Virus record (IMG/VR): IMGVR_UViG_3300003323_000777
Span: 1 to 38,460 of that record
Length of the DNA stretch: 38,460 nucleotides
Direction: 5' to 3' (one strand)
Source: a virus
Shown piece after piece: positions 1 to 38,460 of the stretch; within the stretch, counting starts at the first letter, position 1; each line of letters opens with the position of its first letter. The position numbers were made by a program, and so were the translations under genes. The notes beneath the pieces are model-generated. The model had not been told where the DNA came from and did not search any database. It saw only the letters and a list, made by a program, of their open reading frames with translations.

Positions 1-72
1 ATCCCACGCAGCATCCCACGCAGCATCCCTCGCAGCATCCCACGCAGCATCCCTCGCAGCATCCCACGCAGC
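1..72. repeat. 12-bp tandem repeat (six units), coding
   Basis: Six head-to-tail copies of ATCCC(A/T)CGCAGC; units 3 and 5 have T instead of A. The array resumes at the right edge (about 38441-38460), so it spans the ends of the window. Read on the minus strand the unit is four codons, Ala-Ala-Trp-Asp or Ala-Ala-Arg-Asp, inside an open frame, so this is a coding minisatellite. Because both ends of the sequence stop inside the array, the true copy number is probably unresolved. It is not CRISPR: units are too short and there are no spacers. Confidence 0.95.
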
Positions 73-396
73 ATCCGTTATTTTTCCGTCAGCGAAATCT
101 CTTCCTGCCTGTATTGCCTCTCTAGGCCTTTTATCTTCCGGATATTTACTCTCAAATATTGGAAGTACATGCTCCGCAATATCACAATTGAAATATCGGA
201 TACGCTTCTCGTATTTCTTGGGAAGACACCGCAAACACCAAATAGCATCTTCGATCCCGTTACTCTCAAGGATGACAGATAAGGGTAATGACTTTCCATC
301 AGACTTTGATTTTCCGAGATGCTTGAGTAATTTAATCCATCCTGATTCACAGGGAGAATGCTTGCGTATCGCGTTTAAAGTTGTGCAAACGGTCAT
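1..396 (-). CDS. Imm5-like Ala-rich repeat protein, N-terminal part (continues at 38460-38383)
   Basis: ATG at 396 follows a GGGGGG ribosome binding site and overlaps the stop of the upstream gene (ATGA). The frame is open to base 1 (132 codons) and continues in frame at the right edge to a TGA at 38383, giving about 157 residues as drawn. It has an N-terminal domain with four Cys, then RPREAIQAGRDFADGKIT, then AAWD/AARD repeats, then a tail ERKWQSQLFIKYFGG. This resembles the phage proteins annotated as Imm5-like or putative immunity proteins, which share a PRxAIxAARDFA segment, Ala repeats and a WQ...LF tail; role unknown. The repeats should form an amphipathic helix array. It belongs to the leftward early operon, upstream of the recombination genes. 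The family name is from memory and not verified. Confidence 0.8.
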   Translation of the reverse strand, partial: MTVCTTLNAIRKHSPCESGWIKLLKHLGKSKSDGKSLPLSVILESNGIEDAIWCLRCLPKKYEKRIRYFNCDIAEHVLPIFESKYPEDKRPREAIQAGRDFADGKITDAAWDAARDAAWDAARDAAWDAAWD

Positions 397-551
397 TTCG
401 CCCCCCAATATTTGGTTAGGATGATCAAAGCAGCTGCAAATTGTGCATCATCTTTAGTTGTGAAGTGCCCTTTGCTTTCAACTTCACAGCCCATTGGACC
501 GATGATGTCGAAGAACCAACCGGAGTTGTTTTGTGCGATATGGATTGTCAT
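393..551 (-). CDS. small hypothetical phage protein (52 aa)
   Basis: Starts at ATG 551 after a strong AGGAGG that overlaps the TAG stop of the upstream gene, and ends in an ATGA overlap with the Imm5-like gene. The sequence begins MTIHIAQNNSGWFFDIIG and has no Cys pairs or membrane segment. The tight start/stop coupling on both sides is the main evidence that it is real. Function not recognised. Confidence 0.75.
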   Translation of the reverse strand: MTIHIAQNNSGWFFDIIGPMGCEVESKGHFTTKDDAQFAAALIILTKYWGAK

Positions 552-560
552 GGCGTCCTC

Positions 561-1067
561 CTATGCAGCGTGAGGAGGTTGCGGTTTCTCTAGCTCAAAG
601 ATGGCATCCGACAGATCACCGATTAACTCATCTGCCAAATGCTGAGCATCTGAAAACTCAGAATATCCTTTCAGGTACATAACTTGCAGATGATTGCGAA
701 TGTCTGAGATTACAGTATGCGCGAATAATGCCATGCTATGCGCCATCCGTTCTTCCAGCAAAGGATGGTCATAAGCGGTTTTAATCGCATCCATGGCTTG
801 TGTGACAAAATCATGTCCGCCACGGATTAATGCGTGATTGAAGATTGCTTGATTATGCCACAGGTCATTTGGATGCATGCCGTGTGCCGCACATACATCT
901 GTATAGCTCGGCAGGGGTTGCAGATCGCCCAATGTGTTTACATTCGAAGCCGGGTTCATATCGAACACAGCCTGAAGTGCTGATTGGAACTTTGGTGATT
1001 TAGGGGTTGCGGTATGCTCGCCCTTGAATGGGAATACAACGATATTCCCTTGTGGGTTGTTAACCAT
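561..1067 (-). CDS. first gene of the leftward early operon, hypothetical (168 aa)
   Basis: The first gene behind PL, with AAGGAGGT just upstream of its ATG. The 168-residue protein has a variable N-terminus (VVFPFKGEH) and a His/Met-rich helical body containing CAAHGMHPNDLWHNQAIF and an acidic helical C-terminus. I do not recognise the family. In lambdoid phages this slot often holds an antiterminator or an anti-host protein, but nothing seen here (no Arg-rich N-terminus) supports an N-like antiterminator. It ends in TAG. Confidence 0.85.
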   Translation of the reverse strand: MVNNPQGNIVVFPFKGEHTATPKSPKFQSALQAVFDMNPASNVNTLGDLQPLPSYTDVCAAHGMHPNDLWHNQAIFNHALIRGGHDFVTQAMDAIKTAYDHPLLEERMAHSMALFAHTVISDIRNHLQVMYLKGYSEFSDAQHLADELIGDLSDAIFELEKPQPPHAA

Positions 1068-1093
1068 AGTGACCTCCTTGGTTATATAAACAT

Positions 1094-1121
1094 CTTATAA
1101 CTAAAGTGGTTAATCTGTCAA
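1094..1121 (-). promoter_or_regulatory. PL: leftward early promoter with repressor operator
   Basis: On the minus strand a perfect -35 TTGACA (1121-1116) and a -10 TATAAG (1099-1094) are 16 bp apart. The spacer holds an imperfect inverted repeat, TAACTA-AAG-TGGTTA (1098-1112), which matches the operator at PR in 14 or so of 15 positions apart from the central bases. Placing an operator between -35 and -10 is the lambda OL/OR arrangement, so bound repressor would block transcription of the leftward operon. Confidence 0.8.
1098..1112. promoter_or_regulatory. operator OL (15-bp inverted repeat)
   Basis: Half sites TAACTA and TGGTTA are separated by AAG; one half-site base departs from perfect symmetry. 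The copy at 3244-3258 is TAACCA-ATG-TGGTTA, fully symmetric. Two copies of one palindrome, both in promoter spacers flanking the repressor/Cro region, are best explained as CI/Cro binding sites. This is inferred from position and symmetry. Confidence 0.75.
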
Positions 1122-1144
1122 CAACAAAAGTAATTAATTAATTA

Positions 1145-1630
1145 TTAAATTTTCGTTAGGTTTAGGATCTGGGCTTTAGTGGGTATGGTTTTTCGTTGTC
1201 GCCTTTTTGTGTAAGGGACTAGAATTTCGCTGGGTGAAAGTCCGGTATTAAATTTTTTGCTAAAAAAGCTATTTGGAACCCCGAATTCTTCATAAAATGA
1301 AATAGGGGTATATTGTTTCCCTTGATATTCAAATTTGCAGGAATTCCTTTTGTTTCTTTGTTGTTCTTTAGAAGTGGCCCAACGACAATTATTGGGATCG
1401 TAATGGCCATTAACATCTATACGGTCTATGGATAGGCCAGGTTTATAACCGTTATTATATGACCAATCTAGAAAAGAATTTTTATCTTTTTTCCATTCCT
1501 CACAAACTGTTATTCCTCTGCCACCGTAGTAATGATAAATAGACAATTTTGGGTTTTTGCATCTTTCAATCATTCCGGAAAGAACAGATGCTAACTTTTT
1601 ATCATTTATTAAATCTCTCACAGAATTCAT
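1145..1630 (-). CDS. HNH/AP2-like phage endonuclease-type protein (YGGRGI family)
   Basis: 161 residues. The central block has YHYYGGRGITVCEEW, then a DW..NNGY segment, then LSIDRIDVNGHYDPNNCRWAT and a basic KEQQRNKR. This is the signature of a widespread free-standing phage family annotated as HNH endonuclease or AP2-domain DNA-binding protein, whose members behave as mobile homing-type genes. No zinc-binding CxxC pairs are present. It stands alone on the minus strand upstream of PL, outside the leftward transcript, and the flanking DNA is AT-rich, consistent with insertion. Catalytic activity is not certain. Confidence 0.8.
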   Translation of the reverse strand: MNSVRDLINDKKLASVLSGMIERCKNPKLSIYHYYGGRGITVCEEWKKDKNSFLDWSYNNGYKPGLSIDRIDVNGHYDPNNCRWATSKEQQRNKRNSCKFEYQGKQYTPISFYEEFGVPNSFFSKKFNTGLSPSEILVPYTKRRQRKTIPTKAQILNLTKI

Positions 1631-1728
1631 CCATTCATATAAATTCCCGTATTTACAGAAATATAATATGATTTTTGAGGCCTGTAAACTTTCGTAATGT
1701 TATTTAAGGTATGTATATGAGTTTTCTC

Positions 1729-1756
1729 TTGTTTTCTGCGTTTAATGGTGTATTCT
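1729..1756 (+). promoter_or_regulatory. possible promoter of the acetyltransferase gene
   Basis: TTGTTT (1729-1734) and TATTCT (1751-1756), 16 bp apart, lie about 85 bp before the transferase start. The gene stands alone on its strand and needs a promoter active in the lysogen; this is the best match in the 170-bp gap 1631-1803, which otherwise shows only AT-rich sequence. Weak evidence. Confidence 0.3.
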
Positions 1757-1842
1757 AGTATCAGAAATGGCAGAACTCTTATTAGGTTTATACAAACTTC
1801 TACTTGTTAATGGTATTCCCGAAAGCCATGTACAAGGAAGAG

Positions 1843-2472
1843 ATGATGACTAATTCTATGATGGAGGTCTCAAAGTCGGAATTATATGAATTATTTAAGC
1901 AGGCTCTTAAAGCTGAAGTGGTGGGTAAACATAAAAATCTTACAGTTTTAAGATTATTAAGCAGACTTATTAAAAAACCCGATACACGTTTTTATTTTTG
2001 GTTTAGATTGGCACAATATTTATATAAAAAAGGTGGTAGATTTCGAAAGGCTCTCGCTTCTCATATTAATTACGGAATTAAGCGAAGATATAATATAGAC
2101 ATCTCACTTGATGCAATCATCGGACCGGGATTATTTATAGGGCACTTCAGCGGTATTGTTATTGCCGGTAAAAGCATCATTGGCCGGAATTTGAGCATTC
2201 TTCAAAATACAACGATAGGGATGAAATATATTACTGGAGAATTATATCAGCTAGCTCAACCAATTATAATTGGTGATAATGTTGAGATTGGTGCTCACAG
2301 TTGTATTATTGGGGATAATTTGCGCATAGGGAATAATGTAATTATTGGGGCAATGTCCTTTGTGAATAAAGATATTCCGGATAATACTTTATATTTTACA
2401 AAGAAATCCGCTTTTTATCAAAAAAGATATTCTAATCCTCATTTCTATAATAGGATAAAACAACGCCGGTAA
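1843..2472 (+). CDS. hexapeptide-repeat O-acetyltransferase (serine acetyltransferase-like)
   Basis: About 209 residues. The C-terminal two thirds is a left-handed beta-helix with hexapeptide repeats: GPGLFIGHFSGIVI, IIGRNLSILQNTTIG, IIIGDNVEIGAHSCIIG, NLRIGNNVIIGAMSFVNKDIP. The GHFSG and QNTTIG segments resemble CysE/WcaB-type transferases that use acetyl-CoA. The helical N-terminal part (about 90 residues) is also as in CysE-like enzymes. AAGGA sits before ATG 1843/1846, preferred over upstream starts. The gene is isolated on the plus strand between PL and cI and its 3' end overlaps cI tail to tail by about 41 bp. That position suggests a lysogenic-conversion gene, for example acetylating surface polysaccharide; the substrate is inferred, not seen. 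Confidence 0.85.
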   Translation: MMTNSMMEVSKSELYELFKQALKAEVVGKHKNLTVLRLLSRLIKKPDTRFYFWFRLAQYLYKKGGRFRKALASHINYGIKRRYNIDISLDAIIGPGLFIGHFSGIVIAGKSIIGRNLSILQNTTIGMKYITGELYQLAQPIIIGDNVEIGAHSCIIGDNLRIGNNVIIGAMSFVNKDIPDNTLYFTKKSAFYQKRYSNPHFYNRIKQRR

Positions 2473-3175
2473 TCCGGATAGTGATATCATTGACCACATT
2501 ATCCCCTTGTATTTTTTTAATGATAATAGCGGATTTATGATCTTTATTAGTGGAGCGCGGCCACAATTTAATCTCGCCGTCTAATCCAAATTCAATCTCT
2601 TTCACGGTAGCTTCGTACTCACCTTTGTATTCCCGCTCAACAATAACTTTTTTTCCGTTTACAAGCTCTTTTTGGTATTTGAAAAGAGAAGTGCATATTA
2701 AAACATCTCCCTCGTAATAACGCTCATTCATGGAATCGCCCCGAACTTCCAAAGCATATAAGTCTTCCGGCTTATAATCTGGATGGGAGGCGAAAATTTG
2801 ATAATGTTGGGATTCTTCCCACTCTTGGGCGTTCTGCCAATAGCCTGCTTGCACATGACCTCGCACTGTTACTCTACCTATGGATGCACTTATTAAATTA
2901 GATTGCAACCCCATTTTTATTAAATTTTTATGATTTGGTTCTATTTGGTCGTCGGTACCTATTTCTTTCATAAGCCATCTAGGATCAGCATTTACGACTT
3001 CTGATATTTTATATAGTCCACGCGGGTGTTGCGTTACACCATTTAAGAGCTTCCAGACAGCAGTTTGGGAAATCCCCAATGCAATTGCCAAGTCATCTTG
3101 GCTTTCAAAGCCCATAGCTTCCATGGCAAGTTTTAATCTTTTGCCGGAGAAGTGAGTTTCGGAGATTCGCACCAT
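2432..3175 (-). CDS. cI: CI-type repressor with LexA/S24 autocleavage domain
   Basis: About 247 residues from ATG 3175. An N-terminal helix-turn-helix lies at about 25-51 (SQDDLAIALGISQTAVWKLL). The Ala-Gly cleavage site sits in HVQAGYW at about 110-111, the catalytic Ser in GDSM at about 148, and the catalytic Lys in ATVKEI at about 192. This is the full set for a RecA-stimulated, self-cleaving repressor, so induction by DNA damage is expected. The frame is open up to an ATG at 3262, but that would place coding sequence over the operator; the conserved HTH start supports 3175. It is divergent from the Cro-like gene and convergent with the acetyltransferase. Confidence 0.93.
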   Translation of the reverse strand: MVRISETHFSGKRLKLAMEAMGFESQDDLAIALGISQTAVWKLLNGVTQHPRGLYKISEVVNADPRWLMKEIGTDDQIEPNHKNLIKMGLQSNLISASIGRVTVRGHVQAGYWQNAQEWEESQHYQIFASHPDYKPEDLYALEVRGDSMNERYYEGDVLICTSLFKYQKELVNGKKVIVEREYKGEYEATVKEIEFGLDGEIKLWPRSTNKDHKSAIIIKKIQGDNVVNDITIRITGVVLSYYRNED

Positions 3176-3232
3176 ACCATTTCTGGTAACCTCAATTGAG
3201 GAATCATGCAAAAAACCAAAGTAATTTGTCCC

Positions 3233-3262
3233 TTGACAGTTAATAACCAATGTGGTTAACAT
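3233..3262 (+). promoter_or_regulatory. PR: rightward early promoter
   Basis: A perfect -35 TTGACA (3233-3238) and a -10 TAACAT (3257-3262) are 18 bp apart, or TTAACA at 17 bp. Transcription should start near 3269, just before the Cro-like gene. The operator at 3244-3258 fills the spacer, as at PL. Confidence 0.75.
3244..3258. promoter_or_regulatory. operator OR (15-bp perfect inverted repeat)
   Basis: TAACCA-ATG-TGGTTA: 6-bp perfect arms with a 3-bp spacer, in the intergenic region between cI and the Cro-like gene. It shares its layout and most of its bases with the site at 1098-1112. Only one clear copy is seen at each promoter, unlike the three-site lambda operators. Confidence 0.8.
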
Positions 3263-3281
3263 CCTTTCTATGGAGAAAGAG

Positions 3282-3524
3282 ATGTATGAAGTATTCCAGA
3301 TGGCGGTTCATGAGCTTGGCGGCCAAAACGCTACATCTAGAGCTTTAAAAAAAGAGGGTGTCTCTGCTTCTCAGGCAAGTATTTGGAAGCGTCTTAATAA
3401 GCTTCAGCCTGCCGCAATAGAGTGGGTCCTTCCTCTTGAAAAATTAACTAGAATTCCTCGGCATAGGTTCCGTCCTGATATTTATCCCTTAGAGGATGAA
3501 AGGGGGCTACGTGATACACAATAG
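3282..3524 (+). CDS. Cro/YdaS-like DNA-binding protein
   Basis: About 80 residues starting MYEVFQMAVHELGGQ, with a helix-turn-helix around ATSRALKKEGVSASQASIWK and a following PLEKLTRIPRHRFRPDIYP as in YdaS/Cro-like proteins. GGAGA precedes ATG 3282 at good spacing and the predicted PR transcript starts near 3269, so in-frame starts further upstream (3252, 3270) are less likely. It is the first gene of the rightward operon and is divergent from cI, the classic Cro position. It probably binds the same operators to shut off cI. Confidence 0.85.
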   Translation: MYEVFQMAVHELGGQNATSRALKKEGVSASQASIWKRLNKLQPAAIEWVLPLEKLTRIPRHRFRPDIYPLEDERGLRDTQ

Positions 3525-4002
3525 CCCCCCGATTAGCGTCGGCCACCCTTTACAGAGTAACCTGAACAAACCAATAACAGATACATCTGTGCGAATCAAC
3601 AAAAAAGTGATTCGTCAAGCATTAAATAAAGTCAAGGATGTTCCGTATAATGAAGATCAGCTTCAGTCCGCTCTTTCAATTTACCTAAATACGCTCGCTG
3701 ACACGCATAATTTCTTATGGATGCATATCCCTAATGGCGGATCACGCATTCTCCGTGAGGCTGTAAAATTAAAGCGTATGGGGGTTAAACCTGGCGCTCC
3801 TGATATTTTAATTCTGGCCCAAGGTAAAACTATCTTCATCGAATTAAAAACGATGAAAGGTGTTTGGGGCAAAGAGCAGCAAGATTTTTGTGCGAATTCT
3901 TTACGCCTTGGACATGCATATCACTTGGTACGGGGTCGTCTGCCTCAAGATATTAATCAGGCAGTATATCGCATTCTCCAAGACGAGATGGTGGTGCGAT
4001 GA
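3511..4002 (+). CDS. VRR-NUC domain nuclease
   Basis: About 163 residues from GTG 3511, which has AGGGGG at good spacing; an ATG at 3496 is possible but badly spaced. The C-terminal domain carries the PD-(D/E)XK signature of VRR-NUC proteins: NEDQLQSALSIYL, MHIPNGG, then GAPDILIL and FIELKT, followed by a conserved KGVWGKEQQDF. VRR-NUC proteins act as structure-specific endonucleases (for example on Holliday junctions) in phage replication or recombination. It overlaps the Cro-like gene by about 14 bp and the methyltransferase by ATGA. Confidence 0.88.
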   Translation: MIHNSPPISVGHPLQSNLNKPITDTSVRINKKVIRQALNKVKDVPYNEDQLQSALSIYLNTLADTHNFLWMHIPNGGSRILREAVKLKRMGVKPGAPDILILAQGKTIFIELKTMKGVWGKEQQDFCANSLRLGHAYHLVRGRLPQDINQAVYRILQDEMVVR

Positions 4003-4619
4003 CCTACACTCGCAAGGAAATCATCGGCAACCAAACGCTTTATTTTGGTGACTGTTTAGAAATTATGCCAACGCTAGGCAAGGTGGACGCCGTTGTGACT
4101 GATCCGCCTTATGGGATTGGCATTGCCGCTAATCCTGTGCGCCAGAAACATGAAAAGAAGGACTGGGACAACAAAACGACATGTCTGGATTTCTTAGACT
4201 TGGGCATTCCTACAGTTATATGGGGCGGCAACTATTTTACGTTGCCGACATGCCAACGATTTCTGGTTTGGGACAAGCTACAGCCGGAGGATTTCAGCTT
4301 GGCTATGTGTGAATATGCTTGGACAAATCTGAAAGGTCCAGCGAAAGTGTTCAAAAAGTCTGTTCTTTCGTACAGTAAGAACCATCCAACACAGAAGCCA
4401 GTCGAACTGATGAAGTGGTGCATAGGTTATTTGCCTGACGAGTCAAACAAAATCCTTGACCCCTTTATGGGCAGCGGCACTACCCTAGTTGCCTGTCAGC
4501 AAATGGGCCGGCATGGCATTGGCATAGAAATAGACCCCCAATATTTTCAGATTGCTTGTGAGCGTGTGCATAATGCCTGGAAGCAGCCGGATTTATTTAT
4601 TGAAGGGGTGATCGCATGA
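3999..4619 (+). CDS. orphan DNA methyltransferase (N6-adenine/N4-cytosine type)
   Basis: 206 residues. The catalytic motif IV DPPY is at 35-38 and the AdoMet-binding motif I DPFMGSGTT at 154-162, the beta-class order (IV before I). The last helices GIGIEIDPQYFQIACERV complete the fold. It is shorter than CcrM, which has a C-terminal extension, and the target recognition region between the motifs is small. No restriction enzyme is adjacent. Likely roles are protection from host restriction or marking phage DNA; the presence of GcrA-like genes, whose host homologue works with CcrM at GANTC, makes the sequence specificity worth testing. Confidence 0.92.
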   Translation: MTYTRKEIIGNQTLYFGDCLEIMPTLGKVDAVVTDPPYGIGIAANPVRQKHEKKDWDNKTTCLDFLDLGIPTVIWGGNYFTLPTCQRFLVWDKLQPEDFSLAMCEYAWTNLKGPAKVFKKSVLSYSKNHPTQKPVELMKWCIGYLPDESNKILDPFMGSGTTLVACQQMGRHGIGIEIDPQYFQIACERVHNAWKQPDLFIEGVIA

Positions 4620-4849
4620 CGCCCCGTGAACGCAAAGTATATGAATTTATTGCCCAATATTTGGAATTGCATGGGCACTCGCCACGTTACAAAGAGATTT
4701 TAGGGGCAGTTGGGATTAAATACATTTCCAATATCTCGTATGTAGTAACAAATCTGATCCGTAAAAATTATTTATCAAAGTTACCAAATAAGAAGCGCGG
4801 CTTAATGTTGGTACAAGAGATTGAGTCTGTTGATGGGGATGGTGCGTAA
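4616..4849 (+). CDS. LexA N-terminal-like winged-HTH protein (77 aa)
   Basis: The protein begins TPRERKVYEFIAQYLELHGH followed by SPRYKEILGAVGIKYISNI and a wing-like KLPNKKRGLMLV. This is the layout of the LexA DNA-binding domain (Lx..Q..vL.fI, sPs..EIa, RGi.L), but the peptidase domain is absent. It could be a small transcription regulator or a competitor for SOS-type sites. ATGA overlap with the methyltransferase and a direct junction with the next gene show operon membership. Confidence 0.8.
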   Translation: MTPRERKVYEFIAQYLELHGHSPRYKEILGAVGIKYISNISYVVTNLIRKNYLSKLPNKKRGLMLVQEIESVDGDGA

Positions 4850-5169
4850 TGAATTTCCCTCCCCACGACCTTTTTGATTATGCACGTTCTGTTGAAAGAC
4901 GTAATAAAGCCATAAAAAAGATGGAAGACAGTCCGATTGCGGGGAATTGGATTGCACAGGCACGTGAGTTTGCTGTGCTTTATGCTTCTAAGCATGGTGA
5001 GGTCACTAGTGATGATGTTTTAAAATACTGCCCACGTCCGGCTGATATTCCCCCAAACGCCACTGGGGCGGTATTTCGTACGAAGCAATTACGTTTGGTT
5101 GGTTATCGTCAATCATCAAAGGTCACGTCGCATGCTCGCCGGATTGGGATCTATGAGGTGGCGGCATGA
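4849..5169 (+). CDS. conserved early phage protein, winged-helix-like (106 aa)
   Basis: 106 residues with a helical N-terminus, then VTSDDVLKYCPRPADIPPNATGAVFRTKQLRLVGYRQSS in part, and a closing HARRIGIYEV. The C-terminal half has the feel of a winged helix (V..DDv, then a glycine turn, then GY..S...HAR) seen in hypothetical proteins of many replication regions. It is overlapped by the HNH gene (ATGA). The function is not known; a DNA-binding role is inferred. Confidence 0.75.
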   Translation: MNFPPHDLFDYARSVERRNKAIKKMEDSPIAGNWIAQAREFAVLYASKHGEVTSDDVLKYCPRPADIPPNATGAVFRTKQLRLVGYRQSSKVTSHARRIGIYEVAA

Positions 5170-5657
5170 AGACTATTTCTAACCTATATTCAAGCCGCAT
5201 ATTCGGAAATAATTATTCTGAAAAACTGCAAAAACCTGAATGGCAGAATAAACGTCAAGAAATTTTAAAAAGAGATGGGTATATGTGCCAGAGATGCTCA
5301 ATCACTGACACTGAATTGCATATTCATCATTGTTATTATGAAAACGGATTGGAGCCGTGGGAATACAACAATCAAAGTTTGATAACTTTATGTCGCGATT
5401 GTCATGAATATGAAACGGCACATTTGGATAGAAATAAGCGGGATATGCTTAATTCATTATCGCGTAAAGGATTGCTAGCAAATGTATACGAACAATTATC
5501 ATTCGCTTTCGAATCTGTACCAATTTGGGGAAATGATGCTACCGCTTGGCAAGCAATATCCTGGGCTATTCGTACGCCAGCGATAATTAACACTATCATT
5601 TCTCAATACGTTTACCAGAACGAAAAACGCATATCCTCGGAGGTGGTTAATGGCTGA
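5166..5657 (+). CDS. HNH endonuclease
   Basis: 163 residues. Zinc-binding CQRC at 41-44 and CRDC at 76-79 flank the catalytic core LHIHHCYYENG at about 51-61, a classical HNH (McrA-like) domain with the typical WQNKRQEILKRDGY lead-in. The C-terminal 75 residues are helical and specific to this protein. GAGGTGG gives a strong ribosome binding site. It lies between early DNA-metabolism genes rather than next to the terminase, so it is more likely a replication-region or mobile nuclease than a packaging factor. Confidence 0.9.
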   Translation: MKTISNLYSSRIFGNNYSEKLQKPEWQNKRQEILKRDGYMCQRCSITDTELHIHHCYYENGLEPWEYNNQSLITLCRDCHEYETAHLDRNKRDMLNSLSRKGLLANVYEQLSFAFESVPIWGNDATAWQAISWAIRTPAIINTIISQYVYQNEKRISSEVVNG

Positions 5658-6420
5658 GAAACTGTATGTTAAGGATTGGAGCGATTACCAGCATTATAAG
5701 GATCGACGTCCAGTATGGATTAAACTAAAGACGGATGTTTTTTCGAATTATAATTTCTGCCGGTTATCTGATCCAGCAAAATTATTGCTTATGGCGGTTT
5801 GGACTCTTGCATCAAGAAACAACGAGGGATGGGTGTATGATGACTTCTCATATGTCAAAACAGAATGTCATTTAGGCGAATTCATTCAAGAGATTCATTG
5901 GCAAGAGATTGTAAAACAAGGATTTTTATTTGCTAGCAATCCGATAGCAGAATGCTCCGAAAAAATACTTGAGTCTATATCTGTATCTAACTCTGAATCT
6001 GGAAAAGGGGGTGTGGGGGAAAAACCAAAACCTGTCTCCAAATTCAAAACAGAATATTCGGATGAATTTTTAGAATTCTGGGAAGCATACCCTCCGAACC
6101 GATGTCCGAAATCCAAAGCGTTTGAGAGTTATCAGAAATCCAGAAAGGTTGTTGACCATGCAGAAATTATCACAGGCGCTCGAAACTATGCTGCCGAATG
6201 TGCAAAAAACGGAACCGACATCAAATTCATTGCTCATGCCTCGACCTGGCTTAACCAAAAGCGATGGGAAGTCGATTACACCCTTCAAATCCGATCAGAG
6301 GCTAGAACCACTTTCGGCAGAAAAAGCAATTTCGATGATGTCATGGCTTCCGCAGCTAGGCTCGCGGCTAGAGAGGTTAGTTCCGAACTCGATCAGCGGG
6401 AGGACTTTCTTTTTGGATAG
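5650..6420 (+). CDS. replication initiator (O-like / DnaD-like)
   Basis: 256 residues in two domains. The N-terminal part (about 1-100) has the winged-helix look of phage replication proteins (WIKLKTDVFSNYNFCRLSD, LLLMAVWTLAS, GFL). A low-complexity linker (GKGGVGEKPKPVSKFK) follows. The C-terminal part has the hallmark FLEFWEAYPPNRCPKSKAF, then IKFIAHASTWLNQKRW, seen in many initiator or loader proteins. A strong GGAGGTGG precedes the ATG. By analogy with lambda O it should bind the origin and recruit the helicase loader, here probably the next gene. Confidence 0.82.
   Translation: MAEKLYVKDWSDYQHYKDRRPVWIKLKTDVFSNYNFCRLSDPAKLLLMAVWTLASRNNEGWVYDDFSYVKTECHLGEFIQEIHWQEIVKQGFLFASNPIAECSEKILESISVSNSESGKGGVGEKPKPVSKFKTEYSDEFLEFWEAYPPNRCPKSKAFESYQKSRKVVDHAEIITGARNYAAECAKNGTDIKFIAHASTWLNQKRWEVDYTLQIRSEARTTFGRKSNFDDVMASAARLAAREVSSELDQREDFLFG
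5960..6090. other. possible replication origin inside the initiator gene
   Basis: The segment encoding the interdomain linker combines short related repeats (TATCTG, TATCTAA, GAATCTGG around 5978-6000), a purine-rich run (about 6000-6026) and an AT-rich stretch (about 6040-6080). Lambda's ori lies in the same relative place in gene O. No clean iterons are visible, so this is an analogy only. Confidence 0.25.
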
Positions 6421-6865
6421 CGATTACATCTATCGTCCTAAGAAAACGCCTACCGAGGGTGAGATCAGGGCTGCCAAAGAGCTTTCCATGCTTCCAAGCA
6501 TAAAATCAATCCTGATGCATTTGGCAACATTGATGGCATTTCGTCCAATCCAGAATGCAACGGCAAATCAATGTGATTTAGTGATGCAAGATATCGCTAA
6601 CAAAATCACTCGGGAGAAATATTCTGAAGCGGCTGTCATTTGGGCGATAGAAAAGCTGAAGGATGGAAACTCCGGGTATGGTGGCCGAAATTTCCCTACG
6701 AGAGAAGAAATAATTTCTGAAATTATATCTCAGGATAAAAAGATTGATCTCCTATTGCGCGCATTCGGAAATGCTAGCGGTTCCGTACCACCCGGCTATC
6801 ACCGTTATGGAAGTTTAGATCTTGTCTTTGATGAGATGGACAAAGAATACGGACGCGCAATATGA
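6413..6865 (+). CDS. possible helicase loader (P/G39P-like), 150 aa
   Basis: The best start is TTG 6413, placed 8 bp after GGGAGGA and overlapping the TAG of the initiator gene. The frame is open much further upstream (to 6122), but that part only shadows the initiator. The protein has an N-terminal RPKKTPTEGEIRAAKEL and then a helical domain with AAVIWAIEKLKDGN and FPTREEIISEI. The last pattern (helix, then FPT..Ei) resembles helicase loader/inhibitor proteins. Position directly after the initiator, as lambda P follows O, supports this. Sequence support alone is weak. Confidence 0.6.
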   Translation: MDSDYIYRPKKTPTEGEIRAAKELSMLPSIKSILMHLATLMAFRPIQNATANQCDLVMQDIANKITREKYSEAAVIWAIEKLKDGNSGYGGRNFPTREEIISEIISQDKKIDLLLRAFGNASGSVPPGYHRYGSLDLVFDEMDKEYGRAI

Positions 6866-7320
6866 GCCAATTCATCTGGGCCAAAGAAGCAGTGGAAAAA
6901 CTTAAACAGATGGCTAAAAGTGGCTTAAGTGCTTCCATGATTGCAAAAAGTCTCGGTACAACACGTAATTCCGTTATCGGAAAAGCCCAAAGAATAGGCA
7001 CTCCATTGAGTAGGAATAAAAAACCAAAGATAAATAAAATCTATATTCCTCGATCTATTCCAAAGATTTATCTCAAAGTAGCTGTTGGAAACCCAGTTAA
7101 AAACAAAGCTTTTCATGAAATTTCTTCTCATCATAAACCACTTTTCGATCTTCTAGAGAATGACTGCAGATTCCCCGTGGGAAAAAGGATGTTCTGTGCG
7201 TTACCAAAAATTAAATATGCTTCCTATTGTGAGCAACATTTCCTTTTATGTACCCATTACAAATTTGAAAAAGTGAAATCAAAGATGGAGGCCACAACAA
7301 ATGCGCTATCAACACATTAA
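6862..7320 (+). CDS. GcrA-like transcription regulator, full length
   Basis: 152 residues. The N-terminal DNA-binding domain has WAKEAVEKLKQMAKSGLSAS, then MIAKSLGTTRNSVIGKAQR, the hallmark of GcrA. The C-terminal domain keeps NDCRFPVG, then FCALPKI, then SYCEQHFLLC, matching the sigma-interacting part of host GcrA (CRWPIG...FCG...YC..H). Host GcrA is an alphaproteobacterial cell-cycle activator that works with sigma70 RNA polymerase at GANTC-methylated promoters. The gene sits last in the early operon, just before the late genes. Late-gene activation is inferred from that position. Confidence 0.9.
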   Translation: MSQFIWAKEAVEKLKQMAKSGLSASMIAKSLGTTRNSVIGKAQRIGTPLSRNKKPKINKIYIPRSIPKIYLKVAVGNPVKNKAFHEISSHHKPLFDLLENDCRFPVGKRMFCALPKIKYASYCEQHFLLCTHYKFEKVKSKMEATTNALSTH

Positions 7321-7540
7321 GTGGACAGATGATCAAATAGAAAAGCTTAAAGACATGGCCGAAAGGCGATTAAGCACGGGCGTCATGGCACGAACTTTAG
7401 GAACAACCCGTAATTCCGTTATCGGAAAAGCTCATCGCGAAGGAATCAAATTAATGTTTTTCAAGCGTGGAAGAAATGCGAATCAAATTGTGATAGATAA
7501 ACTTATCCACACTATTGAACAACTTTCAACTCAGGAGTAA
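7301..7540 (+). CDS. truncated GcrA-like protein (DNA-binding domain only)
   Basis: 79 residues: WTDDQIEKLKDMAERRLST, then MARTLGTTRNSVIGKAHREG, then a short basic and helical tail without the CRWP...YC..H sigma-interaction domain. It starts inside the 3' end of the full-length gcrA gene with GGAGG upstream. About 29 nt around TTRNSVIGKA are nearly identical in the two genes (6959-6987 and 7403-7431), which suggests tandem duplication followed by loss of the C-terminus. It could compete with the full-length protein, or host GcrA, for DNA sites. Confidence 0.87.
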   Translation: MRYQHIKWTDDQIEKLKDMAERRLSTGVMARTLGTTRNSVIGKAHREGIKLMFFKRGRNANQIVIDKLIHTIEQLSTQE

Positions 7541-7548
7541 AATAAATC

Positions 7549-7728
7549 ATGACTAAAAAGTTCATACAAAAAGCTATCAAACGTCCTGGTGCACTTCATG
7601 AAAAACTTGGGGTTCCAGAGGGAAAGAAAATTCCAACAAGCAAAATTAATGCTGCTGCCAAAAAACCTGGATTGCTTGGCAAAGAAGCAAGATTTGCTAA
7701 GGAATTAAAAGGGTTTAAGAAAAAGTAA
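7549..7728 (+). CDS. small basic phage protein (59 aa)
   Basis: The protein begins MTKKFIQKAIKRPGALHEKLG, contains KIPTSKINAAAKKPGLLG and ends in a Lys-rich tail. It resembles small basic proteins (FIQKAI..PGAL..K...) that many podoviruses and siphoviruses encode just before the terminase genes; their role is unknown. It lies in the 217-bp space between the truncated gcrA and the small terminase. Too short to be called with certainty, but the conserved N-terminal pattern is convincing. Confidence 0.8.
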   Translation: MTKKFIQKAIKRPGALHEKLGVPEGKKIPTSKINAAAKKPGLLGKEARFAKELKGFKKK

Positions 7729-7756
7729 TATTGTTGCTAACAAGAAAAAAACAACT

Positions 7757-8083
7757 ATGACTTTTGTAAAAGGACAATCTGGCAACCCTAGCGGCAGACC
7801 AAAAGTAAAGAATTTGGCTGAGATACGTGAATTGGCGCAGTCATATGCGCCTGCTGCTATTGAAGAATTGGGACGTTTAATGAAACATGCCAAAACTGAT
7901 GCAGCGAAAGTAGCAGCCATTCAAACCATTTTGGATCGTGGGTATGGAAAAGCGTTACAGACGATTGATATGACAATGAGATTGGATGAGCTTCCTGATC
8001 ATGAGATTGATAATAAGCTGAATGAAATGATGCGTAGTATGGCTATTCAATCGAATATTCATCAAGCTACTCTGATCCAGTGA
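7757..8083 (+). CDS. terminase small subunit (DUF5681-like)
   Basis: 108 residues. It begins FVKGQSGNPSGRPKVKNL, the DUF5681 opening, followed by a helical region with APAAIEELGRLM and AAKVAAIQTILDRGYGKALQ, typical of the small-terminase-like proteins preceding P22-type large terminases. It would recognise pac and load the large subunit. It overlaps the large subunit gene (GTGA). The ribosome binding site is poor, so translation may be coupled. Confidence 0.82.
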   Translation: MTFVKGQSGNPSGRPKVKNLAEIRELAQSYAPAAIEELGRLMKHAKTDAAKVAAIQTILDRGYGKALQTIDMTMRLDELPDHEIDNKLNEMMRSMAIQSNIHQATLIQ

Positions 8084-8793
8084 TAGATTTATCCACATTA
8101 AGCCGTGAACAAAAGATAGAATTTATCCATTTACTGGAAGAGAAAGAGCGCCGTAAAAAGGGAAGATTTATTGATACCCTTTATCCTGCTGAAGGTGACT
8201 TTAGACGTGAACTATATCCAAAGCATATGGAGTTCTTCGCTGCTGGTGCTGAGTATCGTGAGCGACTTTTCGTTGCTGCAAACCGTGTTGGTAAGACTTT
8301 GGCGGGAGGAGGATATGAGACGGCTTTGCATTTGACGGGGGATTATCCTGATTGGTGGATCGGAAGGCGTTTCGACAAACCTATAAATTGCTGGGTGGCA
8401 GGAGATACAAGTAAGACTACGCGGGACATTCTTCAGCTTAAGCTATTTGGTGAAACCAGTGATATTGGAACAGGCTTATTGCCGCGTTCTAATATACTAA
8501 AGACATTTGCTAAAACTGGGGTAGCAGATGCAATTGAACTTGCGCATATTCGTCATAAAACTGGTGGAAAGTCTATTGTAGCGCTTAAATCTTATGATCA
8601 GAGACGAGAGGGTTTTCAGGGTACTGAGCAAGATGTGATTTGGCTGGATGAAGAACCGCCAGAAGATGTTTATGTAGAATGCTTGCTTCGAACCATGACC
8701 AACAATGGCATTGTAATGGTTACAGCCACACCGTTGATGGGTATTACGCCTTTCATGATATCTTTCATGCCGCAATATGGAATGAACGCGTAG
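8080..8793 (+). CDS. terminase large subunit, ATPase part (ends at in-frame TAG)
   Basis: 237 residues from GTG 8080. It contains Walker A AANRVGKT (about 67-74), Walker B VIWLDEE (about 186-192) and the coupling motif VTATPL (about 214-219). It ends at TAG 8791-8793, and the very next codon opens the nuclease half in the same frame. Homologues are single proteins of about 480-500 residues running straight through this point. So this is either a true split gene, an amber readthrough, a damaged gene, or a sequencing error. ATP hydrolysis by this part powers DNA packaging. Confidence 0.9.
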   Translation: MIDLSTLSREQKIEFIHLLEEKERRKKGRFIDTLYPAEGDFRRELYPKHMEFFAAGAEYRERLFVAANRVGKTLAGGGYETALHLTGDYPDWWIGRRFDKPINCWVAGDTSKTTRDILQLKLFGETSDIGTGLLPRSNILKTFAKTGVADAIELAHIRHKTGGKSIVALKSYDQRREGFQGTEQDVIWLDEEPPEDVYVECLLRTMTNNGIVMVTATPLMGITPFMISFMPQYGMNA

Positions 8794-9534
8794 ATGGCTA
8801 AGATCGCAATTACAGCCACATGGGATGATGTGCCTCATCTTTCTCAAAAGGATAAGGATGACTTATGGGCTTCTATCCCACCATTTCAACGTGATGCGCG
8901 TTCTAAAGGTATTCCACAGTTAGGTGCTGGCGCTATTTACCCTGTGCCAGAAACAGAAATTATCATAGATGATTTCCCAATTCCTGACCATTTTGCCAGA
9001 GTTTATGCGCTTGATGTCGGATGGAATAGAACAGCTGGATTGTGGGCTGCCTATGATAAAGACAGCCAGATGACTTATTTGGTCTCTGAGCATTATCGCG
9101 GTCAGGCTGAACCCGCTGTACATGCACAATCTATTAAATCTCGTGGTGAATGGATACCGGGCGTCATTGATCCTGCTTCACGAGGACGATCTCAACATGA
9201 CGGATTTCAACTACTTAATGGTTATAGGGATTTGGGATTGGAGTTAAGTTTAGCGGATAATGCCGTGGAGGCGGGTATTTATGCAGTGTGGTCCAGATTG
9301 AGTGCCGGAAAAATCAAAGTTTTCAGAAGTCTGAGTAACTTCATGGCTGAATACAGAGTTTATCGGAGGGACGATAAGGGCAGAATCGTTAAACAGAATG
9401 ATCACCTGATGGATTGTTTGCGCTATATTATTATGTCAGGGTTGGATAAAGCAATTGCTAAGCCAATCGCACCACAACCAAAAACAGTTTATCATACGCC
9501 AAATAATATGGGCCAAGGATGGATGGGGGATTAA
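8794..9534 (+). CDS. terminase large subunit, nuclease part (same frame after TAG)
   Basis: 246 residues from ATG 8794, directly after the TAG. It starts with the inter-domain strand AITATWDDVPHLSQKDKD and continues into an RNase H-like nuclease: YALDVGW (Asp about 74), GVIDPAS (Asp about 126) and NDHLMDCLRY (Asp about 207), the three metal-binding acidic positions expected. No good ribosome binding site precedes ATG 8794, which argues for stop/restart coupling or readthrough if it is functional. The whole frame, 8080-9534, would give about 484 residues. Confidence 0.9.
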   Translation: MAKIAITATWDDVPHLSQKDKDDLWASIPPFQRDARSKGIPQLGAGAIYPVPETEIIIDDFPIPDHFARVYALDVGWNRTAGLWAAYDKDSQMTYLVSEHYRGQAEPAVHAQSIKSRGEWIPGVIDPASRGRSQHDGFQLLNGYRDLGLELSLADNAVEAGIYAVWSRLSAGKIKVFRSLSNFMAEYRVYRRDDKGRIVKQNDHLMDCLRYIIMSGLDKAIAKPIAPQPKTVYHTPNNMGQGWMGD

Positions 9535-9565
9535 AATAACTCTATTCAAATTCAAAGATTTTGTG

Positions 9566-9613
9566 TATATTTCCTTAGTACGTGTACGCTTTATAGCGGT
9601 CATCGCGACAGAC
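9566..9613 (+). promoter_or_regulatory. late intergenic leader, copy A (upstream of GroES-like gene)
   Basis: A -10-like TATATT (9566-9571; only a weak -35) is followed at 9580 by ACGTGT, then a hairpin CGCT-TTAT-AGCG (about 9587-9598), then GTCATCGCGAC. The same order occurs at 17348-17380 and 24054-24087, each 15-25 nt before a start codon, with the hairpin loop and the fourth base pair changing between copies. The 102-bp gap 9535-9636 holds nothing else recognisable. Confidence 0.55.
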
Positions 9614-9636
9614 AACCTAATATTTCTGGAGTTGCT

Positions 9637-9948
9637 GTGCGAGATATACGTTTGCTATGGGACCGTATTCTGGTCATTCCTGAGCAGGAATTACAATCAG
9701 ACAGCGTTATTATCCCTGACACCGTTAAAAAAGGGTTTCAAAAAGGTCGCGTAGCACATGTCGGCCCTGGTAAGCGAGAGAAGATTCGCAAAGGGGATAA
9801 ATTAGTCCTCGGTGATTTTATCCCAATGGATATTAAGGTTGGCGATTACATTTTTTATGGTCCGCATGTCGGGCAAAAACAAAAGATTAATGGCGTTGAA
9901 TATCTTGCCATGAACCAAGCGGACGTTGCGGCGATTATTGATGGCTGA
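9637..9948 (+). CDS. GroES-like co-chaperonin
   Basis: 103 residues from GTG 9637 after GGAG. It has the Cpn10 layout: LLWDRILVIPEQE, then VIIPDTVKKGFQKGRVAHVG in part, then KGDKLVLG and a C-terminal INGVEYLAMNQADVAAII. Cpn10 forms the lid of GroEL; phage versions such as T4 gp31 adapt the host chaperonin for capsid protein folding, which fits a position just upstream of portal, scaffold and coat. The mobile loop region (SDSVIIPDTVKKG) is present. It overlaps the portal gene. Confidence 0.87.
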   Translation: MRDIRLLWDRILVIPEQELQSDSVIIPDTVKKGFQKGRVAHVGPGKREKIRKGDKLVLGDFIPMDIKVGDYIFYGPHVGQKQKINGVEYLAMNQADVAAIIDG

Positions 9949-12031
9949 AGACGATCCAATCACCACACCCACAATTCCAGACGATCCTGAAACATTTCTG
10001 GGATTGGCGCTTGAGCGTTTTGAAATGGCCGAACAGGCTGAGCGTCAAATTCGTGAGAAATCTATTATTGATCTAAAATTTAGGGCTGGAGAGCAGTGGC
10101 CTGAGAACATTCAAAATAGCCGCACTGTAGATCAGCGTCCATGCCTAACGATTAACCGAATTCCGCAGTTTGTGCGTCAGGTAACGAATGATGCGCGGCA
10201 TAATAGACCGAGTGTTAAAGTTTCTCCGGTTGATGATGGCGGGGATGAGGATATCGCTAAGATTATCAATGGTATGTTTCGGCATATCGAAGTCTCAAGC
10301 AATGCGGACATCGCATATGACACTGCTGTTGATAGCCAGGTAACAATTGGCTTTGGTTATTTCCGAGTTATTACCAAATACACCGATGATGATTCTTTTG
10401 AGCAAGACCTAGTTATTCAGCGGATTAAGAATCCCTTCACTGTTTATTTTGATCCTGGATGTATTGAGCCTGATTATTCCGATGCAAACTGGGCATTCAT
10501 CGTCGATGAGATGACGAAAGAAAATTATAAGTCAGCTTATCCAGATAGTGCTATGGCTAGTTTAGAGGATTTCCAATCGGTAGGAGATCATGCGCCAGGA
10601 TGGGCAGATGGCAATTCCGTTCGTATTGCAGAGTATTTTGTTCGTGAGCATGATGAGAAATGGTTATATCAACTGGAAGATGGAACAGTAACGGATAAAT
10701 TACCTAAAGGCGAAAAACCAAAGAACAAACGGCGCGTACGTGTTCCAAAGATTACATGGTATAAAATTAACGCCATTGAAATATTGGAAAAACAAGAATG
10801 GGCAGGCCGCTGGATCCCAATTATTCCTGTGCTTGGTGATGATTTAGATATTGATGGCAAGCGTGAATTGATTGGATTAGTACGTTTTGCGCAAGATCCA
10901 CAGCGCATGCTTAATTATTGGGTTACGGCACAGACGGAAGCAATTGCATTAGCTCCTAAGGCACCTTGGTTATTGGCTGCAGGCCAAATGAAGGGATTCG
11001 AGGCGATTTGGCAGACGGCCAATATTAAGACTTCCTCACATTTGCCTTATAATCCGATCAGTATTGATGGCATTCAGGTTCCTCCTCCTCAGCGGATGAC
11101 AGCCGAACCACCAGTACAAGCTATGTCACAGGCGAGTATTGCAGCATCTCAATATCTCAAGGATGTTACAGGAATTTACGATGCTTCTTTGGGGCAAGCA
11201 GGAGCTGAAACCTCGGGGAAGGCTATTTTGGCGCGTCAAAGCCAAAGCAATATTTCAAATTTCCATTTCTTAGATAACTTAAGCCGCTCTATTAAGCATT
11301 TGGGCCGCATTCTGTTAGATCTACTTCCTAAAATTTATGATACAGAGCGGGTTGTTAGAATTATTGGAGCGGATGGCTCAGCGAGTACGGCTAAGATTAA
11401 CTCTCCAGTAAAAGATCCGATTACAGGCGCTATCATCAAAATAGAAAATGATATCACAATCGGTAAATATGATGTGGTTGTGGATGTAGGGCCGAGTTAT
11501 TCGACTAAGCGTAAAGAAAATGCTGATGCTATGATTCAAATCAGCCAAGCATACCCTGCATTGTGGCAATTGGCAGGCGATCTGATGGTTGGCGAATTAG
11601 ATTGGCCAGGCGCTGATGCGCTTGCTGAACGACTTAAAATGGCGCTTCCTCCTAATATTCAACAAGCAATTGCACAAGAAGAGCAAGGACAAGAGCCATT
11701 GCCGCCGCAAGTGCAAGCTAAGATGCAACAGGCTATGCAAATGGTTCAGCAACTTACACAAGCTCTTAATGCCGCGCATCAGAAATTGGAAAGCAAACAA
11801 ATTGAAAATCAGGCTAAATTACAAGTTGCTGCTATGGATAATCAAACAAAAATAGCAACCGCTCAAATACAGGCACACTCACAAGCAAATCTTGCAACGC
11901 TGCAGGCTGAATTAGATCACTTTGCAGGAGTAATGGATAATTATATGGGTCAGCAAAACATGCAGCAGCAAGCACAGTTACAGAATCAAAATCAACAATC
12001 ACAGAATCAAAATCAACCTTCAGCAAATTGA
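9941..12031 (+). CDS. portal protein (P22 gp1-like)
   Basis: About 696 residues from ATG 9941. It starts with an acidic N-terminus, then RQIREKSIIDLKFRAGEQWP, then RPCLTINRIPQFVRQVTNDA, typical of the P22 portal family (gp1, 725 residues). KNPFTVYFDPGCIEPDYSDA and the AETSGKAILARQ segment are further family marks. The C-terminal 120 residues are Gln-rich and helical (QQAMQMVQQLTQALNAAHQK), matching the P22 portal barrel. It forms the dodecameric DNA gate at one capsid vertex. A frame extension to TTG 9926 is possible but overlaps the GroES-like gene more. Confidence 0.93.
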   Translation: MAEDDPITTPTIPDDPETFLGLALERFEMAEQAERQIREKSIIDLKFRAGEQWPENIQNSRTVDQRPCLTINRIPQFVRQVTNDARHNRPSVKVSPVDDGGDEDIAKIINGMFRHIEVSSNADIAYDTAVDSQVTIGFGYFRVITKYTDDDSFEQDLVIQRIKNPFTVYFDPGCIEPDYSDANWAFIVDEMTKENYKSAYPDSAMASLEDFQSVGDHAPGWADGNSVRIAEYFVREHDEKWLYQLEDGTVTDKLPKGEKPKNKRRVRVPKITWYKINAIEILEKQEWAGRWIPIIPVLGDDLDIDGKRELIGLVRFAQDPQRMLNYWVTAQTEAIALAPKAPWLLAAGQMKGFEAIWQTANIKTSSHLPYNPISIDGIQVPPPQRMTAEPPVQAMSQASIAASQYLKDVTGIYDASLGQAGAETSGKAILARQSQSNISNFHFLDNLSRSIKHLGRILLDLLPKIYDTERVVRIIGADGSASTAKINSPVKDPITGAIIKIENDITIGKYDVVVDVGPSYSTKRKENADAMIQISQAYPALWQLAGDLMVGELDWPGADALAERLKMALPPNIQQAIAQEEQGQEPLPPQVQAKMQQAMQMVQQLTQALNAAHQKLESKQIENQAKLQVAAMDNQTKIATAQIQAHSQANLATLQAELDHFAGVMDNYMGQQNMQQQAQLQNQNQQSQNQNQPSAN

Positions 12032-12105
12032 ATAAATTAAAAACTATGATAGCATTTTTGTATTGCTACTGGCAGCGCAATTAAGCGCATGGGAGCTTAG
12101 ATTTA

Positions 12106-12978
12106 ATGGCAGATACTCAAAATGTTTCTACCGCTGGCGATGATGTTGGCGCACCTCTTGAGGTAAAGAAACCAGTTAGTGATTTTAGGCTTTTTGGGTC
12201 GGAAGGTGAAGAGACGGTTAATGCGAAAGCTGAAACTGCTCAGACATCTGGAGATGCTGAAGTTGATGATCCTGATGGTGAGGATGAAGCCGAACATGAA
12301 GATCGCAGTGAGCCGGTTAAGAAGCGTAGACGCGGTGGTTTTCAGAAAAAGATCTCCTTACTTGAGGCAAAAATTGCTGAATTAGAAGCAAGAAATGCAA
12401 GCAAGTCAGATCAAAATACTGAACCTGCTAAGAATGCTGAAAAACCTAAACTGGATAGTTTTGCGAGTTATGACGAATACGTTGAAGCTTTAACGGATTG
12501 GAAGGCTGATCAAGCCGCTGATCGCAAATTAAAGGAACGTGATAGTCAATCAAAGGCATCAAATGAACGGCAGGAGCTAGCGGCTAAAGTATCGAATTAC
12601 GATAAGCAGGTTGCAGAAGCTAGAGCCAAATATGATGATTTTGATGATGTTGTTTCGGATGTTTCCAATCCAAGTCCAAATATGGCGCATGCTTTGTTGG
12701 ATTCTGAAATAGGGGCTGAGGTGTCATATTATTTGGCACAGAACGCCGACCTATACGAGAAATTAAACAAACTACCGCCTGTGCAGCTTGTTAGAGAGAT
12801 TGGGCGCATTGAAGAACGTCTAATGAGTAAAACGCAAAATGCCACTGCGGAGAAACCGAAGACCACCAAGGCTCCGGCTCCAATTACGCCCGTAGGGGGA
12901 AGCAAGAAAAGCGGTGTGTTTGACCGCGAGAACTCTTCCTACGAAGAATATAAGGAATGGCGTAAGAAGCAAGCTTGA
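12106..12978 (+). CDS. scaffolding protein
   Basis: 290 residues, strongly charged and largely helical. An acidic stretch (VDDPDGEDEAEHEDR) precedes a basic patch (VKKRRRGGFQKK) and a coiled coil (ISLLEAKIAELEARNA). The middle SYDEYVEALTDWKADQA is common in scaffold proteins of these podoviruses. Its position between portal and coat is that of P22 gene 8. The scaffold would guide procapsid assembly and leave before packaging. The 74-bp upstream gap holds two small hairpins but no clear promoter. Confidence 0.85.
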   Translation: MADTQNVSTAGDDVGAPLEVKKPVSDFRLFGSEGEETVNAKAETAQTSGDAEVDDPDGEDEAEHEDRSEPVKKRRRGGFQKKISLLEAKIAELEARNASKSDQNTEPAKNAEKPKLDSFASYDEYVEALTDWKADQAADRKLKERDSQSKASNERQELAAKVSNYDKQVAEARAKYDDFDDVVSDVSNPSPNMAHALLDSEIGAEVSYYLAQNADLYEKLNKLPPVQLVREIGRIEERLMSKTQNATAEKPKTTKAPAPITPVGGSKKSGVFDRENSSYEEYKEWRKKQA

Positions 12979-13015
12979 CCTCGGGGGATAACAACAACCC
13001 TTTAGGAGGCCAATA

Positions 13016-14221
13016 ATGGCAAATACTTTACTTAATATTTCCATGATCACCAATGAAGCATTGATGGTCTTGGAGAACAATCTCACTTTTACTAAAAAAG
13101 TAAATCGTGAATATGATAACGCTTTTGGTCGTACAGAAGCTCAGATCGGTACGACTTTAAACATCCGTAAGCCTGCCCGCTATACCCGTACAATGGGTCC
13201 AACGCTTCAGGTTCAGTCAACCACTGAAACATATGTGCCATTGGTTCTGAATAGCTGGTATCAACAATCTGTCTCTTTCACAACGGAAGAGATGACATTG
13301 AATATCGCAGAGTTTAGTGATCGTATTCTGAAGCCTGAAATTGCGCAGCTGGCGAACAATATTGACTACGACGGTCTTCAATTGGCGTCAGATGTTTACA
13401 ATTCAGTTGGTACCCCAGGATCAACTCCTAGTTCATTGCTTACTTATTTGAACGCTGGTGTTCTTTTGGACAACAACGCGACCCCAATGGACGGACAACG
13501 TTCGATCGTTGTGAACCCATTGGCACAAGCGACCATTGTGAATGCGCTGACGACCATCTTCAATCCTACCAAAACTATTAGTGAGCAATATCAAAAAGGT
13601 AGCATGGGAGAAGCTATTGGTTTTGACTGGAATATGGATCAAAACGTTTCGATGCATACAGTTGGTACGTATGGTGGTACTCCATTGGTAAATGGTGCTG
13701 GCCAAACTGGGTCTACACTTGTAACGGATGGCTGGACTGCAACGACCACTTCTTTGAACGTTGGCGATATTTTTACTCTTGCAGGTGTGTTTGCAGTTAA
13801 CCCACAGAACTATCAATCAACAGGTTCATTGCAACAATTTGTTGTAACGGCACAAACGACGACAGATGGCTCTGGTAACTCTACGATTAGCATTAGCCCC
13901 GCGATCACAACGAGTGGTGCATTCCAGACAGTGACAAATTCTCCGGCAGACAATGCGGCGATCACTGTTGTCGGTGCGTCTGGAACTGTTACACCTCAAA
14001 ACCTAGCCTTCCATAAGGACGCATTCACCTTCGCAACCGTTGATTTGTTTGTGCCAGGTGGTGTGGACATGGCAAAACGTGTTTCTTCCAAGAAACTTAA
14101 CATGTCTATGCGTTGTGTTCGTGCTTACGACATCAACAATGATCGTCTGCCAATGCGTCTCGATCTTCTGGGTGGTTGGAAAACCATTCGTGCGGAAACG
14201 GCTTGCCGGATCCAAGGCTAA
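13016..14221 (+). CDS. major capsid protein (P22 gp5-like)
   Basis: 401 residues, near the 430 of P22 coat. The N-terminus LNISMITNEALMVLENNLTF and the next segment IGTTLNIRKPARYT are P22_CoatProtein marks. The middle GGTPLVNGAGQTGS region corresponds to the I-domain insertion, and the end MRLDLLGGWKTIRAETACRI is the family's usual last strand. A strong TTTAGGAGG precedes the ATG. The local GC content is higher than in neighbouring genes, as expected for a highly expressed structural gene. Confidence 0.94.
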   Translation: MANTLLNISMITNEALMVLENNLTFTKKVNREYDNAFGRTEAQIGTTLNIRKPARYTRTMGPTLQVQSTTETYVPLVLNSWYQQSVSFTTEEMTLNIAEFSDRILKPEIAQLANNIDYDGLQLASDVYNSVGTPGSTPSSLLTYLNAGVLLDNNATPMDGQRSIVVNPLAQATIVNALTTIFNPTKTISEQYQKGSMGEAIGFDWNMDQNVSMHTVGTYGGTPLVNGAGQTGSTLVTDGWTATTTSLNVGDIFTLAGVFAVNPQNYQSTGSLQQFVVTAQTTTDGSGNSTISISPAITTSGAFQTVTNSPADNAAITVVGASGTVTPQNLAFHKDAFTFATVDLFVPGGVDMAKRVSSKKLNMSMRCVRAYDINNDRLPMRLDLLGGWKTIRAETACRIQG

Positions 14222-14244
14222 TTTAACTATTTAGGAGAGATATC

Positions 14245-14805
14245 ATGACTGATACAAGCACACCAGCAATTCACGTTCAGAATATTACCACTAATCTTAC
14301 CGGTAATGCGCCTGATGGAGGATTTCTCGGGTTTAATGATAACACTACTGCGTCTATCGCGCAGATCAATGCTGTTTGCTATTCTGCAGGGCGTGTTCCT
14401 TCGGTAACAGCAGCAACTCTTGCTGTAACTGCTGCAGCGAACGGGGAACTTTATACGGTTCTCAATCGTGCGGCAGGAACGGCTGTAACGCTTCCAGCTG
14501 CTACCGGTTCAGGTCGTATTTATCGGTTCATCATTGGAACCACCATCACCTCTAATACCACTGTTATTCAAACCGCTACCACTGGTTCTGGGGATGTAAT
14601 GGACGGTATTGCAGTAGGCGTAGCGTCAGCATTGGTTGGCTTTGAAACTGCATCCAATACTAACACAATCACTTTCAATGGCACCACTACGGGCGGCATC
14701 GTTGGAACGCGGGTTGAATTGATAGACTACGCAAGCGGTCATTGGGGCGTGCAAGTTCGCTCTAATGGCTCTGGCACAGGCGCAACGCCATTCAGCCACG
14801 TTTAA
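14245..14805 (+). CDS. head decoration-like protein
   Basis: 186 residues, Thr/Ala/Gly-rich and beta-strand rich, with VTAAANGELYTVLNRAAG, VTLPAATGSGRIYRF and FIIGTTITSN. This pattern recurs in surface proteins of phages and in tail-fibre modules. Its place immediately after the coat gene (TTTAGGAGAG ribosome binding site) and before a terminator-like hairpin suggests a capsid decoration protein made at high level together with coat. No specific family is recognised. Confidence 0.65.
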   Translation: MTDTSTPAIHVQNITTNLTGNAPDGGFLGFNDNTTASIAQINAVCYSAGRVPSVTAATLAVTAAANGELYTVLNRAAGTAVTLPAATGSGRIYRFIIGTTITSNTTVIQTATTGSGDVMDGIAVGVASALVGFETASNTNTITFNGTTTGGIVGTRVELIDYASGHWGVQVRSNGSGTGATPFSHV

Positions 14806-14813
14806 CCTTAACA

Positions 14814-14844
14814 GGGGAGAGGATTTCGATCTTCTCCCCATTTT
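14814..14844 (+). terminator. terminator-like hairpin after coat/decoration genes
   Basis: A 10-bp stem (14814-14823 with 14830-14839, one G-T pair) encloses the loop TTTCGA and is followed by ATTTT. The T-run is short, so it is probably a partial terminator that lowers expression of downstream tail genes relative to coat, or an mRNA 3'-end stabiliser. Confidence 0.6.
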
Positions 14845-14855
14845 GCAGGTAAGAC

Positions 14856-15566
14856 ATGGCAACTTATGTACGTGATATTATTACTGCATCTTTGCAGGAT
14901 TTAGGTGTGATCGCATCGGACGAGGTTCCGAGTTCTGCGGATTCGGATGTATGCCTCAAATCTCTTAATAGGCTAATACAATCATGGCAAAATGATAGCC
15001 TGATGATTTATAGTATATTGAACCAAATTTTCCCATTTGTATCTGGTCAAGGTGTTTATACGATTGGTCCTGGGGGGAATTTTAATACACAGCGCCCAGT
15101 AGAAATTGTTGATGCATACGTAAGAGATCAATTTGGCAATGATTACCCAATGTATATCTCGAACCAAGAAGAATATAGCGAAATTATCACCAAATATACT
15201 CAGTCTCCCTTACCGACGGTGATGTATCCCGATGGCAATTATCCTTTAGTAAATCTTACTTTTTGGCCCATCCCAGACGGGGGTGGATATTCAGCTAATC
15301 TATGGATGTGGCAGAAGATACAAGAATTTACTTCCATTAATGACACTGTTGTATTGCCCCCAGGTTATGAAAGAGCATTTGAATTTAATTTGGCTGTGGA
15401 AGTAGCTCCAAAGTTTGGCAAGACAGTTTCTCAAGACATATTAAGAATTGCTACGGATAGCAAGGTTGAGATTGAGCGCACAAATTACGTGGATAATCAA
15501 ATTAGATTTGATCCAACCTTAACAGAGCGCGGACGTGTATTTAACTGGTTGTCTGGTGGGTATTAA
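14856..15566 (+). CDS. head-to-tail adaptor (P22 gp4-like)
   Basis: 236 residues (P22 gp4 has 166; this subfamily is longer). The N-terminus VRDIITASLQDLGVIASDE, then CLKSLNRLIQSWQ, and the later RPVEIVDAYVRD match the P22_Tail-4 family. LPPGYERAFEFNLAVEVAP is a second shared block. It would attach under the portal ring after packaging. It is followed 3 bp later by the gp10-like gene. Confidence 0.88.
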   Translation: MATYVRDIITASLQDLGVIASDEVPSSADSDVCLKSLNRLIQSWQNDSLMIYSILNQIFPFVSGQGVYTIGPGGNFNTQRPVEIVDAYVRDQFGNDYPMYISNQEEYSEIITKYTQSPLPTVMYPDGNYPLVNLTFWPIPDGGGYSANLWMWQKIQEFTSINDTVVLPPGYERAFEFNLAVEVAPKFGKTVSQDILRIATDSKVEIERTNYVDNQIRFDPTLTERGRVFNWLSGGY

Positions 15567-15569
15567 CCC

Positions 15570-17015
15570 ATGGTGGAAAAGTATTTTCCATTTGTAGGGC
15601 CGAGCTATGAAGAACGCGTCATTAACTTTGACGCACAGCGTTCTGTGAATTTATATCCCATAAAAAGTATGACAGGTGATAGTAAAACGCCTTTTATGCT
15701 TGGAAGTACACCGGGATTAAAGGTATTTTGTGATCTAGTAAGTGGGCCTATTAAAGGATGCTATACAGTTAAAGGACGCTCATTCTTTGTAACTGGAAAA
15801 TATCTATTTGAAGTTTTTGTAGATGGAACGTTTACAAATTTGGGGTCAGTTGTTTTTTCAAACTCCTTAGTTTCTATCACTGATAATGGATTACAGATTT
15901 GCATCGTTGGGGGAGATAATGGTTATGTATTTACTTTGGCTACCAATGAGTTAGTCCAGATAACAAGCGATGGTTGGAATGGTGCTGATACGGTTACGTT
16001 TCTGGATGGATATGGTATTTTCAATTGGCCCGGTACTTCTAAATATTATATTAGCGCACTATACGATTTTACAACTTTTGATCCCACAATGGTATCAAGC
16101 GTCGCGAGTTCAACAAATGATGTGGTTGCGGTGGTGGCACTTCACCAAAACGTATGGGTTCTAGGTACTCAGACAGTCGAGATTGAATATGATTCTGGAA
16201 ATGTTAACTTTCCATTTCAGCGTATTCAGGGAGCATTTATTGAATACGGATGCATTGCGCCATATTCTGTAGTCCGTGCAGCAAACACTCTATTTTGGTT
16301 AGGGCAGGATCAAACAGGCCAAGGAAGTGTTTGGATGGCTCAAGGATATGAGCCCCAAAAGATCTCTACCGATGCAATCGAGTTTTATATTCAGCAATTT
16401 GTTCATAATCTGGATGGCGCGTCCGGATGGTCTTATCAAGAAGAGGGACATTTCTTTTATGTACTTAATATACCAGGTGCATCTTCCACTCTTGTATATG
16501 ATGTAACATTGGGTCAATGGCATGAAAGAGCTTATTTTAATGCATTAACGGGTAAGTATGAGCGTCAGCGTCAGAATTGTCAGACATTTAATTTCAATCA
16601 ACAGCTTATTGGTGATTACAATAGTGGTAAAATTTACGTGCAAAGTCTGAATTACTATGATGATGCGGGTGATTTGATACGTCGTATGCGTGTAGCCCCA
16701 CATATTACGAGCAATCTTGATTATGTTTTTTATAATTCGTTTCAGGTTGATATGGAAACTGGGGTAGGCGTGGATGGTATTGATGGTTCTCAAAACACGG
16801 ATCCTCAACTTATGATGAGGTATTCAAATGATGGTGGTTATACTTGGTCAAATGAGATTTGGATGAGTATGGGAAAAATAGGCCAATATAAATGGCGTGC
16901 CCGAACGACTCGTATTGGAAGAGCACGAGACAGGGTGTTTGAAGTATCTTGTATGTCAAATGTGCCAGTTAATTTGCTCGGTGCAGTTATTGATGCAGAA
17001 CCAGGAATATCTTAA
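15570..17015 (+). CDS. packaged-DNA stabilisation / tail hub protein (P22 gp10-like)
   Basis: 481 residues, close to the 472 of P22 gp10. It opens with FPFVGPSYEERVINFDAQRS and VNLYP, the Phage_stabilise signature, and continues as a beta-propeller-like body with FWLGQDQTGQGSVW and a C-terminal RWSNDGGYTWS-like segment (RYSNDGGYTWSNEIW). gp10 closes the portal channel below gp4. TAATG overlap with the next gene. Confidence 0.92.
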   Translation: MVEKYFPFVGPSYEERVINFDAQRSVNLYPIKSMTGDSKTPFMLGSTPGLKVFCDLVSGPIKGCYTVKGRSFFVTGKYLFEVFVDGTFTNLGSVVFSNSLVSITDNGLQICIVGGDNGYVFTLATNELVQITSDGWNGADTVTFLDGYGIFNWPGTSKYYISALYDFTTFDPTMVSSVASSTNDVVAVVALHQNVWVLGTQTVEIEYDSGNVNFPFQRIQGAFIEYGCIAPYSVVRAANTLFWLGQDQTGQGSVWMAQGYEPQKISTDAIEFYIQQFVHNLDGASGWSYQEEGHFFYVLNIPGASSTLVYDVTLGQWHERAYFNALTGKYERQRQNCQTFNFNQQLIGDYNSGKIYVQSLNYYDDAGDLIRRMRVAPHITSNLDYVFYNSFQVDMETGVGVDGIDGSQNTDPQLMMRYSNDGGYTWSNEIWMSMGKIGQYKWRARTTRIGRARDRVFEVSCMSNVPVNLLGAVIDAEPGIS

Positions 17016-17311
17016 TGACCAATATTTTATCTCAGCCACCTGTAAAAAGTCCAGTTACGCTTCCCACAGGATCAATCGCCCCTGTTTGGAATCAATGGTT
17101 CCAAATTATATTTAGTATTCTAGGTGGACAAGGTTTAGCTCAGTTAGAATCATTAACGATCACATCTAATCAGATTATTATTCAAAACTCTCAAACTCCT
17201 GCGACTTCTTCTTCGCCTGGAGAAGAGGGCACGATTTGTTGGGATACCAATTATGTATATGTTTGTATCGCCGAAAATACATGGAAACGGATAGGAATCA
17301 GTACTTGGTGA
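17015..17311 (+). CDS. small tail-associated protein (98 aa)
   Basis: 98 residues. It has VKSPVTLPTGSIAPVWNQWF and a C-terminus GTICWDTNYVYVCIAENTWK that recurs in phage fibre and needle proteins. It is translationally coupled to the gp10-like gene and occupies roughly the position of P22 gene 26 (tail needle), but lacks a needle's long coiled coil. Role unresolved. Confidence 0.75.
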   Translation: MTNILSQPPVKSPVTLPTGSIAPVWNQWFQIIFSILGGQGLAQLESLTITSNQIIIQNSQTPATSSSPGEEGTICWDTNYVYVCIAENTWKRIGISTW

Positions 17312-17380
17312 TTGACTTATAAAGGTAAATTATTTATTATTTGGATAACGTGTCACGCTTCGGCGGCTATCGCGGCAAAC
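17312..17380 (+). promoter_or_regulatory. late intergenic promoter and leader, copy B (upstream of GNAT gene)
   Basis: TTGACT (17312-17317) and TATTAT (17335-17340), 17 bp apart, form a good sigma70 promoter. The predicted start is at about 17347, where the shared leader begins: ACGTGT, a hairpin CGC-TTCG-GCG (UUCG tetraloop), then GCTATCGCGGC. It ends 16 nt before ATG 17397. This is the clearest promoter of the three copies. Confidence 0.65.
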
Positions 17381-17396
17381 ATCTGGATTGCAAGCG

Positions 17397-17897
17397 ATGC
17401 TGACCTATAAAGTAGAAAAATGGACTGACACTGTTGATGATAGCCGTTGGCTTTGGCCACTTCATTATGAAGAAGCAAGTGTCGATAAGGGCGTTGTTCC
17501 TCTCGAAGTAAATGAAGAAGAATTCAGGGCCATGGATCAAATTGGCCAGATGCACTGTGTTACTGTAAGAGATACAGAAACATGTGGTGAATGTGGTAAA
17601 TGCGATAATTCTGAAAAAGGTAAAATTGTAGGATATTGCTGGGCAGTTTTGCGACCACATCTTCATTATAAATCTATGTTATGCGCATATTTCGATGCTT
17701 ATTTTCTTCATCCAGATTATCGCGATGGGTTCAATGGCGTAAAATTATTCCAGGTGATGGAAGAAACGCTAGCAAAGATTGGCGTTCAAAAGATGTTCAC
17801 CTTTACAAAGCTTCATAATCATAAAGGTCCTGTATTTGAATATTTGGGATGGAAACCTGTTGAAACAACATATGCTAAACGTATTGGAGCTCGGTGA
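17397..17897 (+). CDS. GNAT-like N-acetyltransferase
   Basis: About 166 residues. YCWAVLRPHLHYKSMLCAYFDAYFLHPDYRD is the central strand pair of phage GNAT proteins (only part quoted by motif: AYFLHP), followed by GVKLFQVMEETLAKIGVQKMF and EYLGWKPVE. A CxxCxxC-like TETCGECGKCD insertion (about 60-70) may bind metal. Such GNATs are often encoded next to tail and ejection genes; the substrate is not known. ATG 17397 is preferred over TTG 17388. It overlaps the next gene (TGATG). Confidence 0.82.
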   Translation: MLTYKVEKWTDTVDDSRWLWPLHYEEASVDKGVVPLEVNEEEFRAMDQIGQMHCVTVRDTETCGECGKCDNSEKGKIVGYCWAVLRPHLHYKSMLCAYFDAYFLHPDYRDGFNGVKLFQVMEETLAKIGVQKMFTFTKLHNHKGPVFEYLGWKPVETTYAKRIGAR

Positions 17898-18661
17898 TGG
17901 GTGGAATTGTAGGAGCTGTCGCAGGTCCAGTTATCGGCGGAATATTCGGAAATAGTGCTGCGAATACACAGGCAGATGCAGCCAATAATGCATCCGATCT
18001 ACAAAGATATATTTTTGATCTTCAAAACTCTCAACAAGCTCCTTATCGGGAGGCAGGTTATGGCGGTCTTTCAAATTTAGCCTATCTGCTTGGTACTGGG
18101 CCGCAAGGAGGATTACAAGCACCCGATCAAAATGGAAATCAAACGACCTACGTACCTAATACTTCTTTGGGTGCATATGGGAGTTTAGCACAGCCATTTA
18201 CTTTGGATCAGTTCCATGAAGATCCGGGTTATCAATTTATGCTTCAGCAAGGGCAGCAAGCTCTAAAAGCTAGTCAGGCTGCCAATGGAACACTATTGTC
18301 GGGAGCTGGACTAAAAGGACTTGATGCGTATACACAAGGACTTGCATCGCAAGAATATCAACAGGCCTTTAATAATTATAATACTAATCAAACCAATCTT
18401 TATAATCGACTAGCGGGATTATCTGGAACGGGACAAACAGCGAATGCACAAACTGGAGCTGCTGCACAGAATTATGGAAACCAAGCTGGGAATTATATTA
18501 CTCAAGCTGGAAGTGCGAATGCAGCCGGTCAATTGGCGACGGGAACCGGATTATCCAATTTAGCAGCTAATTTAGGAAGTGCGTGGAGTACAGGCTTAAA
18601 TACGCCTGCTCAAGGAATGGCGAGTTCTTTTAACGGCAGTCCTATCAATTGGAATAGCTGA
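17897..18661 (+). CDS. ejection (internal virion) protein 1
   Basis: 254 residues. The N-terminal GGIVGAVAGPVIGGIFGNSA is a hydrophobic Gly-rich helix, followed by QAPYREAGYGGLSNLAYLL, DQFHEDPGYQFMLQQGQQAL and NGTLLSGAGLKGLDAY, a series common to proteins of podovirus ejection modules. The first of three adjacent genes of this kind, in the place of P22 genes 7, 20 and 16. It would leave the capsid with the DNA and help form the channel across the host envelope. Confidence 0.8.
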   Translation: MGGIVGAVAGPVIGGIFGNSAANTQADAANNASDLQRYIFDLQNSQQAPYREAGYGGLSNLAYLLGTGPQGGLQAPDQNGNQTTYVPNTSLGAYGSLAQPFTLDQFHEDPGYQFMLQQGQQALKASQAANGTLLSGAGLKGLDAYTQGLASQEYQQAFNNYNTNQTNLYNRLAGLSGTGQTANAQTGAAAQNYGNQAGNYITQAGSANAAGQLATGTGLSNLAANLGSAWSTGLNTPAQGMASSFNGSPINWNS

Positions 18662-20040
18662 TGGCGCTTGATCCTACCATCCTTGCAATGACAGCTAATC
18701 CGCAAGCAGCGGCATTGGAGAATGCACAGCGTCAGGCGCAGATACAAAATCTTCAACAGGTAAATCAAGCCCAACCTCAGTTACTACAAAATCAAATTCA
18801 GCAGGGTCAGTTAGCTAATCAGGAAGCACAACAAACAAATGCCGTTCGCCCTCAGTTATTACAAAATCAAGTTACGTCAGGACAACTTGCCAACCAACAA
18901 TCTGCTTTAGTAAATGCATATGCACAGCATAATGCAGTAGGGCAATTATTGAGTAGTGCAGTTGATGAACCGTCATATCAACATACAAAACAAATTGCTG
19001 CTCAAATGGGAATTGATACGAGTCAATTGCCACAAAATTTTGATCCTAATTTTATTGCACAGGCTAAGCAAAATTGGCTAACGACTGATCAACAATTAAA
19101 ACAGCAAGAAATGAATATCCAATCCGGAGCTTATCTCTATGGAAATTCGTCTCCGAATTCTGGTAATATTCCATCTGGATCTGGAAATCCACAAGTACAA
19201 CAATCGCCTTCTAATTCGATAACAGACGTATTCCCTAATTTGAATCCTGCATTTGCAGCTCGTGCACAAGCAATTATTGAAGGACGAGATCAGCTAAGCA
19301 ATCGTGAGGCAGGAACGCCCATTGGCATTCAACTGAAGAATATCATTAATCAGGTTGATCCAAGCTTTGATTTTACAAATCCAACAGCCCGAGCAAAAGC
19401 TGCACAGGATTACGCACCTTCTGGTAAATCAGGACAGTCTATTAACGCTATTAATACCGTTCTTGGGCATTTGCAGACTCTACAGGAGCAAGGCCATGCA
19501 CTTAATAATGGCCCAATTCCTGCGTTAAATGCAGTTCAGAACTATGGATTGGAGCAACTAGGAGATGCAAGACCAGTTGCTTTTGATGCAACTAAAAAAG
19601 CAGTTGCTGATGAACTAACACGTGTATGGAGGCAATCAGGTGGTGCTCAATCTGATATTGAAGAAAAATTAAAATCTTTAAGCAATTCGCAATCTCCCGC
19701 TCAACTTGATGCTGTTATTAAAGATTTTGGGGATCTACTTTCATCTAAGCTAGATTCTCTAACCCAAAGTTATTCAAATACAATGGGTAATAAAGTTGCT
19801 CCTAAAGGGATTTTACAGCCCGATAAAGCAGCATTCCTTCAGAAATTGGGAGTAGATGTCAGTAATATTCCGCTGATGACTGGCACAGGGAAAGGTGCAT
19901 TACCAACATCACCGCCCAATAATGCTTTCCCTGATGTAAACTCATTGAAACCAGGAACAATTGTTAACGGTCAATTATTTTTAGGGGGAGACCCATCCCA
20001 ACAATCTAGTTGGAAGCAAGCAACGCAGGGAGGCAAATAA
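18661..20040 (+). CDS. ejection (internal virion) protein 2
   Basis: 459 residues. The N-terminal region is helical and Gln-rich with an internal duplication: QPQLLQNQIQQGQLANQ at about 39-55 and RPQLLQNQVTSGQLANQ at about 63-79. The middle has RAKAAQDYAPSGKSGQSINA and INTVLGHLQTLQEQ, a pattern that recurs in second-position ejection proteins. Start and stop are coupled to both neighbours (TGATG and TAATG). Function inferred from context. Confidence 0.78.
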   Translation: MALDPTILAMTANPQAAALENAQRQAQIQNLQQVNQAQPQLLQNQIQQGQLANQEAQQTNAVRPQLLQNQVTSGQLANQQSALVNAYAQHNAVGQLLSSAVDEPSYQHTKQIAAQMGIDTSQLPQNFDPNFIAQAKQNWLTTDQQLKQQEMNIQSGAYLYGNSSPNSGNIPSGSGNPQVQQSPSNSITDVFPNLNPAFAARAQAIIEGRDQLSNREAGTPIGIQLKNIINQVDPSFDFTNPTARAKAAQDYAPSGKSGQSINAINTVLGHLQTLQEQGHALNNGPIPALNAVQNYGLEQLGDARPVAFDATKKAVADELTRVWRQSGGAQSDIEEKLKSLSNSQSPAQLDAVIKDFGDLLSSKLDSLTQSYSNTMGNKVAPKGILQPDKAAFLQKLGVDVSNIPLMTGTGKGALPTSPPNNAFPDVNSLKPGTIVNGQLFLGGDPSQQSSWKQATQGGK

Positions 20041-22079
20041 TGGCCGAAGCCGCAATGCAACCTTGGGATTATTACGCTTCTCAAAAGCCAGACGTACAGC
20101 CTGTAAACTTTGATGCCTTGGAAAAAGAAAATGGGCTGCCGTCAGGGTTATTGAATGCAGTAATGCAACAAGAATCCGGTGGTAATCCAAATGCAGTTTC
20201 TTCTAAAGGGGCCATGGGGCCATTCCAGCTTATGCAGGGTACAGCAAAGCAATTTGGAGTAACTGATCCAACAGATATTAATCAGGCGGCACCGGCAGCG
20301 GCCAAATATCTAGGTCAACTTAAGGATAAATTTGGGGGAAATCTAAACTCTGCATTAGCTGCTTATAATTGGGGTCCAGGAAATGTACAAAAGTATGGTT
20401 TATCCAGATTGCCGCCTGAAACAGCCAATTATGTTGCGAAGATTGGTGGTCAGTTCGCAGACCAGATTCAGCCATCGTCTCAGCCTAATTCGCCTCAACC
20501 GGCGGCGCAGAAAGCATCAAATATACAGCCATGGGATTATTATGCCTCCCTTAAAAATCAAACGGCAAATACTAACGAACCTTCTGATACGAAACAGCCG
20601 CCTACAGGTTCAGATTTAGGGGCTAAACCAGCATTTTATGGTGGGATTGTATCTGGCGCAATTCCATTTGGTAATAAAATTACAGCAGGAATAGGCGCTT
20701 TAACGGCTTCAGGTCTCCAGGGCTTAAATCAGGCGATTGGCAATGATGTACAAAACCCACAAACGATTGGCCAATATTATGATCAAATTCGTCAGAACCA
20801 AGCAGCTACTGAAGCCGCTCACCCGGCTGCAAATTTAGCTGGAGTGGGGACGGGCGCTGTGGCAACATTGCCTATATTTGGCGGTATAGGAGATGCACTT
20901 GCAGCAGGAAAATTCACGGCCCCCCTCGTTAATGCTCTTCGGCCTACTGAGGTGGCGCAAGATGCAGGGGCACTCGTCAAAGCAGGTAATTTGGCAGCCA
21001 ATATGGTTAAAGGCGGCCTTTCAGCTGCCCCAGTGGGGGCAATATATGGAGCAGGTCTTGCACCAGAAGGTCAAGAACTGCAGGGCGCAAGCAAGGGGGC
21101 TTTATTTAGTGGTGCTGTCGGCGCTGCCATTCCTGCTGCGAGTGCTGGTTTTTCAGCATTAAATAATGCACTTGGAAAAGATATTATACCTGCAGCATCT
21201 GAGTTGCGTGCTACAGCCGGAAAATTATATCAACAAGCTTCTGATAATGGCGGTATTCTAACACCAGAATTCTCTAATAACTTCATTGATGATATTAGCA
21301 AGTTAAAACCTCAGACTGAATTAGGGCAAGCCGTCACAGGTGAAACACCATTTACGCAAATGGTTGATAAGTTACAGGTAATAAAAAATAAACCTATCAC
21401 CTTAGATACAGCGCAAGAGATTGATGAAGCATTGGGTGATGCCATAGATTCTCAAATAGAAAATGGTCAATTGAATAAACAAGGTAAAAAACTACTTGAT
21501 CTTCAAACATCATTTAGAAATTCAATTGATAACGCTAATTCAGATCAGATAGTTGGAGGATCGGAGGGGTTTGATGCCCTCAAGGAGGCTCGAAAATATT
21601 GGGCCGCCAGTCGTCGTATGGATGATGTTGAACGAATTATTACAAGAGCACAATATTCTGATAATCCAGCCACTGCAATTAAATCTGGATTTAGAACCAT
21701 TTTAAGCAATCCCTCTCGGCTTCGTGGATTTTCTCAAGATGAAATTCAAGCAATGCAAAACGCCGCATCTGGAGGACCAATCGCTGAAACATTAAAAACT
21801 CTTGGAAGCGGCCTTATTCGAGTTTTTGCACCCTTCTCAGGAGCAGGATTGGTAGGAGATGCAGCTATCGCTGCGGGTTCAATGGCATCCAAAGATTTAT
21901 CGACGAAACTTGCCTTAAGTAAGGCATCTGATGTTGCTCAAGAAGTGGCTAATAGGGTTCAGCCAGTAGTTCGGCAACCATTATTAACCTGGCAAAATAC
22001 CTTAAAACTGCCCCCAGAAAAAGCCCAACAAATACTTTCTCAAATCGCTGCTCAGAAAGCAGCTGGAGGAAATCCATGA
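20040..22079 (+). CDS. ejection protein 3 with lytic transglycosylase domain
   Basis: About 679 residues from ATG 20040 (TAATG). An SLT domain lies near the N-terminus: LLNAVMQQESGGNPNAVS carries the catalytic Glu (about 45), SKGAMGPFQLMQGTA is motif II, and LAAYNWGPGNV motif III. QPWDYYAS occurs twice (about 8 and 164), bracketing this domain. Several Gly/Ala-rich hydrophobic segments follow (about 200-360), suited to membrane insertion. It should cut peptidoglycan locally so that DNA can enter, as T7 gp16 does. Confidence 0.88.
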   Translation: MAEAAMQPWDYYASQKPDVQPVNFDALEKENGLPSGLLNAVMQQESGGNPNAVSSKGAMGPFQLMQGTAKQFGVTDPTDINQAAPAAAKYLGQLKDKFGGNLNSALAAYNWGPGNVQKYGLSRLPPETANYVAKIGGQFADQIQPSSQPNSPQPAAQKASNIQPWDYYASLKNQTANTNEPSDTKQPPTGSDLGAKPAFYGGIVSGAIPFGNKITAGIGALTASGLQGLNQAIGNDVQNPQTIGQYYDQIRQNQAATEAAHPAANLAGVGTGAVATLPIFGGIGDALAAGKFTAPLVNALRPTEVAQDAGALVKAGNLAANMVKGGLSAAPVGAIYGAGLAPEGQELQGASKGALFSGAVGAAIPAASAGFSALNNALGKDIIPAASELRATAGKLYQQASDNGGILTPEFSNNFIDDISKLKPQTELGQAVTGETPFTQMVDKLQVIKNKPITLDTAQEIDEALGDAIDSQIENGQLNKQGKKLLDLQTSFRNSIDNANSDQIVGGSEGFDALKEARKYWAASRRMDDVERIITRAQYSDNPATAIKSGFRTILSNPSRLRGFSQDEIQAMQNAASGGPIAETLKTLGSGLIRVFAPFSGAGLVGDAAIAAGSMASKDLSTKLALSKASDVAQEVANRVQPVVRQPLLTWQNTLKLPPEKAQQILSQIAAQKAAGGNP

Positions 22080-23710
22080 CAACTAAATATCTTTCTCCAA
22101 ATCCCAAATTCCAAGCATTTGATTCCGATGGAAATCCATTAGTTGGTGGTAAACTTTATACCTATGGGGCAGGAGGGTCTACTCCTTTGGCCACTTATAC
22201 GGATTCCACAGGCGCTAGTGCAAATTCTAATCCTATTATTCTAGATGCGAATGGCGAAGCCAACGTTTGGTTGAGTAATGCTGCTTATAAATTTACATTG
22301 AAAGATGCAAACGATGTTTTGCAATGGACTGTTGATAACATTATTGGCGTAGGATTTGTTCAGGCTAATATTGTTTATTGGGGAGCCACAAGTTCAGGCT
22401 CGGCAAATGCACAAACAATCATTACAAATCCTCAATTCACTACTTATCAGACACCTTTGATCATTTCATTTATTTCTGGGTTTAATAATACGGGTCCGAC
22501 CACAATTAATGCAAATAGCTTAGGAGCGGTTAATATTTTAAAGGAAAGCACAAGTGGTCCAGTACCACTTACAGGTGGTGAGATTATAGAAGGAAATATC
22601 TATCAACTCTCATTTGATGGAACGGATTTCCAAATTTTAAACTCTCCGTCTAATTTTCCAGGTGCAGAAACTACAGTTGCAAGTGCCACTACGACGAGCA
22701 TTTCAAATCATAATACAAATGCTATTGCGATCAGCGGCACAACTACCATTACTTCATTCGGGACATCTGGAGATTCAACAAGCGCTTTTTATTTTTTAAG
22801 GTTCACGGGAAGTCTAACCTTAACGAATAATGCTACCTCTTTAATATTGCCTGGAGGCGCAAATATTGTGACGCAAGCCGGTGATACGGCGATTGTTCAG
22901 GATCTAGGAAGCAATAATTGGAAGGTAACGCAATACACTCGCGTAAATGGATCTCCCATTTTGCCGTCTGGAGTACAGGGGCAATTTAAGAATTTGAAAA
23001 CTGCGTGGGCTAGTAATACCACATTAACAATTACAGCAGATCAGATTACTTTATATGCCCCTACATTGCCTGCATGGCTTACGGTTTCTACAGTTAATCT
23101 TACAAATACTATTTCGACGTCAGGGGCGAATGGTTTAGACACTGGGAGTGTAGCAAATTCTACGTGGTATTATTCTTATGTGATTTATAATCCTACCACT
23201 TTAACGACTGCGTCTTTGATATCCTTAAGTTCTACTGCTCCTACATTGCCAAGTGGTTATACATATTTTGCAAGGGTTGGGTCATTTATTACTGATGGAA
23301 GTGCGCATATTGTTGGTTTTACACAAAAGGGAAAATCAATCCAATATATGGTCGGAAGCAATGCCTCTCTACCACAAGCTGCATCTGGTCCGAGCGGCAG
23401 TGTAAGTGTTCCTACATGGACAGCAGTTTCTATTTCTAGTTTCATACCTCCTACAACTTCTAAAATAACAGTCATGTTATTCAGCGGTAGTACTAACTCT
23501 AACGCAATGGCTGCACCAAATAATAATTATGGTGCGGCTGGAAGCACAACAAATCCTCCTCCATTATCATTAGCTGGAACGCAATCAGCCGGTATTTATA
23601 GTAATAATATTATGGGGACATTTGTATGCGAGCAAACATCTAATTTTTACTATGCATCCACTGCGGCTACATCTGGCTTATATGTGGTCAATTATGAAGA
23701 TAACATATAG
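22076..23710 (+). CDS. tail fibre / spike with head-binding N-terminus
   Basis: 544 residues. The N-terminal NPKFQAFDSDGNPLVGGKLY, then TYTDSTGASANSNPIILDAN and AYKFTLKDANDVLQWTVDNI in order, are those of podovirus fibre virion-binding domains. The rest is a Thr/Ser/Asn-rich beta-structure with ISGTTTITSFGTSGDSTSAF repeats and a C-terminal GSVSVPTWTAVSIS domain. It overlaps the upstream gene (ATGA) and is followed by a small chaperone-like gene. The C-terminal part likely contacts the host surface. Confidence 0.85.
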   Translation: MTTKYLSPNPKFQAFDSDGNPLVGGKLYTYGAGGSTPLATYTDSTGASANSNPIILDANGEANVWLSNAAYKFTLKDANDVLQWTVDNIIGVGFVQANIVYWGATSSGSANAQTIITNPQFTTYQTPLIISFISGFNNTGPTTINANSLGAVNILKESTSGPVPLTGGEIIEGNIYQLSFDGTDFQILNSPSNFPGAETTVASATTTSISNHNTNAIAISGTTTITSFGTSGDSTSAFYFLRFTGSLTLTNNATSLILPGGANIVTQAGDTAIVQDLGSNNWKVTQYTRVNGSPILPSGVQGQFKNLKTAWASNTTLTITADQITLYAPTLPAWLTVSTVNLTNTISTSGANGLDTGSVANSTWYYSYVIYNPTTLTTASLISLSSTAPTLPSGYTYFARVGSFITDGSAHIVGFTQKGKSIQYMVGSNASLPQAASGPSGSVSVPTWTAVSISSFIPPTTSKITVMLFSGSTNSNAMAAPNNNYGAAGSTTNPPPLSLAGTQSAGIYSNNIMGTFVCEQTSNFYYASTAATSGLYVVNYEDNI

Positions 23711-23718
23711 GAGGAAAC

Positions 23719-24006
23719 ATGTTTTGTTATTTTAATAATGGCCTATCTTTTAAATCAGTCGAATCTGATTATGTAGCGCAATCAGGGGAAGTCTTGTTCT
23801 CTTCATATGCGACTTCTGAAGAGCTGAAATTAGCTTTTCCAGAATATAATTCCGCTTCCAGTATCTTATCTATAAAACTTCAAATTATAGCTCTAGAGGA
23901 TATGCAAACCGATAGAAGAATTAGAGAAGCAATTCTTGGCACTGATAATGGATGGCTCGCAAATCTTAACTCACAGATTGCCTCCCTTAGATCCCAATTA
24001 TCATAA
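23719..24006 (+). CDS. small tail-fibre chaperone-like protein (95 aa)
   Basis: 95 residues opening with CYFNNGLSFKSVESDY, then QSGEVLFSSYATSEEL and AFPEY, the same opening layout as small tail fibre assembly proteins (YYF....., GE..., ...LraaFP.Y). The C-terminal half is helical (RRIREAILGTDNGWLANLNS). It lies directly behind the fibre gene with GGAGG. Chaperone role inferred from position and pattern. Confidence 0.65.
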   Translation: MFCYFNNGLSFKSVESDYVAQSGEVLFSSYATSEELKLAFPEYNSASSILSIKLQIIALEDMQTDRRIREAILGTDNGWLANLNSQIASLRSQLS

Positions 24007-24013
24007 GAATCAT

Positions 24014-24087
24014 TTGACAGGGTAAACATCATAGGATAATTTTTATAAATCTGACGTGTAACGCATATTTGCGGCAATCGCGCTGAC
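24014..24087 (+). promoter_or_regulatory. late intergenic promoter and leader, copy C
   Basis: TTGACA (24014-24019) with GATAAT (24035-24040) at a short 15-bp spacing. The shared leader follows at 24054: ACGTGT, hairpin CGCA-TATT-TGCG (about 24062-24073), then GCAATCGCG. Compared with copy A the fourth stem pair is A-T instead of T-A, a compensatory change. It ends 22 nt before ATG 24110. Confidence 0.55.
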
Positions 24088-24109
24088 TCAACAAGTTGGG
24101 ACTGCGACG

Positions 24110-24256
24110 ATGCCACTAAAGAAAACACCATCAAAAAAAGCATTTTCATATAACGTTAAAACAGAAATGGATGCGGGAAAACCGCAGAAACAGGCTGTTG
24201 CAATTGCTTACAACGTAAGGCGGAAAGCCGCTGATAAAAAAGGCGGAAAGAAATGA
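24110..24256 (+). CDS. small basic phage protein (48 aa)
   Basis: The protein MPLKKTPSKKAFSYNVKTEM continues DAGKPQKQAVAIAYNV and ends Lys-rich. Near-identical small proteins (KK.SSK.A...N...E...GKP.KQA.AIAY) occur in many phages in tail or lysis regions; their function is unknown. The conserved pattern supports a real gene despite its size. ATGA overlap with the next gene. Confidence 0.85.
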   Translation: MPLKKTPSKKAFSYNVKTEMDAGKPQKQAVAIAYNVRRKAADKKGGKK

Positions 24257-24513
24257 GTCTGGTCGGCACAGATCCTAGTGTCGTCTATGGTCTTTCATTA
24301 GAAGCGATAGATAATACTGCTACTGGTAATAATCCACTTTATATTGGTTATGCACCTATTGGAACTCCATTAGGTTCTCCATCTTGGGCGATTAAACAGC
24401 TTGGATATGATGGAAATGGAAACGTCAATAGAATTACATGGGCGTCTGTTACGGAGGGAATTCCGTCTATAAATTTAATTTGGAATAACCGCGCCTCATA
24501 TATTTATAGTTAG
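24253..24513 (+). CDS. hypothetical late protein (86 aa)
   Basis: 86 residues with Gly/Asn turns and short strands: SLEAIDNTATGNNPLYIGYA and a closing GIPSINLIWNNRASYIYS. The AIKQLGYDGNGNVNRITWA stretch recalls small beta-proteins found near tail genes of phages. ATGA-coupled to the preceding small gene and followed 8 bp later by the large tail protein. Possibly a minor tail component. Confidence 0.72.
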   Translation: MSLVGTDPSVVYGLSLEAIDNTATGNNPLYIGYAPIGTPLGSPSWAIKQLGYDGNGNVNRITWASVTEGIPSINLIWNNRASYIYS

Positions 24514-24521
24514 GGCATAAA

Positions 24522-27500
24522 ATGGTCACTTGGTCATCATTTTATAGCCACGACTTTTCAGGAGATCCTAATACTGCGGCAGGTGGTCCAAACAGCCATG
24601 TGATTGATGATGGCGGATGGACGGATGTATTCGGGAACTACGCATCAGTTAACGGCGGAAAGCTTGTCTTAACGCCTGTGGGTGGCTCAGCTTCATATAG
24701 TGGTAACTGGTTGTTACGGAATGTGAATGCTTCTGATCGACAAAAGGATCAGGCGATGATTGTGCGTGTTGCGCCGGGTGACTTTCTAACCAACCGGCTT
24801 TGTACGATGCTTAGTATGTTCGGCGGTCAAAGTGGTGCGACACAGGACTTCCTAAACTGTACATTATCTTCTTCTGGTGTATCTGTTCCGCAATTTCAGA
24901 TACAGGTTATATGCGCGAATGATAGTTATTTAGGCACATCAGCATCTGCTCGTGTATTTAACAGCCCAGTCGCCGGAAACGGGACCAGTTACTATGATTT
25001 TGTAATGACAAAAACAGGGACGTTCCCGTTTGTTACAACAATTTCAATGTACGACCAGACGGCAACACCACCTGCATTTAACATAGTCACACCTACGACA
25101 AACCTAGGAACATTAGTTCTTACTGCGACAGCCAATGATCCAACGCAAACTGCGCCTATAACTTATTGGGAAAATTTGAGTGGTCCCGGTGTCATGGGTT
25201 TTGATAATGGGGCAACCGGGATCACAAATAAAGTCCAATGTATTTCGTTATGGAAGAATACTGACCTTCAGCCAGCACAGCCTAATATCATTTCTGTTGC
25301 GACGGGTTCAGTGCATCTTCAGGCTTATGTGTTCGGAGGAGGAGCATGTGCTTATGGTGGAACGGGGAATTATACCTTCTATTGGCATCGATCCACTTCT
25401 TCTGGTTTCACGCCTTCAAATGGGACACGTATTTCTGGAGCATTAACAGATAACGCAGATTATACTGATACTGGCGCAAACTCGGCCAACACATCCTATT
25501 ATTATGCGCTTGAGACCAATGATGGTGTTACGCAGCTTTATACTTATCCTGGTTATTCATCGAGCGCTAACGTTGCAGTCATAACACCAAGTACCACTGC
25601 AACAGATCTTCGCCACCTAGTGATGGGGCATAGCTATACGGTTAGCACGGGAGCATCAAATACTAGCACAACCATTGGCGTAGGTAGCGGCTTTCAATAC
25701 GTATGTGATTACTACATTACAAACGGAACATTTGGGACCACGCCAAGAAACGTTTCAATCTCGAACTCAGGATTCTTTGGCACCACAATGCTTGAATGGT
25801 CCATTGGCCGCTCAATGCTACGTCCTGCTTTGCAGTTAGCCCTAATGCAGAATTGTAATATTTCCTCCATCATGCTTTCGACCAATGATGGAAGCGGATG
25901 GACTGTCGCTCAAGCAACTGCATTTTGGCAACAAACAAATGCTTTTATTTTAAGAAGCTTACCAGTGATGAAGTATCTGGTTATGCAAGTTGCGCCCCCT
26001 ACGTTGTCATCAAATTTTACTTTTGCGAATTCGAAAGTTTATGCACAGGCACAATTAGTTTCTCAAAATGGAAAAACAACATTTATATCGGATCTAGATA
26101 TTATCACTCGTTGGAATGATTCTAATATAAACACACTTACTGGATATCGCACTGGAACAACAACATTCCAGCAAGCCAATACGGTAGCAAATACTGGCGC
26201 TAATGATTCCACAAGTTATCCAACTATGGCTGCATATCGCGGTGGCCCATATCTTTACACAGATAGTCTGCATCCGAACGATTGGGGGCATCAAGATCTA
26301 GGACTTTCCCTTGCTCACGCATTCCTGACAGCCGAGCAGATTTATACTGATAACGCTTCTTCAGGAGGATCTACCGCCATGAAACTTATTTTTAATCCAT
26401 TCACGAATAATCTTGATTATGTGGGTAGTCCAGGTGGAAGTAGCAGTATTAGTTCGATACCAGGCAGCTTATCATTGGCATCTACAAATATTGTTAATCT
26501 TACAACATTTAATTCACCCTATACGGTTGGTGCGAATGATCTTTTGATCAACTGCGATACCTCCGCAGGGCCGATCACTATTAATCTGCCAAATCCTAAT
26601 ACGTATCGTATTCTAGACATCAAGGATGCAAAAGGCACATTTGGAACAAATAATGTCACGCTTGTATCGTTCGGTGGTGAGAAGATTGAAGGACTAACAG
26701 CTAACTTAATTCTTAGGGCGAACTGGGGTTGCTATCAATTTACTTCTAACGGCACTGACTGGTTGAAGACATCTACGGCAGCTAATAAAGTCGTGATGAC
26801 ATATACAACGCCTGGTACGGCGACATTAGTTTGTCCGGCTGGCGTCACGAATATGGATCTTGAAGGATGCGGTGGCGGAGGTGGTGGAGCAGGTTCAGGA
26901 GGTGGAGGTGGCGGTAGTACTGCTGCGGCTGCCCGTGGCGGCGGCGGCGGTGGCCCTGGTTGCAGCACTATTTTGCGACGCAAAAATATTACAGTTGTCC
27001 CAGGAACCTCATATACCATTACAGTGGGTGCAGGTGGCGCAGCCGGGACAGCCGGGACAGCCGCAGTCGCAAACGCGGCTGGAGCAACAGGCGGTAACGG
27101 CGGTAATGGAGGCGCTGGTGGAGACACCACTTTTGGTTCTTTAGCCACATTTAAAGGCGGTAACGGTGGCACCGCTGGCACCGCTGGCGGCTTGTCCACA
27201 ACTGGTCAAGGCGGCGCAGGCGGCACTAGCCGCGAAAATAACACCAACGGCGCAGGCGGTAGTTCTGCAACGGCTGGCACGGCTGGTTCTGCTGGCACGG
27301 GCGGTCCAGGATCGTTAAACGCGAATAGTTCTGGCGCAGGTGGTGGTGGCACGTCAGGTGCTAGCCAAGGAGCAGGTGGTGGTGGTGGCGGACAACCGGG
27401 CGGTACAAGTTTCGGCGCACCTGTCAGCAACTCGACAGCAGCAGGCGGCGCAGGTGGAAACGCAGCGGATGGCAGTCCAGGAACAGCGGGAGCTACGCAA

Positions 27501-27647
27501 TCATCAACGAATTATGGTTGTGGTGGATCAGGCGCGGGCGCTGGCGGAGGCGGTGGCATTGTGCCCACAACAGGTTCAAATGGTGGCGCTGGCGCTGCAG
27601 GATCAGCTGGAATTGGGGGGTATTTATCAGTTACTTGGCTAGAGTAA
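24522..27647 (+). CDS. large tail protein: SGNH hydrolase plus glycine-rich tip
   Basis: 1041 residues. The N-terminal third looks like a concanavalin-like beta-sandwich (DDGGWTDVFGNYASVNGGKL). A fibronectin-like segment follows (about 260-345). The SGNH/GDSL-type hydrolase has the nucleophile in MGHSYT (Ser about 371), an oxyanion Asn in STNDGSG (about 455) and the catalytic pair in DSLHPNDWGH (about 581 and 584). Then comes a fibre module (FNSPYTVGANDLLINCDTS) and, from about 783, a Gly-rich domain similar in composition to the polyglycine-II tips of phage adhesins. It probably deacetylates or deacylates a surface glycan and carries the receptor-binding tip. The Gly-rich part has raised GC. 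Confidence 0.85.
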   Translation: MVTWSSFYSHDFSGDPNTAAGGPNSHVIDDGGWTDVFGNYASVNGGKLVLTPVGGSASYSGNWLLRNVNASDRQKDQAMIVRVAPGDFLTNRLCTMLSMFGGQSGATQDFLNCTLSSSGVSVPQFQIQVICANDSYLGTSASARVFNSPVAGNGTSYYDFVMTKTGTFPFVTTISMYDQTATPPAFNIVTPTTNLGTLVLTATANDPTQTAPITYWENLSGPGVMGFDNGATGITNKVQCISLWKNTDLQPAQPNIISVATGSVHLQAYVFGGGACAYGGTGNYTFYWHRSTSSGFTPSNGTRISGALTDNADYTDTGANSANTSYYYALETNDGVTQLYTYPGYSSSANVAVITPSTTATDLRHLVMGHSYTVSTGASNTSTTIGVGSGFQYVCDYYITNGTFGTTPRNVSISNSGFFGTTMLEWSIGRSMLRPALQLALMQNCNISSIMLSTNDGSGWTVAQATAFWQQTNAFILRSLPVMKYLVMQVAPPTLSSNFTFANSKVYAQAQLVSQNGKTTFISDLDIITRWNDSNINTLTGYRTGTTTFQQANTVANTGANDSTSYPTMAAYRGGPYLYTDSLHPNDWGHQDLGLSLAHAFLTAEQIYTDNASSGGSTAMKLIFNPFTNNLDYVGSPGGSSSISSIPGSLSLASTNIVNLTTFNSPYTVGANDLLINCDTSAGPITINLPNPNTYRILDIKDAKGTFGTNNVTLVSFGGEKIEGLTANLILRANWGCYQFTSNGTDWLKTSTAANKVVMTYTTPGTATLVCPAGVTNMDLEGCGGGGGGAGSGGGGGGSTAAAARGGGGGGPGCSTILRRKNITVVPGTSYTITVGAGGAAGTAGTAAVANAAGATGGNGGNGGAGGDTTFGSLATFKGGNGGTAGTAGGLSTTGQGGAGGTSRENNTNGAGGSSATAGTAGSAGTGGPGSLNANSSGAGGGGTSGASQGAGGGGGGQPGGTSFGAPVSNSTAAGGAGGNAADGSPGTAGATQSSTNYGCGGSGAGAGGGGGIVPTTGSNGGAGAAGSAGIGGYLSVTWLE

Positions 27648-27692
27648 ATTATAATATATATTTTAATACCTAACCTAACAAAGGAAATCAAA

Positions 27693-28013
27693 ATGACTAA
27701 ATCTTACGAAGTTGATCTTTCAGAAATCGCAGTAAATTATGAAGATACACAACTTATTGAAAATAATATTGTTCTAACTCTAGGAAAAATAGCAGCCACT
27801 TCCTTGGTCATTGCAGAAACAGATGATCCATTAAAAGCACATACATTAGCCCGTCCGCTTCATAAATTAGGTAGAGTCAATATTACAAAAGAAGATGCAC
27901 AGTTTCTAGAGAACATTATCATTAAAGCAACGAATGTTAATAATATGATTAAGGGCCCTATTCTTCAAAAGATCAAGGATGCGATAGCAGATGATGTTGA
28001 CCAACATAAATAA
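27693..28013 (+). CDS. hypothetical protein at the start of the lysis region (106 aa)
   Basis: 106 residues, acidic and helical: NIVLTLGKIAATSLVIAETDD, then KEDAQFLENIIIKATNVNNM. AAGGAAAT precedes the ATG after a very AT-rich 45-bp gap (27648-27692) containing TATAAT. It resembles small proteins located between tail and lysis genes of other phages but no function is recognised. Confidence 0.78.
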   Translation: MTKSYEVDLSEIAVNYEDTQLIENNIVLTLGKIAATSLVIAETDDPLKAHTLARPLHKLGRVNITKEDAQFLENIIIKATNVNNMIKGPILQKIKDAIADDVDQHK

Positions 28014-28028
28014 TAACATTAAACACAA

Positions 28029-28180
28029 CTATCTGGTGCATCCAGATAGGGGGCTGATTACCCCTTCACAGTGCCGTATGGTCGGGGAAGCTTTAGCTTA
28101 TGTCCAGGGCGCAAGCCTAAAGGCTAAAGCGGCTTTCACTGTGAAGTCTAATCATTCCCCGATCACCCATGCGGGGAATG
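28029..28180 (+). ncRNA. structured RNA / candidate cis-acting RNA switch upstream of lysis genes
   Basis: The 168-bp gap between two lysis-region genes is packed with perfect pairings: hairpin 28029-28036/28042-28049 (8 bp); 28050-28053/28061-28064 (4 bp); long stem 28064-28073/28137-28146 (10 bp); inner stem 28090-28097/28123-28130 (8 bp) capped by GGC-GCAA-GCC (28108-28117, GNRA loop). Bases 28155-28164 can pair with 28080-28089 (10 bp, a pseudoknot), or, as 28153-28161, with 28172-28180 (9 bp). The second pairing hides GGGGA, the ribosome binding site of ATG 28182; the first releases it. This is the architecture of a translational switch. No known riboswitch class is recognised and no ligand is implied. 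Confidence 0.6.
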
Positions 28181-28181
28181 C

Positions 28182-28466
28182 ATGGCAGAGCGTGATATGA
28201 TGAGCCGCGTATCTGTCTTGGAAGAGAAAGATCGCTACCACGAAAAGCACCGTGAGAATGTAGATGCAGCGATTGTTGCGATGTCAAAAGACATTCGAGA
28301 GATACGTGATGTTTTGATTGAATCAAATCCGATCGAACTTTCTAAAAGAATAGCTGCTTTGGAGAAGAGTAGATGGATTGCTCAGGGCGTTGCTGGGAGC
28401 ATAGGAGGAGCCATTGGGTTTGTTATAGCGAAACTGGGCGTTCTTTTGGGAGTCGTTGTTAAATGA
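28182..28466 (+). CDS. XhlA-like lysis-associated membrane protein
   Basis: 94 residues. The N-terminal two thirds is a charged coiled coil (SRVSVLEEKDRYHEKHREN, IVAMSKDIREIRDVLIE) and the C-terminus a single membrane segment (about 68-92, WIAQGVAGSIGGAIGFVIAK). This is the haemolysin XhlA-like layout; XhlA works with a holin in lysis. The ATG at 28182 has GGGGA 4 bp upstream, within the stem described for the structured RNA; ATG 28197 is an alternative start. ATGA overlap with the next gene. Confidence 0.75.
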   Translation: MAERDMMSRVSVLEEKDRYHEKHRENVDAAIVAMSKDIREIRDVLIESNPIELSKRIAALEKSRWIAQGVAGSIGGAIGFVIAKLGVLLGVVVK

Positions 28467-28852
28467 ACTTAGAACTTATTCGCGTGTCTCAAACCGATGA
28501 AGGGACTTTTGGGGTTCTTCTCAAGGATGAATTGCCGTTGTGCGTTACTTTGGAATTGCCGTGGAAACAGAATGCGCCGAACATTTCTTGTATACCCGCC
28601 GGAAGTTATAATGTGCAAAGCTTCTATAGCGAAAAGCACGGCCAAGTTTGGGAAATTTTAAATGTGCCAGCTCGATCAGCTATTCTTTTGCATGAAGGAA
28701 ATTTCCCTTCTGATTCCATGGGGTGTATAATTTGCGCGCAATATTTTAGTGGAAAAGAGACAGCTATCTATAATTCGGTTGAAACTATAAAATTTTTACG
28801 CAGCGTTTTAGCGTCAACTTTTACTCTAAAAGTATTAAATCCACCCGCATGA
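28463..28852 (+). CDS. DUF5675 family protein (lysis region)
   Basis: 129 residues. ELIRVSQTDEGTFGVLL, then CVTLELPWKQNAPNISCIPAG in part, then SAILLHEGNFPSDSMGCI are the DUF5675 signature (TLE, CIP.G.Y, H.GN...GCI). Members occur in phage lysis cassettes and have been proposed to act on the cell wall, but the activity is not established. No separate endolysin is visible nearby, so this is the main candidate for the muralytic function. Coupled by ATGA to both neighbours. Confidence 0.82.
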   Translation: MNLELIRVSQTDEGTFGVLLKDELPLCVTLELPWKQNAPNISCIPAGSYNVQSFYSEKHGQVWEILNVPARSAILLHEGNFPSDSMGCIICAQYFSGKETAIYNSVETIKFLRSVLASTFTLKVLNPPA

Positions 28853-29664
28853 AAAAGAAATATCCAGAGTTAACCAAATCACAAGCTCTATCTAAATCAT
28901 GGAGAGATAGGGAAGGGTTTACACATGGGTTGGCGAAAACAAAAATTCATAATTCGTGGAGAGCTATAAGATTTACGATTAAAGGCAAAAAAATAGGCTG
29001 TGACCCGCGTTGGAATTTATTTAATGACTTCGCCGATGATATGGCGGCCTCTTACCAAGATGGTTTTGTTTTATGCAGAAAAGATAAGGGGAAACCGTTT
29101 GGACCGGAAAATTGTTTTTGGGCTGACAAATCCGCATTAGTTGAACATCGGCTTTCAACTCTAGAATATAATGGTGAAACCAAGAGCCTTTTAGAATGGT
29201 GCTTATTATACGAACTTAACTATAAGGGTGTTCGCACTCGCTTCTTTAGATCAAAGAAGAATTTAACAGGGCATGAAATATTATTTGGTAAAATAAAATT
29301 ACCTCGTAAAGCGTTGCTATCTGTAGACCAATTAAAAGAAAAAGAAATAAGAACCAAAGCAATTAAAATGATTGCAGCTAATAAATGTAAGGATAAAAAA
29401 AGAGCGTTTAAAATTGAAGAAATTTCTCCTGAATGGTTTTTGGAAAACATTCTTAGAAAGCCGTGCACTTATTGCGGGTCTCCTAAATTTGTCGGAGCTG
29501 ACAGAATTGATAACCTGCAAGGTCATATAAAATCAAATATTATTCCTGCGTGTTATCGGTGCAACACCATTCGAAATAATCATTTTAGCGTATCTGAAAT
29601 GAAAAAAATCGGGACGTTCATACGTGAAAATATTGACAACCAGTCTCTAAAGGAGGAGGCATAA
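28849..29664 (+). CDS. HNH homing-type endonuclease inserted in the lysis cassette
   Basis: 271 residues. The C-terminal HNH has CTYCGSPKFVGADRID (about 208-223), NLQGHIKSNIIPACYRCN and IRNN: paired CxxC/CxxC zinc ligands and the DRIDN..GH..N..P.C..CN core. The N-terminal half holds a worn YGGRGI-like unit (CDPRWNLFNDFADDM, PFGPENCFWAD). Codon use is very A/T-rich compared with its neighbours. It breaks into the lysis genes yet keeps ATGA and TAATG junctions, as free-standing homing genes do. Confidence 0.88.
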   Translation: MKKKYPELTKSQALSKSWRDREGFTHGLAKTKIHNSWRAIRFTIKGKKIGCDPRWNLFNDFADDMAASYQDGFVLCRKDKGKPFGPENCFWADKSALVEHRLSTLEYNGETKSLLEWCLLYELNYKGVRTRFFRSKKNLTGHEILFGKIKLPRKALLSVDQLKEKEIRTKAIKMIAANKCKDKKRAFKIEEISPEWFLENILRKPCTYCGSPKFVGADRIDNLQGHIKSNIIPACYRCNTIRNNHFSVSEMKKIGTFIRENIDNQSLKEEA

Positions 29665-29930
29665 TGTTTGAGAAACTAAAACTATTTTACGAAAATCTAA
29701 AAGCCAAGATCAAGGCATTTGGCTCTGACATTCTTGAGCGTCTGTTACATTTGCCTACCACGGTATGCGGTGTGATAGTGGAAATTGCTGAAAAGCTAAT
29801 TAGCAAAAGCGGATGGATCTCTGAAGAATTGGCACACACTGTTGCAGTTGAAGGTTTACAATGGGTCGCTGTTATTGGTGGTGCGGTTCTCATTGCTTGG
29901 AAATCAAATAAGCAAGCGGACGTAAAATGA
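29664..29930 (+). CDS. single-pass membrane protein, possible holin/antiholin
   Basis: 88 residues. A basic, amphipathic N-terminus (KLKLFYENLKAKIKAF) is followed by a helical middle and one membrane segment near the C-terminus (about 63-80, EGLQWVAVIGGAVLIAWK) with a basic tail. GGAGG lies upstream and TAATG couples it to the HNH gene. It may be a holin-type protein, judged on position and topology only. Confidence 0.65.
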   Translation: MFEKLKLFYENLKAKIKAFGSDILERLLHLPTTVCGVIVEIAEKLISKSGWISEELAHTVAVEGLQWVAVIGGAVLIAWKSNKQADVK

Positions 29931-30424
29931 TACCGTGGCAACCCATCTTGCTTGCTTTTTCTAATCGTTGTAGAGGCGGTTTGATCAGGCTGAAAAGTGG
30001 ACAACTGGGTAGATTCTTATTCTGGGCTATTCCGTTCGCATTGTCGGTCTTTTTTGTCCATCATCCAAATGATATGAAGGATGTATTTTATTATGCAGGC
30101 ATGCTGCTATTCGCCGCATTCGGTGGATCTTGTTGGGTAGCATGGGGGCCATATGCCAATATGACCCAAGCTTCTGATTTTAGAAATATGGCAGTCGAGG
30201 GATTAAAATTTACCTCACCGATTGCGATTGTGGCCCTATGGGGTTCTATAGCGTTATCAGTATTTCTCTTAATTTCGGGGCTATTCGTTGCGCCGTCCTA
30301 TTGTATCGCCTCTAAAATTCCATCCCGCATTCCAGGCATTCATCAAGGTCCTGAACTGGGAGAATTTATAACAGGGTTATCGATCGGTATATTCATTTTC
30401 TTGTATGGAGCAATCTTTGATTAA
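29927..30424 (+). CDS. polytopic membrane protein of the lysis region
   Basis: 165 residues with about four membrane segments: FLFWAIPFALSVFFVH, FYYAGMLLFAAFGGSCWVAW, SPIAIVALWGSIALSVFLLISG in part, and FITGLSIGIFIFLYGAIF. A basic N-terminus suggests Nin. Similar multi-span proteins occur between holin-like and spanin genes of other podoviruses. It could be the holin. It overlaps both neighbours (ATGA; 20 bp with the Rz-like gene). Confidence 0.72.
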   Translation: MIPWQPILLAFSNRCRGGLIRLKSGQLGRFLFWAIPFALSVFFVHHPNDMKDVFYYAGMLLFAAFGGSCWVAWGPYANMTQASDFRNMAVEGLKFTSPIAIVALWGSIALSVFLLISGLFVAPSYCIASKIPSRIPGIHQGPELGEFITGLSIGIFIFLYGAIFD

Positions 30425-30857
30425 CTGGCTACAAGCAGGAATAGGGGCGGTTGTCACTGCATTGGTGGCGTTCGCATTACATAAGGTGGATATAGTAGCC
30501 CTGCAAGAGAAACAGAAAGCTGACTTGAAAGAGTTGGCACAAACACTTGATGACAAGTGTAAGGCAGATAAACAAATCACTACGGAGGTAAGCCATGCGT
30601 TCGAAAGCCAAATTGTGGATCTGCATCGCCAGCTTGATGATGCTAAGCGCCTGCGCGGCTCCCAATGTATCATCGTGCAGCCTCCCGGGGATTCCCCAGA
30701 ACATCGCCCAGCCCCCCAGCCAGGACAGTCTGTTAAGCAGGATGGTGTCCATGCTGCCGCCTTACTCGACTTCGCAGGAGAAGCAGAAAAGTACAGACTC
30801 CAATTGATAGGATGTCAGTCGTTTGTTCAGAAGACTTGGGCCGCGAACGGCCAATAG
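30405..30857 (+). CDS. Rz: Rz-like inner-membrane spanin
   Basis: 150 residues. An N-terminal membrane anchor (about 7-26, NWLQAGIGAVVTALVAFALH) is followed by a charged coiled coil (ALQEKQKADLKELAQTLDDK, FESQIVDLHRQLDDAKRLRG) and a Pro/Gln-rich periplasmic tail. This is the i-spanin layout. The complete Rz1-like lipoprotein gene lies inside it in another frame. Together they would fuse inner and outer membranes at the end of lysis. Confidence 0.82.
   Translation: MEQSLINWLQAGIGAVVTALVAFALHKVDIVALQEKQKADLKELAQTLDDKCKADKQITTEVSHAFESQIVDLHRQLDDAKRLRGSQCIIVQPPGDSPEHRPAPQPGQSVKQDGVHAAALLDFAGEAEKYRLQLIGCQSFVQKTWAANGQ
30595..30807 (+). CDS. Rz1: Rz1-like outer-membrane lipoprotein spanin (nested in Rz)
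   Basis: 70 residues, fully embedded in the Rz-like gene in a different frame. A basic start (MRSKAK) and hydrophobic signal end in a lipobox LSAC (Cys 20), and the mature protein is Pro-rich (SLPGIPQNIAQPPSQ), the standard Rz1 layout. A strong GGAGGTAA precedes its ATG, which argues that the nested frame is really translated. Confidence 0.85.
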   Translation: MRSKAKLWICIASLMMLSACAAPNVSSCSLPGIPQNIAQPPSQDSLLSRMVSMLPPYSTSQEKQKSTDSN

Positions 30858-30885
30858 GTTTCGTGGGAGATCACGGAAAGGGAGG

Positions 30886-30928
30886 CGGCGGCATGAGCAT
30901 CACAAGGATTGCCGCCGTTTCTTTATTT
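30886..30928 (+). terminator. rho-independent terminator of the late operon
   Basis: Stem CGGCGGC (30886-30892) with GCCGCCG (30911-30917), an 18-nt loop, then TTTCTTTATTT. It lies 28 bp after the spanin stop. The T-rich tail runs into the end of the opposing HTH gene, so convergent transcripts meet here. Confidence 0.75.
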
Positions 30929-31117
30929 AGGAACCCCAAATATATCTTTGGCAGCGTGGGCGTATTTCTCCAATGTTGTAATGACCGTAGGCGGTACATT
31001 ACGCTTGCCCTGGTTCCATTTACGGATGGTTTCATAGCTGACACTTAACAACCTCGCCGCCCCATGAAGGGACAGGCCAGTGGCGTGGATGAGTATGGAA
31101 AAATTACAGTCTTGCAT
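30923..31117 (-). CDS. small HTH regulator (64 aa)
   Basis: The C-terminal GLSLHGAARLLSVSYETIRK, then WNQGKRNVPPTVITTLEKY, is a helix-turn-helix of the kind that binds DNA with a recognition helix SYETIRKW. ATG 31117 overlaps the stop of the upstream gene by 14 bp and is preferred; the frame is open to 31282 but that would overlap its neighbour fully. It may autoregulate through the palindrome at 31541-31552 in front of this three-gene operon. Confidence 0.75.
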   Translation of the reverse strand: MQDCNFSILIHATGLSLHGAARLLSVSYETIRKWNQGKRNVPPTVITTLEKYAHAAKDIFGVPK

Positions 31118-31319
31118 CCTTATATTCACATCCATAGCAGCGGACAGCATCGGGATAATCTTTTCTGTGAAAGGTTTCTTGACATTCATCGCATGTTTTC
31201 CGGTAATGGTCACGCAAATAGGAAGCAAGATATTCTTCCAATTTGTTGCCGTACATGCCCATAGGCTCAAGACCATTTTCATCCAATAATTCCATTATTT
31301 GTGTGATAATTTCTTTCAT
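31104..31319 (-). CDS. small putative zinc-binding protein (71 aa)
   Basis: 71 residues starting KEIITQIMELLDENGLEPMG. A helical N-terminus is followed by CDECQETF at about 46-53 and CYGC at about 64-67, two CxxC pairs suited to bind one zinc ion. GAGGTG lies upstream of ATG 31319. Similar small Cys4 proteins are common in phage accessory regions. Function unknown. Confidence 0.75.
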   Translation of the reverse strand: MKEIITQIMELLDENGLEPMGMYGNKLEEYLASYLRDHYRKTCDECQETFHRKDYPDAVRCYGCEYKDARL

Positions 31320-31320
31320 A

Positions 31321-31482
31321 TTACACCTCAATTACAGCTATTTCATAAAAACGAATACGACCACTCAGGTCAGAAGCCGCATATAAAATGTTTTCGACAA
31401 TTATGTTGCCTTTCGTTGTAAACTCAACCTTTTTCCCTTTGAAAAAAGAATTCGCCGCTTTTTGAATTTGCTTGATTGTCAT
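31321..31482 (-). CDS. small hypothetical protein (53 aa)
   Basis: The first gene of the small leftward operon, starting at ATG 31482 after AGGAG, and ending two bases before the next gene's start codon. The sequence opens MTIKQIQKAANSFFKGKKVE and ends with strand-like segments. No domain recognised. Spacing and ribosome binding site support translation. Confidence 0.7.
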   Translation of the reverse strand: MTIKQIQKAANSFFKGKKVEFTTKGNIIVENILYAASDLSGRIRFYEIAVIEV

Positions 31483-31529
31483 CCTAGGTCTCCTACCTGT
31501 TAAGCATGGCCTGATTGCCTCGCTTCATT

Positions 31530-31552
31530 CTTATACTGTACCCCATATGGGG
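31530..31552 (-). promoter_or_regulatory. promoter and operator-like palindrome of the small HTH operon
   Basis: A -10 TATAAG (31535-31530 on the minus strand) lies just downstream of a perfect 12-bp palindrome CCCCATATGGGG (31541-31552). A -35 is weak (TTATGT at 17 bp). The palindrome would occupy the promoter spacer, so the HTH protein encoded two genes later is a good candidate for binding it. Confidence 0.5.
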
Positions 31553-31954
31553 ACATAATACAAGGCCTATTTATGTAATTTTATTGCTATTTTGATTGTT
31601 GAAGCAATGGCCGGGCGCTATCCGGATAGATGACAATCGGCTCTCCCCAAAATATCACAGTACTTTCATTGCTTCAGGAAGGTACAGTTGCTAGCCACTT
31701 GCAAGTCTTATAATCCATAAGCTAGTCAGGTCTGTACCCATCAAAAACAACTACCTTATCATACCAAAAACTCAACCAAAGGTAAATAGTCGCCATTCGT
31801 TTTGTTCCCGTTTTCATCACGTTCTGTTCCGGGTTGTTCTGTGCCGACTTTTGTCAATGTGCCTACCGATTTTAGTATCATTAATAACATTGATATCATG
31901 CTATAATTCAGCGGATTCCTTGGGTTTATTGCATAAATTGAATATATACACGAC
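31553..31954. other. non-coding attP arm region with inverted repeats
   Basis: About 400 bp without a gene. It contains a 10-bp inverted repeat TGAAGCAATG/CATTGCTTCA (31600-31609 and 31667-31676) around a perfect palindrome CTATCCGGATAG (31618-31629); then GGTACAG/CTGTACC (31681-31687, 31732-31738) enclosing CTAGC/GCTAG (31691-31695, 31721-31725) and CTTAT/ATAAG (31707-31711, 31717-31721); then three related GTT(T/C)TGTTCC-like words around 31799-31842. These could be integrase/Xis arm sites or a small RNA. Confidence 0.55.
31899..31907 (+). promoter_or_regulatory. extended -10 promoter-like sequence by attP
   Basis: TGCTATAAT is a perfect extended -10 element, with no good -35. It points towards the attP core 47 bp away. 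In the integrated prophage this end lies at the junction with the host DNA downstream of the tRNA, so it could drive transcription out of the prophage. Confidence 0.4.
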
Positions 31955-32001
31955 GATTGAAAATCCCTGTGTCGCTGGTTCGATTCCAGTCCCAGGCACC
32001 A
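31955..32001 (+). other. attP core: 3' part of a tRNA-Phe(GAA) gene
   Basis: From GATTGAAAATCCC the sequence is that of a tRNA-Phe from the anticodon loop (TTGAAAA, anticodon GAA) through the T arm (CTGG-TTCGATT-CCAG) to the acceptor strand CCCAGGC and ACCA. The 5' anticodon stem and everything before it are missing, so it is not a tRNA gene but a tRNA-derived attachment site; integration would rebuild the host tRNA-Phe. The core ends 5 bp from the int stop codon. Confidence 0.88.
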
Positions 32002-32006
32002 TAATT

Positions 32007-33050
32007 CTAGCCATTTTTTGATTTTCTCTCCTTGTGACGTGTACCAGTTTTTGTGCCCACCTTGTTCATTTCGGTGTGCAAATCCTGTGTGCGGAGATGC
32101 GCGTAAATCATCGTGGTTTCAACCTTCTTATGCCCCATGACTTCTTTAAGTCGGATAATATCCTTGCCGTCCTGAACCCACCATGAGGCAAAGGTATGGC
32201 GAAGGTCATGCCATGTGAAATCCTTAATTTCTGCGCGCTTGCAAGCATTCTGAAAGGGGCGCGTTAGCCGCTTAAAGGGTTTTCCATCTCCGTGCCAAAA
32301 GACCAAATCTGATTTTATATGACGTGGCCATTTACGAATAATGGAGCAGGCGAGGGGCGTGAGCGGTACAATTCTTTCTGTGCCATTTTTTGTGTCGATC
32401 AGATGCGCCTCTGCTCGGTCGAGGTCCACCTGGGGGTGCCGGAGAGCGAACTGTTCACAGCCCCGCATGCCTGTTTCAACTGCAAATTGCATTAATTGGG
32501 GTAAATATGGATGTTCAGTCGCCTCGCATAGCTCCTTAAACTTTTCACGGCTTTCAAACCGTAGGCGTCCGTTAGGCTCTTTTAGGCCACGTTTGCGCTT
32601 ATTGATGCTTTTAACAGGATTGGCGTCTACCCAGTCCAGTTCGATCACAAAGGAGAACATGGAAGATAGGCATGCCAGATCCCGGATAATGCCCGTATCG
32701 CCGCACCCGTCGCGTTTTCTGGTGGCTATGAATTCCGAGATGGCGCTTTTATTGATCTGATCTAGATATTTGCCGTTGAAATGCGGATAAAGTTTACGAC
32801 CACTGGTCAGGTAACGGGTCTGGGAGTTTAGTTTGAGGGTAGGGAGGTATTCTTCAATAAACCGTGTCATAGCCTCGTTGTAAGTGTAGCGCTTGTTCCC
32901 TAGTCGATGTACGCGCCCGAATTCATCACGTAGTTTACGTTCATAGGTTAATGCTTCAGCCCGAGAAGCTGTTCTAGCCGATTGTCTGACTTCTTGCCCG
33001 TTCCACTGAAATCTAATCCAGTACGTTTTGCCTCTTTTATAGACTGCCAT
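32007..33050 (-). CDS. int: tyrosine recombinase integrase
   Basis: 347 residues. An N-terminal strand domain (YKRGKTYWIRFQWNGQEV) precedes the SAM-like core-binding domain (about 60-150). The catalytic domain shows Arg in ETGMRGCEQF, the HDLRHTFASWW box (His and Arg) and GHKKVETTMIYAHL (His and the Tyr nucleophile). It joins attP to the host tRNA-Phe. GAGG precedes ATG 33050. Its 5' end overlaps xis by about 103 bp, as int and xis overlap in lambda. It is the last gene of the leftward operon. Confidence 0.94.
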   Translation of the reverse strand: MAVYKRGKTYWIRFQWNGQEVRQSARTASRAEALTYERKLRDEFGRVHRLGNKRYTYNEAMTRFIEEYLPTLKLNSQTRYLTSGRKLYPHFNGKYLDQINKSAISEFIATRKRDGCGDTGIIRDLACLSSMFSFVIELDWVDANPVKSINKRKRGLKEPNGRLRFESREKFKELCEATEHPYLPQLMQFAVETGMRGCEQFALRHPQVDLDRAEAHLIDTKNGTERIVPLTPLACSIIRKWPRHIKSDLVFWHGDGKPFKRLTRPFQNACKRAEIKDFTWHDLRHTFASWWVQDGKDIIRLKEVMGHKKVETTMIYAHLRTQDLHTEMNKVGTKTGTRHKERKSKNG

Positions 33051-33229
33051 GACATCCTCGGCTTCTGTTCTGTGCGCTCAAACCATTTATTCACTTTAAC
33101 TGAGTCAAACCGCCAATCCCGCCCCAATTTATGGGCACCTGGAAGACGGCCTTCATTTGCCCATTTACGGATCGTGACAGGTTTCATATTCCATTGTTCA
33201 GCAACTTCCTGGGCGGTGAGTAGGGTCAT
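32948..33229 (-). CDS. xis: excisionase-like HTH protein
   Basis: 93 residues. The N-terminal LTAQEVAEQWNMKPVTIRKW, then ANEGRLPGAHKLGRDWRF, is a MerR-type winged helix (HTH_17) as in many excisionases. The C-terminal 40 residues are basic and lie over the start of int in another frame. TAATG couples it to the upstream gene. Being directly before int it most likely directs excision; a regulatory role is also possible. Confidence 0.82.
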   Translation of the reverse strand: MTLLTAQEVAEQWNMKPVTIRKWANEGRLPGAHKLGRDWRFDSVKVNKWFERTEQKPRMSWQSIKEAKRTGLDFSGTGKKSDNRLEQLLGLKH

Positions 33230-33600
33230 TATTCATAATCTCCTTTTTCGCTTTCAATCCCGCATTGAGCATCCCATGCACGGAGTAGATCCTTGGCAGT
33301 TTGGATTGCCCACTGGGCATCTTCCCATGTGGCCTTAACTTCCCATTCGTTGCGCCAATTAAGGCACTTAGACTTAAATTCTTCGGCAAGTTCTTTATGA
33401 GAAAAACTGTCAGGTATAACCATATCAAATAAGTGGTCAGCAGCTCCGTTGAACCAAAGGGATGCACTGTAGATATCGTAACTCGGTTTCCCACGTTCTT
33501 TCACATAGTCTGATCTGCTTTCTTGATAACGCGCCCGTCTCTCGTCATGGCATAGGAATAATCCAAGGCAGTAAGCAAAGCCTGTTCCGAATTCGCTCAT
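33229..33600 (-). CDS. hypothetical early protein (123 aa)
   Basis: 123 residues, mostly helical, with a Cys/His-containing start (GFAYCLGLFLCHDERRA), a central ASLWFNGAADHLFDMVIP and Trp-rich C-terminal helices (NWRNEWEVKATWEDAQWAI). No known domain recognised. It is coupled to xis (TAATG) and has GGAG-type spacing upstream. Confidence 0.78.
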   Translation of the reverse strand: MSEFGTGFAYCLGLFLCHDERRARYQESRSDYVKERGKPSYDIYSASLWFNGAADHLFDMVIPDSFSHKELAEEFKSKCLNWRNEWEVKATWEDAQWAIQTAKDLLRAWDAQCGIESEKGDYE

Positions 33601-33634
33601 CCTGCTACTCCTTATCGGTCGGTGGGTGTGCTGG

Positions 33635-33862
33635 TCATTTACTATCCCCTAATCCCTTTTCTAATTTATCAAGAATATTTCTCATATTTACGATAGCGTT
33701 CCTAAGTGGCATGGCTTCAGAATTTCCCAAATTGATAACATACTGTGAAGCACCTTCTCTGAAGGCTAACTTCATAGCTTGATCATGCCTTGCTAAGGCA
33801 TTCTCGCTGGCCTCTAAAAGATCAAAAATTGCCTCTAGAAAGGTTAAGGTTTCTTGTCCCAT
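33635..33862 (-). CDS. hypothetical helical early protein (75 aa)
   Basis: 75 residues, almost wholly helical: TFLEAIFDLLEASENALARH and a closing RNAIVNMRNILDKLEKGLGD. GAGG precedes the ATG, which directly follows the TAG of the upstream gene. No domain recognised. Confidence 0.7.
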   Translation of the reverse strand: MGQETLTFLEAIFDLLEASENALARHDQAMKLAFREGASQYVINLGNSEAMPLRNAIVNMRNILDKLEKGLGDSK

Positions 33863-34123
33863 CTACGCCTCGCCTGGAATGGGTGGTGGTGGAAGTGGTT
33901 GCCAATGTGTGGGATTTAGTGAAACAACATTTCTCGACACACGCCACACTTGATATTCATCATCCCATAATGCGGTGAACATGCTTTTCCCTTCCACCAT
34001 AAGTATTCTTTCCTCTTTAGGGGTATCTACATCTACTAACCTCCACTCTCTATCTCTCTGCATCTGCTCTATGCGTGCTTCAAGCTGTGAGATCTGGGAT
34101 AAGGTGCGGTCGGTGGAGGTCAT
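33863..34123 (-). CDS. DUF551-like early protein (86 aa)
   Basis: 86 residues: an N-terminal coiled coil (ISQLEARIEQMQRDREW), then VDTPKEERILMVEGKSMFTALW, in part, and the DUF551-type end THWQPLPPPPIPGEA. DUF551 proteins (WqpI.tAPkDg.iL...W.pLP..P) are common in early regions of lambdoid phages, without a known function. A second, larger DUF551 protein is encoded at 34736-35326. Confidence 0.75.
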   Translation of the reverse strand: MTSTDRTLSQISQLEARIEQMQRDREWRLVDVDTPKEERILMVEGKSMFTALWDDEYQVWRVSRNVVSLNPTHWQPLPPPPIPGEA

Positions 34124-34126
34124 AAT

Positions 34127-34330
34127 TTAATTTCCTGGAAAGACTAGATATTTAATAGTTGGCATATCTTTACGGTAATTCTGTATCCATCCGTCTGGTC
34201 TTGCTTCGCATAGTTCTTCTACTGCTAGGTCTTCTGCCTCAAGAATGGATTGTTCGCTGTAAATTTTATAAGCAACTAGCATATCTTCAGGATATGTTTT
34301 TAACAGTTCTATCAGATCTGATACTTTCAT
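34127..34330 (-). CDS. small conserved early phage protein (67 aa)
   Basis: 67 residues starting MKVSDLIELLKTYPEDMLVA, a pattern (vsdLie.L...p.d..V) shared by many small phage proteins near DUF551 genes. GAGGGG lies upstream. Acidic overall. Function unknown. Confidence 0.75.
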   Translation of the reverse strand: MKVSDLIELLKTYPEDMLVAYKIYSEQSILEAEDLAVEELCEARPDGWIQNYRKDMPTIKYLVFPGN

Positions 34331-34332
34331 CT

Positions 34333-34440
34333 CTATTCCCCTCTACGGCGTTGTCTGTAACTGGTTGTTGTGATGCGGCTATCATGTCGCGGTTTGAATT
34401 CCACCTTGATAGCTGCCTTCAGGTCATTATCTAGCGTCAT
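34333..34440 (-). CDS. very small basic protein (35 aa)
   Basis: MTLDNDLKAAIKVEFKPRHD continues with an Arg-rich tail (RQRRRGE). AGGAG precedes the ATG, which overlaps the TGA of the upstream gene (ATGA). The stop is three bases before the next gene. Tight packing supports it; no known family. Confidence 0.55.
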   Translation of the reverse strand: MTLDNDLKAAIKVEFKPRHDSRITTTSYRQRRRGE

Positions 34441-34736
34441 TTCTCCTCCTGTGTGGTCGCGGGGGTGGGTAGTCGTGAATTATCTGGTTTATATTTACTC
34501 CACCCACCGCGAGGGCCGCGTTTCTCAATAACTCTGTATTTTGGCCTGTAACCACGAATAAATCCCCAAGGATTATTAGGGAAGCAGATATAATCGTCAG
34601 CGTTTTTTGCATCTTCATACGTCTCATAATATTCGTATGCGTGACCTACCTGCGTTGTGAACTTAACTCTGAATGGTGTATCCTTTCCTCGCACACTTTC
34701 GCGCTGCTGGCGTCGTCTCTCCATCTCAAATTCCAT
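34437..34736 (-). CDS. hypothetical early protein (99 aa)
   Basis: 99 residues from ATG 34736 (TGATG with the upstream gene), preferred over an upstream start at 34829 that would lie inside its neighbour. Arg-rich N-terminus (MERRRQQRESVRGKD), then a beta-rich part with VGHAYEYYETYEDAKNADDY and a basic, Pro-rich end. No domain recognised. Confidence 0.7.
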   Translation of the reverse strand: MEFEMERRRQQRESVRGKDTPFRVKFTTQVGHAYEYYETYEDAKNADDYICFPNNPWGFIRGYRPKYRVIEKRGPRGGWSKYKPDNSRLPTPATTQEEK

Positions 34737-35326
34737 CACCCCACCGCACCTTTCGGATTGCCTGCGCTTGGGGCTGGCGGGAGTGGCATCCAGTACGCTT
34801 GTTTTGATTTTGGTGTCCAGCCAACACAACTGTGTGCGCGTTCGTCATGCCAGTTGCCATATTTGGACGCATAGCCAGCAATAACAATCTGGTATTCGCC
34901 GCCGTGCCATATCGCAGCCAAAATCCGTTCATCCTTCGGCGCTGTCTCTATCGGCTGCCACACCCCACATTCAGCCTTGGCGGCGGCGCGGATTTGCTCG
35001 TCGCGTTGTTTGATCGCTGCAATAACCTGATCGCGATCGGGCGTGACTGTTTCGATGGCCATAAATGGGTTCCACACAAGTTTGCAGGACATTAGCCATT
35101 TCTTCGCAAACGCCTCAGCACCCATCACGCCTTCGCTGTCAGGCTTTGCAGCGGGTGCTTGGGCGCAGACGGATAGGGCCTCCGGGAAAACAAATTGGTA
35201 TTTAGCAATCCAGTCTTGAAAATCATAAATCGTGCATTTGTTCTTATTTGAAAGTTTTCGCCATGCGTCCAGCGCCGCCTGATAATGTTCTGGCAGCAAT
35301 TCGCGGTTGGTGGGTGGGTTAGTCAT
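34736..35326 (-). CDS. DUF551 domain protein (196 aa)
   Basis: 196 residues from ATG 35326, which has AAAGGTG upstream; the frame extends to 35461 but only over the preceding gene. The N-terminal part is helical with PEHYQAALDAWRKLSN and DFQDWIAKYQFVFPEAL. The C-terminal DUF551 domain reads VWQPIETAPKDERILAAIW, then WMPLPPAP. Local GC is higher than in neighbours, a hint of separate origin. Function unknown. Confidence 0.8.
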   Translation of the reverse strand: MTNPPTNRELLPEHYQAALDAWRKLSNKNKCTIYDFQDWIAKYQFVFPEALSVCAQAPAAKPDSEGVMGAEAFAKKWLMSCKLVWNPFMAIETVTPDRDQVIAAIKQRDEQIRAAAKAECGVWQPIETAPKDERILAAIWHGGEYQIVIAGYASKYGNWHDERAHSCVGWTPKSKQAYWMPLPPAPSAGNPKGAVG

Positions 35327-35786
35327 GCACATCACCTTTTTGCGACGCATCATATGATGAAAAATTATTACGATGAGGTGCTCCACATTTTGTACAGCGG
35401 ATTCTAAGAAATGAATCGCTTCCACCTCCCACCCATTCATGCGTACAGTTATCTGCTTCACGTTTTTTTTCTAAGAAGTCGCATGCTTTATTGCCTTTAT
35501 CCGTTAATTGATCACCCTTCTTGAACTGCGCGTTGTATTGGGTGAGTGCTTGTTTCGCTTGTTTGATTATCTTTCCCTGAACCGGATCAGTAATTACCCA
35601 TCCTGCCATTTCCTGGTGACAATTATTCAAAGCCTCAGCCATGCTGTGGCATAATGGCTCCAACGCATCTGCTAAGCGTAAGGCGCGGTGTATGGTGTCT
35701 TGGTATGTCCAATACCACGCCCAGATTGCATCTGCATTATTTGGAATCGTATCCAAAGCCTTTGCGTATTCAGATTGCTGTGTCAT
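35319..35786 (-). CDS. hypothetical early protein with C-terminal Cys motif (155 aa)
   Basis: 155 residues. Helical N-terminal two thirds (DAIWAWYWTYQDTIHRALRL, HSMAEALNNCHQEMAGWVI), then a short C-terminal CTHEWVGGGSDSFLRIRCTK-CG segment resembling a small zinc ribbon (C..., H, CxxC). Overlaps the next gene by 8 bp. Not otherwise recognised. Confidence 0.75.
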   Translation of the reverse strand: MTQQSEYAKALDTIPNNADAIWAWYWTYQDTIHRALRLADALEPLCHSMAEALNNCHQEMAGWVITDPVQGKIIKQAKQALTQYNAQFKKGDQLTDKGNKACDFLEKKREADNCTHEWVGGGSDSFLRIRCTKCGAPHRNNFSSYDASQKGDVHD

Positions 35787-35908
35787 CTCAATCCCCTTCC
35801 TAATCCTTGCGCGATATTTTGAAAAAATTCAGCAATCATCACAAGTACCCATATCATCTGGGGAGATATGATCACGGCGGCTTCAATGGCGTGTAATAGG
35901 GTTTCCAT
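35783..35908 (-). CDS. very small membrane-like protein (41 aa)
   Basis: The sequence is METLLHAIEAAVIISPQMIW followed by VLVMIAEFFQNIAQG and a basic end. Residues about 11-32 are hydrophobic enough for one membrane helix. GGGGG lies before the ATG and both ends overlap neighbours (TAATG and ATGA), so it is likely translated. Confidence 0.6.
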   Translation of the reverse strand: METLLHAIEAAVIISPQMIWVLVMIAEFFQNIAQGLGRGLR

Positions 35909-36000
35909 TATTGCCCCCTGAGTTTATTAAATTGGTATAACCATTGAATAATCTGCAAATCGTCCAATATTTCCTGTAAGCGTTCGATAGGCCCGATCAC
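35908..36000 (-). CDS. very small helical protein (30 aa)
   Basis: GTG 36000 sits 6 bp after GGAGG and overlaps the TAG of the upstream gene (TAGTG). The peptide begins IGPIERLQEILDDLQIIQWL, a single amphipathic helix. An ATG at 36012 is in frame but has no ribosome binding site. Supported by start/stop coupling only. Confidence 0.5.
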   Translation of the reverse strand: MIGPIERLQEILDDLQIIQWLYQFNKLRGQ

Positions 36001-36311
36001 TATTGCCTCCATGGATTTACATATTTGTTCCAAGAACCCACCAATTTTCGAATGCGTTCTCTAGTAATGGCCTTTGGCAAGAATTCTGGTTCTAAATTTG
36101 TTGGAGCAAAAACATATCCATAGGAATAAGGGTAATTTGATATCCATATTTCTATGTCCCCCACACGGGCTGTATATTCACCAATACGATTTATTCCAAA
36201 AGCCGTAATTGCTTCGTTAATATCCTTATCATACTCTGCACTGACTTTTCGCAGAGTAGGTGTCCAATATTGGGGATGTGTTAAAATGAAAAAGAAATCT
36301 CTTAGTTTCAT
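36000..36311 (-). CDS. hypothetical early protein (103 aa)
   Basis: 103 residues beginning KLRDFFFILTHPQYWTPTLR. A beta-rich, Tyr-rich middle (IWISNYPYSYGYVFAP) is followed by a helical end (ITRERIRKLVGSWNKY). GAGGGTG gives a good ribosome binding site. No family recognised. Confidence 0.75.
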   Translation of the reverse strand: MKLRDFFFILTHPQYWTPTLRKVSAEYDKDINEAITAFGINRIGEYTARVGDIEIWISNYPYSYGYVFAPTNLEPEFLPKAITRERIRKLVGSWNKYVNPWRQ

Positions 36312-36478
36312 TTCACCCTCACGGTATTAGAGAGCAGAGCATATACACGCTCATTCATCATGATTTCAGTGCCCTTTTGGCATATCTGTTCAGAACGTGT
36401 GGGCTTACGGGCATTAATCCAAGCGCCTGAACTGAATGACATCATTCCAATGAGAATGCAGAGGAGAAGGGTTTTCAT
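36308..36478 (-). CDS. small exported protein (56 aa)
   Basis: MKTLLLCILIGMMSFSSGAW is a signal peptide or membrane anchor; the remaining 36 residues (RKPTRSEQICQKGTEIM...) would be periplasmic and contain one Cys. Overlaps its downstream neighbour by ATGA and its upstream neighbour by 4 bp. An early-expressed envelope protein is a candidate for superinfection exclusion, which is inference only. Confidence 0.65.
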   Translation of the reverse strand: MKTLLLCILIGMMSFSSGAWINARKPTRSEQICQKGTEIMMNERVYALLSNTVRVK

Positions 36479-36696
36479 GCAGCACCGCCTTCTTGGCGTG
36501 CTTTCAGCATGGCATCAGCTATTTTATAGGATAAAACTGCAGTTCTTTCGATAACTTCATCAACAAGAAGAGTATCACCCATAAGCTGAAACGCAGCTGC
36601 AGCAAAATAATCTCGCAAATTGACAGGGATATGAATCTCTTTTGGCATAGGTTTGTATTGATGAAAAAAATTGTTTTCAGGGATTTTATCAGTCAT
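36475..36696 (-). CDS. small conserved early protein (73 aa)
   Basis: 73 residues from ATG 36696, 5 bp after AGGTGG; a GTG at 36705 is also in frame. IHIPVNLRDYFAAAAFQLMG and a closing VLSYKIADAMLKARQ resemble a family of small phage proteins near recombination genes (yFA..A.q.ll......A..aY..ADAML..R). Function unknown. Confidence 0.78.
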   Translation of the reverse strand: MTDKIPENNFFHQYKPMPKEIHIPVNLRDYFAAAAFQLMGDTLLVDEVIERTAVLSYKIADAMLKARQEGGAA

Positions 36697-36705
36697 CTTA
36701 TCCAC

Positions 36706-37005
36706 CTACACAAATGGATCGGGTTCAATGTAATCAGTGGGGACGTGATGATTTAGAAGGTCACTATGGTCATCAACGCCCCCACCTTTACCAGAACTAA
36801 CGGGAATTATGTTAGTGCTCTGGATCTCGTTCTGTAAGCGCGCAACCGCTACAGGTATTTCTTCGCCCGGCATTGGATCACCCAAGATACTCAATACACG
36901 CATGGTGTCCTCAATCGGGATTTCGATAATCAATTGCGTCACACTGCGTGTTTTAATGCGCTTGTGATCTGCAAATGATGCTTGGATAATGCAATGGTCA
37001 GACAT
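36706..37005 (-). CDS. conserved early protein next to SSB-like gene (99 aa)
   Basis: 99 residues from ATG 37005 (GGAG upstream). The N-terminal CIIQASFADHKRIKTRSVTQ, then IIEIPIEDTMRVLSILGDPM and PVAVARL, is a recurrent opening in phage proteins beside annealing-protein genes; the acidic tail follows a Gly-rich linker. It may take part in DNA metabolism, but no activity is known. Confidence 0.75.
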   Translation of the reverse strand: MSDHCIIQASFADHKRIKTRSVTQLIIEIPIEDTMRVLSILGDPMPGEEIPVAVARLQNEIQSTNIIPVSSGKGGGVDDHSDLLNHHVPTDYIEPDPFV

Positions 37006-37013
37006 TTTCACTC

Positions 37014-37223
37014 CTAAAAAGGCACTTCATCGCCGTCGAATGACGAATTCTGTTGCTGATCTTTTGGCTTAGATTTCTTGATAATGATGCGAGCAGAGGG
37101 ATAAAATAATTCACCACTCCATCCGTCACCATTTTTGTTATCAAAAAGAACGCCAATCTTATTAAAGGCCGTCTTCTTCTCGCCATTCTTCTCATAGTCT
37201 CTTACAATTAATACGTCGTACAT
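37014..37223 (-). CDS. SSB-like small protein with acidic C-terminal tip
   Basis: 69 residues. A beta-rich core (YDVLIVRDYEKNGEKKTAFN, KIGVLFDNKNGDGW, ARIIIKK) is followed by a short Gln/Asn linker and the tip FDGDEVPF. The acidic DxxPF end is the mark by which single-stranded DNA-binding proteins recruit partners. The core recalls a reduced OB fold or DUF736. Immediately downstream of the annealing protein gene, which suits a recombination role. Confidence 0.7.
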   Translation of the reverse strand: MYDVLIVRDYEKNGEKKTAFNKIGVLFDNKNGDGWSGELFYPSARIIIKKSKPKDQQQNSSFDGDEVPF

Positions 37224-37232
37224 GTTCTCTCC

Positions 37233-38027
37233 CTACAGTTGTTCAATCATGATTTTCTTATCCAGGATTACGTTCAGTTTATTGGTAATCCTGTCATTCA
37301 ACTTCTCGTAAATCTCTGGAGACTCGACTTTGCATAGCTCCAAAGTCTCCGCGTTTAGCTCGATCCATCGTTCAAATTCTTCATCGGGGGACATTTCAAG
37401 GCTGGCCCAAAATGTCCGTGCCCAGGCGTTCCAGTTATTAAGTTCACCACGTTTCGTAAGCTTGTGCTTGAACGGCTCCTGATACAAATCTATGATGTCA
37501 CGAACGCGGGTTGGTTTCGCAGTATGAATGACTTCTGCTTCTATTTTTTGTGCGCCTGGAATGCTATCAACCTCTGTTTCATCCAGCATGCCTAAGCCAG
37601 CCATGGATAATGTAAGTCGGCGTTTGGCTTTCGTCTGTGCTTTAAGGATAGCGTTCCCACGTAGTTCGCCCTTTATGTTTGGGCCTAAAGCGGCAAAGCC
37701 AACTTCAGTATCTACGCGGCCATCTCTATCCTTGCCTTCGACGGTTACAATTACCAAATCTTCCGTGAATTCGATCTCAGACTTCGTGATGCTAATGCCC
37801 TTAATATTTCGGATTTGTTCAGCAGCACCCTTGGTCGCATACAGCACATCCTTGCCATTCAATCGCATGTATTGGAATGGATTAGTCAAAGGGTTCAGAC
37901 CAATCGACTTACAAATCCCGTGGTAGTAATCCAGCTTCTGCTGCGGCGTCAGCTTAGACATATCCCCATTCATAATGAGGGCGTTCAGCGCCCCAATCCC
38001 GTTATCTACTGCAAGTTCGGTACTCAT
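37233..38027 (-). CDS. single-strand annealing protein-like recombinase
   Basis: 264 residues. YYHGICKSIGLNPLTNPFQY, then LYATKGAAEQIRNIKGISI, and KAQTKAKRRLTLSMAGLGML followed by DETEV are the conserved blocks of a phage family that occupies the RecT/Erf slot. The GLNPLTxPF phrase is also seen in RecT/Erf relatives. It would anneal single strands in phage recombination; a dedicated exonuclease partner is not visible beside it. ATGA overlap with the upstream gene. Confidence 0.7.
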   Translation of the reverse strand: MSTELAVDNGIGALNALIMNGDMSKLTPQQKLDYYHGICKSIGLNPLTNPFQYMRLNGKDVLYATKGAAEQIRNIKGISITKSEIEFTEDLVIVTVEGKDRDGRVDTEVGFAALGPNIKGELRGNAILKAQTKAKRRLTLSMAGLGMLDETEVDSIPGAQKIEAEVIHTAKPTRVRDIIDLYQEPFKHKLTKRGELNNWNAWARTFWASLEMSPDEEFERWIELNAETLELCKVESPEIYEKLNDRITNKLNVILDKKIMIEQL

Positions 38028-38386
38028 GCCGCATGCTCCATTTGATTCATTTTGTATTCAGCCTCGATGTCCTCATCGGTGTGTAATTCAAGGTAATTCT
38101 CAATCACTTCTGCATGGATTTCATCCAGACGTTCATTGATCCCCTTGATCGGCATATAAATCCGGTCACCCACATTGATCGGAAAGAAGTCAGCCAGCTT
38201 GTATTTGTAGAGCAGGGCGCTGTATTTCAGTTCCTCATCAATGACAGGTGCCACAATGCTCCAGAACAGATCACGGGATGGCTGTGTGGTTAGTTCAAAG
38301 AATGCCGTCATTGCCTGTACAGCTTTATCGACAACTTCCTGATCTTCTTCCCAGCGCTTGTACGCTTCTTTGAGTACGCGGCTCAT
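38024..38386 (-). CDS. hypothetical early protein (120 aa)
   Basis: 120 residues, acidic and helical: SRVLKEAYKRWEEDQEVVDK, then PSRDLFWSIVAPVIDEELKY and an acidic closing stretch. ATG 38386 overlaps the stop of the Imm5-like gene and its own TGA overlaps the annealing-protein start, so it is a coupled member of the recombination module. Not recognised. Confidence 0.8.
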   Translation of the reverse strand: MSRVLKEAYKRWEEDQEVVDKAVQAMTAFFELTTQPSRDLFWSIVAPVIDEELKYSALLYKYKLADFFPINVGDRIYMPIKGINERLDEIHAEVIENYLELHTDEDIEAEYKMNQMEHAA

Positions 38387-38460
38387 GCTGCACCTCCAAA
38401 GTATTTAATGAAAAGTTGGGACTGCCATTTACGTTCAGCAGCCCTCGCAGCATCCCACGC
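38383..38460 (-). CDS. Imm5-like Ala-rich repeat protein, C-terminal part (from 396-1)
   Basis: Continuation of the gene that leaves the left edge. Read from 38460 down the frame is Ala-Trp-Asp-Ala-Ala-Arg, then AERKWQSQLFIKYFGGAA and TGA (38385-38383). The W-Q...LF..YF tail is the usual ending of this repeat family. The junction is in frame whether or not one tetrapeptide unit is added or lost, so the circular reading holds for any repeat number. Confidence 0.8.
   Translation of the reverse strand, partial: AWDAARAAERKWQSQLFIKYFGGAA

Follow-up and report, generated by a model that had tools for sequence, protein, structure and literature searches.

In translational attenuators of the ermC type, segments of the mRNA pair as A:B and C:D or, alternatively, adopt a pairing that frees the start codon, and in translational riboswitches a conserved domain shares one strand with a variable expression platform. 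Promoter-early-stem-loop (PeSL) cassettes, in which a promoter and a stem-loop are repeated between genes, are known from T4-type phages. In the T4 genes e, soc, 49 and I-TevI, the Shine-Dalgarno sequence or the AUG is sequestered in a helix, and transcripts of gene e that originate from a late promoter lack the 5′-strand of this helix (PMC3014915). Cluster K mycobacteriophages carry phage-specific repeats, the start-associated sequences (SAS/ESAS), beside the sites at which translation of several unrelated genes begins; these repeats are partly accompanied by inverted repeats and are absent from the host chromosome. SAS comprises 13 bp, each genome carrying 11–19 copies in its non-structural half, and the inverted repeats are 17 bp in length (PMC3203893).

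Here, we analysed a complete virus record (38,460 bases, GC content 42.8%), which as a whole is referred to as the window, and describe an element that is found upstream of three of its genes. Its pairings compete, and its conserved domain has one strand in common with a variable platform, which is reminiscent of ermC-type attenuators and riboswitches; unlike in these systems, no leader peptide is seen here and the conserved domain comprises only 27–29 nucleotides. Unlike in the PeSL cassettes, no shared promoter was found for the three leaders, and the stem-loop covers the start codon. As in the four T4 genes and in mobE of phage Aeh1, a stable hairpin within a phage operon has the Shine-Dalgarno sequence and/or the start codon in its 3′-arm, but unlike in the T4 start-region hairpins as described, a conserved 5′-element is common to unrelated genes (PMC3014915). 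Moreover, an internal late promoter serves T4 gene e, and its counterpart in the present leaders is hypothetical. With SAS/ESAS the element shares the property of a phage-specific repeat at the starts of several unrelated genes; unlike these, it is present in three copies in the late half of the genome, and the start codon itself lies within the hairpin. Comparison of the 13-bp SAS consensus GGGATAGGAGCCC (PMC3203893) with the three leaders revealed no homology, and the element differs from both the T4 start-region hairpins and the Cluster K SAS in sequence and layout. Hiding of a start codon by a hairpin is already known in phages; as far as we found, the new part is one shared, predicted switch before three genes, and the literature as far as searched contains no shared start-codon switch copied before three phage genes.

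The phage and its three-copy element

The phage is temperate and encodes an S24-peptidase repressor (2432–3262) and a tyrosine-type integrase, the latter called from tblastn matches annotated as integrases; P22-like portal, scaffold and GcrA-like proteins are likewise present. The portal protein is at most about 46% identical to phage records, about 48% identical to viral contigs, and at most 41% identical to proteins of 385 genomes drawn from the class to which an Acetobacteraceae genome belongs, and the best identity of the integrase among the searched phages and plasmids is 34%. In addition to the repressor, a stand-alone LexA DNA-binding domain of 77 amino acids without the peptidase part is encoded at 4616–4849, and the early region contains a gene for a hexapeptide-repeat acyltransferase (1804–2472), possibly a cargo gene. 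Two adjoining GcrA-like genes (6862–7540), about 75% identical over 95 nucleotides, apparently arose by tandem duplication. The reading frame of the large terminase subunit (8080–9534) is broken by an in-frame TAG (8791–8793) immediately followed by an ATG, so that the ATPase half and the nuclease half would be made as two proteins, unless one base is wrong. Since 12 other called genes end in TAG, a genome-wide reassignment of this codon is unlikely. A 12-bp tandem repeat (ATCCCACGCAGC and variants) is found at both ends of the record (1–84 and 38436–38460), which suggests a circular genome cut within this repeat.

The element reads ACGTGT-N0/1-ACGC-N4/6-GCGG-NN-ATCGCG and occurs three times on the plus strand: as ACGTGT ACGC TTTATA GCGG TC ATCGCG at 9580–9607 (copy 1), as ACGTGT C ACGC TTCG GCGG CT ATCGCG at 17348–17374 (copy 2, with a stem one pair shorter) and as ACGTGT A ACGC ATATTT GCGG CA ATCGCG at 24054–24082 (copy 3). 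The layout and positions given in a preliminary description of this DNA, comprising ACGTGT, a hairpin and GCGG-NN-ATCGCG in three intergenic gaps, were thus reproduced. The combined pattern is matched three times in the window and never in 100 dinucleotide shuffles. As it was drawn up after the copies had been seen, two fairer tests were added. First, the best two-block motif shared three ways among all intergenic gaps scored 47.8, compared with 34.3 ± 1.3 and a maximum of 40.2 in 100 gap shuffles. Second, a covariance model for which only copies 1 and 3 were used recovered the held-out copy 2 with 27.2 bits (E 2e-5). The runner-up in the window reached merely 13.5 bits (E 0.27), and we therefore count three copies and no fourth. 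The Smith-Waterman triple score was far less decisive (10.5, equal to the shuffle maximum of 10.5), pairwise alignment of gaps being too blunt for significance. The motif score and the recovery of the held-out copy rule out a chance origin, and the shared pattern lies far above what shuffled sequence yields, as the earlier claim had demanded.

Copy 1 precedes the gene for a GroES-like co-chaperonin (Cpn10; 9637–9948, plus strand; Pfam PF00166, E 1e-15; PHROG 3188), copy 2 that for a GNAT acetyltransferase (17397–17897, plus strand; PF00583, E 2e-4; PHROG 1249) and copy 3 that for a basic protein of 48 amino acids without known function (24110–24256, plus strand; PHROG 2423). The three genes had been regarded as separately promoted inserts, a view that found no support: GroES and GNAT lie where related podoviruses usually have them, for example Xanthomonas phage PBR31, where GroES precedes terminase and portal and an acetyltransferase occupies the GNAT position. 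Because both reside at their usual places, they are ordinary members rather than foreign inserts, and the 48-aa gene alone is displaced. In most of the related contigs that were read, where the portal is only about 45% identical, a homologue of the 48-aa protein (about 50–84% identical over the matched part) is encoded immediately before the portal gene; in several relatives the homologue is directly followed by GroES, and GroES directly precedes the portal gene. In the phage studied here, the 48-aa gene lies far downstream of the portal gene. The leader is absent at these genes in the related contigs read, and the novelty rests with the leaders, not with the GroES and GNAT genes.

The search was extended beyond the window. 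Exact and relaxed pattern scans yielded 3 and 41 matches in viral contigs and 24 in genomes; the matches inspected look like chance in GC-rich coding DNA, one per contig and none placed alike, and were rejected as true copies. The best matches in a scan of the 385 genomes and 27 relative loci with model R1 sit in long open frames. The leader was not found in those of the nearest relatives by capsid protein (viral contigs, 57–64% identical) whose sequence was readable, and Rfam gave nothing at gathering score in the window and, for the three leaders, no credible family up to an E of 10. A leader peptide was dismissed as well, as there is no conserved frame and the insertion of zero or one nucleotide after ACGTGT shifts the register.

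Predicted hairpins upstream of and over the start codons

Within the element, ACGC and GCG form hairpin P1 with a loop of four nucleotides, UUAU, UUCG and UAUU in copies 1, 2 and 3, respectively, and the fourth pair changes from U-A to A-U between copies; loops, stems and this compensatory change are as originally described. The loop keeps this length although the spacing between CGC and GCG ranges from 4 to 6 nucleotides, and that of copy 2 is the very stable cUUCGg loop; an RNA hairpin accounts for this better than a DNA dyad does. P1 is in turn closed by P0, the pairing of CGUG (of ACGUGU) with CGCG (of AUCGCG), resulting in the upstream domain of 27–29 nucleotides. Taken alone, this domain does not exceed shuffled sequence in stability (z −0.9, 0.1 and −0.6) and is weaker than the hairpin described below.

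When the leaders were folded through the start codon, all three formed a second, longer hairpin, P2, of 15–18 pairs. Its 5′-arm consists of the conserved GGNNAUCGCG and 10–12 variable bases (fewer in copy 2), and its 3′-arm takes in two or three codons in addition to the ribosome-binding site and the start codon. On the plus strand, P2 spans 9599–9645 in copy 1 (arms 9599–9619 and 9627–9645, containing GGAG and the GTG start at 9637–9639), 17362–17405 in copy 2 (arms 17362–17378 and 17388–17405, containing the ATG at 17397–17399) and 24073–24114 in copy 3 (arms 24073–24091 and 24096–24114, containing the ATG at 24110–24112). The pairs are GUC/GAU, UCGC/GCGA, ACAG/CUGU and CAAC/GUUG in copy 1; GGCGGC/GCUG-CC, AUCGC/GCGAU and GCAA/UUGC, with the U of NN bulged, in copy 2; and GGCA/UGCC, UCG/CGA, CGC/GCG and a top helix CUCAAC/GUUGGG in copy 3. 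Hence, the sequence of the inner and outer helices and of the NN positions varies by copy and pairing is kept in each, though with three copies the covariation is thin. The idea of a conserved leader RNA with competing pairings, repeated three times in one phage, proved right; its strongest structure, P2, had been missed, as the earlier reading stopped before the start codons.

The energies of the start regions (−38 to +15) place the three leaders at ranks 1–3 of 55 gene starts (−18.6, −17.7 and −17.1 kcal/mol), and so do their shuffle z-scores (−3.3, −3.3 and −2.7); the odds that three leaders fill these ranks by chance are 1 in 26,235. In the folding model, no more than 2% of the ensemble leaves the start codon unpaired in any of the three leaders; the codon is thus predicted to be sequestered. 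When halves were exchanged, the native 5′-half was best for each of the three 3′-halves, and the native 3′-half was best for one of the three 5′-halves, a foreign one folding slightly better in the other two rows. When each copy was scored as a duplex with every one of the 55 start regions, its own came out at rank 2, 2 and 1 for copies 1, 2 and 3, and an unrelated start region (3999) stood above the native one for copies 1 and 2. Opening of the region from −12 to +5 costs 14.1, 11.3 and 12.9 kcal/mol, and 8.7, 7.8 and 6.9 kcal/mol when AUCGCG is held elsewhere. Taken together, the computation shows all three leaders to possess the shared block as well as P1, and a P2 that buries the start codon.

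A sequestered start in front of a heat-shock-type gene, the GroES-like one, might call to mind an RNA thermometer as in ROSE or fourU leaders. This reading is hardly credible: two of the three genes do not encode chaperones, no Rfam thermometer matches, and it was discarded when the modelled pairing turned out to be nearly constant from 15 to 50 °C, with the start region still paired up to 70 °C.

The distribution of conserved bases also bears on whether the leaders have a function at all. One 5′-UTR could have been copied before three genes by recombination and kept without a regulatory role, given that the copies are alike in the leader only, that relatives are devoid of such a leader at these genes, and that the 48-aa gene has moved, so recombination did occur. 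We nevertheless consider such a relic very unlikely, since the conserved bases are the pairing ones and the diverged flanking arms still pair with their own gene starts.

Promoters and the upstream boundary of the element

According to the preliminary description, the three copies share a promoter-like −10 sequence. This claim found no support: homology in pairwise local alignments starts exactly at ACGTGT with nothing common further upstream, no shared −35/−10 boxes were found in these alignments, two of the three promoter calls are poor, and recognisable boxes that score as a promoter are present at copy 2 only. The latter, TTGACT-17-TATTAT (17312–17340, plus strand), is the sole listed sigma-70-like promoter adjoining a copy and, overall, such sites are no more than chance, as the scan of the region gave 44 sites versus 50 expected. 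The corresponding model, in which three sigma-70 promoters and a shared initial transcribed hairpin or protein-binding DNA site would govern transcription or mRNA stability with P2 being incidental, can invoke TATATT, TATTAT and GATAAT/TATAAA just upstream of the copies, and the copy 2 promoter matches at 10 of 12 positions. Given that nothing is conserved upstream of ACGTGT, that promoter-like sites are no commoner than in shuffles, that the dyad spacing varies by 2 nucleotides and that P2 ranks 1–3 of 55, we judge this model quite unlikely.

The main rival follows the logic of T4 gene e. Here, the block would be a DNA promoter, late or phage-specific, with ACGTGT and ATCGCG as boxes 15–17 nucleotides apart; read-through mRNA would be silent via P2, and mRNA begun just after the block, without the 5′-arm, would be translated. 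The spacing of the boxes (16, 15 and 17 nucleotides in copies 1, 2 and 3) and the presence of P2 in all three leaders are in line with this reading. To our knowledge, no promoter of the ACGTGT/ATCGCG-box type has been described; ATCGCG is poorly suited to melting, and the putative spacer has eight further invariant bases that form P1, with its fourth pair compensated. No sigma-70 promoter is listed between the AUCGCG arm and the start codon of any of the three genes, in a scan that covers the sigma-70 type only. The T4 e late-promoter transcripts devoid of the 5′-strand provide a precedent (PMC3014915), and we regard this reading, with the block itself as a promoter, as unlikely.

A candidate translational switch in the late operon

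The reading we prefer, to which we assign an even chance, is that the three copies are the 5′-halves of leaders that control translation, with P2 as the OFF hairpin and AUCGCG shared with an upstream domain able to release it. In the mRNA, GGNNAUCGCG would pair with the downstream region that holds the ribosome-binding site, start codon and first codons, and P2 would by default keep the GroES-like, GNAT and 48-aa genes untranslated within the late operon. In the alternative state, the domain of P1 closed by CGUG:CGCG would take the same AUCGCG strand and thereby free the start codon. A trans-acting factor, most likely an RNA-binding protein of phage or host origin that recognises the invariant ACGUGU/internal-loop region, may favour this domain, and its binding would switch on all three genes together. 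From the folding we infer the repression by P2 in vivo, the upstream domain as the ON state, and the factor. Since P2 is more stable than the putative ON domain, OFF would be the default state, and a factor must therefore be assumed. The two partners of AUCGCG, the start region and the CGUG of ACGUGU, would explain why AUCGCG and ACGUGU are invariant while the remainder of P2 drifts.

It is a more doubtful proposition that the leaders represent a small (27–29 nucleotides) new class of RNA switch gated by a trans factor or a ligand, which occurs thrice in one phage and jointly activates the co-chaperonin, acetyltransferase and small basic protein genes, independently of the surrounding virion genes. 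The late genes of phages are mostly pictured as a single long transcript whose translation ratios are fixed. Were a repeated leader to lock the non-virion genes alone within the late operon, this would constitute a post-transcriptional regulon inside a phage. Moreover, the leader links the phage co-chaperonin, the acetyltransferase and an unusually well-conserved 48-aa protein, and thereby renders a shared role of the three testable.
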